41,551 nucleotides of DNA from positions 1 to 41,551 of the forward strand of contig JABFSN010000094.1 in assembly GCA_013140575.1 (NCBI GenBank), given 5' to 3'. The translations under genes and the position numbers were made by a program. Origin of the DNA: Phycisphaerales bacterium (GTDB taxonomy: Bacteria; Planctomycetota; Phycisphaerae; UBA1845). The notes beneath the pieces are model-generated. The model saw only the letters and a program-made list of their open reading frames with translations. It did no database searches and was not told where the DNA came from. This document shows, one piece after another, positions 1 to 41,551 of this stretch. Numbering within the stretch: the first letter of the stretch is position 1; every line of letters starts with the position of its first letter.

Positions 1-2
1 AG

Positions 3-2972
3 AAACAACTGCTCGGCGGCAAGGGGGCGGGGCTGGCGGAAATGACCCGCATCTGGCTGCCCGTACCGGCCGGTTTCACCATCACCACCATCACGTGCGC
101 CGAATACTACCGCCACGGCAAACGCTGGCCCGCGGCACTCGAAAAACAAATCCTCGACGGAATGAAAAAGCTGGAGCGCACCTGCGGCCGGCGGTTCGGC
201 GACGCGAAAGATCCGCTGCTGGTTTCGGTTCGATCGGGGGCGGCCGCGTCCATGCCCGGCATGATGGAAACCATATTGAACCTGGGTCTGACCGACGAGT
301 CGGTCGAGGGGCTGGCGAAACAAACCGGCAACCGGCGGTTCGCGCTGGACGCCTACCGGCGGCTGATCGCCATGTTCGGCGCGACGGCCATGGGCATCGA
401 GCGCGGGCGGTTCGACCGGGCGTTCGACGAGGTCAAGCAAACGTCCACGCGGCCGCGGCTCGGTCTGCCGGAAAACAAACGGGTGAGCGACACCGACGTA
501 AACGAATCGGAACTGGCGTCGGTGGTGGAGCGGTTCAAGGCCATTTTCGCGGACAGCACCGGCGGGCCGTTTCCGCAAACGCCGCGCGAGCAGCTTTACG
601 GGGCCATCAACGCGGTGTTTGAAAGCTGGATGGCCGAAAAGGCGGTCACCTATCGCCGGGTCGAAAAAATTACCGGTCTGGACGGGACGGCCGTCAACGT
701 CTGCCAGATGGTGTTCGGAAATCTGGGGACCGATTCGGGCACCGGGGTGTGTTTCACGCGCGACCCCAGCACGGGCGACAACGATTTGTACGGCGACGTG
801 TTGATCAACGCCCAGGGCGAGGACGTGGTCGCGGGGGTCCGCACCCCGATCCCGGTGGGCGAATTGTCACGATTGATGCCGGCGACGTGGGATCAATTGC
901 TGGCCGTGCGGACGATTCTGGAACTGCACTACCGTGACATGCAGGATTTGGAATTCACCGTCGAGCGCGGCGTGCTGTATATGCTGCAATGCCGGACGGG
1001 GAAACGATCGGCGGCGGCCGCGTTCAAGATCGCCGTGGATCAGGCCACCGAACCGCTGTTGTCCGACGGGCAGATTCGAAATCTTGTACGGAAAAAATGG
1101 TTGCCGCGCCACGTCGCGACGGCGGCGCGGAAACCGATCATTTCCAAGCGCGACGCGATCCGGCGGATCACGGAGCGCGACGTCGAACGGCTGTTCTGTA
1201 ACATCATCGACCCCATGGTGTCGCCCGCGGAACTGGCCCGGCGGCACATCGGCGAGGGGATCGGGGCGGTGCCGGGCGCCGCAAGCGGGCACATCGCGTT
1301 CGATCCGCGGGAGGCCGAGCGTCGGGCGCAGGCGAGCGAATCGGCCATACTGGTCCGCCGCGAAACTTCGCCGGAAGACGTGGGCGGGATGCACGCGGCG
1401 CAGGGCATTTTGACCGCGACGGGCGGCAAGACATCGCACGCGGCCGTCGTGGCCCGGGGTTGGGGCAAGTGCTGCATCGTCGGCTGCGAGATGCTGCACA
1501 TCGACGACCGGCATCGGACGCTGTCGGTCAACGGCAAGGTCTATTACGAAGGGGACCACATCACGCTGGACGGTTCGACGGGCCGCATCTACGACGGACA
1601 ACTGCCGCTGTCCAAGCCGCAGCCGACCGGGGCGTACGAAACGCTGCTGGGCTGGTGCGACGGATTCCGGCGATTACGCGTGCGGACCAACGCGGACACG
1701 CCGGCCGACGCGGTAAAAGCCATCGAACTCGGCGCCGAGGGCATCGGGTTGTGCCGCACGGAGCATATGTTCTTCGAAACCGAGGCCCGGCGGCTGGCGA
1801 TGCAGGAGATGATCGTCGCGGATTCGTCGTCGGCGCGGCGCGCGGCGCTGGACAAGCTGCAACCGTTTCAGAAGGAGGATTTCCTCGGCATTTTCCGGGC
1901 GATGGCCGGCAAGCCGGTCACCATTCGCCTGATCGATCCGCCGCTGCACGAGTTTCTGCCCAAGAAGGACGAGGACGTAGATCGGCTGGCCGCCCATACG
2001 GGTCTGTCGGCCGAGCACATTCGCCGGCGGACCGAACAGTTGCACGAATCCAACCCCATGTTGGGGCATCGCGGCTGCCGCTTGTGCATGACCTACCCCG
2101 AGATTTTGGAGATGCAGGTCAGCGCCATCATTGAGGCCGCCGTCGATGCCACGAACGAGGGCGTCACCGTGCTGCCCGAGATCATGATCCCGTTGACCAT
2201 CGACGACGTCGAGCTGCGCATCTTGACGGAACAGACGCGGGCGGTCGCGGATGCCATATTGGATGAGGCGGGCGTCGATCTGGAATACCTCGTCGGCACC
2301 ATGGTGGAAACGCCCCGTGCGGCGATACTGGGCGAACGCATTGGCCGGGTCGCGCAATTCATCAGTTTCGGCACCAACGACCTGACGCAGACGACGATGG
2401 GCCTGTCGCGCGACGACGCGGGTCGGTTTCTGCCCGCCTACGTAGATGCGGCGCGCTACGGCGTGTTTCCCGACGATCCGTTTCAATCGATCGACCTCGA
2501 CGGCGTGGGCATGTTGGTCGAATGGGCGGTGAATGGGGCCCGGCGCACCAACCCGCGGTACAAAATCGGCGTGTGCGGTGAGCACGGCGGTGACGTCGCC
2601 AGCATAAAGTTTTTCGACCGCGTGGGGCTGGACTACGTCTCGTGCAGCCCCTACCGCGTCCCCGTCGCACGCTTGGCCGCCGCACAGGCGCAGATCGAGG
2701 CCGATGCGCATGGAACCGCAGGGCGGCAGCGCGCCGCACCCGCGATCGGAAAGCGCGCCGGCCGCCGCGGGCCTGCTGATTCCGCGAGTGGCAAACGCGC
2801 AGCCCCCACGGAAAAACGCGCCTCGAAATCGCGCGCGTCGAAGAAGTCCGTGTCTCGTGGAAAAAAGTCGACGTCGATTCGAAAACCAAAGACCGTTACG
2901 CCTATCGGCAAAAAGCGTCTGGCCAGCAAGCCCGCAGCCAAACCGCGCCCGCGCAAGTCCAAGAAGCGCTGA
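3..2972 (+). CDS. ppdK: Pyruvate, phosphate dikinase (5' end outside window)
   Basis: This enzyme interconverts pyruvate + ATP + Pi and PEP + AMP + PPi in the cytosol. The reading frame is open to the left edge: the first codons give KQLLGGKGAGLAEM, the usual PPDK N-terminus, so only a short 5' piece is missing and the ATG at 42 is internal. The order of domains is complete: an N-terminal ATP-binding domain, the swivelling phosphohistidine domain with GGKTSHAAVVARG (catalytic His codon at 1437-1439), and the C-terminal PEP-binding barrel with CRTEHMFF, TIRLIDPPLHEFLP, FGTNDLTQTT and CGEHGGD (active-site Cys codon at 2574-2576). After the family normally ends, about 85 further residues rich in Lys, Arg, Ser and Ala are present (see findings). 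The next gene begins about 40 bases downstream. Confidence 0.96.
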   Translation, partial: KQLLGGKGAGLAEMTRIWLPVPAGFTITTITCAEYYRHGKRWPAALEKQILDGMKKLERTCGRRFGDAKDPLLVSVRSGAAASMPGMMETILNLGLTDESVEGLAKQTGNRRFALDAYRRLIAMFGATAMGIERGRFDRAFDEVKQTSTRPRLGLPENKRVSDTDVNESELASVVERFKAIFADSTGGPFPQTPREQLYGAINAVFESWMAEKAVTYRRVEKITGLDGTAVNVCQMVFGNLGTDSGTGVCFTRDPSTGDNDLYGDVLINAQGEDVVAGVRTPIPVGELSRLMPATWDQLLAVRTILELHYRDMQDLEFTVERGVLYMLQCRTGKRSAAAAFKIAVDQATEPLLSDGQIRNLVRKKWLPRHVATAARKPIISKRDAIRRITERDVERLFCNIIDPMVSPAELARRHIGEGIGAVPGAASGHIAFDPREAERRAQASESAILVRRETSPEDVGGMHAAQGILTATGGKTSHAAVVARGWGKCCIVGCEMLHIDDRHRTLSVNGKVYYEGDHITLDGSTGRIYDGQLPLSKPQPTGAYETLLGWCDGFRRLRVRTNADTPADAVKAIELGAEGIGLCRTEHMFFETEARRLAMQEMIVADSSSARRAALDKLQPFQKEDFLGIFRAMAGKPVTIRLIDPPLHEFLPKKDEDVDRLAAHTGLSAEHIRRRTEQLHESNPMLGHRGCRLCMTYPEILEMQVSAIIEAAVDATNEGVTVLPEIMIPLTIDDVELRILTEQTRAVADAILDEAGVDLEYLVGTMVETPRAAILGERIGRVAQFISFGTNDLTQTTMGLSRDDAGRFLPAYVDAARYGVFPDDPFQSIDLDGVGMLVEWAVNGARRTNPRYKIGVCGEHGGDVASIKFFDRVGLDYVSCSPYRVPVARLAAAQAQIEADAHGTAGRQRAAPAIGKRAGRRGPADSASGKRAAPTEKRASKSRASKKSVSRGKKSTSIRKPKTVTPIGKKRLASKPAAKPRPRKSKKR

Positions 2973-3013
2973 TCGAGTTGATCTTGTATGGACAACCAGG
3001 CGGGAGCATCGCC

Positions 3014-3379
3014 ATGAGCAAGGCCCCCAAAAGCACCGCGCGCGGATCGCGGTCCCTGCGGCCCCGGACGACGTCCGACGCGATTGAGATTCTCGATCGC
3101 CGCGTGATCGGCGACGACCCGGACCTTCGCGCCCAGGTCCGCGCGGCCGAGTTCGAGCTGGCGGTCGCCCAGATCATCCACGATGCCCGAACCGACGCGG
3201 GGCTTGCGCAACATCAGCTCGCCGAACTCATCGGCACCAGCCAGTCGGTCATCTCGCGACTCGAGGACGCCGATTTCAACAGCCAGTCCCTATCCATGCT
3301 CCGCCGAATCGCCGGAGCGCTTGGCAAGCGCCTCGAGGTGCGCCTTGTCGACGGCGCATCCGTGTTCGAGTCCGCATGA
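3014..3379 (+). CDS. XRE-family helix-turn-helix protein, HigA-like antitoxin or regulator
   Basis: The protein is a small DNA-binding protein of about 121 residues. Its C-terminal two thirds hold a Cro/C1-type HTH: ARTDAGLAQHQLAELIGTSQ followed by SVISRLEDADFN and a segment ending in LGKRLEVRLV, the usual layout of HigA-type antitoxins and solitary XRE regulators. The ATG at 3014 is preferred over the in-frame TTG at 2978 because AGGCGGGAG lies just upstream with good spacing. The N-terminal 30 residues are basic and low in complexity. No HigB/RelE-like toxin gene is visible: upstream is ppdK and downstream is an unrelated orphan. It may be a lone regulator or a relic of a toxin-antitoxin pair. 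The HTH fold is clear, but the role is not. Confidence 0.85.
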   Translation: MSKAPKSTARGSRSLRPRTTSDAIEILDRRVIGDDPDLRAQVRAAEFELAVAQIIHDARTDAGLAQHQLAELIGTSQSVISRLEDADFNSQSLSMLRRIAGALGKRLEVRLVDGASVFESA

Positions 3380-3473
3380 TACGCAGAATCCTCGAATGGC
3401 CTGATTACGAGCGACTTGCACAGAGGACGGACAGCCGGCACAATCCTCGCTGGGTCTATCGGAGTACGGCGTC

Positions 3474-4064
3474 ATGAGCATTGCGAAACGAATTCGGGAA
3501 GGCTTGAATTATCTTGAACGCGGCGATTCGGAGGCGGCCCTCACTCCGCTATGCAACGTCGTCGGTGCGCTCGCCGGGGGGACGGGTCGAGAATACAAGC
3601 AGTGGTTGGCGGATCGTATGCCGATATTGTCTTGTGCACTTCTCGATTGTGGACCCGCGACCCAGCATCTGCACGTTCCAGTGCGGACACTCAACCCACG
3701 AATAGCGCCAGCGGATCCGCACGGTTCCACGGATTTCGTTGAAATCTTGTATCATTTGTTCCGTTGTGGTCTGGATCACAAGTGTGCCATCGATTCAGGC
3801 GTGCAGAATAACGCTGAGAGTAGTTTGCGCCGGGATCCGTCAAGTGAAACGCTTTACGTTCACTACGGCAAACTCGCTATGGGACTGGTACTTGCCGTTG
3901 TATCGGCATTGCCTGAAAACCAATCAGGAGATATCGCCGGACATTTGAACGGCTATCCCCTGCGACATTTCTGCGGTTTGGATGTCGATGCAACCGTGGC
4001 GATGATAAGGGGAGTTGCATCGCGGAGCCGCTTCGGTTTAAGACGCTCCCTCGGACAACGTTGA
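3474..4064 (+). CDS. Hypothetical protein, orphan, atypical composition
   Basis: I do not recognise this 196-residue protein. The N-terminal part (MSIAKRIREGLNYLERGDSE) looks helical, the middle contains a Cys/His-rich stretch (LFRCGLDHKC), and no signal peptide or membrane helix is evident. Codon use is visibly more AT-rich than in the neighbours, with many A/T third positions, which suggests recent acquisition. The ATG at 3474 has a GGAG some ten bases upstream. The last 20 or so residues are Arg-rich and may be read-through into non-coding DNA, because the frame stops only 12 bases before the duplicated cupin segment begins. It may be cargo of the same insertion that carried the cupin fragment, but nothing in the sequence proves this. 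Confidence 0.6.
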   Translation: MSIAKRIREGLNYLERGDSEAALTPLCNVVGALAGGTGREYKQWLADRMPILSCALLDCGPATQHLHVPVRTLNPRIAPADPHGSTDFVEILYHLFRCGLDHKCAIDSGVQNNAESSLRRDPSSETLYVHYGKLAMGLVLAVVSALPENQSGDIAGHLNGYPLRHFCGLDVDATVAMIRGVASRSRFGLRRSLGQR

Positions 4065-4166
4065 GCACACGGGGAGGGAAAAGGTCTCAGGATGAGTCTC
4101 TTGCGATGATGGGGGGCTTTGGGGGGATGCCCCGTCGGTCGCCCCCGATGGATGGAGACGATCGCA

Positions 4167-4403
4167 ATGAGCGTGGCACTTGCCCGACGGTTTCGGTGGG
4201 ATGAACTTCCCAAGGACGCGCCCATGGCGCTCCTCGAACGCCGTCGGGTGATTGGCGAACGGGCCATGATCTCGCACGTCACTCTTTTCAAGGGCTGCTT
4301 CGTACCCACGCACAGCCACGCGAACGAGCAGATCACCGGCGTCATCGCGTGGGGCCGCGGGAAACATCGGGTTCCGCGGAGTGCCGCCGATGATCGGCCG
4401 TGA
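4167..4403 (+). pseudogene. Truncated second copy of the cupin gene at 20.3 kb
   Basis: From the ATG at 4167 the frame reads ARRFRWDELPKDAPMALL and continues through the first cupin motif (PTHSHANEQIT), nearly identical to the intact cupin on the opposite strand at 20265-20627. Similarity stops at about 4347, after the codons for V-I. The remaining 19 codons (AWGRGKHRV and on) do not resemble a cupin, and the second cupin motif is missing, so the barrel cannot close. DNA similarity starts upstream of the gene, at GGAAAAGGTCTC (4077-4088), which matches 20720-20705 of the other copy in reverse. This is therefore a DNA duplication of about 270 bp, not convergent protein similarity. It is almost certainly non-functional. 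Confidence 0.85.
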
Positions 4404-5373
4404 CATCCCCGGAGGTCAGCGCCCGATCGATCTTGTCCAACATGCGCGGCAGATCGGGGTGGCGGGCGAATCGTCGGGACAACACGTTTCGCCACGGATC
4501 GACGCGACGGCGGCGCTCGGCGGTTGGTTCCGGTCCCGACGCATGGAACAACGCCAGGTCGGCCGCCGGCCAGAACTTGTCGGGGCCCAATCGGCAAGAT
4601 TCCAGATACATGGCTTCCGCTCGCGCCCGATCACCCGATTGGTGCAGCATCTCGGCCATGACGTATTGGGCGCTGCCTGGGCCGGTCGCCCAAGGCCAAC
4701 GGGCGGCGGACTCGGCAAGACGGATCGCTTCGGCGTGGTCACCCGTGGACGCGGTTGCCCGGGCACGCACCAATTGCGACTGACGGACGCCGCGCAGGAC
4801 GTGAACGATCGCGGCCGCCGCAACGATGGCGATGACCGCCGCATGTCCGACGAGGCGAAAACGAGCTGCGGCACTTGTCGGGGTCTGCGGCGACGAAATC
4901 GCCGCCGATGGCCGGCGCATCCACCAACCGGTCAAAAAAACGAGCGCCGCCCCGCAGAAATAAATGAATTCATTGAGCGGGTCATCCGGCAACGGCGTCC
5001 ACCGCAATTCCACCCATTGTTCCGCCACCGGCCACCACGGCGCCCGCGTCGTCCCATTCAACAGGTCGAGCGCGATGTGAATCAGGACGGACAGTGCGGC
5101 CAGCGCGGTCACGGGCGCCATGGGAACGTAAAGCAGCGTCGAAACGACGGCGCCGACGATGACCGCCGCCGGAAGCGCGACTGGAACGGAGTGCGCCCAC
5201 AACGGACCGGTCATCACGCCGCACAGGAGCAGACCATGTCCGATGACATCGGGGAGGTAGGCGAACCCAACCATCAGTGCCGTCCACGCGCTGGGCGCCA
5301 ACGTGGTCGGCCGGGCGGAACGGGCCGCGGCGGCGGTCGCGACCCCGGCAAATGCGTGGCCAAGAACCGGCAT
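4342..5373 (-). CDS. YdjM/DUF457-like membrane-bound metal-dependent hydrolase with TPR-like tail
   Basis: The 343-residue protein starts MPVLGHAFAG and has four to five hydrophobic helices in its first 200 residues. His and Asp residues are placed as in the YdjM/DUF457 inner-membrane hydrolase family: GHAFAG near the start, YLPDVIGH, LWAHSVP and IHIALDLLNG. One more helix follows, then a soluble region whose helical pairs (HAEAIRLAESAARWPW, SGDRARAEAMYLESCRLGP) look like tetratricopeptide repeats. The ATG at 5373 is preferred to the upstream in-frame start at 5421, because the extra 16 residues are unlike the family and AGGA lies upstream of 5373. The stop codon lies inside the duplicated cupin DNA, so the C-terminus may have been cut by that insertion. 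The substrate is unknown. Confidence 0.75.
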   Translation of the reverse strand: MPVLGHAFAGVATAAAARSARPTTLAPSAWTALMVGFAYLPDVIGHGLLLCGVMTGPLWAHSVPVALPAAVIVGAVVSTLLYVPMAPVTALAALSVLIHIALDLLNGTTRAPWWPVAEQWVELRWTPLPDDPLNEFIYFCGAALVFLTGWWMRRPSAAISSPQTPTSAAARFRLVGHAAVIAIVAAAAIVHVLRGVRQSQLVRARATASTGDHAEAIRLAESAARWPWATGPGSAQYVMAEMLHQSGDRARAEAMYLESCRLGPDKFWPAADLALFHASGPEPTAERRRRVDPWRNVLSRRFARHPDLPRMLDKIDRALTSGDVTADHRRHSAEPDVSRGPTR

Positions 5374-5787
5374 GGTCAGTCCTGTTTCCGAAACGACGGG
5401 GGCGCGGAATGCCCCATCCAACCCCGTCTGTGAACTATTTCACCGGCATTTATCAATTGTGGAGCCGGTCGGTCGCGCGTCCTATGATTCAATTGTAGCG
5501 GCGATCGGGGGCCGTCCTCAGCGCCCGTGCGCGAATTGTGCCCCGATGGTCGTGCATGCGAAACAATCGCCGCGGCGGCGGGAAGCGGAATCCGCGCGCC
5601 GGCGGCGGGGTCATTACCGGTCGTCGGGTGTATTAGGACGCCGGCACGTGCCGCGCCCGGACCGTCGAGCGGGATTTTCGCCTTGCAACCGGGTTCGCCG
5701 ACCGGGATAATCGTCTGTTCGCGGGGGTGGTGGGGGTCGGCGGGGCAATCCGAAGTCTTGTTTTCCGTCGATTCAGGAGGGTCGCGG
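5374..5787. other. Intergenic region between divergent genes
   Basis: No convincing gene lies here. Frames open through it encode Arg/Pro/Gly-rich text without family features. It holds the promoter and ribosome-binding site of the downstream giant gene, plus two direct copies of TCAATTGT (about 5455 and 5492) of unknown meaning. Confidence 0.6.
5683..5711 (+). promoter_or_regulatory. Predicted sigma70-type promoter for the beta-helix protein gene
   Basis: TTGCAA (5683-5688), a 17-base spacer and GATAAT (5706-5711) form a good housekeeping-type promoter. Transcription would begin near 5718, about 70 bases before the TTG start at 5788. The prediction comes from sequence match and position only. 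Confidence 0.5.
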
Positions 5788-8700
5788 TTGTTTTCTACAC
5801 GAACAGTCATACACACGTCGGCGATTTGGGCGGTCGTGCTGTTGCTGGCGCGGGGCGCGGCCGGGCAGGTGTCGTACGTCGATCCGGCGGCCGTCGGGGC
5901 CAACAACGGAACGTCGTGGGCCAACGCCCACACGAGTCTGCAATCCGCGCTGACAGATGCCCGGGCGCCGTTGTCGACGATCACGGAAGTTCGGGTGGCC
6001 AAGGGCACCTATCGACCGGCTGGGCCAAACGGCAACCGGACGATTTCGTTCGCGCTCATCAACGAAGTGGCCATCAAGGGCGGTTACGCGGGGGTGACCC
6101 AACCGGCGCCGGACGAACGAAACTACGTGTTGTATGCGACGATCCTGAGCGCCGACCTGAACGGCAACGACGCGACGACGGGCAACGCGGAGAACAGTTA
6201 CCACGTCGTGTCGGCCGCCGACGCGATCGATACCACGGCCGTCCTGGATGGATTCACGCTGACGGCGGGAAACGCGAACAACGCGACGTTTCCCAATTCG
6301 CTAGGCGGGGGCATTTACAACGCGGGCGGCGACGGGGTTATTTCCAATTGCGTGATCGCGGGCAACCGGGCTTCCAACGGCGGAGGACTGTACAACAGCA
6401 GCGGTGCATTGAGACTGGTCAACTGCCTGTTTTACGCCAACACCGCGACCAGCAACGGCGGTGCGATCTTCAACGGGACGGCGAGCCCGACGTTCACCAA
6501 TCTGACGGTGGTGTCCAATACCGGCGGCGCGTTCGGGAGCGGCGGCATTTACAATCTCGGCGCCAGCGCCAATCCGAAGGTCACTAATTGCATTCTGTGG
6601 AATAACAGCGACAGCACGGGCACGGGCGAGGCGGCGCAGTTCCGCATCCTATCCGGGACGCCGCAGGTGAACAACTGCACGGTGATGAACCTGGGCGCGG
6701 GCGGGCTGGGCGGCAGCAACAACATCGCCACCGATCCGTTGTTCGTCGACGCCCTGGCCCGCAATTACCGGCTGATGAACGGCTCGACGTCGATCAACAG
6801 CGGCAACAACGCGCCGGTGGGCGGGCAGGTCGCCGTCGATCTGGACGGCAGCGTGCGTCTCGCCGAGGTGACCATCGACCGGGGCCCCTACGAACGGGCG
6901 CCCGACTGCAACGGCAACGGCACGCGCGACAACCTCGAATTGACCAGCGGCGTCGGCATCGACTGTGACCAGAACGGCAAGCCCGACGAGTGCCAGATAT
7001 TGTTCAACGGCGGGGCCCCGGGCGGGCCGTATTTTTGCCAGGCGAATTGCGACGTTGATTGCGACACGAACGGGGTTCCCGACGCGTGCCAGTCCGATTG
7101 CGACGTGAACGGCATGCCCGACGCCTGCGACGTCATCGGCGGCGCGACCGACTGCAACAACGACGGGGTTCTGGATCGATGCGATCCCGATTGCAACGAT
7201 AACGACGTGTCCGACGTCTGCGACATTCGAGTCGGCTTCCCGGATTGCAACCACAACGGTCGGCCGGACGTTTGCGACATCGCCGTCGGCAGCATCGCGC
7301 CGGGCGGGCCGTTTTTCTGCGCCGTGCCCGCGTTGTGCGCCGACGACTGCAACAACAACGCCCGACCCGACGAGTGCGAATTGGCCGCGGGCGATTGCAA
7401 CGAAAACGGCATACTCGACGACTGCGACATCGCCGGGCCGTTTTTCGACGATTGCAACGGCAACAACCGTCCGGACGTTTGCGACATCGACGAAGACAGC
7501 CAGGCCCCGGGCGGTCCCTATTTCTGCACGCAGAATTGTGCCGCGGACTGCAACGACAACGGCGAGCCGGACAGTTGCGAATTGATCGGCGGCGACTGCA
7601 ACGACAATGATATTCCCGATGATTGTGATCTGGCGTCGGGCGAAAGCGGCGATTGCGATTCGAACAACGTGCCCGACGAATGCCAGCCGGACGGCGACGG
7701 CGACGGGGTGATCAACCCCTGCGATCAGTGTCCGACCACCGCCCCCGGCGTGCCCGTTCGGCCGGACGGGTGCCCGCAGGTGGGCGCCTGCTGCATCAAC
7801 AACGCCTGTCAGAACAACACCGGGGCCGCGTTGTGCCTGGGGTTCAACGGTGTGTTCCTGGGCGATCTGCTGGGTTGCACGCAGGACCCCGATGGCGACA
7901 CCATCGTCGGCTGCGCCGATCGTTGTCCGTTTGATGGAACGAAAACGCAGCCGGGGCTGTGCGGCTGCGGCGTGGCCGACACGTTTTTGAGGGGCGCGGG
8001 CGACGGCGGGTGCAACAACAACGGCACGCCCGACGTGTGCGACATCAATTCCGGTGACAGCGCCGACTGCAACGGGAATCACCTGCCGGACGAGTGCGAA
8101 ATCCGTGTGTCCAGTACCGCCCCGGGCGGTCCGTTTTTCTGCACGTCGGGTTGCAACGCCGATTGCAACAACAACGGCATTCCCGACGTGTGCGATCTCG
8201 GACAGGTCAGCAACGACTGCAACGGGAACAGCGTGCCCGACGAGTGCGACGTGGCCGGCGGGGCGCCGGACTGCGACGGCAACGGCGTTCCCGATTCGTG
8301 TCAGCCGGACGGCGACGGCGACGGAGTCATCAATTCGTGCGATCAATGCGGCGGCGACGACGCGCTGCTGGGCGATCCGTGTGACAGTGCCATCGATCCC
8401 GACGACTGCGTCAACGGCGTGTTCGCGTGCATCCCCAACATCGTCCGTTGCACGGACAACGACGCGACCGACGACGCCGACGCGGACGGCTCGTTCGATT
8501 GCCACGATTTCTGTCCGGGAACGCCCGCGGGCAAGCCGGTCGACGGGAACGGGTGTCCGTTCGAAGGAGCTTGTTGCACGACGAGTGGAGTTTGTTTCGA
8601 TAATCCGGCGGTGACACCGGAGCAATGCGGCGAGGTCGGCGGCATTTACCAGGGAAACGGCTCGACCTGCGCGGCCGGCTGTTACTTGGGCGGCGACGGC

Positions 8701-10020
8701 GACTGCGACGACGACACGGACGTCGATCTGGACGATTTCGAGTTGTTTCTGGGGTGCGTGGGGACGGTTCTGGGCGGTTTGAATGACCCCTGCCGGTGCG
8801 TCGATCTGGACCTCGATCCGAACATCGACCTGATCGATTGGTCGCTTCTGCAGACCATCATCGGTCCATGCGAATTTGAATGTCCGTTGTGCCCGACCGG
8901 CGCCACCGGCGACTGTTGCCTGTTGGGCGGCAACGGGACGCCCGGGTGCAACAACCCGTTGTGCTGCGATTCGGTCTGCAACGTGCCGGGTCTGGAACGC
9001 TGCTGCGCCGACCTGAACCCGCCGGTGTTCAACGGGTGGGACGCCGGTTGCGCGCTGGCGGCCGCCCGTCTGTTTCCCGACGAATGCGGTTGTCCGTTCG
9101 CGTGCTGCAAGACCGACGGCACGTGCCAGGATCTGACCGCAACGGCGTGCGCGCAGCAGGGCGGGTTCCCCGACGAGGGCAAGCTGTGTTCCGACGCCGA
9201 CGTGTGCGGCTGTCCGGACGAGGCGATCGGGAATTGTTGCGCCAACAGCGGGACGCCGGGGCCGGGGTGCGACGACATGGGCACGGGGTGTTGCGCGGCG
9301 GTTTGCCTTATCAATCCGGCGTGCTGCCTGCAATTGTGGTCGCCCGCGTGCGCGCAAATCGCGCAAACGCTGTCGGTGTGCGAGTGCCCGACGGTGGCGT
9401 GCTGCCTGAATGCGACTCCGTTCTGCCAGGACCTGACGCCGCTGCAATGTCAAATGGCCGGCGGTCTGGCGCGAGGAACGTTCAGCACGTGCGCCGGCGG
9501 GTCGTGTAATCCGGCCTGTCCGGCGAACGCCGACGGTAGTTGTTGTGCGGCCGGCGGTTTGCCCATCGGCTCGCGAGGCTGCGACGACCCCAGCGCGACC
9601 TGCTGCAACGCGGTGTGCGCGATTCAGCCGTTTTGTTGTTTGAGCCGCTGGGACGCGTCGTGCGCCGCGTTGGCGCAGACGCTGACGGCGGATTGCAACT
9701 GCCCGATAGTAACGGAGGCGTGCTGCAAGCCTGACGAGTCGTGCGTGAACCTGACGATTGCGGAGTGCTTGGCCGCCGGGGGCGAATCGCGCGGACCGGG
9801 CTCGGTTTGCACGCCCGAGCTGTGCGCCCCGCCTTGTCCGGGTGAAGGCGGCTGTTACGACGCGAACAACAACACACCCGGGTGTGATGACGAGGTGTGT
9901 TGCAATGCGGTTTGCATGATCGAAGCCAGATGTTGTGAAATCGCGTGGAATTTTAGCCCCTTTTGCATCGAGCTTGTACAGGAGCTGGCAGATACCACCA
10001 GCGAATGTCCGCAGCCTTGA
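5788..10020 (+). CDS. Giant secreted beta-helix protein with D-C-N-x-N-G repeats and Cys-rich modules
   Basis: This 1410-residue exported protein starts at TTG 5788, chosen because AGGAGG lies 7 bases upstream and the resulting N-terminus is a signal peptide (hydrophobic AIWAVVLLLARGAAG, then QVSYVDP). Residues about 28-370 form a right-handed parallel beta-helix of the polymorphic outer-membrane/pectate-lyase-like type (GGGIYN, GGGLYN, NGGAIFN, SGGIYN). Residues about 373-925 carry some 18 copies of a D-C-N-x-N-G-x-P-D-x-C motif, likely Ca2+-binding and disulfide-stapled. Residues about 970-1025 are dockerin-like (DTDVDLDDFELFLGC). Residues 1030-1410 alternate two Cys-rich modules (CCxxVC...CC...W...C and ACC...CQDLT...C). 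No C-terminal anchor is seen. An attachment or polymer-binding role is inferred, and no catalytic residues are recognisable. Confidence 0.9.
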   Translation: MFSTRTVIHTSAIWAVVLLLARGAAGQVSYVDPAAVGANNGTSWANAHTSLQSALTDARAPLSTITEVRVAKGTYRPAGPNGNRTISFALINEVAIKGGYAGVTQPAPDERNYVLYATILSADLNGNDATTGNAENSYHVVSAADAIDTTAVLDGFTLTAGNANNATFPNSLGGGIYNAGGDGVISNCVIAGNRASNGGGLYNSSGALRLVNCLFYANTATSNGGAIFNGTASPTFTNLTVVSNTGGAFGSGGIYNLGASANPKVTNCILWNNSDSTGTGEAAQFRILSGTPQVNNCTVMNLGAGGLGGSNNIATDPLFVDALARNYRLMNGSTSINSGNNAPVGGQVAVDLDGSVRLAEVTIDRGPYERAPDCNGNGTRDNLELTSGVGIDCDQNGKPDECQILFNGGAPGGPYFCQANCDVDCDTNGVPDACQSDCDVNGMPDACDVIGGATDCNNDGVLDRCDPDCNDNDVSDVCDIRVGFPDCNHNGRPDVCDIAVGSIAPGGPFFCAVPALCADDCNNNARPDECELAAGDCNENGILDDCDIAGPFFDDCNGNNRPDVCDIDEDSQAPGGPYFCTQNCAADCNDNGEPDSCELIGGDCNDNDIPDDCDLASGESGDCDSNNVPDECQPDGDGDGVINPCDQCPTTAPGVPVRPDGCPQVGACCINNACQNNTGAALCLGFNGVFLGDLLGCTQDPDGDTIVGCADRCPFDGTKTQPGLCGCGVADTFLRGAGDGGCNNNGTPDVCDINSGDSADCNGNHLPDECEIRVSSTAPGGPFFCTSGCNADCNNNGIPDVCDLGQVSNDCNGNSVPDECDVAGGAPDCDGNGVPDSCQPDGDGDGVINSCDQCGGDDALLGDPCDSAIDPDDCVNGVFACIPNIVRCTDNDATDDADADGSFDCHDFCPGTPAGKPVDGNGCPFEGACCTTSGVCFDNPAVTPEQCGEVGGIYQGNGSTCAAGCYLGGDGDCDDDTDVDLDDFELFLGCVGTVLGGLNDPCRCVDLDLDPNIDLIDWSLLQTIIGPCEFECPLCPTGATGDCCLLGGNGTPGCNNPLCCDSVCNVPGLERCCADLNPPVFNGWDAGCALAAARLFPDECGCPFACCKTDGTCQDLTATACAQQGGFPDEGKLCSDADVCGCPDEAIGNCCANSGTPGPGCDDMGTGCCAAVCLINPACCLQLWSPACAQIAQTLSVCECPTVACCLNATPFCQDLTPLQCQMAGGLARGTFSTCAGGSCNPACPANADGSCCAAGGLPIGSRGCDDPSATCCNAVCAIQPFCCLSRWDASCAALAQTLTADCNCPIVTEACCKPDESCVNLTIAECLAAGGESRGPGSVCTPELCAPPCPGEGGCYDANNNTPGCDDEVCCNAVCMIEARCCEIAWNFSPFCIELVQELADTTSECPQP

Positions 10021-10216
10021 TCGAAGGCGACAGAAGTCCGCGGGCTCGGAGACAGTGGCACCATGCATGTGTGGGTCCAGCTGAAGAAGTGGTGATGGCG
10101 ATTTTGGCGGTATTGACTGGACAGGTGGGGTTGCGGACGATGACGCGAACGGGTGCCGTTGGCCCGTCCACGCGCGGCGAGCACGACAAGCCGAACCTCC
10201 TTCCGGTATTGGGAGA

Positions 10217-13200
10217 ATGACAGTGTTGAATTGTCACTTTTGTCTGGCGTCGAGGCGGGCCGGGTTGAACCTGCTCCTCGTGGTGACGGCGTTGGCCGGG
10301 TCGGTGGTTCCGCCCAAGGCGAACGCCGGCGACCGCAAGTTCATCGTCATGCTGGCCGTGCCCCGGCCGCCGAATCCGGCGGCGGTGGATCGCGTCAACC
10401 GCGGCTTGATCGACCTGCACTATTTCGACGACGGGAACATCGACGACATCGATTCGTTCCGCGAATACTGGCAGGAAGCGAGCTACGGCAACGTGGACGT
10501 GAGCGGTCTGGTGACCGACTGGGTGAATCTGCCGTGGCCGGCGCTGCCCATTCCCGAGACCGCCACCGGTCCGTTGCGGGAGCGGGTGCTGCCATTCAAT
10601 GATCTGAACGGAAACGAGTTGTTCGATCAGTGGCAGGGAGAAAGCCTGATCGAAGATCAGCAGATGGTCATCATTGACTACAACGGGGCGCTGGAAGGCA
10701 CCGGGACGGTGGACAATCGGCTGATCCTGCAGACCATCCGCTCGGCGGGCATGGTCGACGGCTGGTTCACGCCGGGGGAGCGGTTCCGCGATTTGAACGG
10801 CAACGGGCGCTACGACGCGCTGCTGGAAGCGACATGGGACGGCTACGGCGGACCCGAGGATTGCAGCGGCGAGGACGGGGTCATCGACTCGGTCGATGAG
10901 ATCTGCGACGCCATTGAACTCGGCGGCGACGACGATCAGCAATGGGATTTTCCGGAGCCGTTCGAGGATTTCCTGCGCCTGTACGACCCCACCGCGGTCG
11001 ACCCGGAGGGTCGGTGGATCAAGCTGGACCCCAGCGACAACAACCAGTTCGGGGTGATGGATCCGACGCTGGTGGGCGGGCAGGCGTGGGCCAAGGCCTA
11101 CATCAAGCGGAATTATCCGGGTGATTCGGACGCGCTGATCGCCAGGTGCGGCAACGGCAAATACGAGGGACCCGACCGATGGATCGAGGCGGGCAGCGGC
11201 AAGCTGCAGCAGCGCCCGGCGGGCCGGATGTGGGTGCCGTCGGCGGTCACTCCGGACCCGGCCACGCGCTGCGTGGGGGGCGACCACGAGGGACGCTTGT
11301 GTGGGGATTTCCTCAACGACACGGAGTGCCGGTCGGACGAACCGGACGGTGAAGACGGTTTCTGTTTTGGTTTCGACAGCTGGTTGAACACGTGGTGGCC
11401 GGCGTACTGGAACGACTCGTACGCGGTGTCGGGCGGTTTCCCGGGTACGGCGGGCGACGGCGTGACCACGCCGCCGGTGGGCGACGCGCCGTTGTGGACG
11501 CCCGGCGGACAGATTCCCAACCTGGTGGCGTTCGACCGCAATAACGCCAACGGGAGCGTCGTGCCGCAGATGGACGAACGGGTGTTTTTCGAGCCCAACG
11601 CGGGCGGAACGACGGCGTACACGGGCGGGGTCGGTTTTGGCTTTCCCTGCATCCCGCGGCTGGACCCGCCCGATCCCAGTTGCGTGACCCCGTTCAGGCC
11701 GACCGATTTCGCGCAGATTCAGCCGGGAGACGGATCGGTCGACGAAGACAACATCGGCGCCGCGAACGGCGAAACGGTCATGCCGGACACGTTGGGGTAC
11801 TACGACGGGCCGGCGGAGTTTGAAGATCTGCCCTCGTCGATCTACCACGCGCGGACGGATTCGGGTTTGTTCTACGGGGGGGACGGGCAATTCGGCGAGG
11901 TTACGTCCACCACGGGATCGAGCCTCTTCGGCAAGGACTTGGGCAGCGGTCCGGGGGGGGCGGCGTCGCCGGACGGCGTCATTCCGTCGGCCGGTCCGCT
12001 GGTGACGGGGATTCACGGCACCAACGGCTACGACGCGGGCAACATGATGAACCTGGAGTGGCTGACGTGGATGCGTGACGGTCCCGATTCACCCGATCCG
12101 GGCGAAAACGGGGCGTGCCTGGCCAGGGGCGACTGTCCGCCGAAGCACGTGTTCAAACGCGATTTCAACCTCGACGGTCTGCTGGACACCGGGGAGATGC
12201 GCAACGCGGGGACGGAGAATTACGCCTACAGCTCGTACACGAACACCCCGAACGACGGCGGGCCGTCCGTGCCCTATCCGCACAATCGCCGGCGGATGGT
12301 AGAGGACGTGATCGAGGCGCTGGACCGGCAGTTCGACTGGGATCTGGTGGTGCAGACGTTCGGGGGCACGGACTACCTGTTCGGCACGGTGTTTCTTCCG
12401 ACCAATCAGTACCCGGACGGCCTGGCGGCGGGCGGACGCGGGTTGTTCGTGCTGCCGGCGCCGCTGATGGACCTTCCCGTGAACGTTCGGGACCGGGCCA
12501 ACCCGATCTACGTGTCGGATTTCGCGGTGGATATCGGGGGCACGGGCGAAGGCGGCGGCGGAAGCGACTTCCAGAAGGCGTTGATGGCCCACGAGTACTT
12601 CCATGCGTGGGAGCGCTACCCGGACTATTACGACTACGACACCTACGACCCGGACGGTTTTGAGAATTTCCCGATGGGGCGGTTCGACATCATGGCCGGT
12701 GGCGGGCTGGTGCATCCCTCGCCGGTGCTGAAGGAAAACTATCGCGGAGTGTTTGAGGTACACGAGCCGTGGCTTCAGACCACGGACCTGACGACGGTGC
12801 TGCAGCCGTTCGAGGAGGACCAGGTCACGCTGACGGACTATGCGTTCGATCCGGTGAATTCGGTTTATTACTATCCGCGGCCGGACGATCCGAGCGAGCG
12901 GTTCTATTTCTGGCGGCCGACGGACGTGAATCCGGCGGCGAGCAGCGGGCAGGTCAACTTCAATCAGACGATGCCGGGCGACGGGCTGTTGATTTCGCAT
13001 ACGGACGCGGGCGGGAACCTGGAAGCGATTCCGATTCAGCAGCGGACGGCGACGAAGTTCCAACAGGTGATGGTTCAGGCGGACGGTCTGTTCCAGATGG
13101 ACGCGGGGCAGAATCCGGGCGACGCGGCCGACCGTTGGCCGGGGACGATGAACCGGACGCAGTGGGGGGCGACGACGCTTCCGAGTTCCAAATGGAATGA

Positions 13201-15853
13201 TGGCCAGCAGAGCGGCATTTCCATCGTGGACATACTGCACGGTCCGTCGACGTCCACGGTGCGATTCCTGTGGGATCCGCGGGAGGTGCCGTCGTTGCGG
13301 TTTTTGCCGAGCACGTCGGTGGTTTCCAACGTGTTCAAGCTGAATTACCAGGCGTTCGATTTTTTCGGCGGTACGGCGATGGAGTTTTACGCCGACACCG
13401 ATAACCAGGGCTACGACGGCACGCGAGTCGGCGTCATCGAGCACAAGAACCCGCTGCTGATCAACGGGGTTCACGATGTGCCGTTAAGCGGGGTCAATGG
13501 CTTGCCGGGTTCGGGTACGTTTTATTTCTACGCCTATTTAATTCCGGGACCGGGCACGGACGGGACCGAGCGATCCTTCTCGACGCCGCGGGCCAACATC
13601 CTGAACCGCGGGGAGGGGTATCTGGTGGATGCGGCCGGGCTCCGCGATCGAGTGACGTTGAGCGCCCCTCGGCTGGAAAACTGGACGATCACGTGCACCA
13701 ACGACAACGTGCTGGCGGCGGAAAAGTGGTCGGTGGCGGGGTCGCTGTCGGGTGCGCAGGGCACGGCCGAAACCGACACGTTGTTCACTTCCGCGAACGG
13801 CGCGGTCCAGTTCAAGGTCATTTCCGATTCAGCGACGCGCGGCGGAGCGAGCGTGTCGAACGCGGGCGGGGAATTCAAGCTGACGGACCCGGCCGGGGGG
13901 TTCGTGTCCACACAGTTCAAGCCGAATGACGTGGTGCGGATCCGGTATGGGACGCATGACGCGTTTCATCCGATCCGGTCGGTGCCGAATTCGACGACGC
14001 TGGTGCTGGAGACCGATCCGGGCAATTCCGGTGACGTCAACTACCGGCTGCACCCGTTCACCGACGGCAGTTTCGACGGCCGACCGGCGGACCGGTTCAA
14101 TTTCCTGACCACGGGCCTGACGCAGTACGGCGCGCCGGTGACGATCATGGGCGGGCAGGTGGTGCTGGAGGTGCGGCCGACGATCGTGGTGAGCTATCCG
14201 GACGACGCGACCAACTCGAACCGGCGGGTGCCGTTGCGGGTGCGGTTCAATGCGTCGGGGACGGTGGACGAGAATGGCGACTTGAACGAGGCCATCACGT
14301 ACGAATGGAATTTCGGCGACGGCGAGGGGATGTCGTGTCCGGATCTTCCGTCGTGCGCGATCGTGGAGCACACGTACGACGCGGAGAACCTGAGCGGTCT
14401 GACGGTCAGCGTCCATGCGGTGAACACGCAATCGGGCGTGGATGGCGACGCGACGAAGGTGGTGGCCATCGGTCAGGACACGGACCACGACGGGATCAGC
14501 GATTCGCGGGACAACTGTCCGAACGTGGCCAACCGGAACGGGGCGCCCACGGATTGCAACGGGAATGGCAACACGACGGGGATCGGCGAAGGGGCCGGGG
14601 AGCAGTGCGACCAGGATACGGACGGTCGCGGCGACGCGTGCGACAACTGCAAGACGGTGCCGAACCCCAACCAGGCGGACACGGACAACGACCAGATCGG
14701 CGACGTGTGCGAGGGTTTGGGGAACGGCAATGGGAATTCGAACACCAATACGAATACCAATACCAACACGAATTCCAATGGCAACGCCAATGGCAACGCC
14801 AATGGCAATTCCAATGGCAATGCCAACGGGAACGCGAACGGCAACGCCAATGGAAATGCCAACGGTAATAGCAATGCCAACGCCAACGCCAATGACAATT
14901 CGTCGAAGATTGGAACGGTCGGGGCCGACGGGACGACGACGGTGACGTTCGAATCGGAGGACGGATCGGCGACGGTGGTGGTGCAGGTGATGCAGGGCAC
15001 GACGGGCCGGGACGTGACCGTGCGGCTGGTGCAGAACGAGGGCGCGCCGGGTCCGGCCGGCGGACCGACGTTCAGCGGGTTTTTTGAGGAATTGGCGCTG
15101 GGCACCACGCTGGACGTGGACAGCAGCCTGTCGGACGAGACGTTCGCGGCGATCATCCAATTGACGGTGAACGTGTCGGCGCTGACGGCGCTGGGCGTGA
15201 TGCCGGGCGATTTCGATCTGCACGTGCTGGACAACAGCCTGACGCCGCCGACGTGGGTTCGCGCCGGCGAGGTGTTCCTCGGCGAATCGGAACCGACGGA
15301 GGTCGTCGGCGACTACGGGTACCTGGTGAACGACGACGGCACGGTGACGTTCTGGGCGGTGCGGAACCAGTTCAGCATGTTTGCGGTGGGCATGTCGGCG
15401 GTCGGGCCGTCGGAGATACCGGTGCTGTGCGCCTCGAACGCGGATTGCGACGATCTGCTGTTCTGCAACGGCACGGAGCGTTGCGATACGGCGTCCGGCG
15501 AGTGCGTGGCCGGCGTGTCGCCGTGCGGACCGGGCGAGTTTTGCGACGAAGAGAACGATGAATGCCGCCTGTGCCTGACGGACGCGGAATGCGACGACGC
15601 GGTTTTCTGCAACGGGGCCGAGACGTGCAACGACGCGGGGGTGTGTGAACCGGGCGCGTTGCCGTGCGGCGAAGGCGAGGAGTGCGACGAGTTGACCGAC
15701 GAATGCGTGACCGTCGAGCCGGGCGGGGGGCAGGAGGTTCCCACCGACGAACCGGCGTGCGCCGGCGGCGGGACCGGCCCGTGCGGGGCGATCGGCATGG
15801 TCAATTTCATGCTGATGATGGCGGGGCTGGCGTCGATGCGCCGGCGGAGGTAA
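10217..15853 (+). CDS. Giant secreted M6-like metalloprotease with PKD, Asn-rich linker and C-terminal anchor
   Basis: The protein is about 1878 residues long. A signal peptide ends near ANAG. The zinc motif HEYFH (H792, E793, H796) is followed by YPDYYDYDTYD and the Met-turn-like FDIMAGG, resembling immune-inhibitor-A (M6) peptidases. Downstream are a PKD domain with EWNFGDG (about 1325-1418), thrombospondin-type-3-like Asp repeats (about 1422-1500), an Asn/Gly/Ala/Thr linker (about 1503-1561), an unassigned beta region, two Cys-rich repeats of the form C..N/D..C.D..FCNG.E.C, and a C-terminal Cys-Gly motif, hydrophobic helix and RRRR that look like a sorting signal. GGGAGA abuts the ATG at 10217, so the GTG at 10223, with proper spacing, may be the true start. 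It lies about 200 bases after the preceding giant gene. Confidence 0.88.
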   Translation: MTVLNCHFCLASRRAGLNLLLVVTALAGSVVPPKANAGDRKFIVMLAVPRPPNPAAVDRVNRGLIDLHYFDDGNIDDIDSFREYWQEASYGNVDVSGLVTDWVNLPWPALPIPETATGPLRERVLPFNDLNGNELFDQWQGESLIEDQQMVIIDYNGALEGTGTVDNRLILQTIRSAGMVDGWFTPGERFRDLNGNGRYDALLEATWDGYGGPEDCSGEDGVIDSVDEICDAIELGGDDDQQWDFPEPFEDFLRLYDPTAVDPEGRWIKLDPSDNNQFGVMDPTLVGGQAWAKAYIKRNYPGDSDALIARCGNGKYEGPDRWIEAGSGKLQQRPAGRMWVPSAVTPDPATRCVGGDHEGRLCGDFLNDTECRSDEPDGEDGFCFGFDSWLNTWWPAYWNDSYAVSGGFPGTAGDGVTTPPVGDAPLWTPGGQIPNLVAFDRNNANGSVVPQMDERVFFEPNAGGTTAYTGGVGFGFPCIPRLDPPDPSCVTPFRPTDFAQIQPGDGSVDEDNIGAANGETVMPDTLGYYDGPAEFEDLPSSIYHARTDSGLFYGGDGQFGEVTSTTGSSLFGKDLGSGPGGAASPDGVIPSAGPLVTGIHGTNGYDAGNMMNLEWLTWMRDGPDSPDPGENGACLARGDCPPKHVFKRDFNLDGLLDTGEMRNAGTENYAYSSYTNTPNDGGPSVPYPHNRRRMVEDVIEALDRQFDWDLVVQTFGGTDYLFGTVFLPTNQYPDGLAAGGRGLFVLPAPLMDLPVNVRDRANPIYVSDFAVDIGGTGEGGGGSDFQKALMAHEYFHAWERYPDYYDYDTYDPDGFENFPMGRFDIMAGGGLVHPSPVLKENYRGVFEVHEPWLQTTDLTTVLQPFEEDQVTLTDYAFDPVNSVYYYPRPDDPSERFYFWRPTDVNPAASSGQVNFNQTMPGDGLLISHTDAGGNLEAIPIQQRTATKFQQVMVQADGLFQMDAGQNPGDAADRWPGTMNRTQWGATTLPSSKWNDGQQSGISIVDILHGPSTSTVRFLWDPREVPSLRFLPSTSVVSNVFKLNYQAFDFFGGTAMEFYADTDNQGYDGTRVGVIEHKNPLLINGVHDVPLSGVNGLPGSGTFYFYAYLIPGPGTDGTERSFSTPRANILNRGEGYLVDAAGLRDRVTLSAPRLENWTITCTNDNVLAAEKWSVAGSLSGAQGTAETDTLFTSANGAVQFKVISDSATRGGASVSNAGGEFKLTDPAGGFVSTQFKPNDVVRIRYGTHDAFHPIRSVPNSTTLVLETDPGNSGDVNYRLHPFTDGSFDGRPADRFNFLTTGLTQYGAPVTIMGGQVVLEVRPTIVVSYPDDATNSNRRVPLRVRFNASGTVDENGDLNEAITYEWNFGDGEGMSCPDLPSCAIVEHTYDAENLSGLTVSVHAVNTQSGVDGDATKVVAIGQDTDHDGISDSRDNCPNVANRNGAPTDCNGNGNTTGIGEGAGEQCDQDTDGRGDACDNCKTVPNPNQADTDNDQIGDVCEGLGNGNGNSNTNTNTNTNTNSNGNANGNANGNSNGNANGNANGNANGNANGNSNANANANDNSSKIGTVGADGTTTVTFESEDGSATVVVQVMQGTTGRDVTVRLVQNEGAPGPAGGPTFSGFFEELALGTTLDVDSSLSDETFAAIIQLTVNVSALTALGVMPGDFDLHVLDNSLTPPTWVRAGEVFLGESEPTEVVGDYGYLVNDDGTVTFWAVRNQFSMFAVGMSAVGPSEIPVLCASNADCDDLLFCNGTERCDTASGECVAGVSPCGPGEFCDEENDECRLCLTDAECDDAVFCNGAETCNDAGVCEPGALPCGEGEECDELTDECVTVEPGGGQEVPTDEPACAGGGTGPCGAIGMVNFMLMMAGLASMRRRR
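14722..14903 (+). repeat. In-frame hexamer-like tandem repeat encoding an Asn-rich linker
   Basis: About 180 bases of degenerate AAC-GGN / AAC-GCN / AAC-ACN units (for example GGCAACGCCAAT) encode alternating Asn with Gly, Ala, Thr or Ser. The units differ at third positions, so the tract looks old and selected as protein rather than freshly slipped. It separates the Asp-rich repeats from the C-terminal domains. Confidence 0.9.
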
Positions 15854-15969
15854 GCGGCGGCGATTCGAGTGTATGTCGCGTTTTGACGCGGGCGGCTCGT
15901 CCTGGACGGTCGCCCGCGGTCGTTTGCCGGGCCGCCAGGCGAACGGATGGACGCGTGCCGACGTCGCGC

Positions 15970-15997
15970 TTTTCACGCGGTGGATTGATGATAGAAT
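15970..15997 (+). promoter_or_regulatory. Possible promoter upstream of the coiled-coil protein gene
   Basis: TTTTCA (15970-15975), a 16-base spacer and TAGAAT (15992-15997) fit a weak sigma70-type promoter in the 200-base gap before the coiled-coil gene. The -35 box is poor, so this is tentative. Confidence 0.3.
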
Positions 15998-16056
15998 CCC
16001 GACGGTTGTCGTGACGGACGGCGGTCCTGACGGTCGGTTGCAATGCGGTCGGTCCG

Positions 16057-18003
16057 GTGAGTCTCGAGAGTCGAAACACGTTGAACCGTATCACCCCATT
16101 ACTGTTGTCGGCCGGGATCGTGCCGCTGGTTTGCGGGGCGTTGTACGTCGTTTCGCCGATTCTGCGATCGGCCGAGGCGGTGGTGGTTACGGAGGCCGAC
16201 GCCCATGTTGAGCGCGCCCGCCGTCTGCTGTCGGCGTACCGCTCCGAGAACGAGCGGCTGTCCGAGTTGCTGGATGGCTTGAAACACGCGGGCGTGGAGG
16301 TCTCGCCGGAAGGGGAGACCATCGAACGCCTGCTGGAACAGCAGCGGGCGGTGTTCGAGTCGGCGGACGAGGCGGTGCGCAATCGCGGCCGCGGGCCGGA
16401 GGCGCAGAAATTCCGGGAAGTCGAGGAGCGCTACAAATCGGCGGGCGGAACCGACGATCGACCGTTGCTGGACAATAGCGCATTCGGCGGGGGTCCACGG
16501 ATCCGGCAGGCGGCGTTGGAAGGCGTGCGGTTCCGCGACGGACATCTGCGAGCCGGCGAATCGTTGTTGGCCGATGCGTTGTCCGAAATCCGGGAGGCGA
16601 TCAACGTATCGCGGGGCGAGACCAAGGGGTCAACCGTTCATCCGGAAGCCCAACGGGTCGAGGGGTTGATTCTGGCGGCCCAGGCCGAGCGGGCGCGGCG
16701 CGAGGGACAACGCCAATGGGATCGAGCCGGGACGCCGCGCGATCTCGTGGTGGCGCTGGCGACGGAGGCGCGGCGGCTCGACACCGAAACGCGATTGATC
16801 GCGGAGAGCGAAATCGACGCGCGGCTGTCCGACCTGAATGAGGCGGCCGCTGCGTTGACGGCGGGTATCGCCGAGGCCAAGTCCCGGGTCGAAACGCTGG
16901 ACGCCACCATTGCGGGATTGCGGTCCCAAATCGACGAATGGAACGAGAAAGCGGCGGCCTCGCGGCAAACGCTGGATCGGCTGGACCAGGAGGGCGCCGA
17001 TTTGCTGGACCGGGGCGGCACGGATTCGTTCGTGAATGGCTATGCTGGCGCGTCGGGCGCGTATCGCGAGGCGTTGAAGGCGGCGCAGGAACTGGAATTC
17101 GGAACGTTGACGGACGCGCGAATCGACGATTCGGGCGATCTGGTCCGCGGGCGATTCGTTCCGGCGGACGGAGTCGAGGCGATCGGCGTGCGCCGCGGCG
17201 CGGTGGACTACATGGATGATCGGGCGGCCGCGGCGTTGGACCTGCAAGGGCTGGAAGAGGCGTTGGCGGACGTGACGGCGCGGGTCGGCGAGTTGACGAC
17301 CCTGCGCGGGGAGTACGAACGGCGAGCGGACGACGCGCGTCGGAAACGCGACGAAGTGGTAAACGCGGGGGCGGCGGCATTCGAGGCGTATGCTCAATCG
17401 GCGAACCAGGCCGAAACGGCGATGGCCGACGCCATGACCAAGGCGAGGCAATCGGTGACGTCGTTCAAATCCGCCAAAACCGTGGCGGAGTCCGGGCGGC
17501 GCGGCGCCGGTGAGCGCGTGTCCGAGGCCACGCCGGAACAGAAAGAGCGTTCGCCGTTCAACGCCCGATCCGAAGCCGGCTGGCGAACGGGCCAGGTCGC
17601 GAACGAGTATGGACAAGCGCGACTGCTGTTCGGGCGAATTGAGTATGAACGATCCGTCGTCGCGGCGGCCGCGTTTGAAATCGCGACGTTGGCGAAATCG
17701 GAACTGGGCGTCGCCGCGGCCGATCCCGACGCGTTCGCAGTGCGGCGCGACGAATCGCGATCGGCGGCGCTGGAGGCGGTGCGCGACGCGATCGGTGAAT
17801 TCGAGAGGTCGTCGCGCGATCTGAACGGGAACTGGACGGTCGCGGCCCAGGCGGCCGACGCGCATTATTTGATGGGGCTTCTGGAAAGTCCGACGCACGT
17901 CCGGTCGGCGATCGAGAATTACCAGGCGGCCGTCAACACCCGCGAAAGCGAGCCGTACGTTCGGCCGTTGGTCGAACGCCTTGCCGTTTTGCGATCGCGA
18001 TAA
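16057..18003 (+). CDS. Membrane-anchored coiled-coil protein, function unknown
   Basis: I do not recognise a named family. The protein (648 residues from the GTG at 16057, or 640 from the TTG at 16081, which has GAGAG ten bases upstream and is perhaps the better start) begins with one membrane helix (TPLLLSAGIVPLVCGALYVV). A long Ala/Glu/Arg-rich periplasmic part follows with extended coiled coils (for example about residues 45-110 and 240-330, 395-480). The last 60 residues (DAHYLMGLLESP, YQAAVNTRESEP) resemble a TPR hairpin. It stands alone between the giant protease gene and the sigma-factor gene, in its own orientation-matched unit. A structural or scaffolding role in the envelope is an inference from topology only. 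Confidence 0.75.
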   Translation: MSLESRNTLNRITPLLLSAGIVPLVCGALYVVSPILRSAEAVVVTEADAHVERARRLLSAYRSENERLSELLDGLKHAGVEVSPEGETIERLLEQQRAVFESADEAVRNRGRGPEAQKFREVEERYKSAGGTDDRPLLDNSAFGGGPRIRQAALEGVRFRDGHLRAGESLLADALSEIREAINVSRGETKGSTVHPEAQRVEGLILAAQAERARREGQRQWDRAGTPRDLVVALATEARRLDTETRLIAESEIDARLSDLNEAAAALTAGIAEAKSRVETLDATIAGLRSQIDEWNEKAAASRQTLDRLDQEGADLLDRGGTDSFVNGYAGASGAYREALKAAQELEFGTLTDARIDDSGDLVRGRFVPADGVEAIGVRRGAVDYMDDRAAAALDLQGLEEALADVTARVGELTTLRGEYERRADDARRKRDEVVNAGAAAFEAYAQSANQAETAMADAMTKARQSVTSFKSAKTVAESGRRGAGERVSEATPEQKERSPFNARSEAGWRTGQVANEYGQARLLFGRIEYERSVVAAAAFEIATLAKSELGVAAADPDAFAVRRDESRSAALEAVRDAIGEFERSSRDLNGNWTVAAQAADAHYLMGLLESPTHVRSAIENYQAAVNTRESEPYVRPLVERLAVLRSR

Positions 18004-18330
18004 ACCCCCATCGAACATCCGCTACGGTAGCCGTCCCGCATTCATCGCGATAGTGTGTGTTTAGCAATGAAACCATAGCTGTCATTTCGACGTATCATTT
18101 GAGAGCGACCACGTCCGAAGCGTTGACCGGGGCATAGGTGCAAGACGATAATGGATGTGGGACGTTGGTGTGTCCGGCCAACGTACCGGGCGCCGGTGGT
18201 CGAATCCGGCGCGCTCCAAACGGCGATCGCGCGTGGCAGGCGTCCCGAACAGGGCGCGTCGGAATGCGCGATTGTTGAATCTGACGGGCGCACGCCGCGC
18301 CCGCCCGCCGACGAGGGGGATCATCGCACG
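18004..18330 (+). other. Leader region of the sigma-factor gene
   Basis: The stretch contains a strong promoter match at 18123-18152 and an open in-frame extension from the ATG at 18151, whose first 60 residues are Arg/Pro/Gly-rich and unlike a structured domain. Because that ATG overlaps the predicted -10 box, the DNA from about 18160 to 18330 is more likely an untranslated leader of roughly 170 bases. Confidence 0.5.
18123..18152 (+). promoter_or_regulatory. Predicted sigma70-type promoter for the sigma-factor gene
   Basis: TTGACC (18123-18128), an 18-base spacer and GATAAT (18147-18152) make one of the best promoter matches in the window. Its -10 box has the same GATAAT as the promoter proposed at 5683-5711. 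Its position argues against translation starting at 18151. Confidence 0.55.
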
Positions 18331-20013
18331 GTGGCCTACACGTACACGAGTCGCGCGATCGCGGAGTTGGCGCACCAGTTGGCGTTGTCGCCGCGGCATT
18401 TGCGATCCGCGCAAATCGCGGGCATCGAGAAGATGCTGACGCTGATTGAGCCGGATCAAGTCTACCCGTACGAGTGGGTGGTTTTTCAGATTACCGGCCG
18501 CAAGTGTCCGCGGACGGCGGATCGTCCGCCGATTGTGGGCGAGACGCTGATCGCCGACGTGACCACGCTGGCCGAGGAGTTCACGCGGCGCGGCGCGCCC
18601 ACGCGTTCGAGCCTGGCCGGGGAATACCGGACGCACGACGAGCTGTCGGCCGAGCTGGACGTGAGCGCCAAGACGGTTCGCCGATGGCGAACGAAGGGTT
18701 TGCTGGGGGTCCGGGTGGTGGGCGACGACGGCGTGACGCGGCTGGTGTTTTCGCGGTCGTCGATCGATCTGTTCAAGAGGCGTCATGCCGATCTGGTGGC
18801 GCGCGGGGCTTCGTTCACGCTGTTGACCGACGAGGAACGGGCGAACATCGTGGCGCTGGCCCGGGTGGAACTTGCCGAACGCCGCGAGAAAATGCACGTG
18901 GTGGCGCGGGCCGTGTCGGCGAAGACGGGCCGGGCTGTTGAAACCATTCGTTACACGTTGCGGCAATTCGACGCCGCGAATCCGACGGATACGCTGTTCG
19001 CCCGCGGCGACGGTCCTGTGGTCTCACCGTCGCACTTGGCGATCTGGAAGCTGCATCAGGCCGGGCAGCCGGCCGCCGCGATCGCCAAAGCGCAGGACAC
19101 GGACGTGAAGTCGGTGCTGGCCGTCATCCGCGAGATGGAAGCCCGGTCGCTGAAGGACGAGCGGATCGACTACATGGACAACGCCTTGTTCCATGCACCG
19201 AACGCGGACGAGTTGATAGTGGACGCGCCGCGGCCGGCGGCGGAAGAATTGGGCAGGTCGGCGATGCGTGCGCCGCAGGGTCTGCCGCCCTATCTGAAGG
19301 CGCTCTACGCGATTCCGCTGCTGTCGCGGGAGCAGGAGGCCGACCTGTTCCGGCGGTACAACTATCTGCGGTTTGCGGCCGCCCGGGCGGTCGCGGCGAT
19401 GGACGTGCATACCGTCGGCCGCGTGGTGCTGGACAACGTCCGGGACCGGCTGGCCCAGGCGGAGGCAATCAAGAACGAGATCATTCAGGCCAATCTGCGG
19501 CTGGTGGTCAGCATCGCCAAGCGGCACGTCGGTCCGGCCGACAACCTGTTCGAGCTGATCAGCGACGGGAACATGTCGTTGATCGCGGCGGCCGAGCGGT
19601 TCGATTTTTCGCTGGGGAACAAGTTCAGCACGTATGCGTCGTGGGCGATCATGAAGAATTTCGCGCGTTCGGTGCCGGAGGCGCGCTACCATCGGAAACG
19701 CTACGTCACCGGGCAGGACGAGATGCTCGACGCGACGTCGAAGGCGACGGAAGAATCGACATCGGGCAGCGATCTGGCCGTGATCCGCGCCGCGTTGAGC
19801 GCGGGGATGGAGCAGTTGAACGACCGCGAGCAAACCATTGTTCGTGAGCATTTCGGTTTATCCAACGGCGGGGGAACCACCAAGACGCTGGAAGAGCTGG
19901 GTCAACAGTTCGGCGTGACCAAGGAACGCATCCGGCAGATCGAAAAACGGGCCATGGACAAGCTCCGCGAGGCGCTGTCGCCGGGTTTGTTGCAGTCATT
20001 CGTTCACGCGTAG
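18331..20013 (+). CDS. Sigma-70 family sigma factor with N-terminal helix-turn-helix array
   Basis: The protein is an RNA polymerase sigma subunit of about 560 residues. The GTG at 18331 is chosen because GAGGGGGA lies ten bases upstream and the longer start at 18151 overlaps a predicted -10 box. The first 300 residues are not sigma-like. They hold a MerR/excisionase-type HTH (HDELSAELDVSAKTVRRW, about 105-125) and two further HTH-like segments (AVSAKTGRAVETIRYTL and AGQPAAAIAKAQDTDVKSV). Sigma regions follow: 1.2 (LPPYLKALYAIPLLSREQEA), 2 (ANLRLVVSIAKRHVG, ELISDGNMSLIAAAERFD, KFSTYASWAIMKNFARSV) and 4 (LNDREQTIVREHFGL, FGVTKERIRQIEKRAMDKLR). Between regions 2 and 4 only about 60 residues remain, so region 3 is largely missing. 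It probably directs a specialised regulon. Confidence 0.9.
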   Translation: MAYTYTSRAIAELAHQLALSPRHLRSAQIAGIEKMLTLIEPDQVYPYEWVVFQITGRKCPRTADRPPIVGETLIADVTTLAEEFTRRGAPTRSSLAGEYRTHDELSAELDVSAKTVRRWRTKGLLGVRVVGDDGVTRLVFSRSSIDLFKRRHADLVARGASFTLLTDEERANIVALARVELAERREKMHVVARAVSAKTGRAVETIRYTLRQFDAANPTDTLFARGDGPVVSPSHLAIWKLHQAGQPAAAIAKAQDTDVKSVLAVIREMEARSLKDERIDYMDNALFHAPNADELIVDAPRPAAEELGRSAMRAPQGLPPYLKALYAIPLLSREQEADLFRRYNYLRFAAARAVAAMDVHTVGRVVLDNVRDRLAQAEAIKNEIIQANLRLVVSIAKRHVGPADNLFELISDGNMSLIAAAERFDFSLGNKFSTYASWAIMKNFARSVPEARYHRKRYVTGQDEMLDATSKATEESTSGSDLAVIRAALSAGMEQLNDREQTIVREHFGLSNGGGTTKTLEELGQQFGVTKERIRQIEKRAMDKLREALSPGLLQSFVHA

Positions 20014-20052
20014 CGTGCGCTCGATAACGGCGTGAACCAATTCTCTAAAAAT

Positions 20053-20148
20053 GGACAGGATTCACACGATTTACATGATTGGCTGGGCTTGGTCCCTTCG
20101 GTCCGCGGACGCATCCAACTTGTAAATCATGTCGATTTGAAACTGTCC
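20053..20148. repeat. Imperfect inverted repeat between sigma factor and cupin genes
   Basis: The left arm (20053-20080) carries GGACAG and ACATGATT. The right arm (20124-20148) carries the complements AATCATGT and CTGTCC with shorter internal spacing. The DNA is clearly more AT-rich than its surroundings. It could be a small mobile-element relic or a structured 3' region of the sigma-factor transcript. The short open frame through it (20032-20232) has no protein-like character. Confidence 0.5.
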
Positions 20149-20264
20149 ACGTTATTGATGAGCGCTTCCGTAGTCTCGAATTTCCATCGGGCAAGCAGCG
20201 GCCCAGTCGTTGATTCCAAGTTCAGCAGTTGAAGGCGAACGCGCAGTAACGCACCAGTCGCCGG

Positions 20265-20627
20265 CTACGCCCGGCCGTCGATGCCGGTCGTTTCGCTCGG
20301 CGGGCTGAAGACGTCGAGGACGACGGTGTCGACAAGTGCCTCGGCCGAATGCGGCACGCCGGACGGCAGGTGAATCACTTCACCCAGCGAAACGATAATG
20401 GTTTGCGGATTCTCCCCTTCGCCGATCTGAAACTGCAGCCGGCCGCTGATGACGCAGGTGATCTGCTCGTTCGCGTGGCTGTGGGTGGGTACGAAGCAGC
20501 CCTTGAAGAGGGTGACGTGGGAAATCATGGCCCGTTCGCCGATAACCCGCCGGCGTTCGAGCAACGCCATGGGCGCGTCCTTGGGAAGTTCATCCCAACG
20601 AAACCGACGGGCGGGCGTGGCGTTCAT
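20265..20627 (-). CDS. Small cupin-domain protein
   Basis: This is a 120-residue single-domain cupin. Both metal-site motifs are present: motif 1 GCFVPTHSHANEQITCVISG (two His and a Glu as ligands) and motif 2 GEVIHLPSGVPHSAEALVDT (the last ligand His). Small cupins of this kind are often isomerases, dioxygenases or sugar-binding proteins, and the substrate cannot be told from sequence. The ATG at 20627 is chosen because GGAGGTG precedes it by about six bases; the upstream GTG at 20636 overlaps that ribosome-binding site. It ends with FSPPSETTGIDGRA. A truncated near-identical copy lies at 4167-4403 on the other strand. Confidence 0.9.
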   Translation of the reverse strand: MNATPARRFRWDELPKDAPMALLERRRVIGERAMISHVTLFKGCFVPTHSHANEQITCVISGRLQFQIGEGENPQTIIVSLGEVIHLPSGVPHSAEALVDTVVLDVFSPPSETTGIDGRA

Positions 20628-21087
20628 CGTATTCACCTCCGTTCATCGGGGACGGCCGACGGGGCATCCCCAACCAATCCGCCAACCCAATGGACATATC
20701 TTCGCGAGACCTTTTCCGGATTTTCCACGGTTGGGAAGATAGCCGTTTTTGCCGTCGCCGCATACCATGAGAAACCGTCATGAGCGGCCCGGTTGAGGAT
20801 TCGCGAAGCCCCCAGCGCCGAGCGCGAGACGAGCAGATTGCGGCTGACGCCGAGCTGGCCGCGGTCGCAGTGCCGCCCGGCGCCCGTTGGCGGTCGCGGG
20901 AATCGTGGAGAACGGCCTGGTCCGTCCCCTCGATTCCGCCGTGAAGCTGCCGGAACATTCGCGGGTGATTATCGTGGCATCCGAAGGGACATAACGCCGC
21001 ACCCGCGTCAGAAGAGGCCAGGGGCCTCCGGATTTGCGCGACCGAGGCCTTCGGCCTGGATGATTGGGGCACCCAACCAGGGACGTC
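20628..21087. other. Intergenic region upstream of the cupin gene
   Basis: The part next to the cupin (20628-20720) is the segment duplicated at 4077-4166. The middle holds a short antitoxin-like fragment (20887-20994). The right part has two small hairpins: GAGGCC/GGCCTC at 21014-21028 and AGGCC/GGCCT at 21045-21057. These hairpins lie just downstream of the minus-strand glycosidase gene and could act as its transcription end, although no T-run follows. Confidence 0.5.
20887..20994 (+). pseudogene. Fragment resembling an AF2212/DUF104-type antitoxin
   Basis: From the TTG at 20887 the frame reads AVAGIVENGLVRPLDSAVKL then PEHSRVIIVASEGT and stops. This is the beginning of small antitoxins of the AF2212/DUF104 kind, whose members typically read x-A-x-V-E-N-G-x-x-x-P-L-D-x-x-x-x-L-P-E-x-x-x-V. 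The usual C-terminal half is absent and no good ribosome-binding site or toxin gene is visible. It is most likely a remnant, though a 35-residue functional peptide cannot be excluded. Confidence 0.4.
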
Positions 21088-22269
21088 CTACGGCCTGTAG
21101 GGCAGGTCGTGGATGGCTTTCCAGACTTCGAGGCCGAGTTTGGGGTCGTCGTTGATGTCGAGGAGGCCCAGGGAGCGGAAGTCGGGGTGGAGGTCGTCGG
21201 GCCGGCCGAGGTCGGGATCGAAGAGGCTGGCCCACGTGGCGAGTCGGACCTGGGACATGTTGTCGAGCAGACGGGCCATCAGGGCGACGTATTCGGCCTG
21301 GGCCTGCGGGGTGTGGACGGGGGCGAGCGGATCGCCGGGCCAGCCCATTTCGGTGAAGAGGATGTCGCGGGCGGTGTGCAGCTCGATGCGCGACAGGTAG
21401 TCGTCGGGAATGAGGATGGGGCGGATGAACAGCGGGAAAGGCAGTGTGGAGAAGGCCACCGCGTCCAGTTTCGGTTCGAACATGTCGATCAGGAACCAGT
21501 GCGGTTCGTGGTCGCTGAATGCGTCGAGGTCGGTGAAGAAGCCCTGCATGGATTCGAGATTGAACGCGGCGATGACCTGCACCTGGGGGGCGGCGGCCTT
21601 GATTTCGTCGTAGGTTTCGTGGTGCAGGGCGACGAAGTTCAGGAAATCGTCGGGATGCGCTTCGTAGTAGCCGTTGATTTCCACGCCGAGCGACAGATAG
21701 GTCGGGCGCAACTGGATGGCCGCCTGAAGGGCCATGCGTTTGATGGGTTCGGTGACCAACGGGTCGGAAAAATCGCGGCCTTGCAATTCAGGCGGCAGGT
21801 GGCCGACGTTGCGGCGGTCGGACACGGGGTCGATCTCGATGACGATGCAGTCGTTGCCGCGCTCGCGGGTGCGGTTGACGGCGGCGACGAGGTCGTCGAT
21901 CAACTGGTTGTCGCCGTCGGGGCCGAATGCTTCCCAGTCCATGCGCGGTCGGGCGACGAAACAATCGGAATAGTCGGTGGCGGTTTCGACGCGGCGCAGC
22001 AGACGGACGCCCTGGTCGAAGGTGTTGGTGGAGACGGCCACGGGGACGACTCCGGTTTTGTAGCGTCGTTCGACGGCGTGCACGGTGCGATCGAGCAGCA
22101 CTTCGGGGACGGAACGGAAGGTGATGCCGGCGGCGTCGGAGGCGCCGTCGCCGGGCAAATCGTCGGGGCGCATGACGCAGGCGAGGCCGGACAACAGGAG
22201 GAACGACGCGGCGCAAGCGAATACGGCGTCGGGTCGAAGACCCGATCTGCAACTTCGTCGGGGTGGCAC
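21088..22269 (-). CDS. Predicted TIM-barrel glycosidase, tandem paralogue 1
   Basis: This protein of about 393 residues is presumably exported: from the GTG at 22269 it begins with basic residues and a hydrophobic run ending in LLLSGLAC, a possible lipoprotein signal. The remaining protein is a TIM-barrel-like domain homologous to the next two minus-strand genes. LSLGVEINGYY and DILFTEMGWPG supply two Glu in the relative positions of acid/base and nucleophile in clan-A retaining glycoside hydrolases, and EPHWFLIDMFEPKLDAVAFS lies between them. It lacks the EWW and QQWQN N-terminal motifs of its sisters and is the most diverged. The start codon lies inside a palindromic repeat and has no ribosome-binding site, so the start is uncertain. 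The enzyme class and substrate are inferred. Confidence 0.75.
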   Translation of the reverse strand: MPPRRSCRSGLRPDAVFACAASFLLLSGLACVMRPDDLPGDGASDAAGITFRSVPEVLLDRTVHAVERRYKTGVVPVAVSTNTFDQGVRLLRRVETATDYSDCFVARPRMDWEAFGPDGDNQLIDDLVAAVNRTRERGNDCIVIEIDPVSDRRNVGHLPPELQGRDFSDPLVTEPIKRMALQAAIQLRPTYLSLGVEINGYYEAHPDDFLNFVALHHETYDEIKAAAPQVQVIAAFNLESMQGFFTDLDAFSDHEPHWFLIDMFEPKLDAVAFSTLPFPLFIRPILIPDDYLSRIELHTARDILFTEMGWPGDPLAPVHTPQAQAEYVALMARLLDNMSQVRLATWASLFDPDLGRPDDLHPDFRSLGLLDINDDPKLGLEVWKAIHDLPYRP

Positions 22270-22646
22270 GGACAGCGGTACGTACGTGTTTAGCGTCTTT
22301 TTGGGTTGTCCGCCGCAGGCAGACCTGAGTGTAGCCCCGCGTTTCAACGCGGGGTATGCCCGAGACGCCATGGCGCCTAGTCCCGAAGGGACGGCTGAAA
22401 CCCCACGGAGCGATTCAGCCGTCCCTTCGGGACTATGGGCTCCCGGCGGTGCCGTCATCCCAGCACTGAAGTGCTGGGCTACATTCACAGCGTCCCCAAG
22501 GGACGCTAAACACATACTCGGTACTCCGTTGACCGTGGATGCGCGATTCAGCGCTCGAACGATTCGAAGCACAATCGCACTTCGCCGCGGGCAAGCGAGT
22601 ACGCTTGCCCATGCCACCCAAGCGATCAGACGCCGGGTTGCACTAG
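22262..22646. mobile_element. MITE-like palindromic element, copy 1, interrupted by a second element
   Basis: The left end is GGGTGGCACGGACAGCGG at 22262. The right end has the GGGCAAGCG/CGCTTGCCC hairpin (22589-22610), GCCACCC, and CTAG at 22643-22646. The left hairpin is split after CGGTAC (22276-22281) and resumes at a second CGGTAC (22519-22524). The right CTAG is shared with copy 2, so the copies are in tandem. Coordinates of the left end are approximate because it runs into the glycosidase gene. Confidence 0.65.
22282..22518. mobile_element. Nested repeat element with own inverted ends
   Basis: The segment begins GTACGTGTTTAGCGTC (22282-22297) and ends in the complement of GTATGTGTTTAGCGTC (22502-22517), a 16-base inverted repeat with one mismatch. 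It is flanked by CGGTAC on both sides. Inside are three strong hairpins: CCCCGCG/CGCGGGG (22335-22354), a perfect 21-base stem between 22379-22399 and 22414-22434, and CCCAGCAC/GTGCTGGG with a TGAA loop (22459-22478). It contains no transposase, so it would depend on an enzyme supplied elsewhere. Confidence 0.65.
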
Positions 22647-22820
22647 TGTTGTGACGCAGATTAAGTTTCGCGTCGGGTGGCACGGACAACGGTACTCCGT
22701 TGTCCGTGTGAAACCCGCCAGCGCGTTGAAATCGCAGTCGAGGCCGAAAGTCGGAGATCACGGGCAAGCGAGTACGCTTGCCCGTGCCACCCCGAAAAAT
22801 TAGGTGTGACGGAACACTAG
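22643..22820. mobile_element. MITE-like palindromic element, copy 2 (complete)
   Basis: This 178-bp element is bounded by CTAG at both ends (22643-22646 and 22817-22820) with imperfect terminal inverted repeats of roughly 40 bases (CTAGTGTT... to ...GGGTGGCACGG). The body has two hairpins: CGGACAACGG/CCGTTGTCCG with a TACT loop near 22683-22706, and GGGCAAGCG/CGCTTGCCC with an AGTA loop near 22762-22783. It has no coding capacity. The right CTAG includes the stop codon of the adjacent minus-strand gene. Confidence 0.75.
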
Positions 22821-25159
22821 CGGTCGGACCATAACGTGCGCCAGACATCGAAAGCCTCCCGCGGTTTCCCCTGCAAATCGACCAGGCCCAGGGAATCGAA
22901 AAACGGCCCGAACCCGGTGGTGTCGGTCCAGAAGAAGTAGTTCACTAATAATAGGTTCATGTCCCGGGTCAATTCATCAAAGCGCGTCAGAAATTCGGCC
23001 TGGTCCGCAGTCGAGCTCCCGAACGTAGCGGACGGGGACCATCCCAGTTCCGAAAAAATGATGGGTTTGTCGGTGAAATCGAGGATTCGGGAGTAATAAT
23101 CGGCCGGGAGCAGATCCGGGTCGCTGAATTGCGTGGGGATGAACGAAACCAGCGGGTAGGACGATAACGCGACGGCGTCCTGATACGGTTCGAACATTTC
23201 GATCAGGTTCCAGTGGGGGTCGTGGATGGTCTGGTCGCCCAATCCGCCCCAGCGCCCCAGCAGTTGCTCGTATTGAAACGACACGAACACCAGGGTGTCG
23301 GGCAGGATGCCCTTGATCGCGTCGCGCAACTCGATGAACAGGGACAGGAAGTTTTCGAAGTCGTCCGGCTGCTGCTCGAAATAGGCGTTGATTTCCATGG
23401 CCAGACAGACGTACCGCGGTCGGTACCACAACACGCGCTGAACCACTTCGGTCATGTAGGACTCGCGTACGCCGGCCGAGGCAAACGTCTGGTCGGCCAG
23501 TTCCGGCGGCAGGCGATCGGTTAGCGGGCCGGATCGCGGTGGGCGATAAGGATCGATCTGCAGGAAAAAGCTGCTGCGCGTGCGTGTGGCCAAAATGTTC
23601 TGCCATTGCTGATCGCGGAAGACGTTGGACCGGGTCAGACCGCCGGTGGCGGGCCACCATTCGAGCGCTTCGGGCAGGGTCAGCACGCCGTCGATGTCGC
23701 CGACGCGTTTGTAGGATTCGTCGACGAAATCGGCGAGCCATATGCGCGGCACGGGCACGGATGTTCGCACGACGCGGGCGGCCGTCGTTGATCGTTCGGC
23801 GGGCGGCAGCGTCGGAACGGTGTGACCGGTGACGATCAGATCGGGCAGTTCATCGCCGTCGACGTCGCCCACCGCGACGCGGCGCGGCGCACCCGCGACG
23901 CCGTGCTCGATGGGCGCGCCGAAACGGCCGGTTCCATCGTTTATCATGACCAGCACGGCCCGGCCGTCGGCGGTGGACGTCACCAGGTCGACGGCACCGT
24001 CGCCGTTCAAGTCGGCGGCGTCGAGGGTGGACGGTGCGTCGCCGACGGGCAGGCGGGCCACGTCGACCAGCAGTCCGCTGCCGTCGTTGCGTAGAATGGA
24101 GATGTCGCCGCTGCCGGTGTTGGCGGTGGCGGCGTCGGGGCTGCCGTCACCATTGAAATCGGCCACCACCAGCGCGGCGGGTCGTTCGCCGACGACGTAT
24201 TCGACCGATGAAAAGAACCTGCCCTCGCCGTTGTTGTAGAGAGCGGAGACGGTGTTTCCCAAACCGCCGGCGGTGATCAGGTCGAGGGCGCCGTCGCCGT
24301 TGAGGTCGGCGGCGATCAGCTCGTCGGGCCAGATGCCGACCTCGTAGAAATTGAGGGAGACGCCGCCGAGGCTGCCGATGACCGCGACGGTGCGGTCGAA
24401 GCGGTTGACCGTGGCGATGTCGGGGATGGCGTCGCCGTCGAGATTCAGCAGGCGGACGCGGTCGACCAACCGCCCGACGGGCACCTCCTCGACCTCTTCA
24501 AATACGCCTTCGCCGTCGTTCAACAGGATGGAAATCGAGCCGGGGCGGGAATTGGCGGTGATCAGATCGGGAAAACCATCGACGCTGATGTCGCCGACGG
24601 CGACGTAGACGGGGCTTTCGGCCACGGGCAGGTTGACCGCGTCGTCAAACGTACCGTCGGCGTGGTTGAACAGCAGGCTGATGTCGTCGCTACGGGCGTT
24701 GCAGACCACCAGATCGTTCGAGCCGTCGCCGTTCAGATCGTGGGCGATGACGTGGACGGGATCCTCGCCGACGGGGTATAGCACGCGAGGCAGGAATCCT
24801 CCGGCGCCGTTGTTGCGATGCACCGAAATCGTCCCGGCATGGAGGTCGGCGAGTACCAGATCGGGGGTGTCGTCGTCGTTCAAATCGACGAGCAACGGAT
24901 AGTGCGGGTCGTCGCCGTCGGCGTCGTCGACGCGCACGTCAAACGAGCCGCCGCCGACGTTTTTCAGGAGCGCCACCGGAAACGCGGGTGAATCATCGAC
25001 GTTGGCGTTGTCGTTCGCGTTGCCGTTGCCCGGGTCGTCGTCGTTGCCCGGCGGCGCAGGGCTGCATCCGGTGGCGCAGGCGATCAGCGCCGTGGCCGCG
25101 ACGCCGCACAATAGCAAGCGGGAGAAAACGTGGCATGTGCTTCCAGCCCATGATTTCAC
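22817..25159 (-). CDS. Lipoprotein: FG-GAP/VCBS beta-propeller fused to predicted glycosidase, paralogue 2
   Basis: From the GTG at 25159 the protein has about 780 residues. The N-terminus is a clear lipoprotein signal (hydrophobic run, then ALIACATGC with lipid Cys at 32), followed by an Asn/Asp/Gly linker. Residues about 50-470 contain eight FG-GAP/VCBS-type blades with Ca2+-binding D-x-N-x-D-G-x-x-D motifs (DLNGDGSNDLV, DFNGDGSPDAA, DLNGDGAVDLV), an integrin-alpha-like propeller. Residues about 480-780 are the TIM-barrel domain shared with both neighbours: LEWWPATG, DQQWQN, LAMEINAYF (likely acid/base Glu), HDPHWNLIEMFEPYQDAVAL and IIFSELGWSP (likely nucleophile Glu). The start codon is supplied by a palindromic repeat array and lacks a ribosome-binding site. 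The propeller may bind a polymer or mediate surface docking. Confidence 0.85.
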   Translation of the reverse strand: MKSWAGSTCHVFSRLLLCGVAATALIACATGCSPAPPGNDDDPGNGNANDNANVDDSPAFPVALLKNVGGGSFDVRVDDADGDDPHYPLLVDLNDDDTPDLVLADLHAGTISVHRNNGAGGFLPRVLYPVGEDPVHVIAHDLNGDGSNDLVVCNARSDDISLLFNHADGTFDDAVNLPVAESPVYVAVGDISVDGFPDLITANSRPGSISILLNDGEGVFEEVEEVPVGRLVDRVRLLNLDGDAIPDIATVNRFDRTVAVIGSLGGVSLNFYEVGIWPDELIAADLNGDGALDLITAGGLGNTVSALYNNGEGRFFSSVEYVVGERPAALVVADFNGDGSPDAATANTGSGDISILRNDGSGLLVDVARLPVGDAPSTLDAADLNGDGAVDLVTSTADGRAVLVMINDGTGRFGAPIEHGVAGAPRRVAVGDVDGDELPDLIVTGHTVPTLPPAERSTTAARVVRTSVPVPRIWLADFVDESYKRVGDIDGVLTLPEALEWWPATGGLTRSNVFRDQQWQNILATRTRSSFFLQIDPYRPPRSGPLTDRLPPELADQTFASAGVRESYMTEVVQRVLWYRPRYVCLAMEINAYFEQQPDDFENFLSLFIELRDAIKGILPDTLVFVSFQYEQLLGRWGGLGDQTIHDPHWNLIEMFEPYQDAVALSSYPLVSFIPTQFSDPDLLPADYYSRILDFTDKPIIFSELGWSPSATFGSSTADQAEFLTRFDELTRDMNLLLVNYFFWTDTTGFGPFFDSLGLVDLQGKPREAFDVWRTLWSDR

Positions 25160-25245
25160 GGGCAGGATGCCCGTGCCACGGAAGATCACGGGCAAGATGC
25201 CCGTGCCACGGATCGTCACGGGCGAGACGCCCGTGCCACGTGGGC
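25156..25245. repeat. Three tandem 30-bp palindromic repeats
   Basis: Units start at 25156, 25186 and 25216. Each holds CACGGGC-x(5)-GCCCGTG followed by CCACG. Copy 3 has compensating changes (CGAGACG in place of CAAGATG) that keep the stem intact. In the minus direction the open frame through the array reads repeated R-G-T-G-I-L-P-V. The stem sequence resembles the second hairpin of the CTAG element. The array fills the gap between two paralogous glycosidase genes. Confidence 0.9.
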
Positions 25246-25250
25246 GGCGG

Positions 25251-26294
25251 CTATTCGTTCCACATCGATTTCCAGACATCGAGCGCCTTTTTTGGATTCC
25301 CGGCGGAATCGAGCAACCCCATGGAACTGAAAACAGGTCCGAACCCCTGCACATCATACAGGAAATAGTAGTTCACTAACAGCAGGTTCATTCCGTCGGT
25401 CAGCTTGCCGAATCGCCGCAGGAACGCGGCCTGGCGCTCCTGCGAGCCGCCGTACTTGTCGTCGCTGGCGTATCCCAGTTCGGCGAACACGATCGGTTTT
25501 TTGGTGTGGGCGGACACGCGCGAATAGTAATCGTCGGGCAAGTCGGCCGGGTCGCCGAAGCGCGGCGGGTTCATGCCCTCCATCGGATAGGACGACAGAC
25601 CGAATGCATCGACGTGCGGCTCGAATTTCTCGAACAGGTGCCATTGCGGTTCGTGTTTGTGCCGCGGGCCCAGTTCGGGGTAGCGGCCCAGCAGCGACTC
25701 GTATTGAAACGAAACCAGCACGACGGCGTCGGGTTTGATTTTCTTGATTTCGTTGCGGGTCTCGACGAACAGGGAAATGAAATTGTCGAAATCGTCGGGC
25801 TGTTCATCGTAGTAGGCGTTGATTTCCATGGCCAGGCATACCATCGACGCGTTGTACCACTTCACGCGGGCGACGGATTCGGCGATGAACGCCTGCCGGA
25901 CCGCGGGCGATGCAAACGTCTGATCTTTCAGTTTGTCGGGCAGTCGTTTGGACAACGGTCCCGTGCGCGGCGGGGCGTAGGGGTCCAATTGAATGAACAC
26001 GTTCAGCTTGTGCTGCTGGATCAGATAGTTTTGCCACTGTTGATTCTGATACGTCCGGGATTTTTCCGGCGCCGCGTCTGTGGCGTGCCACCATTCGAGC
26101 GGGTCGGTCAGGCTGATCCAGTCGACGGTCTCGTCGGCGGTTTTGAACGCCTTGAACATACCGTCCTGGTCCCAACTGGGCGGCGTGGGGACGTTGGAGC
26201 GAATGACCGGCGGTTTGGGATCGATGGGCGGGTCGCCATTGGCGGATCCATTCGCCGAAATCACCATACACGCCACCGCCGGACAGAAACGCAA
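25251..26294 (-). CDS. Predicted TIM-barrel glycosidase, tandem paralogue 3
   Basis: The protein has about 347 residues from the TTG at 26294 and is probably exported through a short signal-like start (MRFCPAVACMVISANGSANG). The ATG at 26269 is an alternative; the longer frame to 26513 runs through palindromic repeats and is not protein-like. It consists only of the catalytic-type domain: LEWWHATD, NQQWQN, IQLDPYAPPRTGPL, LAMEINAYY, HEPQWHLFEKFEPHVDAFGL, PIVFAELGYAS and a C-terminal LLVNYYFLYDVQGFGP. The paired Glu in MEIN and AELG match retaining clan-A glycosidases. It is closest to the C-terminal half of the neighbouring propeller fusion, so one probably arose from the other by duplication. 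The substrate is unknown. Confidence 0.82.
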   Translation of the reverse strand: MRFCPAVACMVISANGSANGDPPIDPKPPVIRSNVPTPPSWDQDGMFKAFKTADETVDWISLTDPLEWWHATDAAPEKSRTYQNQQWQNYLIQQHKLNVFIQLDPYAPPRTGPLSKRLPDKLKDQTFASPAVRQAFIAESVARVKWYNASMVCLAMEINAYYDEQPDDFDNFISLFVETRNEIKKIKPDAVVLVSFQYESLLGRYPELGPRHKHEPQWHLFEKFEPHVDAFGLSSYPMEGMNPPRFGDPADLPDDYYSRVSAHTKKPIVFAELGYASDDKYGGSQERQAAFLRRFGKLTDGMNLLLVNYYFLYDVQGFGPVFSSMGLLDSAGNPKKALDVWKSMWNE

Positions 26295-26748
26295 GAACGG
26301 GAAACCGAGTTCGTCCGCCCTCCGGGCGGGAGGAACGGAGGGAAGCCCCATCCGGGGGCTGAAGCCCCCGGCTATGATCGCGCGCCCTCCGGGCGGGGAA
26401 TCGGACGCTACGAAGGTTTCATGCGGCCCGCCACTCGCGTGGCGGGTTCTGATCATGGCACCCGACCCGAGTGTTGGAGTGCGGCGGACGATTGATGCGA
26501 GGCAACGCTTCATTTCGTCATTCCCGCGCGTCGCGCGAATCTACAAACAGGACGGCCGGCACGATCCGTCGCGCGGACCCCCGCGCCGCCGGTCATTATA
26601 GCGGTCGCCAAGGTTCCGGCAGCGCGGCGGGCGGTGGTCGAATGGGCGGGTCGCCGTGCCGGATCGGCGGGTGAATCCCGCCCTGCATGACTACCCGGTG
26701 GTGAAGGTTCTGAATCGGACGATGAACCTCGCCGTGCCGAAATGGGAA
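26295..26748. other. Intergenic region with palindromic repeats between murD and glycosidase 3
   Basis: No gene is supported. The left half (about 26317-26460) is a cluster of hairpins: CCGGGGGC/GCCCCCGG with a TGAA loop (26352-26371), CCCGCCAC/GTGGCGGG (26427-26446), and two copies of GCCCTCCGGGCGGG (about 26317 and 26384). The TGAA-loop hairpin has the same design as the one at 22459-22478. The right half holds a possible minus-strand -10 box and nothing else I can recognise. Confidence 0.6.
26595..26600 (-). promoter_or_regulatory. Possible -10 box for the glycosidase cluster
   Basis: On the minus strand this is a perfect TATAAT, rare in such GC-rich DNA, in the gap upstream of the three glycosidase genes. 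No good -35 hexamer stands 16-18 bases upstream, so the call rests on the -10 match and position alone. Confidence 0.3.
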
Positions 26749-28158
26749 TCAGTCGTTGACGTGGTGGAACCGTTTGACGATTTCGGCGAATGCGCGGCCG
26801 CGGTGTTCGTAGTTGGGGAATTCGTCGTAGCTTTCAAAACCGGGGACCAACAGGACGATGTCGCCGTCACGGGCGGCACGGCACGCGGACGCGACGGCCT
26901 CGCCGAACGTCGCGGCAATTTCGATGACCGGGCGTGGGCCGCAAGTCGCGTCCAATCGAACGGCATCGGCTAGGATCGCCCCGCCGCCGCCGAAACAGAA
27001 CAAGGAGCGTGCCGATTCGCGGATGGCCGATTGCAGCAGGTCCAGCGAAACGTCACGGGCTTTTCCGCCCATCAACGCGATGACCGGCCGATCGAACGCC
27101 CGCAACGATGCGGTCGCCGTTGTCGGGCAGGTGGCCTTGGAATCGTTGTAATAGCGGACGCCGTTGAACAGACCGACGAATTCGAGCCGGTGGGGCAGCC
27201 CGCGGAATTCCCGCAACGCCGCCGCCGTGCGATCCGCGTCCAGTCCCAGCAGGCGGCAGACCACCGTTGCGCAGCGCGCGTTGTCCGCATTGTGCGCGCC
27301 GGGGAGCGTCAACCCGGTCGGCGGCGGTTCGTCACCGGCGCGGATTATCGATCCACCGAACGAATCGGCCACGTCGCGGACGCGGGCGATCAGCCGGTCG
27401 TCATGGCCACCGATGACGACGGGCGTACACGCCGTCGCCCCGCGGATGATGTTCAATTTGGCGTCCACGTACGCGTCGAAAGAACCGTGCCGATCGATGT
27501 GATGTGGAAACGCGTTCACCAGAACGGCCAATTCCGGCCGACGCGCGATCCGCGGCAGGTCGGCCAGTTGAAAACTGGACAGTTCCAGGACGACAACGTC
27601 GCGTTCGGACATTTCCGCGACATCGGCCAACAGCGACCGGCCGATGTTGCCGCCCATGTAGCACGCGCCGCCCGACCAAGACGCCGACAGGCCGGCATGG
27701 ATCATGGCCGTGGTCGTGCTTTTTCCGGCCGATCCGGTGACGCCGATCACCGTCGCCGGACATCGCGCCAGAAACAGATTGATTTCCGTCGTCCACGGTA
27801 CGTTTCGCCGTACGATTTCCGCGAAAAACGGCGACCGTTCCTGGGGAACAGCCGGGCTGACGACGACTAGCGCCGCGTCGGTCAACAGGTCGGCGCGATG
27901 GCCGCCCAGTTCGAATCGCAGATCGATGTCGGCCAGTTGCGCGATGGAATCGGAAAGTGCGGCGCGATCGGCGAGGTCGGTGACGATGACCCGGGCGTCG
28001 TGCGCCGCCAACCAACGGGCGGCGCCGATGCCGCCGCCGAACCGGCCCAGTCCCATCACCACGACGCGTTTGCCGGACAGATCGCCGATGGCGGCGATTG
28101 TGGCGGCGTCAGGGTTTGGTCGCGGACGCCACGGCGCTGATGAAATCACGGCAGGCAC
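26749..28158 (-). CDS. murD: UDP-N-acetylmuramoylalanine--D-glutamate ligase
   Basis: MurD adds D-glutamate to UDP-MurNAc-L-Ala in the cytosol, the second amino-acid step of peptidoglycan precursor synthesis. The 469-residue length fits the family. The N-terminal Rossmann domain has VVVMGLGRFGGGIG. The ATP domain has VTGSAGKSTTT in place of the common GTNGKST, then LELSSFQL, the HHIDRHGSF region and DAKLNII with the Lys that is normally carbamylated. The C-terminal domain has YYNDSKAT, LMGGKARD and FPNYEHRGRAFAEIV, where the usual S-P-A-x-x-S-F-D becomes VPGFESYDEF. The GTG at 28158 (or 28149) overlaps the 3' end of pyrF by about 40-50 bases, so the two genes are probably co-transcribed and coupled. 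Confidence 0.95.
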   Translation of the reverse strand: MPAVISSAPWRPRPNPDAATIAAIGDLSGKRVVVMGLGRFGGGIGAARWLAAHDARVIVTDLADRAALSDSIAQLADIDLRFELGGHRADLLTDAALVVVSPAVPQERSPFFAEIVRRNVPWTTEINLFLARCPATVIGVTGSAGKSTTTAMIHAGLSASWSGGACYMGGNIGRSLLADVAEMSERDVVVLELSSFQLADLPRIARRPELAVLVNAFPHHIDRHGSFDAYVDAKLNIIRGATACTPVVIGGHDDRLIARVRDVADSFGGSIIRAGDEPPPTGLTLPGAHNADNARCATVVCRLLGLDADRTAAALREFRGLPHRLEFVGLFNGVRYYNDSKATCPTTATASLRAFDRPVIALMGGKARDVSLDLLQSAIRESARSLFCFGGGGAILADAVRLDATCGPRPVIEIAATFGEAVASACRAARDGDIVLLVPGFESYDEFPNYEHRGRAFAEIVKRFHHVND

Positions 28159-29056
28159 GTTCGACGCATTTCTCCCATTCGGATGCGTACAATTCGATGT
28201 ATTTCATTTCCTCGTACGCATAAATGACGCTGCGCGACGCGGTGACGATGGCGCCGCCGCCGTCCGGATTGAAACATGGGGCTACGTCGCCCGAATCGCG
28301 TCCCTGCGCGCCGAACCCCGGCACCAGGAAAAAACACCGCGGCATCAACGAGCGCAGAACCGCAGTCGAGGCCGCGTCGCGCGGCGACACCACCGCCCCG
28401 ATCGAGCTGTAGCCGCACGATCCGATCAGTCCGTCGTCGCCCGACCATTCATGGACCATGCGGGCGATGGACTGGGCGACGGTCTGACCGTCGGCGAGTT
28501 TGGCGCCCTGGATGTTGACGGCCGATTCGTTGCTGGTCTGCACCAGCACAAAAACGCCCTTCTGATCGCGGCGGGCGGCGTCGATGAACGGTTTGACGCC
28601 GTCCAGCCCAAAATAGGGGTTCACGGTAATCGCGTCGGGAATCATCAGTTCGTCGGCGTCGCGCAGCGACGGATGGGACAAATGGGCCTGGGCGTACGCG
28701 GCCGACGAGTGCCCCACGTCGCCGCGTTTGACGTCGCCGATGACGATCAGACCGCGGGAGCGGGCCTCCTGAACCAGGTCGAAATAGGCTTCCAATCCAG
28801 GGCCGTAGTAGGTCTCGAAGAATGCGGCGTTGATTTTCACGACAGGGACGAGCGGGGCGACGATTTTGATGACCGCGCGGCAGAATTCGCGGACGGCGTC
28901 GAGGGCGCATTCGTTGTCCGATTCGTCGTCGAAGCCGGCGCGCTCGGAAATGTCCGCGGGAAGGCGTTCGTACAGCGGATCGATCCCGACGCACGTGGAC
29001 GTCCGCTTGGCGCGGATGGCGGCGGACAAACGGTCTGCAAAATTTTGATCGGTCAC
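28109..29056 (-). CDS. pyrF: Orotidine 5'-phosphate decarboxylase (type 2)
   Basis: PyrF converts OMP to UMP, the last step of de novo pyrimidine synthesis, in the cytosol. The 315-residue protein belongs to the longer type-2 group: RLSAAIRAKRTSTCVGIDP at the start, KINAAFFETYYGPG, the catalytic GDVKRGDVGHSSAAYA (D-x-K-x-x-D) and the C-terminal FFLVPGFGAQG with ASRSVIYAY near the phosphate site. The GTG at 29056 is chosen because AGGAG lies six to seven bases upstream and family similarity starts right after it; the longer frame to 29332 is spurious. It overlaps murD downstream and is divergent from rsgA across a 250-base gap. Confidence 0.96.
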   Translation of the reverse strand: MTDQNFADRLSAAIRAKRTSTCVGIDPLYERLPADISERAGFDDESDNECALDAVREFCRAVIKIVAPLVPVVKINAAFFETYYGPGLEAYFDLVQEARSRGLIVIGDVKRGDVGHSSAAYAQAHLSHPSLRDADELMIPDAITVNPYFGLDGVKPFIDAARRDQKGVFVLVQTSNESAVNIQGAKLADGQTVAQSIARMVHEWSGDDGLIGSCGYSSIGAVVSPRDAASTAVLRSLMPRCFFLVPGFGAQGRDSGDVAPCFNPDGGGAIVTASRSVIYAYEEMKYIELYASEWEKCVERACRDFISAVASATKP

Positions 29057-29203
29057 CGGCGGCTCCTGTGTTGCCGGGGCGGCGCTCGTTCGCGCGCATC
29101 GCGCTCCGGCACCCCAATCTACGGGCGGTTCCATTGCCCGGCAACGGCACACCATGGCAGATCGCGGGAAAGCGAACGAAATACACGGCGGCCGTCGCGT
29201 CGC

Positions 29204-29233
29204 TTGACACGTCGAACGGGCCGGTCGGACAAT
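29204..29233 (+). promoter_or_regulatory. Predicted sigma70-type promoter for rsgA
   Basis: TTGACA (29204-29209), an 18-base spacer and GACAAT (29228-29233) lie in the divergent pyrF-rsgA gap. Transcription would start near 29240, about 70 bases before the rsgA ATG. Confidence 0.5.
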
Positions 29234-29307
29234 GGCAAAACCATGAATCGCCCACGGCGGCCATTCGATGGCGCGTAGCCGGGCGAACGGGCAAAACGAC
29301 CGATTCC

Positions 29308-30447
29308 ATGCCTGAAGACGAACCGAAACCACCCGCGGGCAGAAAACACCGTACGGAATTCCGGGCCAATCGCGGCCAGCGGGCGCGCGGAAAAAACTGG
29401 ACGCGGCGCGCGCATCAAGCCGACGGCGGCGAATGGGACGCGGTCCAGGACGAGCGCATTTCGGGCCGCGGTCAACTGTCGCGCAAGCGGACCATCAAGG
29501 TCGACCAAAACGACCAGCGGATCGTTGAGGCCGGCACGCGCGACGGAATCGTCATTACGGTGTTCGGCGCCGTCGCCCAGGTCGACGACGGCAATCGCAT
29601 CTGGCTGTGTACCGTGCGCCGCATCCTGCGCACGCTGCAAATCCGCGAGCGCAGCCCGGTCGTGGTCGGCGACCGCGTGCAATTCCGAATCGAGTCGGAA
29701 CGCGAAGGAGTGGCGGCCGAGGGGGTCATCGAAAATGTCCTGCCGCGGCGCGGCGAATTGAGCCGCGTGGCCGGTCGGCGCGTGCACACCGTTGTAGCCA
29801 ACGTGGATCAAGCCGTCATCGTCACGTCGCTGGGTTCGCCCAAACCCAAACCGCACCTGCTTGACCGGTACATCGTGGCCGCGATCAGCGGCGGGCTGAC
29901 CCCGATCGTCTGCGTGAACAAGATCGACAGGGCCGAGGCGGACGAGGTGGACGACCTCCGCGGCATGTATGACCGCATCGGATACCCAACGCTGGCGACC
30001 AGCGCTGTCACCGGCGCCGGAATCGACGCGTTGCGCGAGTGTTTGAACGGCAAGACGTCGGTTATCGCCGGACAAAGCGGAGTCGGAAAAAGCTCGCTGC
30101 TGAACGCGGTGCAACCCGAATTGGGTCTGGCGGTGGGCACCGTCGTACACGACACGCAGAAGGGCCGCCACACTACCACGCGCGGCACGTTGTTGAGGCT
30201 GAATGGCGGGGGGTACGTCGTGGACACGCCGGGGGTCAAGGCGTTCGACGTTCAATGCGTGCCGACCGCGGAACTGGAACGGTGTTTCGTGGAGTTCATG
30301 GAATTCATTCCGAATTGCAAGTTTCCCGATTGCACGCACATTCACGAGCACGAGTGCGCCGTCCGCGACGGCGTGGAGCGCGGCGACATCCACCCCGACC
30401 GCTACGGAAGCTACGTCCGGTTGTTCACCAATCCCGACTACCGATGA
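29308..30447 (+). CDS. rsgA: Ribosome small subunit-dependent GTPase A
   Basis: RsgA is a circularly permuted GTPase that checks and releases late 30S assembly intermediates. The 379-residue protein has a basic N-terminal extension (KHRTEFRANRGQRARGKNW), an OB-fold (GIVITVFGAVAQVDD through GDRVQFRI), then the permuted G motifs: G4 VNKID (about 203), G5 TSAVTGAG, G1 GQSGVGKSS (about 255), G2 region GRHTTTRG and G3 DTPGVKAF (about 306). A C-terminal zinc knuckle follows (CKFPDCTHIHEHEC). The ATG at 29308 is chosen because the upstream in-frame sequence to 29068 lacks protein character and overlaps the predicted promoter. cdsA follows after a short stem-loop. Confidence 0.96.
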   Translation: MPEDEPKPPAGRKHRTEFRANRGQRARGKNWTRRAHQADGGEWDAVQDERISGRGQLSRKRTIKVDQNDQRIVEAGTRDGIVITVFGAVAQVDDGNRIWLCTVRRILRTLQIRERSPVVVGDRVQFRIESEREGVAAEGVIENVLPRRGELSRVAGRRVHTVVANVDQAVIVTSLGSPKPKPHLLDRYIVAAISGGLTPIVCVNKIDRAEADEVDDLRGMYDRIGYPTLATSAVTGAGIDALRECLNGKTSVIAGQSGVGKSSLLNAVQPELGLAVGTVVHDTQKGRHTTTRGTLLRLNGGGYVVDTPGVKAFDVQCVPTAELERCFVEFMEFIPNCKFPDCTHIHEHECAVRDGVERGDIHPDRYGSYVRLFTNPDYR

Positions 30448-30501
30448 TCCGCCGATTCACGTCGTCCGGGGCGCTCGGCATTACTGATGGACAGTCACCC
30501 G

Positions 30502-30531
30502 GTGCATCGGTAACGTGCGCGCCCGATGCAC
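30502..30531. terminator. Stem-loop between rsgA and cdsA
   Basis: GTGCATCGG (30502-30510) and CCGATGCAC (30523-30531) form a perfect nine-base stem with a 12-base loop, about 55 bases after the rsgA stop. No T-run follows, so it could be an attenuator or an mRNA-stability structure instead. It covers the upstream in-frame ATG (30526) of cdsA, favouring a downstream start. Confidence 0.4.
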
Positions 30532-30600
30532 AATCGTCTCGGCGGCGGATCGCCGGGAAAGAATGGGCGGACGATCAACGTAGTCAAAACGCCAAACCGC

Positions 30601-31605
30601 ATGAGGCAGGGCATGTATCAGCGAATCGCAACGGGCGTCGTCGGCGTCGCCGCGCTGTTGTTCGTGGTCATGCTGGACGCGTTCATCGCCGGGCGGGCGG
30701 GAGAATGGGGTGTCGCCGCGGACCTGTTGTCCCGTGGAAGCGTGATCCCGCTTCTATTCGCCATGATCATGGTGGCCGCGGTTGTGGAGTCGTCCGACCT
30801 GATGCGGCGGGCGGGATGCCGGCCGCACACCGGACTGGCGGCCGTGTGGGTGGTCGTGTTGATGGTGTCGCCGTGGTTGTGCGCCGGCCGGATGCTGGGC
30901 GATGCTCCGGCCGACGTCGAGGGGTTTCGTTGGCAGGTAATATGGTTGTCGGGGTCATTCGTTTGTGTCGGCACGTGGCACCTGAAACGGGGAGTGGATC
31001 GAGCAGCGCTGGCCGACCTGGGAAGCACGATTCTGCTGATCCTGTACCTGGGATTGCTGCCGTCGTTCGCCGTGCAGCTGCGCAGCGGAACCGACATGGG
31101 CGATCCGCACGACGGTGCATGGATCATTCTGATCGTCCTGGCCATTGCGCTCGCGACCGACGTGTTCGCGCTGTTCGCAGGAATGGCGTTCGGTCGGCAC
31201 CCGCTGGCACCTGCGATCAGTCCCCAAAAAACAGTCGAAGGAGCGATTGGCGGAATATTGGGAAGCATTCTTGTGGCACTGTTGATTTACGCCGTCGCAC
31301 GACTGGTTGGTTCGTCGGACGCTGAAATCCAAGACGTGGGAAACCGATCGGAGACGCTGCTGGACCGCATGACGGGGGTTTTCGACCGGATGTCGCTGAT
31401 TCAAGTGATCGTCCTGGGGGCGGTGCTGTCGATAATGGCGCAGGTAGGGGATTTGTTTGAATCGCAACTGAAGCGCAGCGCGCAAGTTAAGGATTCATCG
31501 GCAGTTATACCCGGAATGGGCGGGGTGCTGGACGTCATCGACGGCGTCGTGTTCGCGGTACCCGCGGCGTGGGTGCTGCTATCTTGTGTTTGGGGATTAG
31601 TGTAG
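30601..31605 (+). CDS. cdsA: Phosphatidate cytidylyltransferase (CDP-diglyceride synthase)
   Basis: CdsA makes CDP-diacylglycerol from phosphatidate and CTP in the inner membrane, the branch point of phospholipid synthesis. The protein (about 334 residues) has seven to eight hydrophobic helices and the C-terminal family signature GDLFESQLKRSAQVKDSS, then PGMGGVLDVIDG. The D-x-x-D of the signature is present, but the usual DRIDS ending reads DVIDG. Starts at 30601 (MRQGMYQR) or 30613 are preferred to 30526, which lies in the stem-loop. Neither has a strong ribosome-binding site. It opens a tight gene run: phoH begins one base after its stop. Confidence 0.9.
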   Translation: MRQGMYQRIATGVVGVAALLFVVMLDAFIAGRAGEWGVAADLLSRGSVIPLLFAMIMVAAVVESSDLMRRAGCRPHTGLAAVWVVVLMVSPWLCAGRMLGDAPADVEGFRWQVIWLSGSFVCVGTWHLKRGVDRAALADLGSTILLILYLGLLPSFAVQLRSGTDMGDPHDGAWIILIVLAIALATDVFALFAGMAFGRHPLAPAISPQKTVEGAIGGILGSILVALLIYAVARLVGSSDAEIQDVGNRSETLLDRMTGVFDRMSLIQVIVLGAVLSIMAQVGDLFESQLKRSAQVKDSSAVIPGMGGVLDVIDGVVFAVPAAWVLLSCVWGLV

Positions 31606-31606
31606 G

Positions 31607-32617
31607 ATGCGATCCAGGCTGGGTCGGCCGGAACGAGCGATTTCGGTCGGGGCGAAGCCGGGAGATCGTCAGCAGAAGTTGGAACTAAGCGTTCCCATCG
31701 AAGACACGTCCAAAAGCGTGGCGCTGTTCGGCGCCACCGATACCCACTTGCGATTGATCCGTGCGGCGTTCGATGTGCGCCTGACCGCGCGCGACGGCGC
31801 GATCCACTTGTCGGGCGAACCGGACGCGGTGCGCAAGGCGGCAGACACGATTCTGGTAATGCAGCAACGTCTGCGCACCGGCCGGGAGCTGTCGGGGCGC
31901 GACGTCGAGGCGGTGATTGCGGAGGCCAGTCGGGCGGCAGCGACCGTGGCGGGCGATTCGTTGGATGCGCTGGCCAACGGTTCGCGGATTACGCCGAAAA
32001 CCGAGGGGCAGAAGTCCTACGTCGAGGCCATGTTCCAGCATACATTGACGTTTTGTCTGGGGCCGGCGGGTACGGGCAAGACGTATCTGGCGGTGGCCGT
32101 CGCGGTGACGATGTTGAAGCGGCGGCAGATCGGGCGGATCGTGCTGGTCCGGCCGGCGGTGGAGGCGGGGGAGAAGCTGGGTTATCTGCCGGGCGATATT
32201 CAGGCGAAGGTGAATCCGTACCTGCGTCCGTTGCTCGACGCGCTGAACGACATGATGGGGTTCGATCAGATCAAGCGGCTGATGGAGAACGACATCATCG
32301 AGGTGATCCCGCTGGCGTTCATGCGCGGGCGCACGTTGAACCGGGCGGTGATCATCCTGGACGAGGCCCAGAACGCGACGGTGTCGCAGATGCTGATGTT
32401 CATGACGCGGCTGGGGGCGGACAGCACCATGATCATCGCCGGCGACGACAGCCAGACGGACCTGGGGCCGGGGCAGCGCAGCGGCGTGCAGGACGCGGTG
32501 AAGCGTCTGGCCCGGGTGAAGGACGTGGCCGTGATCCGGTTGGAGCATAGTGACATCGTGCGGCACCCGCTGGTGCAGCGGATCGTGCAGGCGTACGACA
32601 CACGCGACAGGTCGTGA
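31607..32617 (+). CDS. ybeZ: PhoH-like ATPase (YbeZ type)
   Basis: This is a cytosolic P-loop ATPase linked to RNA metabolism and ribosome maturation with YbeY. The 336-residue protein has an N-terminal KH-like segment (about 40-90), then the PhoH core: TPKTEGQKSYVEAM, Walker A GPAGTGKTY (about 152), VRPAVEAGEKLGYLPGD, FMRGRTLNRAVIILDEAQN (Walker B), AGDDSQTDL and the terminal VRHPLVQRIVQAYD. The ATG at 31607 starts one base after cdsA and its stop overlaps the next gene's GTG, so the unit is probably one transcript with coupled translation. The proximity to ybeY is the widespread ybeZ-ybeY arrangement. Confidence 0.95.
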   Translation: MRSRLGRPERAISVGAKPGDRQQKLELSVPIEDTSKSVALFGATDTHLRLIRAAFDVRLTARDGAIHLSGEPDAVRKAADTILVMQQRLRTGRELSGRDVEAVIAEASRAAATVAGDSLDALANGSRITPKTEGQKSYVEAMFQHTLTFCLGPAGTGKTYLAVAVAVTMLKRRQIGRIVLVRPAVEAGEKLGYLPGDIQAKVNPYLRPLLDALNDMMGFDQIKRLMENDIIEVIPLAFMRGRTLNRAVIILDEAQNATVSQMLMFMTRLGADSTMIIAGDDSQTDLGPGQRSGVQDAVKRLARVKDVAVIRLEHSDIVRHPLVQRIVQAYDTRDRS

Positions 32618-34989
32618 CCATGGCGGCAAGGCGGGCGGTCAATCGAGCGCAGGCGGTGCGGCAGCGGAACGGCCGGCGGTCCGTGAGTTGGTCGCGGCTG
32701 TGGAAGGCGATGGGCAGTGCGCCGGTGCTGTCGGCCGCGGCGCTGTTCGCGGCGGCGACCGCGATCGCGCTGTATGGCGGGCATTCGCCCAAGTATGCGG
32801 TAGGACAGAAGTTCGATCATCCCATCTACCCGGACGTGGATTTCGAGACGGAGGACGCACAGCAGACCCTGCGCCACCGGCAGGCGGCGCGGGCTTCGGT
32901 TCCCAGCCACTACGGCGTGGACGGCGGGTTGATCGCGGAAATCGCCACAGCGTTGCAGAACGTCTATCAGGCAGCGCAAGCGGCGGAGACGTACGAGGCG
33001 TTTCAAGCGGTGGCGACGGCGAACGGGTGGCGAGTCGACGGACCGGCGTACCAGCACCTGCACGCCATCACCGACGAGCCGAAGCGGAAGGCGTTTGAGG
33101 AGCGCATCGGTCCGCTTCGCGAACGCCTGGCGAGTGAATACACGCGATCGGCGGACGCGGAACGCGAGCGGACGCCGGCGTCGACGGCCAACGTGGCGGT
33201 CGTTCATGGACCGGAGCCGCAAGACGGCACGGGCGGCGGGGGCGCGGTCCGGGACGTGAACACGTTTGCGTTGTTGCCGATCTCGAACGAGGTGGGCATC
33301 CGCCGCGCGGCGGGCGATCTGGCCGGGGCGTTCGCGCCGCCGCTGAGGGCGGCGGTGGCGGACCTGCTGGCGTCGCGCTTGTCGACGAGGCCGTTGCTGG
33401 CCTACGACGCGGCATTGACCAACGAGAAAATGGCGGAGGCGGAGCAGGGCGTCGGTACGGTTTTGATCAAGTACGAACGCGATCAGCCGATGATTCCGGT
33501 CCGCGCCGACACCGGTTTGACGCCGTCGGACCTGGAACTGCTGGCCATCCACGACCAGGCTTATCGATCGTTCATTGCCGGGGACGCCCCCGGGGCGCGG
33601 GCGTTGCGCGATCAGGAGTTGTTGGAGAAGGCGGGCGTCGCCGTGGTGCTGGCGCTGGCGACGGTGGGGCTGTTCGTCTACCTGGGCGTGCACCAGCGGC
33701 GGGTGCTGGAGGTTCCGTCGCGGACGCTGGCGCTGGCGGCGGTGGTGGCGGCGACGCTGCTGGCGGCGCGGTTGATCGACGCCCGGCTGCCGTTCAAGTC
33801 ATTGACGCTGGTGCCGGTGTTGTTCACCGCGTCGGTGCTGGCGATCGCGTATTCGCGGCGATTCGCGGCCGGGGTGATGATCATCGTGGCCATCATGGTG
33901 ACGCCGGCGGTGCGCGGGGACATCGGACTGCTGGTGACGCTGATGGTGGGTGTGGCGGCGACGGTCTACATGCTGCAGGACATCCGCACGCGGACGCAAC
34001 TTCTGTGGGTGGGCCTGGCGTCGGGTTCGGCCGTGTTCCTGTCGACGACCGCGTTCGGGCTGCTGGACAGGCAGGCGTGGGGATTCGCGGCGGGGAACGG
34101 TGCGTGGTCGGCGGGGGCGGCGCTGGCGTCCGCCATGATGGTGCAGATGACGTTGCCGTTCATCGAGCGGATCGGTCGGGTGGCGACGGCGCTGACGCTG
34201 CTGGAATGGCGCGACCCGACGCGGCCGCTGCTGCAACGATTGGCGCGGGAAGCGCCGGGGACGTACACGCACAGTCTGGCGCTGGGAACGCTGGCGGAAG
34301 CGGCGTGCCGGGAGATCGGGGCGAACGGTCTGTTGGCCCAAGTCGGGGCGTTGTACCACGACATCGGCAAGTTAAACAAGGCCGCGTATTTCGCGGAAAA
34401 CCAGGAGGCGAAGATCAACCGTCACGATCGGTTGTCGCCGACGATGAGCCTGTTGATCATCATCGGGCATGTGAAAGACGGGCTGGAGTTTGCGAGGGAG
34501 TACAAGCTGCCGCGCGTGTTGCACCCGTTCATCGAAGAGCACCACGGGACGACGGTAGTGCAGTATTTCCATCGGATGGCGAGCGACCACCAGCCGCAGA
34601 TCGCCAGCGGACGGCACGACCGCGACGTTCCGGAGTCGCAATTCCGCTACCCCGGCCCGAAGCCGAGCACCCGGGAATCGGCCGTGCTGATGATGTGCGA
34701 CGGCGTGGAAGGCGCGGTGCGCACGCTGGCGGAACCGTCGCCGGGGCGCATCGAAAACGTCGTGCATCAGATCGTGACGGCGCGTCTGAACGACGGACAG
34801 TTCGACGACTGCGACATCACGTTGCGGCAGTTGCGGCGGGTGGAGGAGTCGCTGGTCAGGAGCCTGTGCAGTTACTATCACGGCCGAATCAGCTACCCCA
34901 AGGCCCGCGAGAAGGACGAACGTCCGGCGAATCATGTGCGGGAGACGGCCGCGAAGGTGCCGGCGGGCGCCACCAGCGCCGCGGGCTGA
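32614..34989 (+). CDS. pgpH: 7TM-HD domain phosphohydrolase, PgpH-like (putative cyclic-di-AMP phosphodiesterase)
   Basis: The membrane protein of about 791 residues (GTG at 32614, or ATG at 32620) has the 7TMR-HDED layout. It has an N-terminal helix (LSAAALFAAATAIALYGG), a large extracytoplasmic domain (about 60-330), a block of six to seven membrane helices (about 345-520) and a cytoplasmic HD domain. The HD motifs are visible: TYTHSLALGTLAEAA, GALYHDIGKLNKAAYFAENQ, MSLLIIIGHVKDGLEFAREY and the later FIEEHHGTTVVQYF and MMCDGVEGA. Known PgpH proteins cleave cyclic di-AMP; the substrate here is inferred. Its place between phoH and ybeY is common in bacteria and suggests co-regulation of envelope and ribosome functions. 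Confidence 0.92.
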   Translation: MTMAARRAVNRAQAVRQRNGRRSVSWSRLWKAMGSAPVLSAAALFAAATAIALYGGHSPKYAVGQKFDHPIYPDVDFETEDAQQTLRHRQAARASVPSHYGVDGGLIAEIATALQNVYQAAQAAETYEAFQAVATANGWRVDGPAYQHLHAITDEPKRKAFEERIGPLRERLASEYTRSADAERERTPASTANVAVVHGPEPQDGTGGGGAVRDVNTFALLPISNEVGIRRAAGDLAGAFAPPLRAAVADLLASRLSTRPLLAYDAALTNEKMAEAEQGVGTVLIKYERDQPMIPVRADTGLTPSDLELLAIHDQAYRSFIAGDAPGARALRDQELLEKAGVAVVLALATVGLFVYLGVHQRRVLEVPSRTLALAAVVAATLLAARLIDARLPFKSLTLVPVLFTASVLAIAYSRRFAAGVMIIVAIMVTPAVRGDIGLLVTLMVGVAATVYMLQDIRTRTQLLWVGLASGSAVFLSTTAFGLLDRQAWGFAAGNGAWSAGAALASAMMVQMTLPFIERIGRVATALTLLEWRDPTRPLLQRLAREAPGTYTHSLALGTLAEAACREIGANGLLAQVGALYHDIGKLNKAAYFAENQEAKINRHDRLSPTMSLLIIIGHVKDGLEFAREYKLPRVLHPFIEEHHGTTVVQYFHRMASDHQPQIASGRHDRDVPESQFRYPGPKPSTRESAVLMMCDGVEGAVRTLAEPSPGRIENVVHQIVTARLNDGQFDDCDITLRQLRRVEESLVRSLCSYYHGRISYPKAREKDERPANHVRETAAKVPAGATSAAG

Positions 34990-35021
34990 AACCACGGGCC
35001 GAAGCGGACGGTGAGTGCCTG

Positions 35022-35492
35022 ATGCGATCGGATTCGGCGTACGAAATCGAGGTGACCGGAGCGGAAGGCGTGCCGGACGTCGACGCGGACGCCATTCGGC
35101 GCGCCGTCGAAGGAGCGTTGCGGCACCGTGCGTGCGCCAGGGCGCAGATCAGCGTGGCGTTGATCGACGACGACGCAATCGCGGAGTTGAATCAACGATT
35201 TCTGGGCCACGAGGGGTCCACCGACGTTCTGTCGTTCGACCTGTCCGACGCCCCGGATTCCGGCGCCGTCGATGGCGAGGTCGTCATTTCCGCGGACACC
35301 GCCCGGCGTGAGGCCGCCGCGCGGCGCCACCCGGCGGCGCACGAGCTGTTGCTGTACGCGGTGCACGGCACGTTGCACTTGCTGGGGATGGACGATCAAA
35401 CCGAGATTGGCGCGGCCGAGATGCATGCCATCGAAAACGAAATACTGACCGGGATGGGCATTGGTCCGGTTTACGGCGCGGAACCACGATGA
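35022..35492 (+). CDS. ybeY: Endoribonuclease / rRNA maturation factor YbeY
   Basis: YbeY is a metal-dependent factor for 16S rRNA 3'-end maturation and 70S quality control. The 156-residue protein has the family core: ISVALIDDDAIAELNQRFLG, HEGSTDVLSFDLSD, DGEVVISADTARREA and the metal-site HGTLHLLGMDDQ. The first two His (115 and 119) are present, but the third ligand position, usually His in H-x-x-x-H-x-x-G-x-D-H, is Asp (125). The ATG at 35022 fits the family start and lies 33 bases after the pgpH stop. Its TGA overlaps the ATG of the next gene in an ATGA coupling. Confidence 0.93.
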   Translation: MRSDSAYEIEVTGAEGVPDVDADAIRRAVEGALRHRACARAQISVALIDDDAIAELNQRFLGHEGSTDVLSFDLSDAPDSGAVDGEVVISADTARREAAARRHPAAHELLLYAVHGTLHLLGMDDQTEIGAAEMHAIENEILTGMGIGPVYGAEPR

Positions 35493-36172
35493 GGATTGCG
35501 ATTCTGGATGTGGCTCGCGATCCGCGCAGCCGGGCGACGACCATCGCCCGCGTGGTGCGGCTGATCGACGCGGCCGCGGGTGACGAACCGCCGCCGGACG
35601 TCGTGGTGGTGCCGGCCGGTTGTGACGGTGCGTCCGGGGCGGCCATTCCGCCGTCGGTCGGTCTGGCCGACACGTATCGCGAGACGCTGGCGGCGAAGGC
35701 GAACGAATGGGGCGTGTACGTGGTGGCGGCCAATCGGTGGGTCGATCCGCACCGGGTCATGACCCGACCGATCGTTCTGGATCCCGACGGGGACGTCATC
35801 GCGGGTTGGGGGGCGCCGGCGCCGGTGGGTTCGCCCGGATCGGAAACCGTGTGGGCCGAAACGGTGATGGGTCTGATCGGCGTGTCTTGTGGAGGAGGGG
35901 AGACCCATCCGCGCGTGCCGGTTGGTGGCGAGCGGAGATGTTGTGTCGTGAGCATGGATGTGCCCGCGGCGTTCGGCTCGTCCGGGACATTGAATAGCGG
36001 CGCCGGCGCGGGCGAGGGGCATGGGTGCGGCGTGCGGGTCCATTTCGGTGCGGCGATGGATGGGTCCGCCGGGTTGATCACCAACCCCGGCTTGGCCGCG
36101 ACGGTGATTCATCGTCGAGAACATCCACCGGCCGGGACGGTGTTTACGGTGGAGGATTCGGTGAACGCGTAA
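35489..36172 (+). CDS. Putative degenerate carbon-nitrogen hydrolase-like protein
   Basis: The 227-residue protein starts at the ATGA overlap with ybeY, so it is almost certainly translated with it. Its first half resembles the nitrilase superfamily: a MRIAILDVARD strand, DVVVVPAGCDG at the place of the usual V-x-P-E, LAAKANEWGVYVVAANR, and RPIVLDPDGDVIAGWG. The catalytic Glu appears replaced (PAGCDG), the region of the catalytic Cys reads MGLIGVSCGGG, and a catalytic Lys is not evident. The C-terminal half is Gly/Ala-rich with no recognisable motif. It could be a catalytically dead relative or an unrelated protein with chance similarity. Function is unknown; association with ybeY is by position only. 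Confidence 0.7.
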   Translation: MRIAILDVARDPRSRATTIARVVRLIDAAAGDEPPPDVVVVPAGCDGASGAAIPPSVGLADTYRETLAAKANEWGVYVVAANRWVDPHRVMTRPIVLDPDGDVIAGWGAPAPVGSPGSETVWAETVMGLIGVSCGGGETHPRVPVGGERRCCVVSMDVPAAFGSSGTLNSGAGAGEGHGCGVRVHFGAAMDGSAGLITNPGLAATVIHRREHPPAGTVFTVEDSVNA

Positions 36173-36185
36173 GTGGCCTGCGTAT

Positions 36186-36231
36186 CCCGTTTGTTTCCGC
36201 ACCGGGCCTGCGCCCCGTGCCCTGAAACGGG
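36186..36231. terminator. Hairpin between convergent genes
   Basis: Outer arms CCCGTTT (36186-36192) and AAACGGG (36225-36231) enclose a second, imperfect stem (GCACCGGGC/GCCCCGTGC). It lies just after the plus-strand gene ending at 36172 and before the minus-strand gpsA end at 36342, as expected for a shared terminator. No T-run is present. Confidence 0.4.
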
Positions 36232-36341
36232 TATCACACGCCCAACGCATGCGCGCGAACGATGCGATTCGAGCTTGTTCACCGGCCGGCGTCAGCTCGG
36301 GGTTCGAGCAGGCGAACGGCCACGGAAGCGTCGATTCGCGG

Positions 36342-37355
36342 TCACCGGAATTCGGCGCCGAGACGGCGGGTCATCAGGTCGGTGATGGCGTCGCGGGGGG
36401 CGACGTGGTCGAACAGAACGGCGTGAACGGCGCGGGTGATGGGCATTTCCACAGCGTGACGCTCGGCCAGTTGCAGAACGCTGCGCGTCGTTTCGATGCC
36501 CTCGATCACGCCCGCCGACGTGGCCACGACCTCGGCGACGGGCATCCCCCGGCCGATCTTTTCGCCGGCGGTGTGGTTGCGGCTCAATCCCGACGAGCAG
36601 GTGGTGATCAGATCGCCGATGCCGGCCAGTCCGCGAAACGTCGCGGGCACGGCGCCCATCGCCTGCCCCAACGCGGCGATTTCAGCCAGCCCGCGGGTCA
36701 TCAACGAGGCCTTGGCGTTGTTGCCGAGTTTCATGCCGTCGCAAACCCCGGCCGCGATGGCGATGACGTTTTTGACCGCCCCGCCCAGTTCCACGCCGAT
36801 CACGTCGTGATGGGTGTACACCCGCAGCGTGGGCGTGGATAGCGCTTCCTGCACCAATCGGGCTGCGTCGGCGTCGGTGCCGGCGACCACGACGGCCGCC
36901 GGCAGACCGGCCGCGACTTCACCAGCCAGGCACGGTCCGGACAACGCTACGACGGTCGCGCCGGCGGTGACGTCGGCGAGAATCTCCGTCGGACGCAACA
37001 ACGTGTCCACCTCGATGCCCTTGGTCACGCTGACCACCGGGGCGGCGAACGTCGGGCACGCGTCCATCAATGTTCGCCAGACGGATCGCGTGTACTGGCA
37101 GGGGACGGCCGACACGATCAGTTCCGCGTCGCGCAGACATTCGCCCGGATCGGACGTGACCGTCAAACCGTCGGGAAACGCGGCGCCCGGCAGGTAGCGG
37201 CGGTTTTCGCGATCGGTGTTCAATTCCCCGACCCGGGCGGGCGATCGGCCGTACAGAACCGTTCGCACCCCGCGCTCGGCGAGCAAGCGGGCGCACAAGG
37301 TGCCCATGGCGCCGGTTCCGATGACGCCGGCCCGATGCAGCGCAGATTGGTTCAT
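36342..37355 (-). CDS. gpsA: Glycerol-3-phosphate dehydrogenase [NAD(P)+]
   Basis: GpsA reduces dihydroxyacetone phosphate to sn-glycerol 3-phosphate, the backbone of phospholipids, in the cytosol. The 337-residue length is typical. Visible motifs are the dinucleotide loop GVIGTGAMGT (the common W after the second loop Gly is M), VSAVPCQYTR, SVTKGIE, LSGPCLAGEVAAGLP, the catalytic-Lys segment GGAVKNVIAIAAG and FRGLAGIGDLITTCSS with SRNHTAGEKIGRG. The ATG at 37355 has a GAGG about ten bases upstream. Its promoter region is squeezed by a palindromic element (37392-37534). Together with cdsA in the same window it supplies phospholipid synthesis. Confidence 0.95.
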   Translation of the reverse strand: MNQSALHRAGVIGTGAMGTLCARLLAERGVRTVLYGRSPARVGELNTDRENRRYLPGAAFPDGLTVTSDPGECLRDAELIVSAVPCQYTRSVWRTLMDACPTFAAPVVSVTKGIEVDTLLRPTEILADVTAGATVVALSGPCLAGEVAAGLPAAVVVAGTDADAARLVQEALSTPTLRVYTHHDVIGVELGGAVKNVIAIAAGVCDGMKLGNNAKASLMTRGLAEIAALGQAMGAVPATFRGLAGIGDLITTCSSGLSRNHTAGEKIGRGMPVAEVVATSAGVIEGIETTRSVLQLAERHAVEMPITRAVHAVLFDHVAPRDAITDLMTRRLGAEFR

Positions 37356-37391
37356 GGGTCCGGCGCCTCAAGACGGTTGATTCTTCCGATT

Positions 37392-37534
37392 GGGTGGCAC
37401 GGACAACGGTACGCCGTTGTCCGTGTGCGGCCGGCGTGCGTGGAGGCATCGAGTCGCGTGCAGGAACCGAAGACCATGGGCAAGCGAGTACGCTTGCCCG
37501 TGCCACCCAACCATCAGGCGCGACGGACCGCTAG
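37392..37534. mobile_element. MITE-like palindromic element, copy 3
   Basis: GGGTGGCACGGACAACGG at 37392 opens the CGGACAACGG/CCGTTGTCCG hairpin. A variable middle of about 45 bases follows, then the GGGCAAGCG/CGCTTGCCC hairpin, GTGCCACCC (to 37508) and a conserved tail ending in CTAG at 37531-37534. The left terminal repeat beyond 37392 is weak. The CTAG contains the stop codon of the small minus-strand gene next to it, as in copy 2. No coding capacity. Confidence 0.75.
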
Positions 37535-37713
37535 AACCCCGTGCCGCCGAAAATCGAGCCGATGAAGCTGTTGATGAGCAGATTCCCGAACGCGACGATA
37601 AACGTGTTCAACAGTTCATCGAGGGCGCAGCCGGTCATCTGCGTCAAGGCGCATCCGGAAAGGATCGTCGTCAGACCGGCTAGGGGCCGGCGGGTCAGCA
37701 ACCATTTGGGCAT
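37531..37713 (-). CDS. Small lipoprotein-like peptide
   Basis: This 60-residue protein is supported by a good ribosome-binding site (AGGAG eight bases before the ATG at 37713) and by protein-like composition. It begins with a basic stretch and hydrophobic segment (MPKWLLTRRPLAGLTTILSG), has two lipobox-like Cys sites (LSGCA and MTGCA) and a hydrophobic C-terminal half ending in SFIGSIFGGTGF. It may be a membrane-attached or membrane-inserted peptide. I do not recognise a family. The stop codon is the TAG inside the CTAG end of a palindromic element, so the last residues may have been altered by the insertion. It lies 51 bases downstream of the SH3b gene on the same strand. Confidence 0.6.
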   Translation of the reverse strand: MPKWLLTRRPLAGLTTILSGCALTQMTGCALDELLNTFIVAFGNLLINSFIGSIFGGTGF

Positions 37714-37764
37714 GCCGTGTATCTCCTACTTGAAACCGCGCCTGACGGACCCTCCGCGACCGCG

Positions 37765-39030
37765 CTACGGGCGGACGGGTTCGTTCCGTGTCGACTCGTT
37801 TTCACCGGCCGGAACGCCCGCGTCAAGGATGACCAGTTCCGACGCGACCAGCACCTCGACGGGATCCACCTCGCCGGTCAGCAGCCGGCGTTCGCGAGCC
37901 CGGACGCCCACCTTCCGTCCCAGGTAGCGGTTCATGTCCAGCGTCAGATCGGGCGGGATTTCGATGTAGCAAAGCGTGCGCCAGGTGACGTCGTCGATGC
38001 CCGACACCAGGCGGTACCATTTCGGTCCGACCGGTGAACTGAACAACGCGCTGTTCCGCAACTCGCCTTCGGCGTCAAATCCGCCGCCGATCTCCCGGAT
38101 GGGCGCGCGGATGTTCGCCCGCTCCGCGATTTTATCGCGCCGGGCGGCGGACAGCCTATCGGCCGTGTCGTTGATGGTACGCACCTCGACGGCGGCTTCG
38201 GCGCCCAATTCCAGTTGCTTGATGCGCGTGGTCGCGTAGGCCTTGACGTAGGCGTCGGCGGTTTTGCCGGCCAATGATCGATAGCGTTCGAGCAGTTCCG
38301 CGTGGTCGCGCTGGACCAGGGGCTTCTCCATTTCAGCCGTCATCGCGTCCTCGAGTTGGGTTAGCGCGGAACGCTCCGCCGAGGGTTGGGGACTGGGCTT
38401 CGTTCCGGCATCGGCCGCAACCGCGGGCGTCGCGGCATCGGTCGCTTGATTTGATGGTTGATCGGTGGACGGCTGTCCGGTCATGGCGGCCACTGGAAGC
38501 GACGCCACGTTCGCGTTCGGCGCGGCAGTCTGATCCGGGGCTCGCGCGACGTAGTCGGACGAAAGGAACAACTCGGCCCCCGGCGGCGGCGCGATCCGCA
38601 GGTAGTCTTGGTTGTGCGGACCGATGACGGTCACCTCCGCGCCGCGATCGAGCTTGACCTGTTTGGCGTACAACTCGGAACGCAACGACGAACCCGCCCG
38701 CACCAGCACCGCGTCGCCGTTGACCACGCCGTTGAGCCCGGTGGCGTCCAGGTCGACGAAATTCTTGTGAACCAGGCTGAAACAGCCGTTCGGCGGGACG
38801 ATCGCAAGCCAGGTTTCCTGCCGGCCGACGACGGTCACGCGGTCGCCGGCGCTGAGCTTGGCCACTTCGTAGTAGTTGGCGCTGGGGCCGGAACGAAGGT
38901 AGACGTCGTTGGCGGTGACCTCGCCGACATAGCGCTCGAACGAAGCCGGGTCGGGCGGTTGCTGAGCCATCGCGCCCACCGTGAAGTATGAAATCAGAAC
39001 CGCAACCACGTGGATCGAGTGCCTGAACAT
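37765..39030 (-). CDS. Exported protein with two SH3b domains
   Basis: The 421-residue protein has a signal peptide (VVAVLISYFTVGAMAQ). Two bacterial SH3 domains follow: about 33-92 (ANDVYLRSGPSANYYEVAKL, GDRVTVVG, WLAI) and about 100-165 (GDAVLVRAGSSLRSELYAKQ, GAEVTVIG, YLRIAPP). After a Pro/Ala/Thr/Asp-rich linker there is a helical region (about 220-305) and a C-terminal domain of unknown type with GPKWYRLVSGIDDVTW and LGRKVGVRARERRL. SH3b domains often bind peptidoglycan or peptides in the cell wall. The ATG at 39030 sits just before the signal peptide. The TolC-like gene lies upstream on the same strand. Confidence 0.85.
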   Translation of the reverse strand: MFRHSIHVVAVLISYFTVGAMAQQPPDPASFERYVGEVTANDVYLRSGPSANYYEVAKLSAGDRVTVVGRQETWLAIVPPNGCFSLVHKNFVDLDATGLNGVVNGDAVLVRAGSSLRSELYAKQVKLDRGAEVTVIGPHNQDYLRIAPPPGAELFLSSDYVARAPDQTAAPNANVASLPVAAMTGQPSTDQPSNQATDAATPAVAADAGTKPSPQPSAERSALTQLEDAMTAEMEKPLVQRDHAELLERYRSLAGKTADAYVKAYATTRIKQLELGAEAAVEVRTINDTADRLSAARRDKIAERANIRAPIREIGGGFDAEGELRNSALFSSPVGPKWYRLVSGIDDVTWRTLCYIEIPPDLTLDMNRYLGRKVGVRARERRLLTGEVDPVEVLVASELVILDAGVPAGENESTRNEPVRP

Positions 39031-39096
39031 GAGACGTCACCCCGCGGGGTCGAACTTCACCGGTCGCGCCAACATCCGCCGCCTGCCGGGTTACCG

Positions 39097-39125
39097 ACGG
39101 TATGGACGAATGCTGAGCCTGTCAA
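39097..39125 (-). promoter_or_regulatory. Predicted promoter for the SH3b gene
   Basis: On the minus strand TTGACA (39125-39120), a 17-base spacer and TACCGT (39102-39097) lie about 65-95 bases upstream of the ATG at 39030. The -35 is perfect and the -10 weak. Confidence 0.4.
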
Positions 39126-39274
39126 TTCCCGCGGCGGGTGTCATCGATAACGGTGCGATGGCAGACAAGTTACGACGCCGCGGCATCCCCCCCGGCCAAA
39201 TGCCGTCAGGCGCCCACAAGCGACGCCGGGACACGGGTTTACGATCGACGGCGGGATTCGAGCGCGTCGTCGGG

Positions 39275-40960
39275 TTACGGTTCGGTGCTGACCAGCTTGA
39301 TGTTGTTGTATTGCAGGAGCGTGTCCTTGGATCGTTCCAATTCGGCGATGGCCAGCGTGTAGCGGACCAAAGCGTCGATCAGGGCGCTGCGGCTGGCGGC
39401 CAGCGCGTTCCTGGCTCCCAATTCCTGATTCAAGGCGCTGAAGTCCTTGCGTTCGGCGCGAGCGATCACCGACGCCACCTGGTCCTCGTTGGCGTTGGCC
39501 GACGCCAGCGTCGGTTCGATCAGTTGGTAGGCGGTCTCGATGCCCCGGACGGCCAGGTTGACCTCCAGAATGACGCCCTCGATCTGGGCTTTCATGCCCG
39601 CGATCGACTGGGCGTGGACCAGCCGGGCGCGGCGTTCGGCCGCCCGCGCGGCGCGATTGCCGATGGGCACCTCGAAATTGAGCGTGGTCAGGTATTCCAT
39701 GAAATCGGACTGGGTGACCTGGTCGAACGCGTCGTCGGCGTTGGTGCCCAGGCCATCGACGGTGTACGTGAAATTCAAATCCAAGCGCGGCAACGCCTGG
39801 TTCTTGGCCGCGCCGACCTGAACCCTCGCGTTTTCCACGCGCATTCGCGCCTCGGCGATTTCGCTGCGGTTGTCGAGCGCGGCCTGCACCTCGGCGATGG
39901 GATCGTAATCCACCAGGCTCGACGTCGGGAAATCCTCCGGAATGATTTCCATGTCATTCGCCAAGTCGAGCGCGGGGTCGTTCATCAGCGCGATCAGGCG
40001 ATCCTCGGCGTCGCGCACGTTGTTGACGATGCGGATGAACGTGGCCTTTGATGTCTCAAGCTCGGCCTTGGTCTGCGAAAGCTGAATCTGATAAGTGTCG
40101 AAATCGCGGCGCTGCCACAGGTAATCGTAAATCTTTTCGAATTCCGACAGCAGCCGTGCGCGGATGGTCACTTCACGGCGCGAAGCCACCAGTTGCCAGT
40201 AGGCCTGTTCGACGTTGAACAGCGTTTGACGGAGCTCGCGTCGGAACTGCTGCTCGCCGATCCGCCGGTCGTTCCGGGCGATCTCGATCCGCGAGCGGTT
40301 GAAGTCGAGACCGGCGTTGCGTAACAACGGCTGGGTGAACTGGGTGGTGAAGGCACTCTCGTAAACGGGGTTCACGGTTTGGAACTGGTTATCCGTCGAC
40401 GTGCGGTTTACGTCCCATTGAGCGCTGACCTGCATCCCGGTGGGGAGCAGTTTTCGAATTCCACCGGCGATCGAGAACGCATCGACCTTGGAACCAGCCA
40501 ATTGCGTGGCGGTGGGGACGTCGCGAATCGTCCGGGTGCCGTTCATGAAGAACACGGCATCAAACACTGCTTCCGCTTCAACAATTCCAGCAATACCGAT
40601 TGCTGGTGCGTAGCTTTGAATTCGAACCGCGTGATTATTCAGCAGGGCACGATGCAATGCGTCTTGCAGTGACAAATTAACTTGTTCAGTCAATTTGATT
40701 GATCGCAACCGTTCAACCAGATTCTCCGCGAAACGCCGATCGGCTTGGTTGGTCAGGCTGTCCAGTTCCTTCTCGATGCGCGGGATTGCGGTCACGGGGT
40801 CGGCGGTGTGCCACAGAACGGGGTCGACGTCGTCGGGTCGCCGATCGAGGCGGTCCAGCCGTTCCACCTGCGCCATGGCCGCGAGCGAAGCCTGGGCGGC
40901 GAACCACCCCTGCGCGTTCAAACAGATAACCAGAATGGATACGAAGCGTTTGGATTTCAT
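39275..40960 (-). CDS. TolC-family outer-membrane efflux channel protein
   Basis: The 561-residue protein has a signal-like N-terminus and the two-fold repeat of outer-membrane efflux proteins. Long helical coiled coils (VNLSLQDALHRALLNN, RELRQTLFNVEQAYWQLVAS, LSQTKAELETSKATFIRIV; then AALDNRSEIAEARMRVENAR, YTLAIAELERSKDTLLQYN) alternate with beta strands such as LDLNFTYTVDGLG. The YWQLVASRREV and RSEI.EAR segments are typical of TolC. It would form a trimeric channel for export with a membrane-fusion partner, which is not in the window. The N-terminal 90 residues before the first TolC helix are an extra Asp/Arg-rich segment. The ATG at 40960 starts directly at the signal peptide. The SH3b gene follows downstream. 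Confidence 0.92.
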   Translation of the reverse strand: MKSKRFVSILVICLNAQGWFAAQASLAAMAQVERLDRLDRRPDDVDPVLWHTADPVTAIPRIEKELDSLTNQADRRFAENLVERLRSIKLTEQVNLSLQDALHRALLNNHAVRIQSYAPAIGIAGIVEAEAVFDAVFFMNGTRTIRDVPTATQLAGSKVDAFSIAGGIRKLLPTGMQVSAQWDVNRTSTDNQFQTVNPVYESAFTTQFTQPLLRNAGLDFNRSRIEIARNDRRIGEQQFRRELRQTLFNVEQAYWQLVASRREVTIRARLLSEFEKIYDYLWQRRDFDTYQIQLSQTKAELETSKATFIRIVNNVRDAEDRLIALMNDPALDLANDMEIIPEDFPTSSLVDYDPIAEVQAALDNRSEIAEARMRVENARVQVGAAKNQALPRLDLNFTYTVDGLGTNADDAFDQVTQSDFMEYLTTLNFEVPIGNRAARAAERRARLVHAQSIAGMKAQIEGVILEVNLAVRGIETAYQLIEPTLASANANEDQVASVIARAERKDFSALNQELGARNALAASRSALIDALVRYTLAIAELERSKDTLLQYNNIKLVSTEP

Positions 40961-41314
40961 GAATTCGACGTGCCGAGCCGGCCGACCGGCAAAATGTCAA
41001 ATTGGGACCAGCCCCGAAACCGTCGCCGCGCCGCGATCGGAGTTGGGGACGTGCGGGAGTGTAAACCACGCCCGCCGATGCCGTCAACGAACGGATTACC
41101 GTCGCCGTACGGTCGGACAATTTCGTACCGGTACACACCGGACGGACGCATGGCGCCGGCAAACCGGATTCGCGGGAGTGCCGGGGATATTGCGATTCGG
41201 CGGATGTTCATCCGCCGAACGGCCCGGAATGGGCCGTCGTGTAGTGGGCACCGGCTGAATCTGCTAGCATCGCGTTGCGGGCTCGCCCGAACGGGCGAAT
41301 GGGAGCGGAGCGGC
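40961..41314. other. Divergent intergenic region between tolC-like gene and phosphohexomutase
   Basis: No gene is seen. It contains two perfect inverted repeats: TTCGGCGGATG/CATCCGCCGAA (41196-41219) and TCGCCCG/CGGGCGA (41283-41298), the second just before the phosphohexomutase ribosome-binding site. A TAGCAT at 41265-41270 preceded by TG could be an extended -10, but there is no -35. Confidence 0.5.
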
Positions 41315-41551
41315 GTGCAGCAGGTTACGGACTACCATAGATTTTGTCCCGATCGCGTCGAAGTGAAGATATCCGACGCGGTGTGCATCGGCCGGCGGCG
41401 GGTGAATTACCCGCCCTGCCGGGGCTGCCAGTTCAACGACGATGAAAAGACGGTCGGCAAGGAGACCGGGCGGGTGGAAGCGGGCGCGCCCATCGACGAC
41501 GCCAGGATCGTGAAGGTGTTCAAGGCCTACGACGTCCGGGGGGTCTATCCC
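41315..41551 (+). CDS. Phosphomannomutase/phosphoglucomutase with Cys-rich N-terminus (3' end outside window)
   Basis: The first 79 codons are in the window. GTG at 41315 is preceded by GGGAGCGGAG with good spacing. The last residues read KVFKAYDVRGVYP, the characteristic start of alpha-D-phosphohexomutases, which interconvert hexose 6- and 1-phosphates for sugar-nucleotide and envelope polymer synthesis. Before it come about 65 residues containing four Cys (RFCPDR, DAVCIG, PPCRGC), spaced like a small zinc ribbon or other metal knuckle. Most phosphohexomutases begin almost directly at the F-K-A-Y-D-I-R-G segment, so this N-terminal addition is unusual. The catalytic Ser loop is beyond the edge. 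Confidence 0.85.
   Translation, partial: MQQVTDYHRFCPDRVEVKISDAVCIGRRRVNYPPCRGCQFNDDEKTVGKETGRVEAGAPIDDARIVKVFKAYDVRGVYP

Follow-up and report, generated by a model that had tools for sequence, protein, structure and literature searches.

The 237-base segment that interrupts a palindromic repeat in the window (the whole analysed stretch of 41,551 nt from a Phycisphaerales bacterium, contig JABFSN010000094.1) is, with a probability of about 0.88, an IS66-type MITE moved in trans by an IS66-family transposase that picks the tips of hairpins as its targets, including hairpins of sister elements, so that nests arise. The coordinate check located CGGTAC at 22276–22281 and again at 22519–22524, with 237 bases between them and 16-base inverted ends, exactly as the initial annotation had reported. 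The segment is classed as an IS66-type MITE because its ends and its 8-bp duplication match those of IS66 elements; it is new in sequence and known in kind. The features of the locus are:

22261–22281, + strand: left part of copy 1 of the outer palindromic element (5' arm and loop of its hairpin 1), which aligns with 22675–22792 and 37392–37508
22274–22281, + strand: left copy of the 8-bp target duplication, AGCGGTAC, its length taken from 74 elements
22282–22517, + strand: IS66-type MITE of family A, 236 bp, ends GTAC...GTAC, from the alignment of 28 full-length copies
22282–22297, + strand: left terminal inverted repeat GTACGTGTTTAGCGTC, read from the letters; the same ends occur on IS66 elements
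22308–22324, + strand: MITE internal hairpin 0, 95% of cells paired in 28 copies
22335–22354, + strand: MITE internal hairpin 1, CCCCGCGTTTCAACGCGGGG; in sister copies a further IS, with CAGGATTTCGC ends, has entered its loop
22378–22435, + strand: MITE internal hairpin 2, with a long arm containing CCCGAAGGGACGGCTGAA, 12 of 22 pairs invariant in 28 copies
22459–22478, + strand: MITE internal hairpin 3, CCCAGCACTGAAGTGCTGGG, 8 of 9 pairs invariant; nested MITEs lie here in sister copies
22459–22505, + strand: match to Rfam RF01687 (Acido-Lenti-1) below the cut-off, 33 bits against a gathering cut-off of 37
22492–22504, + strand: MITE internal hairpin 4 at the right end, GTCCCCAAGGGAC
22502–22517, − strand: right terminal inverted repeat GTATGTGTTTAGCGTC, read as the reverse complement
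22518–22524, + strand: right copy of the target duplication, decayed to T-CGGTAC (one base lost, one changed)
22525–22619, + strand: remainder of outer copy 1 (3' arm of hairpin 1, spacer, hairpin 2 and the CATGCCACCC end), from alignment and folding
22675–22792, + strand: outer copy 2, uninterrupted, from alignment and folding
37392–37508, + strand: outer copy 3, uninterrupted, from alignment and folding

The outer palindromic repeat is thus present in the window in three copies, of which only the first (22261–22619) is interrupted. Joining 22261–22281 to 22525–22619 yields 116 nt that align with the other two copies and fold into the same pair of hairpins, the first of them having two mismatched positions, which bears out the earlier proposal that the outer halves, once joined, restore the hairpin. 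The transposition-like movement claimed in the same annotation holds in so far as the segment entered an existing palindromic element and duplicated its target; it is not supported for the hairpins as the moving thing, the unit being bounded by IS66-type ends.

The sequence search of the source genome (a 5.05-Mb assembly in 268 contigs) identified 40 scored places that match the 237-base segment over its full or partial length, so that the expected further copies with such ends do exist. The 12-base end GTGTTTAGCGTC has 46 exact occurrences in this genome versus one for the reversed control; together with the copy number, this indicates that the segment in the window is more than a chance arrangement. 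The full-length copies of family A measure 234–239 bp, and the 28 of them that align have a mean column identity of 85%, with the window copy 93% identical to their consensus. The element is non-coding and carries no transposase gene in its 236 bp. Two further families in the same genome (~141–154 and 174–175 bp) have only the ends in common with family A, and GTACGTGWTTAGCG is found there 60 times exactly versus 0 in the reversed control. Ends of the form GTACGTG(T/A)TTAGCG bound short hairpin-rich elements both here and in other members of the order, where GTACGTGWTTAGCG ends are present in 27 of 114 genomes; of 392 genomes drawn from the whole phylum, only 2 contain GTACGTGTTTAGCG, the source genome included. 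Elements with GTACGTG ends in other genomes range from 77 to ~374 bp and are likewise rich in hairpins, with unrelated interiors. The mobile unit is defined by the pair of IS66-type inverted ends; the hairpins inside are cargo, and the interiors differ completely between families with common ends. The surroundings of unpaired ends (in G073, G085, G064, G041 and other genomes) yielded short elements only and no long, autonomous ones.

Five internal hairpins are kept across the copies of family A, with few compensatory changes; mean column identity is 0.97 in the hairpin arms, 0.91 in the terminal repeats and 0.80 in the linkers, and the covariation is weak (a term of ~0 in one test, a modest excess in another). 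Hairpin 3 of a sister copy harbors a nested family A copy at one locus (L078) and a family B copy at another (L074). The loop of hairpin 1 is occupied at 13 junctions in the source genome (L054, L041, L042, L024, L008, L017, L030, L043, L058 and L124–L127) by an IS that has inverted ends CAGGATTTCGC and is flanked by TTCA on either side; the junctions always read GTTTCA/CAGG or GTTGAA/CAGG (the slash marking the border), and both orientations occur. Contigs break at this IS, the body of which is missing from the assembly. A longer, autonomous version of family A had been considered for the contigs that break inside it and was rejected, the break corresponding to this second IS inside hairpin 1. 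Hairpin modules are also found alone in genomes that lack the exact ends (e.g. G055 and G096), which suggests that the modules may predate the MITE.

The length of the target duplication was determined by setting the element ends at GTAC on both sides and comparing flank identity for lengths from 4 to 12 with shuffled flanks. At length 8 the identity is 0.71 for 44 elements of the source genome and 0.78 for 30 elements of other genomes, while at lengths 4–7 and 9–12 all 74 elements remain at the shuffled level of ~0.28. By this peak the target duplication is 8 bp and not 6 bp as initially annotated; direct repeats do flank the other copies, at the longer length. The window copy's own duplication is imperfect, CGGTAC being the 6-bp core left over after the decay of an 8-mer. 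An intact 8-bp duplication, AACGGTAC, is seen in L037/L040, at the same kind of hairpin as the site in the window.

An 8-bp repeat and ends starting with GTA are typical of the IS66 family (PMC11946415); the MITE ends also begin with GTA, while the fuller canonical form GTAAGCG (PMC11946415) is absent from them. What ties the element to a transposase is the ends and the duplication length, and the lead came from a single contig-edge fragment (L175) and sequences related to it. In G026, an IS66 fragment terminates in GGCGCTAAACAGATAC about 24 bases past the stop codon. Its 90% relative L208 spans 1581 bp and is intact; this IS66 has perfect inverted ends of 16 bp, GTATCTGTTTAGCGCC, a duplication conserved at 7 of 8 positions and a protein of 475 aa (profile match to PF03050 with E = 1.6e-35). 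L211, a further IS66 from the same bacterial family, has the ends GTACGTGTTCAGCG and GTACGTGCTCAGCG and no clean target duplication; the proteins of both match PF03050 with E-values of ~1e-35 to 1e-34. Similar ends were found on an annotated IS66 element of a Deinococcus grandis plasmid (GTACGTGATTAGCG, at one end), on haloarchaeal ISH10 (GTACGTGTTTAGC; GTACGTGTTTAGCCCC in ISH10 and its haloarchaeal relatives), on a planctomycete autonomous IS66 (GTATCTGTTTAGCG) and on an annotated Planctomyces plasmid IS66 (GTAACTGATTAGCG). The GTACGTGWTTAGCG ends of the MITE agree with IS66 elements of Deinococcus, haloarchaea and Planctomycetota at 12–14 of 14 positions for at least one end, and most of the annotated plasmid elements from Deinococcus, haloarchaea and Planctomyces show perfect 8-bp duplications. 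The MITE resembles single-ORF IS66 elements (ISH10, ISNpe24 and the Deinococcus and Planctomyces relatives) in its terminal inverted repeats (GTACGTGTTTAGC / GTACGTGATTAGCG) and 8-bp duplications, but differs from them in coding for no transposase within its 236 bp and in its targets, which are hairpin tips. Across the order, however, the ends of most IS66 elements are of other kinds, as are those of most IS66 loci in MITE-rich genomes. No IS66 gene (PF03050) was detected in the source assembly, nor in G073, which is near complete and rich in MITE ends; the mobiliser of these MITEs may have been lost, gone extinct or remained unassembled.

Empty sites were rebuilt by joining the flanks of 52 elements, namely those whose duplication is retained at 6 or more of its 8 bases. 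In this set, which mixes several element families and is a non-random draw, a hairpin tip with a stem score of at least 6 (a simple count of our own, the same for sites and controls) falls within the duplicated 8-mer in 41 of 52 joined sites (79%), versus 7.6% of positions picked at random from these loci and 8.8% of positions 60–250 bp away; at a score of at least 8 the fractions are 52% for the joined sites and 2.1% for the near-neighbour positions (Fisher 3e-29). The two arms stem from opposite sides of the insert and therefore formed one hairpin before the insertion. Relative to the duplication centre, the loop centre is in most cases shifted by 3 to 3.5 nt to one side or the other and is hardly ever at 0, while sites aligned on the loop reveal no letter consensus. 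Hairpin targets are equally frequent in the source genome (23/30) and in its relatives (18/22), and in the window the hairpin of the outer element is itself the target. The same measure gave 0 of 13 distinct sites with a score of at least 6 for autonomous IS66 elements (L208, one Planctomyces plasmid, and others from Deinococcus, haloarchaea and an alphaproteobacterium), with no hairpin (score 1) at the L208 site; no autonomous element among the IS66 elements inspected has a demonstrated hairpin target. Searches of an open-access library brought up nothing relevant on IS66 MITEs, nor on IS66 elements that target hairpins.

The proposed scenario is that the non-autonomous MITE would be moved in trans by an IS66-family DDE transposase (single-ORF, ISH10-like) that would recognise the GTACGTG(T/A)TTAGCG inverted ends and make 8-bp staggered cuts. 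In this order of Planctomycetota the transposition machinery would pick hairpin-forming palindromes without any sequence requirement and join the element at the hairpin tip, the duplicated 8-mer then comprising the last 5–6 bases of one arm and 2–3 loop bases. Nests would form because the elements carry perfect hairpins, which serve as fresh targets. The enzyme may read the extruded or palindromic structure directly, and the internal hairpins may have been retained for that. We consider it fairly probable that a lineage-specific IS66-type transposase reads hairpins or cruciforms by their shape, independently of sequence, and joins its elements at a fixed offset from the tip, so that hairpin-bearing elements would create the sites they land in and multiply as nests.

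Or perhaps the targeting is merely apparent, and selection has removed those insertions of an IS66-type MITE that fell outside intergenic palindromes? This would agree with the autonomous IS66 elements found elsewhere, which ignore hairpins (0/13), and with the failure to find a hairpin-targeting transposase, but positions 60–250 bp away are also often intergenic and only ~9% of them have hairpins against 79% of the sites, selective survival leaves the constant position of the loop, ±3 to 3.5 nt off the duplication centre, unexplained, and the pattern recurs in several genera on unrelated interiors, all of which make this explanation unlikely. Even less credit can be given to a REP/REPIN-type palindrome that a RAYT (a REP-associated tyrosine transposase, Y1_Tnp) moves without truly duplicating the target: the interior does consist of REP-like hairpins and the source genome has 8 Y1_Tnp matches, yet this account is largely refuted by the strict 8-bp duplications, which go together with inverted ends common with IS66, and the same ends enclose different interiors, while G073 carries the elements with 0 Y1_Tnp matches. 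The 8 matches in the source genome (G000) are of the REP-associated type, so that these hairpins may also be used by a distinct system that mobilises REPs.

The least probable explanation is that the segment is an Acido-Lenti-1-like structured RNA gene amid coincidental repeats. It draws on the RF01687 matches above the cut-off in sister copies and on the better conservation of arms (0.97) than of linkers (0.80), but the target duplications, present on dozens of dispersed copies, refute it as a complete explanation, and there is little covariation and the window copy stays under the Rfam cut-off. An additional role as RNA within the mobile element is conceivable, but given the weak covariation we make no claim to one. 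Acido-Lenti-1 has been described as a candidate structured RNA (PMC2864571), whereas here RF01687 corresponds to a module of mobile elements: it scores above the cut-off in four copies of the source genome (37.3–45.1 bits) and in elements of two other genomes (up to 53.9 bits), and in the sister copies the match covers hairpin 3 and the right end. This suggests that at least some RF01687 matches are parts of mobile elements, and some members of the Acido-Lenti-1 family may be mobile palindromic repeats. RF01687 matches lie inside mobile elements at L037, L076, L005, L078, L161 and L082.

Accounts of how DDE transposases choose their targets usually invoke sequence or partner proteins, and hairpin repeats are often treated as static. 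Natural insertions that have only hairpin geometry in common offer a direct, countable test of structure-guided transposition, hairpin-tip insertions could serve as a probe for sites of palindrome extrusion in living cells, and the MITEs provide a concrete route for the spread and nesting of hairpin repeats in bacterial genomes. ISs that target REP palindromes are known in the IS3 (IS1397, ISKpn1, ISPsy8), IS110 (IS621, ISPpu9/10), IS4 (ISRm22), IS256 and IS5 families (PMC1525189), the text of which does not mention IS66. Like the MITE, they enter extragenic palindromes (in the case of ISRm22 at the symmetry axis), but their target is a conserved REP sequence (PMC1525189), whereas the MITE targets have hairpin geometry and no letter consensus. 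The REPIN/RAYT system (PMC3116915, PMC2817692) is similar in being short, dispersed, hairpin-rich and non-autonomous, but is attributed to tyrosine transposases, while the MITE has inverted ends and 8-bp duplications.

The insertion site in the window is intergenic, between two minus-strand genes, and no gene is evidently cut by the MITE. The gene for an FG-GAP protein adjoins the site and ends at 22817; the other flanking gene likely starts just left of 22260, as judged from a signal-peptide-like stretch in the translation. Three adjacent minus-strand genes in 21088–26513 have common repeated protein-coding blocks (21598–21690, 23312–23404 and 25743–25835) and are apparently paralogues, with FG-GAP repeats in the middle one. 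Near the start of the minus-strand FG-GAP gene, a 30-base unit beginning with TCACGGGCAGGATGCCCGTGCCACGG is repeated three times head-to-tail (25156–25245), each unit forming a small hairpin.

Follow-up and report, generated by a model that had tools for sequence, protein, structure and literature searches.

The window, i.e. the whole stretch of 41,551 nucleotides analysed here, contains a complete chimeric element of 172 bp on the plus strand (22646-22817), located between duplicated TA dinucleotides at 22644-22645 and 22818-22819. Sequence reading and BLAST gave its ends as GTGTTGTGACGC.. and ..GTGACGGAACAC. The element is bracketed by CTAG at 22643-22646 and 22817-22820, as an earlier reading based on the sequence alone (hereafter the sequence-only reading) had described. 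Its left IS630-type terminal repeat (22646-22676, plus strand) was assigned by comparison with the ends of an IS630 element on contig C42 (shuffle p of ~1e-4 or less). It is followed by a REP hairpin of the A type with GTGG and a 12-bp stem (22677-22708, plus strand), a 50-nt spacer which differs among subfamilies (22709-22758, plus strand), an inverted REP hairpin of the G type (22759-22790, minus strand) and a right IS630-type terminal repeat (22791-22817, minus strand), the latter identified by the terminal-repeat pattern and by comparison with the C42 ends. Both hairpins were recognized by pattern, folding and covariation.

The adjacent gene on the minus strand (22817-25357, codon-usage caller score of 252) has its TAG stop at 22817-22819, within the boundary CTAG. 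The name glycosidase 2 given to it in the sequence-only reading has to be dropped, as Pfam searches matched FG-GAP repeats and no glycosidase family. The same gene holds three CGTGGCACGG motifs with 30-bp spacing at 25171-25240, which are probably coding repeats. A tRNA call at 24807-24899 was rejected as spurious, since it lies inside the coding gene and its anticodon is undefined.

An older tandem copy extends from 22263 to 22643. Its first hairpin is composed of 22263-22281 and 22520-22537, its second hairpin lies at 22586-22617 on the minus strand, and its right end is the CTAG at 22643-22646 which it has in common with the younger complete copy. If this tandem reading holds, one stop codon would have been hit twice as a target. 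The GTAC loop of the first hairpin contains an unrelated palindromic repeat (GTGTTTAGCGTC..GGGACGCTAAACAC, 22282-22513), found by sequence reading. Members of this repeat family, with ends like GTGTTTAGCGTC and GTGATTGGCG, occur in GTAC loops of REP hairpins elsewhere in the genome (C44:4264-4504, C36:4313-, C32:19375- and C26:18087-), and their position looks as though REPs served as targets for this family.

Of the second copy, which is old, the left end has decayed. This copy retains an A-type hairpin (37394-37425, plus strand; pattern and folding), a G-type hairpin (37475-37506, minus strand; folding) and a right terminal repeat (37507-37531, minus strand) that ends at the CTAG at 37531-37534. 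An ORF of 60 residues on the minus strand (37531-37713, caller score of 19) has its TAG stop at 37531-37533 within this CTAG. Three of the four 32-nt hairpins in the window have a 12-bp stem and a 4-nt loop, with folding energies between -21 and -24 kcal/mol and z values between -4.7 and -5.9; in the right hairpin of the second copy 9 bp are left (-18.4 kcal/mol). An Rfam search of the window yielded no matches.

Sequence reading and folding thus confirmed that both copies share two hairpins and a terminal CTAG, and for both neighbouring ORFs the minus-strand TAG of this CTAG is indeed the stop codon. The two copies described earlier are real, with the refinement that the first lies in tandem with an older copy and that the second is old and decayed on the left. 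The presumed scarcity of CTAG was also found (9 in the window against 17.3 expected). The copies in the window belong to a repeat family with members throughout the genome.

Family members and IS630-type ends

A covariance-model search of the 5.05-Mb genome detected about 110 related loci after opposite-strand hits were discounted, and BLAST with the element and its right TAG as query retrieved about 42 copies. The terminal-repeat pattern matched 63 ends in the genome, compared to 7 for the reversed control, and the hairpin unit pattern 285 sites, compared to none. In the 559 kb of genome DNA examined, 86 hairpin pairs were present, each consisting of two inverted REP hairpins with GTGG at the foot. 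Wherever both hairpins could be typed, one was of the A type (CAACGG) and the other of the G type (CAAGCG); the two lay at a distance of 82 nt in 63 pairs. End sequences were recognizable on both sides in 45 of the 86 pairs and on one side in 21 more; the remaining pairs, about 20, showed no clear end traces, and some of them may be plain REPINs.

TA was found on both sides in 30 of the 45 two-ended copies. Among 36 copies with a left TA the target was CTAG in 26, TTAG in 3 and GTAG or CTAC in 5, and tandem copies have one CTAG in common. The target duplication is a TA duplication of the IS630/Tc1/mariner type, and the elements behave like MITEs which target TA and CTAG, in agreement with the MITE-like character proposed for them initially.

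Some copies are mosaics that combine the ends of one subfamily with the spacer or the opposite end of another (C267:9073-9243 and C194:19634-19804), which suggests recombination through the hairpins. One locus (L089, C82:5725-5905) is a head-to-tail array of hairpins in the same orientation, of the GGTCAACGG type typical of the relative G046. The relatives searched included no genome of the same genus, and neither a transposition event nor an empty allele or a polymorphism was observed.

A profile search returned a single DDE_3 match in the genome. The gene is part of an element at C42:~56675-57938 (minus strand) which is bordered by CTAG and has the ends GTGTCCCGTCACCGCTAAATCTTC and GTGTTGCGTCACTCGTTAATCTTC; both of its ORFs match the IS630 family transposase model NF033545, only the second above the cut-off. 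The sequence-only reading had suggested looking for a transposase gene between the same terminal repeats, and a gene with matching repeats on both sides is present in this single IS630 element of the genome. Compared with the C42 ends, those of the repeats agree at 17-21 of 28 positions, with a shuffle p of at most ~1.5e-4. Terminal inverted repeats that match an IS630 element, TA duplication and CTAG preference are the features of an IS630-derived MITE. PMC2170065 cites Tenzen and Ohtsubo (1991) for the preference of IS630 for CTAG, and ISY100 duplicates TA (PMC2170065). The terminal repeats and target sites suggest that the elements transpose and are mobilised by an IS630 transposase. Because one IS630 copy remains and matches the MITE repeats at no more than the positions given above, their true mover may be a relative that has been lost.

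An A7 run splits the ORF of the C42 element. Its IS630 homologues in other genomes of the order carry a run of A6-A9 before the second ORF, at the junction of ORF1 and ORF2 (L187-L199), suggesting programmed -1 frameshifting rather than decay. These homologues end in CTAG and 23 nt, followed mostly by GGGT. Some of the repeats have a second type of end (CTAGTGGACCGATCC..TGCGGG), which is similar to the IS630s of G029, G062 and G033.

Excess of insertions at stop codons

Insertion sites were classified after the element had been deleted from the sequence and a single TA left in place, with gene calls from our own codon-usage caller, trained on the examined genome DNA, in place of a curated annotation. 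Among 54 sites the TA lay within a stop codon in 24, was intergenic in 28 and marginally coding in 2. At CTAG targets of the genome the ratio was 14 stop to 19 intergenic sites, compared to 15 to 77 for the remaining CTAGs in non-coding DNA, which corresponds to an odds ratio of 3.8 (p=0.004). Part of these background CTAGs are ends of unlisted elements, and their removal raised the odds ratio to 4.5. In five other genera, where part of the elements were scored by one end only, 21 stop and 60 intergenic sites stood against a background of 14 and 111 (p=0.008). The combined p value is 2e-4. Across the six genera, a position at a stop codon is about three times as frequent for boundary CTAGs as for the remaining CTAGs in non-coding DNA. 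The sequence-only reading had named a lack of excess at stop codons as its refutation, and its idea withstood this check.

Duplication of the TA, together with the G at the start of the element, preserves the TAG stop; the assumption of an intact reading frame was correct. Stops are enriched and insertion there is frame-neutral, in line with the suggestion that targeting of CTAG leads to stop codons, but 28 of the 54 insertions are intergenic and a stop codon as the actual target is not proven. The earlier interpretation as a whole is partly supported. In G036, 198 of 273 background CTAGs are coding, yet at most 2 of 43 elements possibly lie within a gene. The excess is best read as the probable outcome of a CTAG preference combined with the loss of harmful insertions, and not of a recognition of stop codons. 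Constraint acting on promoter regions may be the reason why stops are over-represented even relative to intergenic CTAGs. A comparable arrangement has been described for GTAG REPs, which often supply the TAG stops of flanking ORFs (PMC3733652).

Hairpin core and explanations of the family

Covariation was assessed in 18 variants of the hairpin, drawn from this genome and from relatives: 97.7% of the cells were paired, with 43 double changes compared to 12.5 in shuffles. The exact hairpin was found in one named record, a Phycisphaerae MAG. A RAYT gene on C164 (match to NF047646 with 85 bits, cut-off 80) is situated between hairpin pairs with the same hairpins as the elements. At least one GGTGGCAY motif occurred within 350 bp of 15 of the 20 RAYT loci of the order, and at these 20 loci 39 motifs were counted in 14 kb of flank, compared to 9 in the ~42 kb of remaining locus DNA. 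The closest homologues of the RAYT are encoded in G089, G019 and G046, three of the genomes with related hairpins. An inverted REP pair with GTGG and a cognate RAYT flanked by REPs are the features of a REPIN; the free-standing state typical of described REPINs, which is outside the formal definition, is not that of most pairs here. The two hairpins are the inverted REP pair of the resident RAYT family, and the RAYT probably acts on this core. The sequence-only reading had described the copies as MITE-like, which holds for the IS630-type ends; the pair between them differs from the usual interior of a MITE and is a REPIN with its own RAYT.

We consider it probable, at about 0.8, that the family consists of chimeric MITEs with IS630-type ends and a REPIN core, inserted into CTAG by an IS630 transposase and surviving at harmless sites that include stop codons. 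The terminal repeats would make the non-autonomous chimeras substrates of an IS630 transposase, which would cut and paste them into TA, preferentially within CTAG, under duplication of the TA. Between the repeats would lie the two inverted GTGG hairpins, the REPs that belong to the RAYT family of this genome. The surviving copies would mainly be those that break no gene, and a CTAG that ends a gene would be tolerated since the duplicated TA and the first base G can restore a TAG stop on either side.

The hairpins outlast the remainder of the element. In 45 old copies without the main end type, found through their hairpins, the hairpins had a mean column identity of 95-97%, compared to 57% for the spacer, 52-56% for the ends and 37% for the sequence outside. 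A trace of an end at the appropriate distance is still present in 27 of the 45. It is implausible that 64 nt stayed at 95% by chance next to sequence at 55%, and the hairpins are either under selection or renewed; the data fit both. This conservation in situ, together with the covariation and the frequent position of the hairpins about 27-31 nt past a stop codon, could indicate that the host retains them for a role at the RNA or DNA level such as 3' mRNA stabilisation, attenuation or protein binding. We regard such a role as the explanation of conservation and position as rather improbable, given that a hand count of element orientation relative to the gene at stops revealed no preference (~14 vs 10), that about half of the sites are away from stops and that the RAYT loci of other genera have their own hairpin variants. 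A host function is compatible with the chimeric MITE as an added layer.

Plain IS630 MITEs, with the hairpins as mere interior and an accidental association with the RAYT, would account for the IS630-type ends and the TA duplication in all well-preserved copies. They would leave unexplained the hairpins without IS630 ends beside RAYTs, both here and in G046, G053, G064 and others, and the naked hairpin pairs of G046. The 285 hairpins against ~63 ends in the genome and the longer survival of the hairpins also argue against this explanation, which appears unlikely. We give equally little credence to the stop coincidence being an artefact, either of gene truncation by the insertion or of the gene caller: an in-frame TA joined to the G of the element always yields TAG, but an in-frame TAG at a CTAG target was already a stop before the insertion, and the excess persisted with strong gene calls only (score of at least 40; 12/33 vs 9/88 stops, p=0.002) and was replicated in the five other genera. 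Plain REPINs moved by the RAYT alone, with the CTAG ends as fortuitous flanks, would fit the resident RAYT with matching REPs and the pairs devoid of end traces, and are very improbable in view of the long matching terminal repeats resembling IS630 ends, the TA duplication and the single CTAG common to tandem copies. Chance as the cause of the stop coincidence is disfavoured by the counts here and in five genera.

Recurrence in other genera and relation to known systems

The chimeric MITE recurs outside this genome. The pattern CTAGTG-(18-27 nt)-GGGTGGCA was counted 65 times in the genome itself (G000; control in brackets hereafter: 2), 56 times in G036 (0), 39 in G107 (0), 19 in G005 (2), 12 in G016 (1) and 7 each in G047 (0) and G096 (0). 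The matches that were read out are complete elements whose IS630-type ends and hairpin cores differ among genera. In many chimeras GGGTGGCA starts on at least one end right after CTAG and 23 nt, where autonomous IS630s mostly have GGGT; in G000, G016 and G005 the opposite end reads GGGTY-GGGTGG. Either a common origin or repeated fusion at GGGT may underlie the recurrence. As a tentative idea, which we hold to be possible and not the likelier outcome, one mobile unit could be served by two unrelated transposases: RAYT-type chemistry would place REPINs exactly at the GGGT of the inner IS630 edge, with the REP GGGTGG in register with end position 28, and IS630-group MITEs of the order would repeatedly be refilled with the current lineage-specific REPIN. 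The REPs would gain DDE-driven spread and, with the CTAG stops, safe havens.

REPINs are generally tied to a RAYT alone, and their movement is hard to observe. Since several genera have them enclosed by IS630 ends, they may possess a second way of spreading, or two transposition systems may have fused repeatedly at one precise junction. The stop sites provide a counted and replicated case in which stop codons offer a transposon low-cost insertion sites owing to its target preference. In the literature searched, which comprised open-access papers, no precedent for REPs inside IS630 MITEs was found.

RUP and Correia are IS630 MITEs (PMC2817692). Like RUP, Correia/NEMIS, Nezha and other MITEs of the IS630/Tc1/mariner group, the elements are non-coding, carry terminal repeats that match an IS630, duplicate TA and prefer CTAG; unlike these, their core is a REPIN linked to a second, unrelated transposase. 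With the REPINs or BIMEs and their RAYTs (PMC3116915, PMC2817692, PMC8266576) they share the inverted pair of GTGG-tagged hairpins, the high copy number, the RAYT flanked by the same hairpins and the compensatory variation. In contrast to REPINs and BIMEs, most copies here are located within IS630 repeats inserted at TA or CTAG, with a fixed pairing of A and G types and a mostly constant spacing (82 nt). As in the GTAG REPs (PMC3733652), repeat termini provide the TAG stop of flanking ORFs, but there the TAG stems from the GTAG of the REP, whereas here it is derived from the IS630 target CTAG, ~27-31 nt outside the REP.
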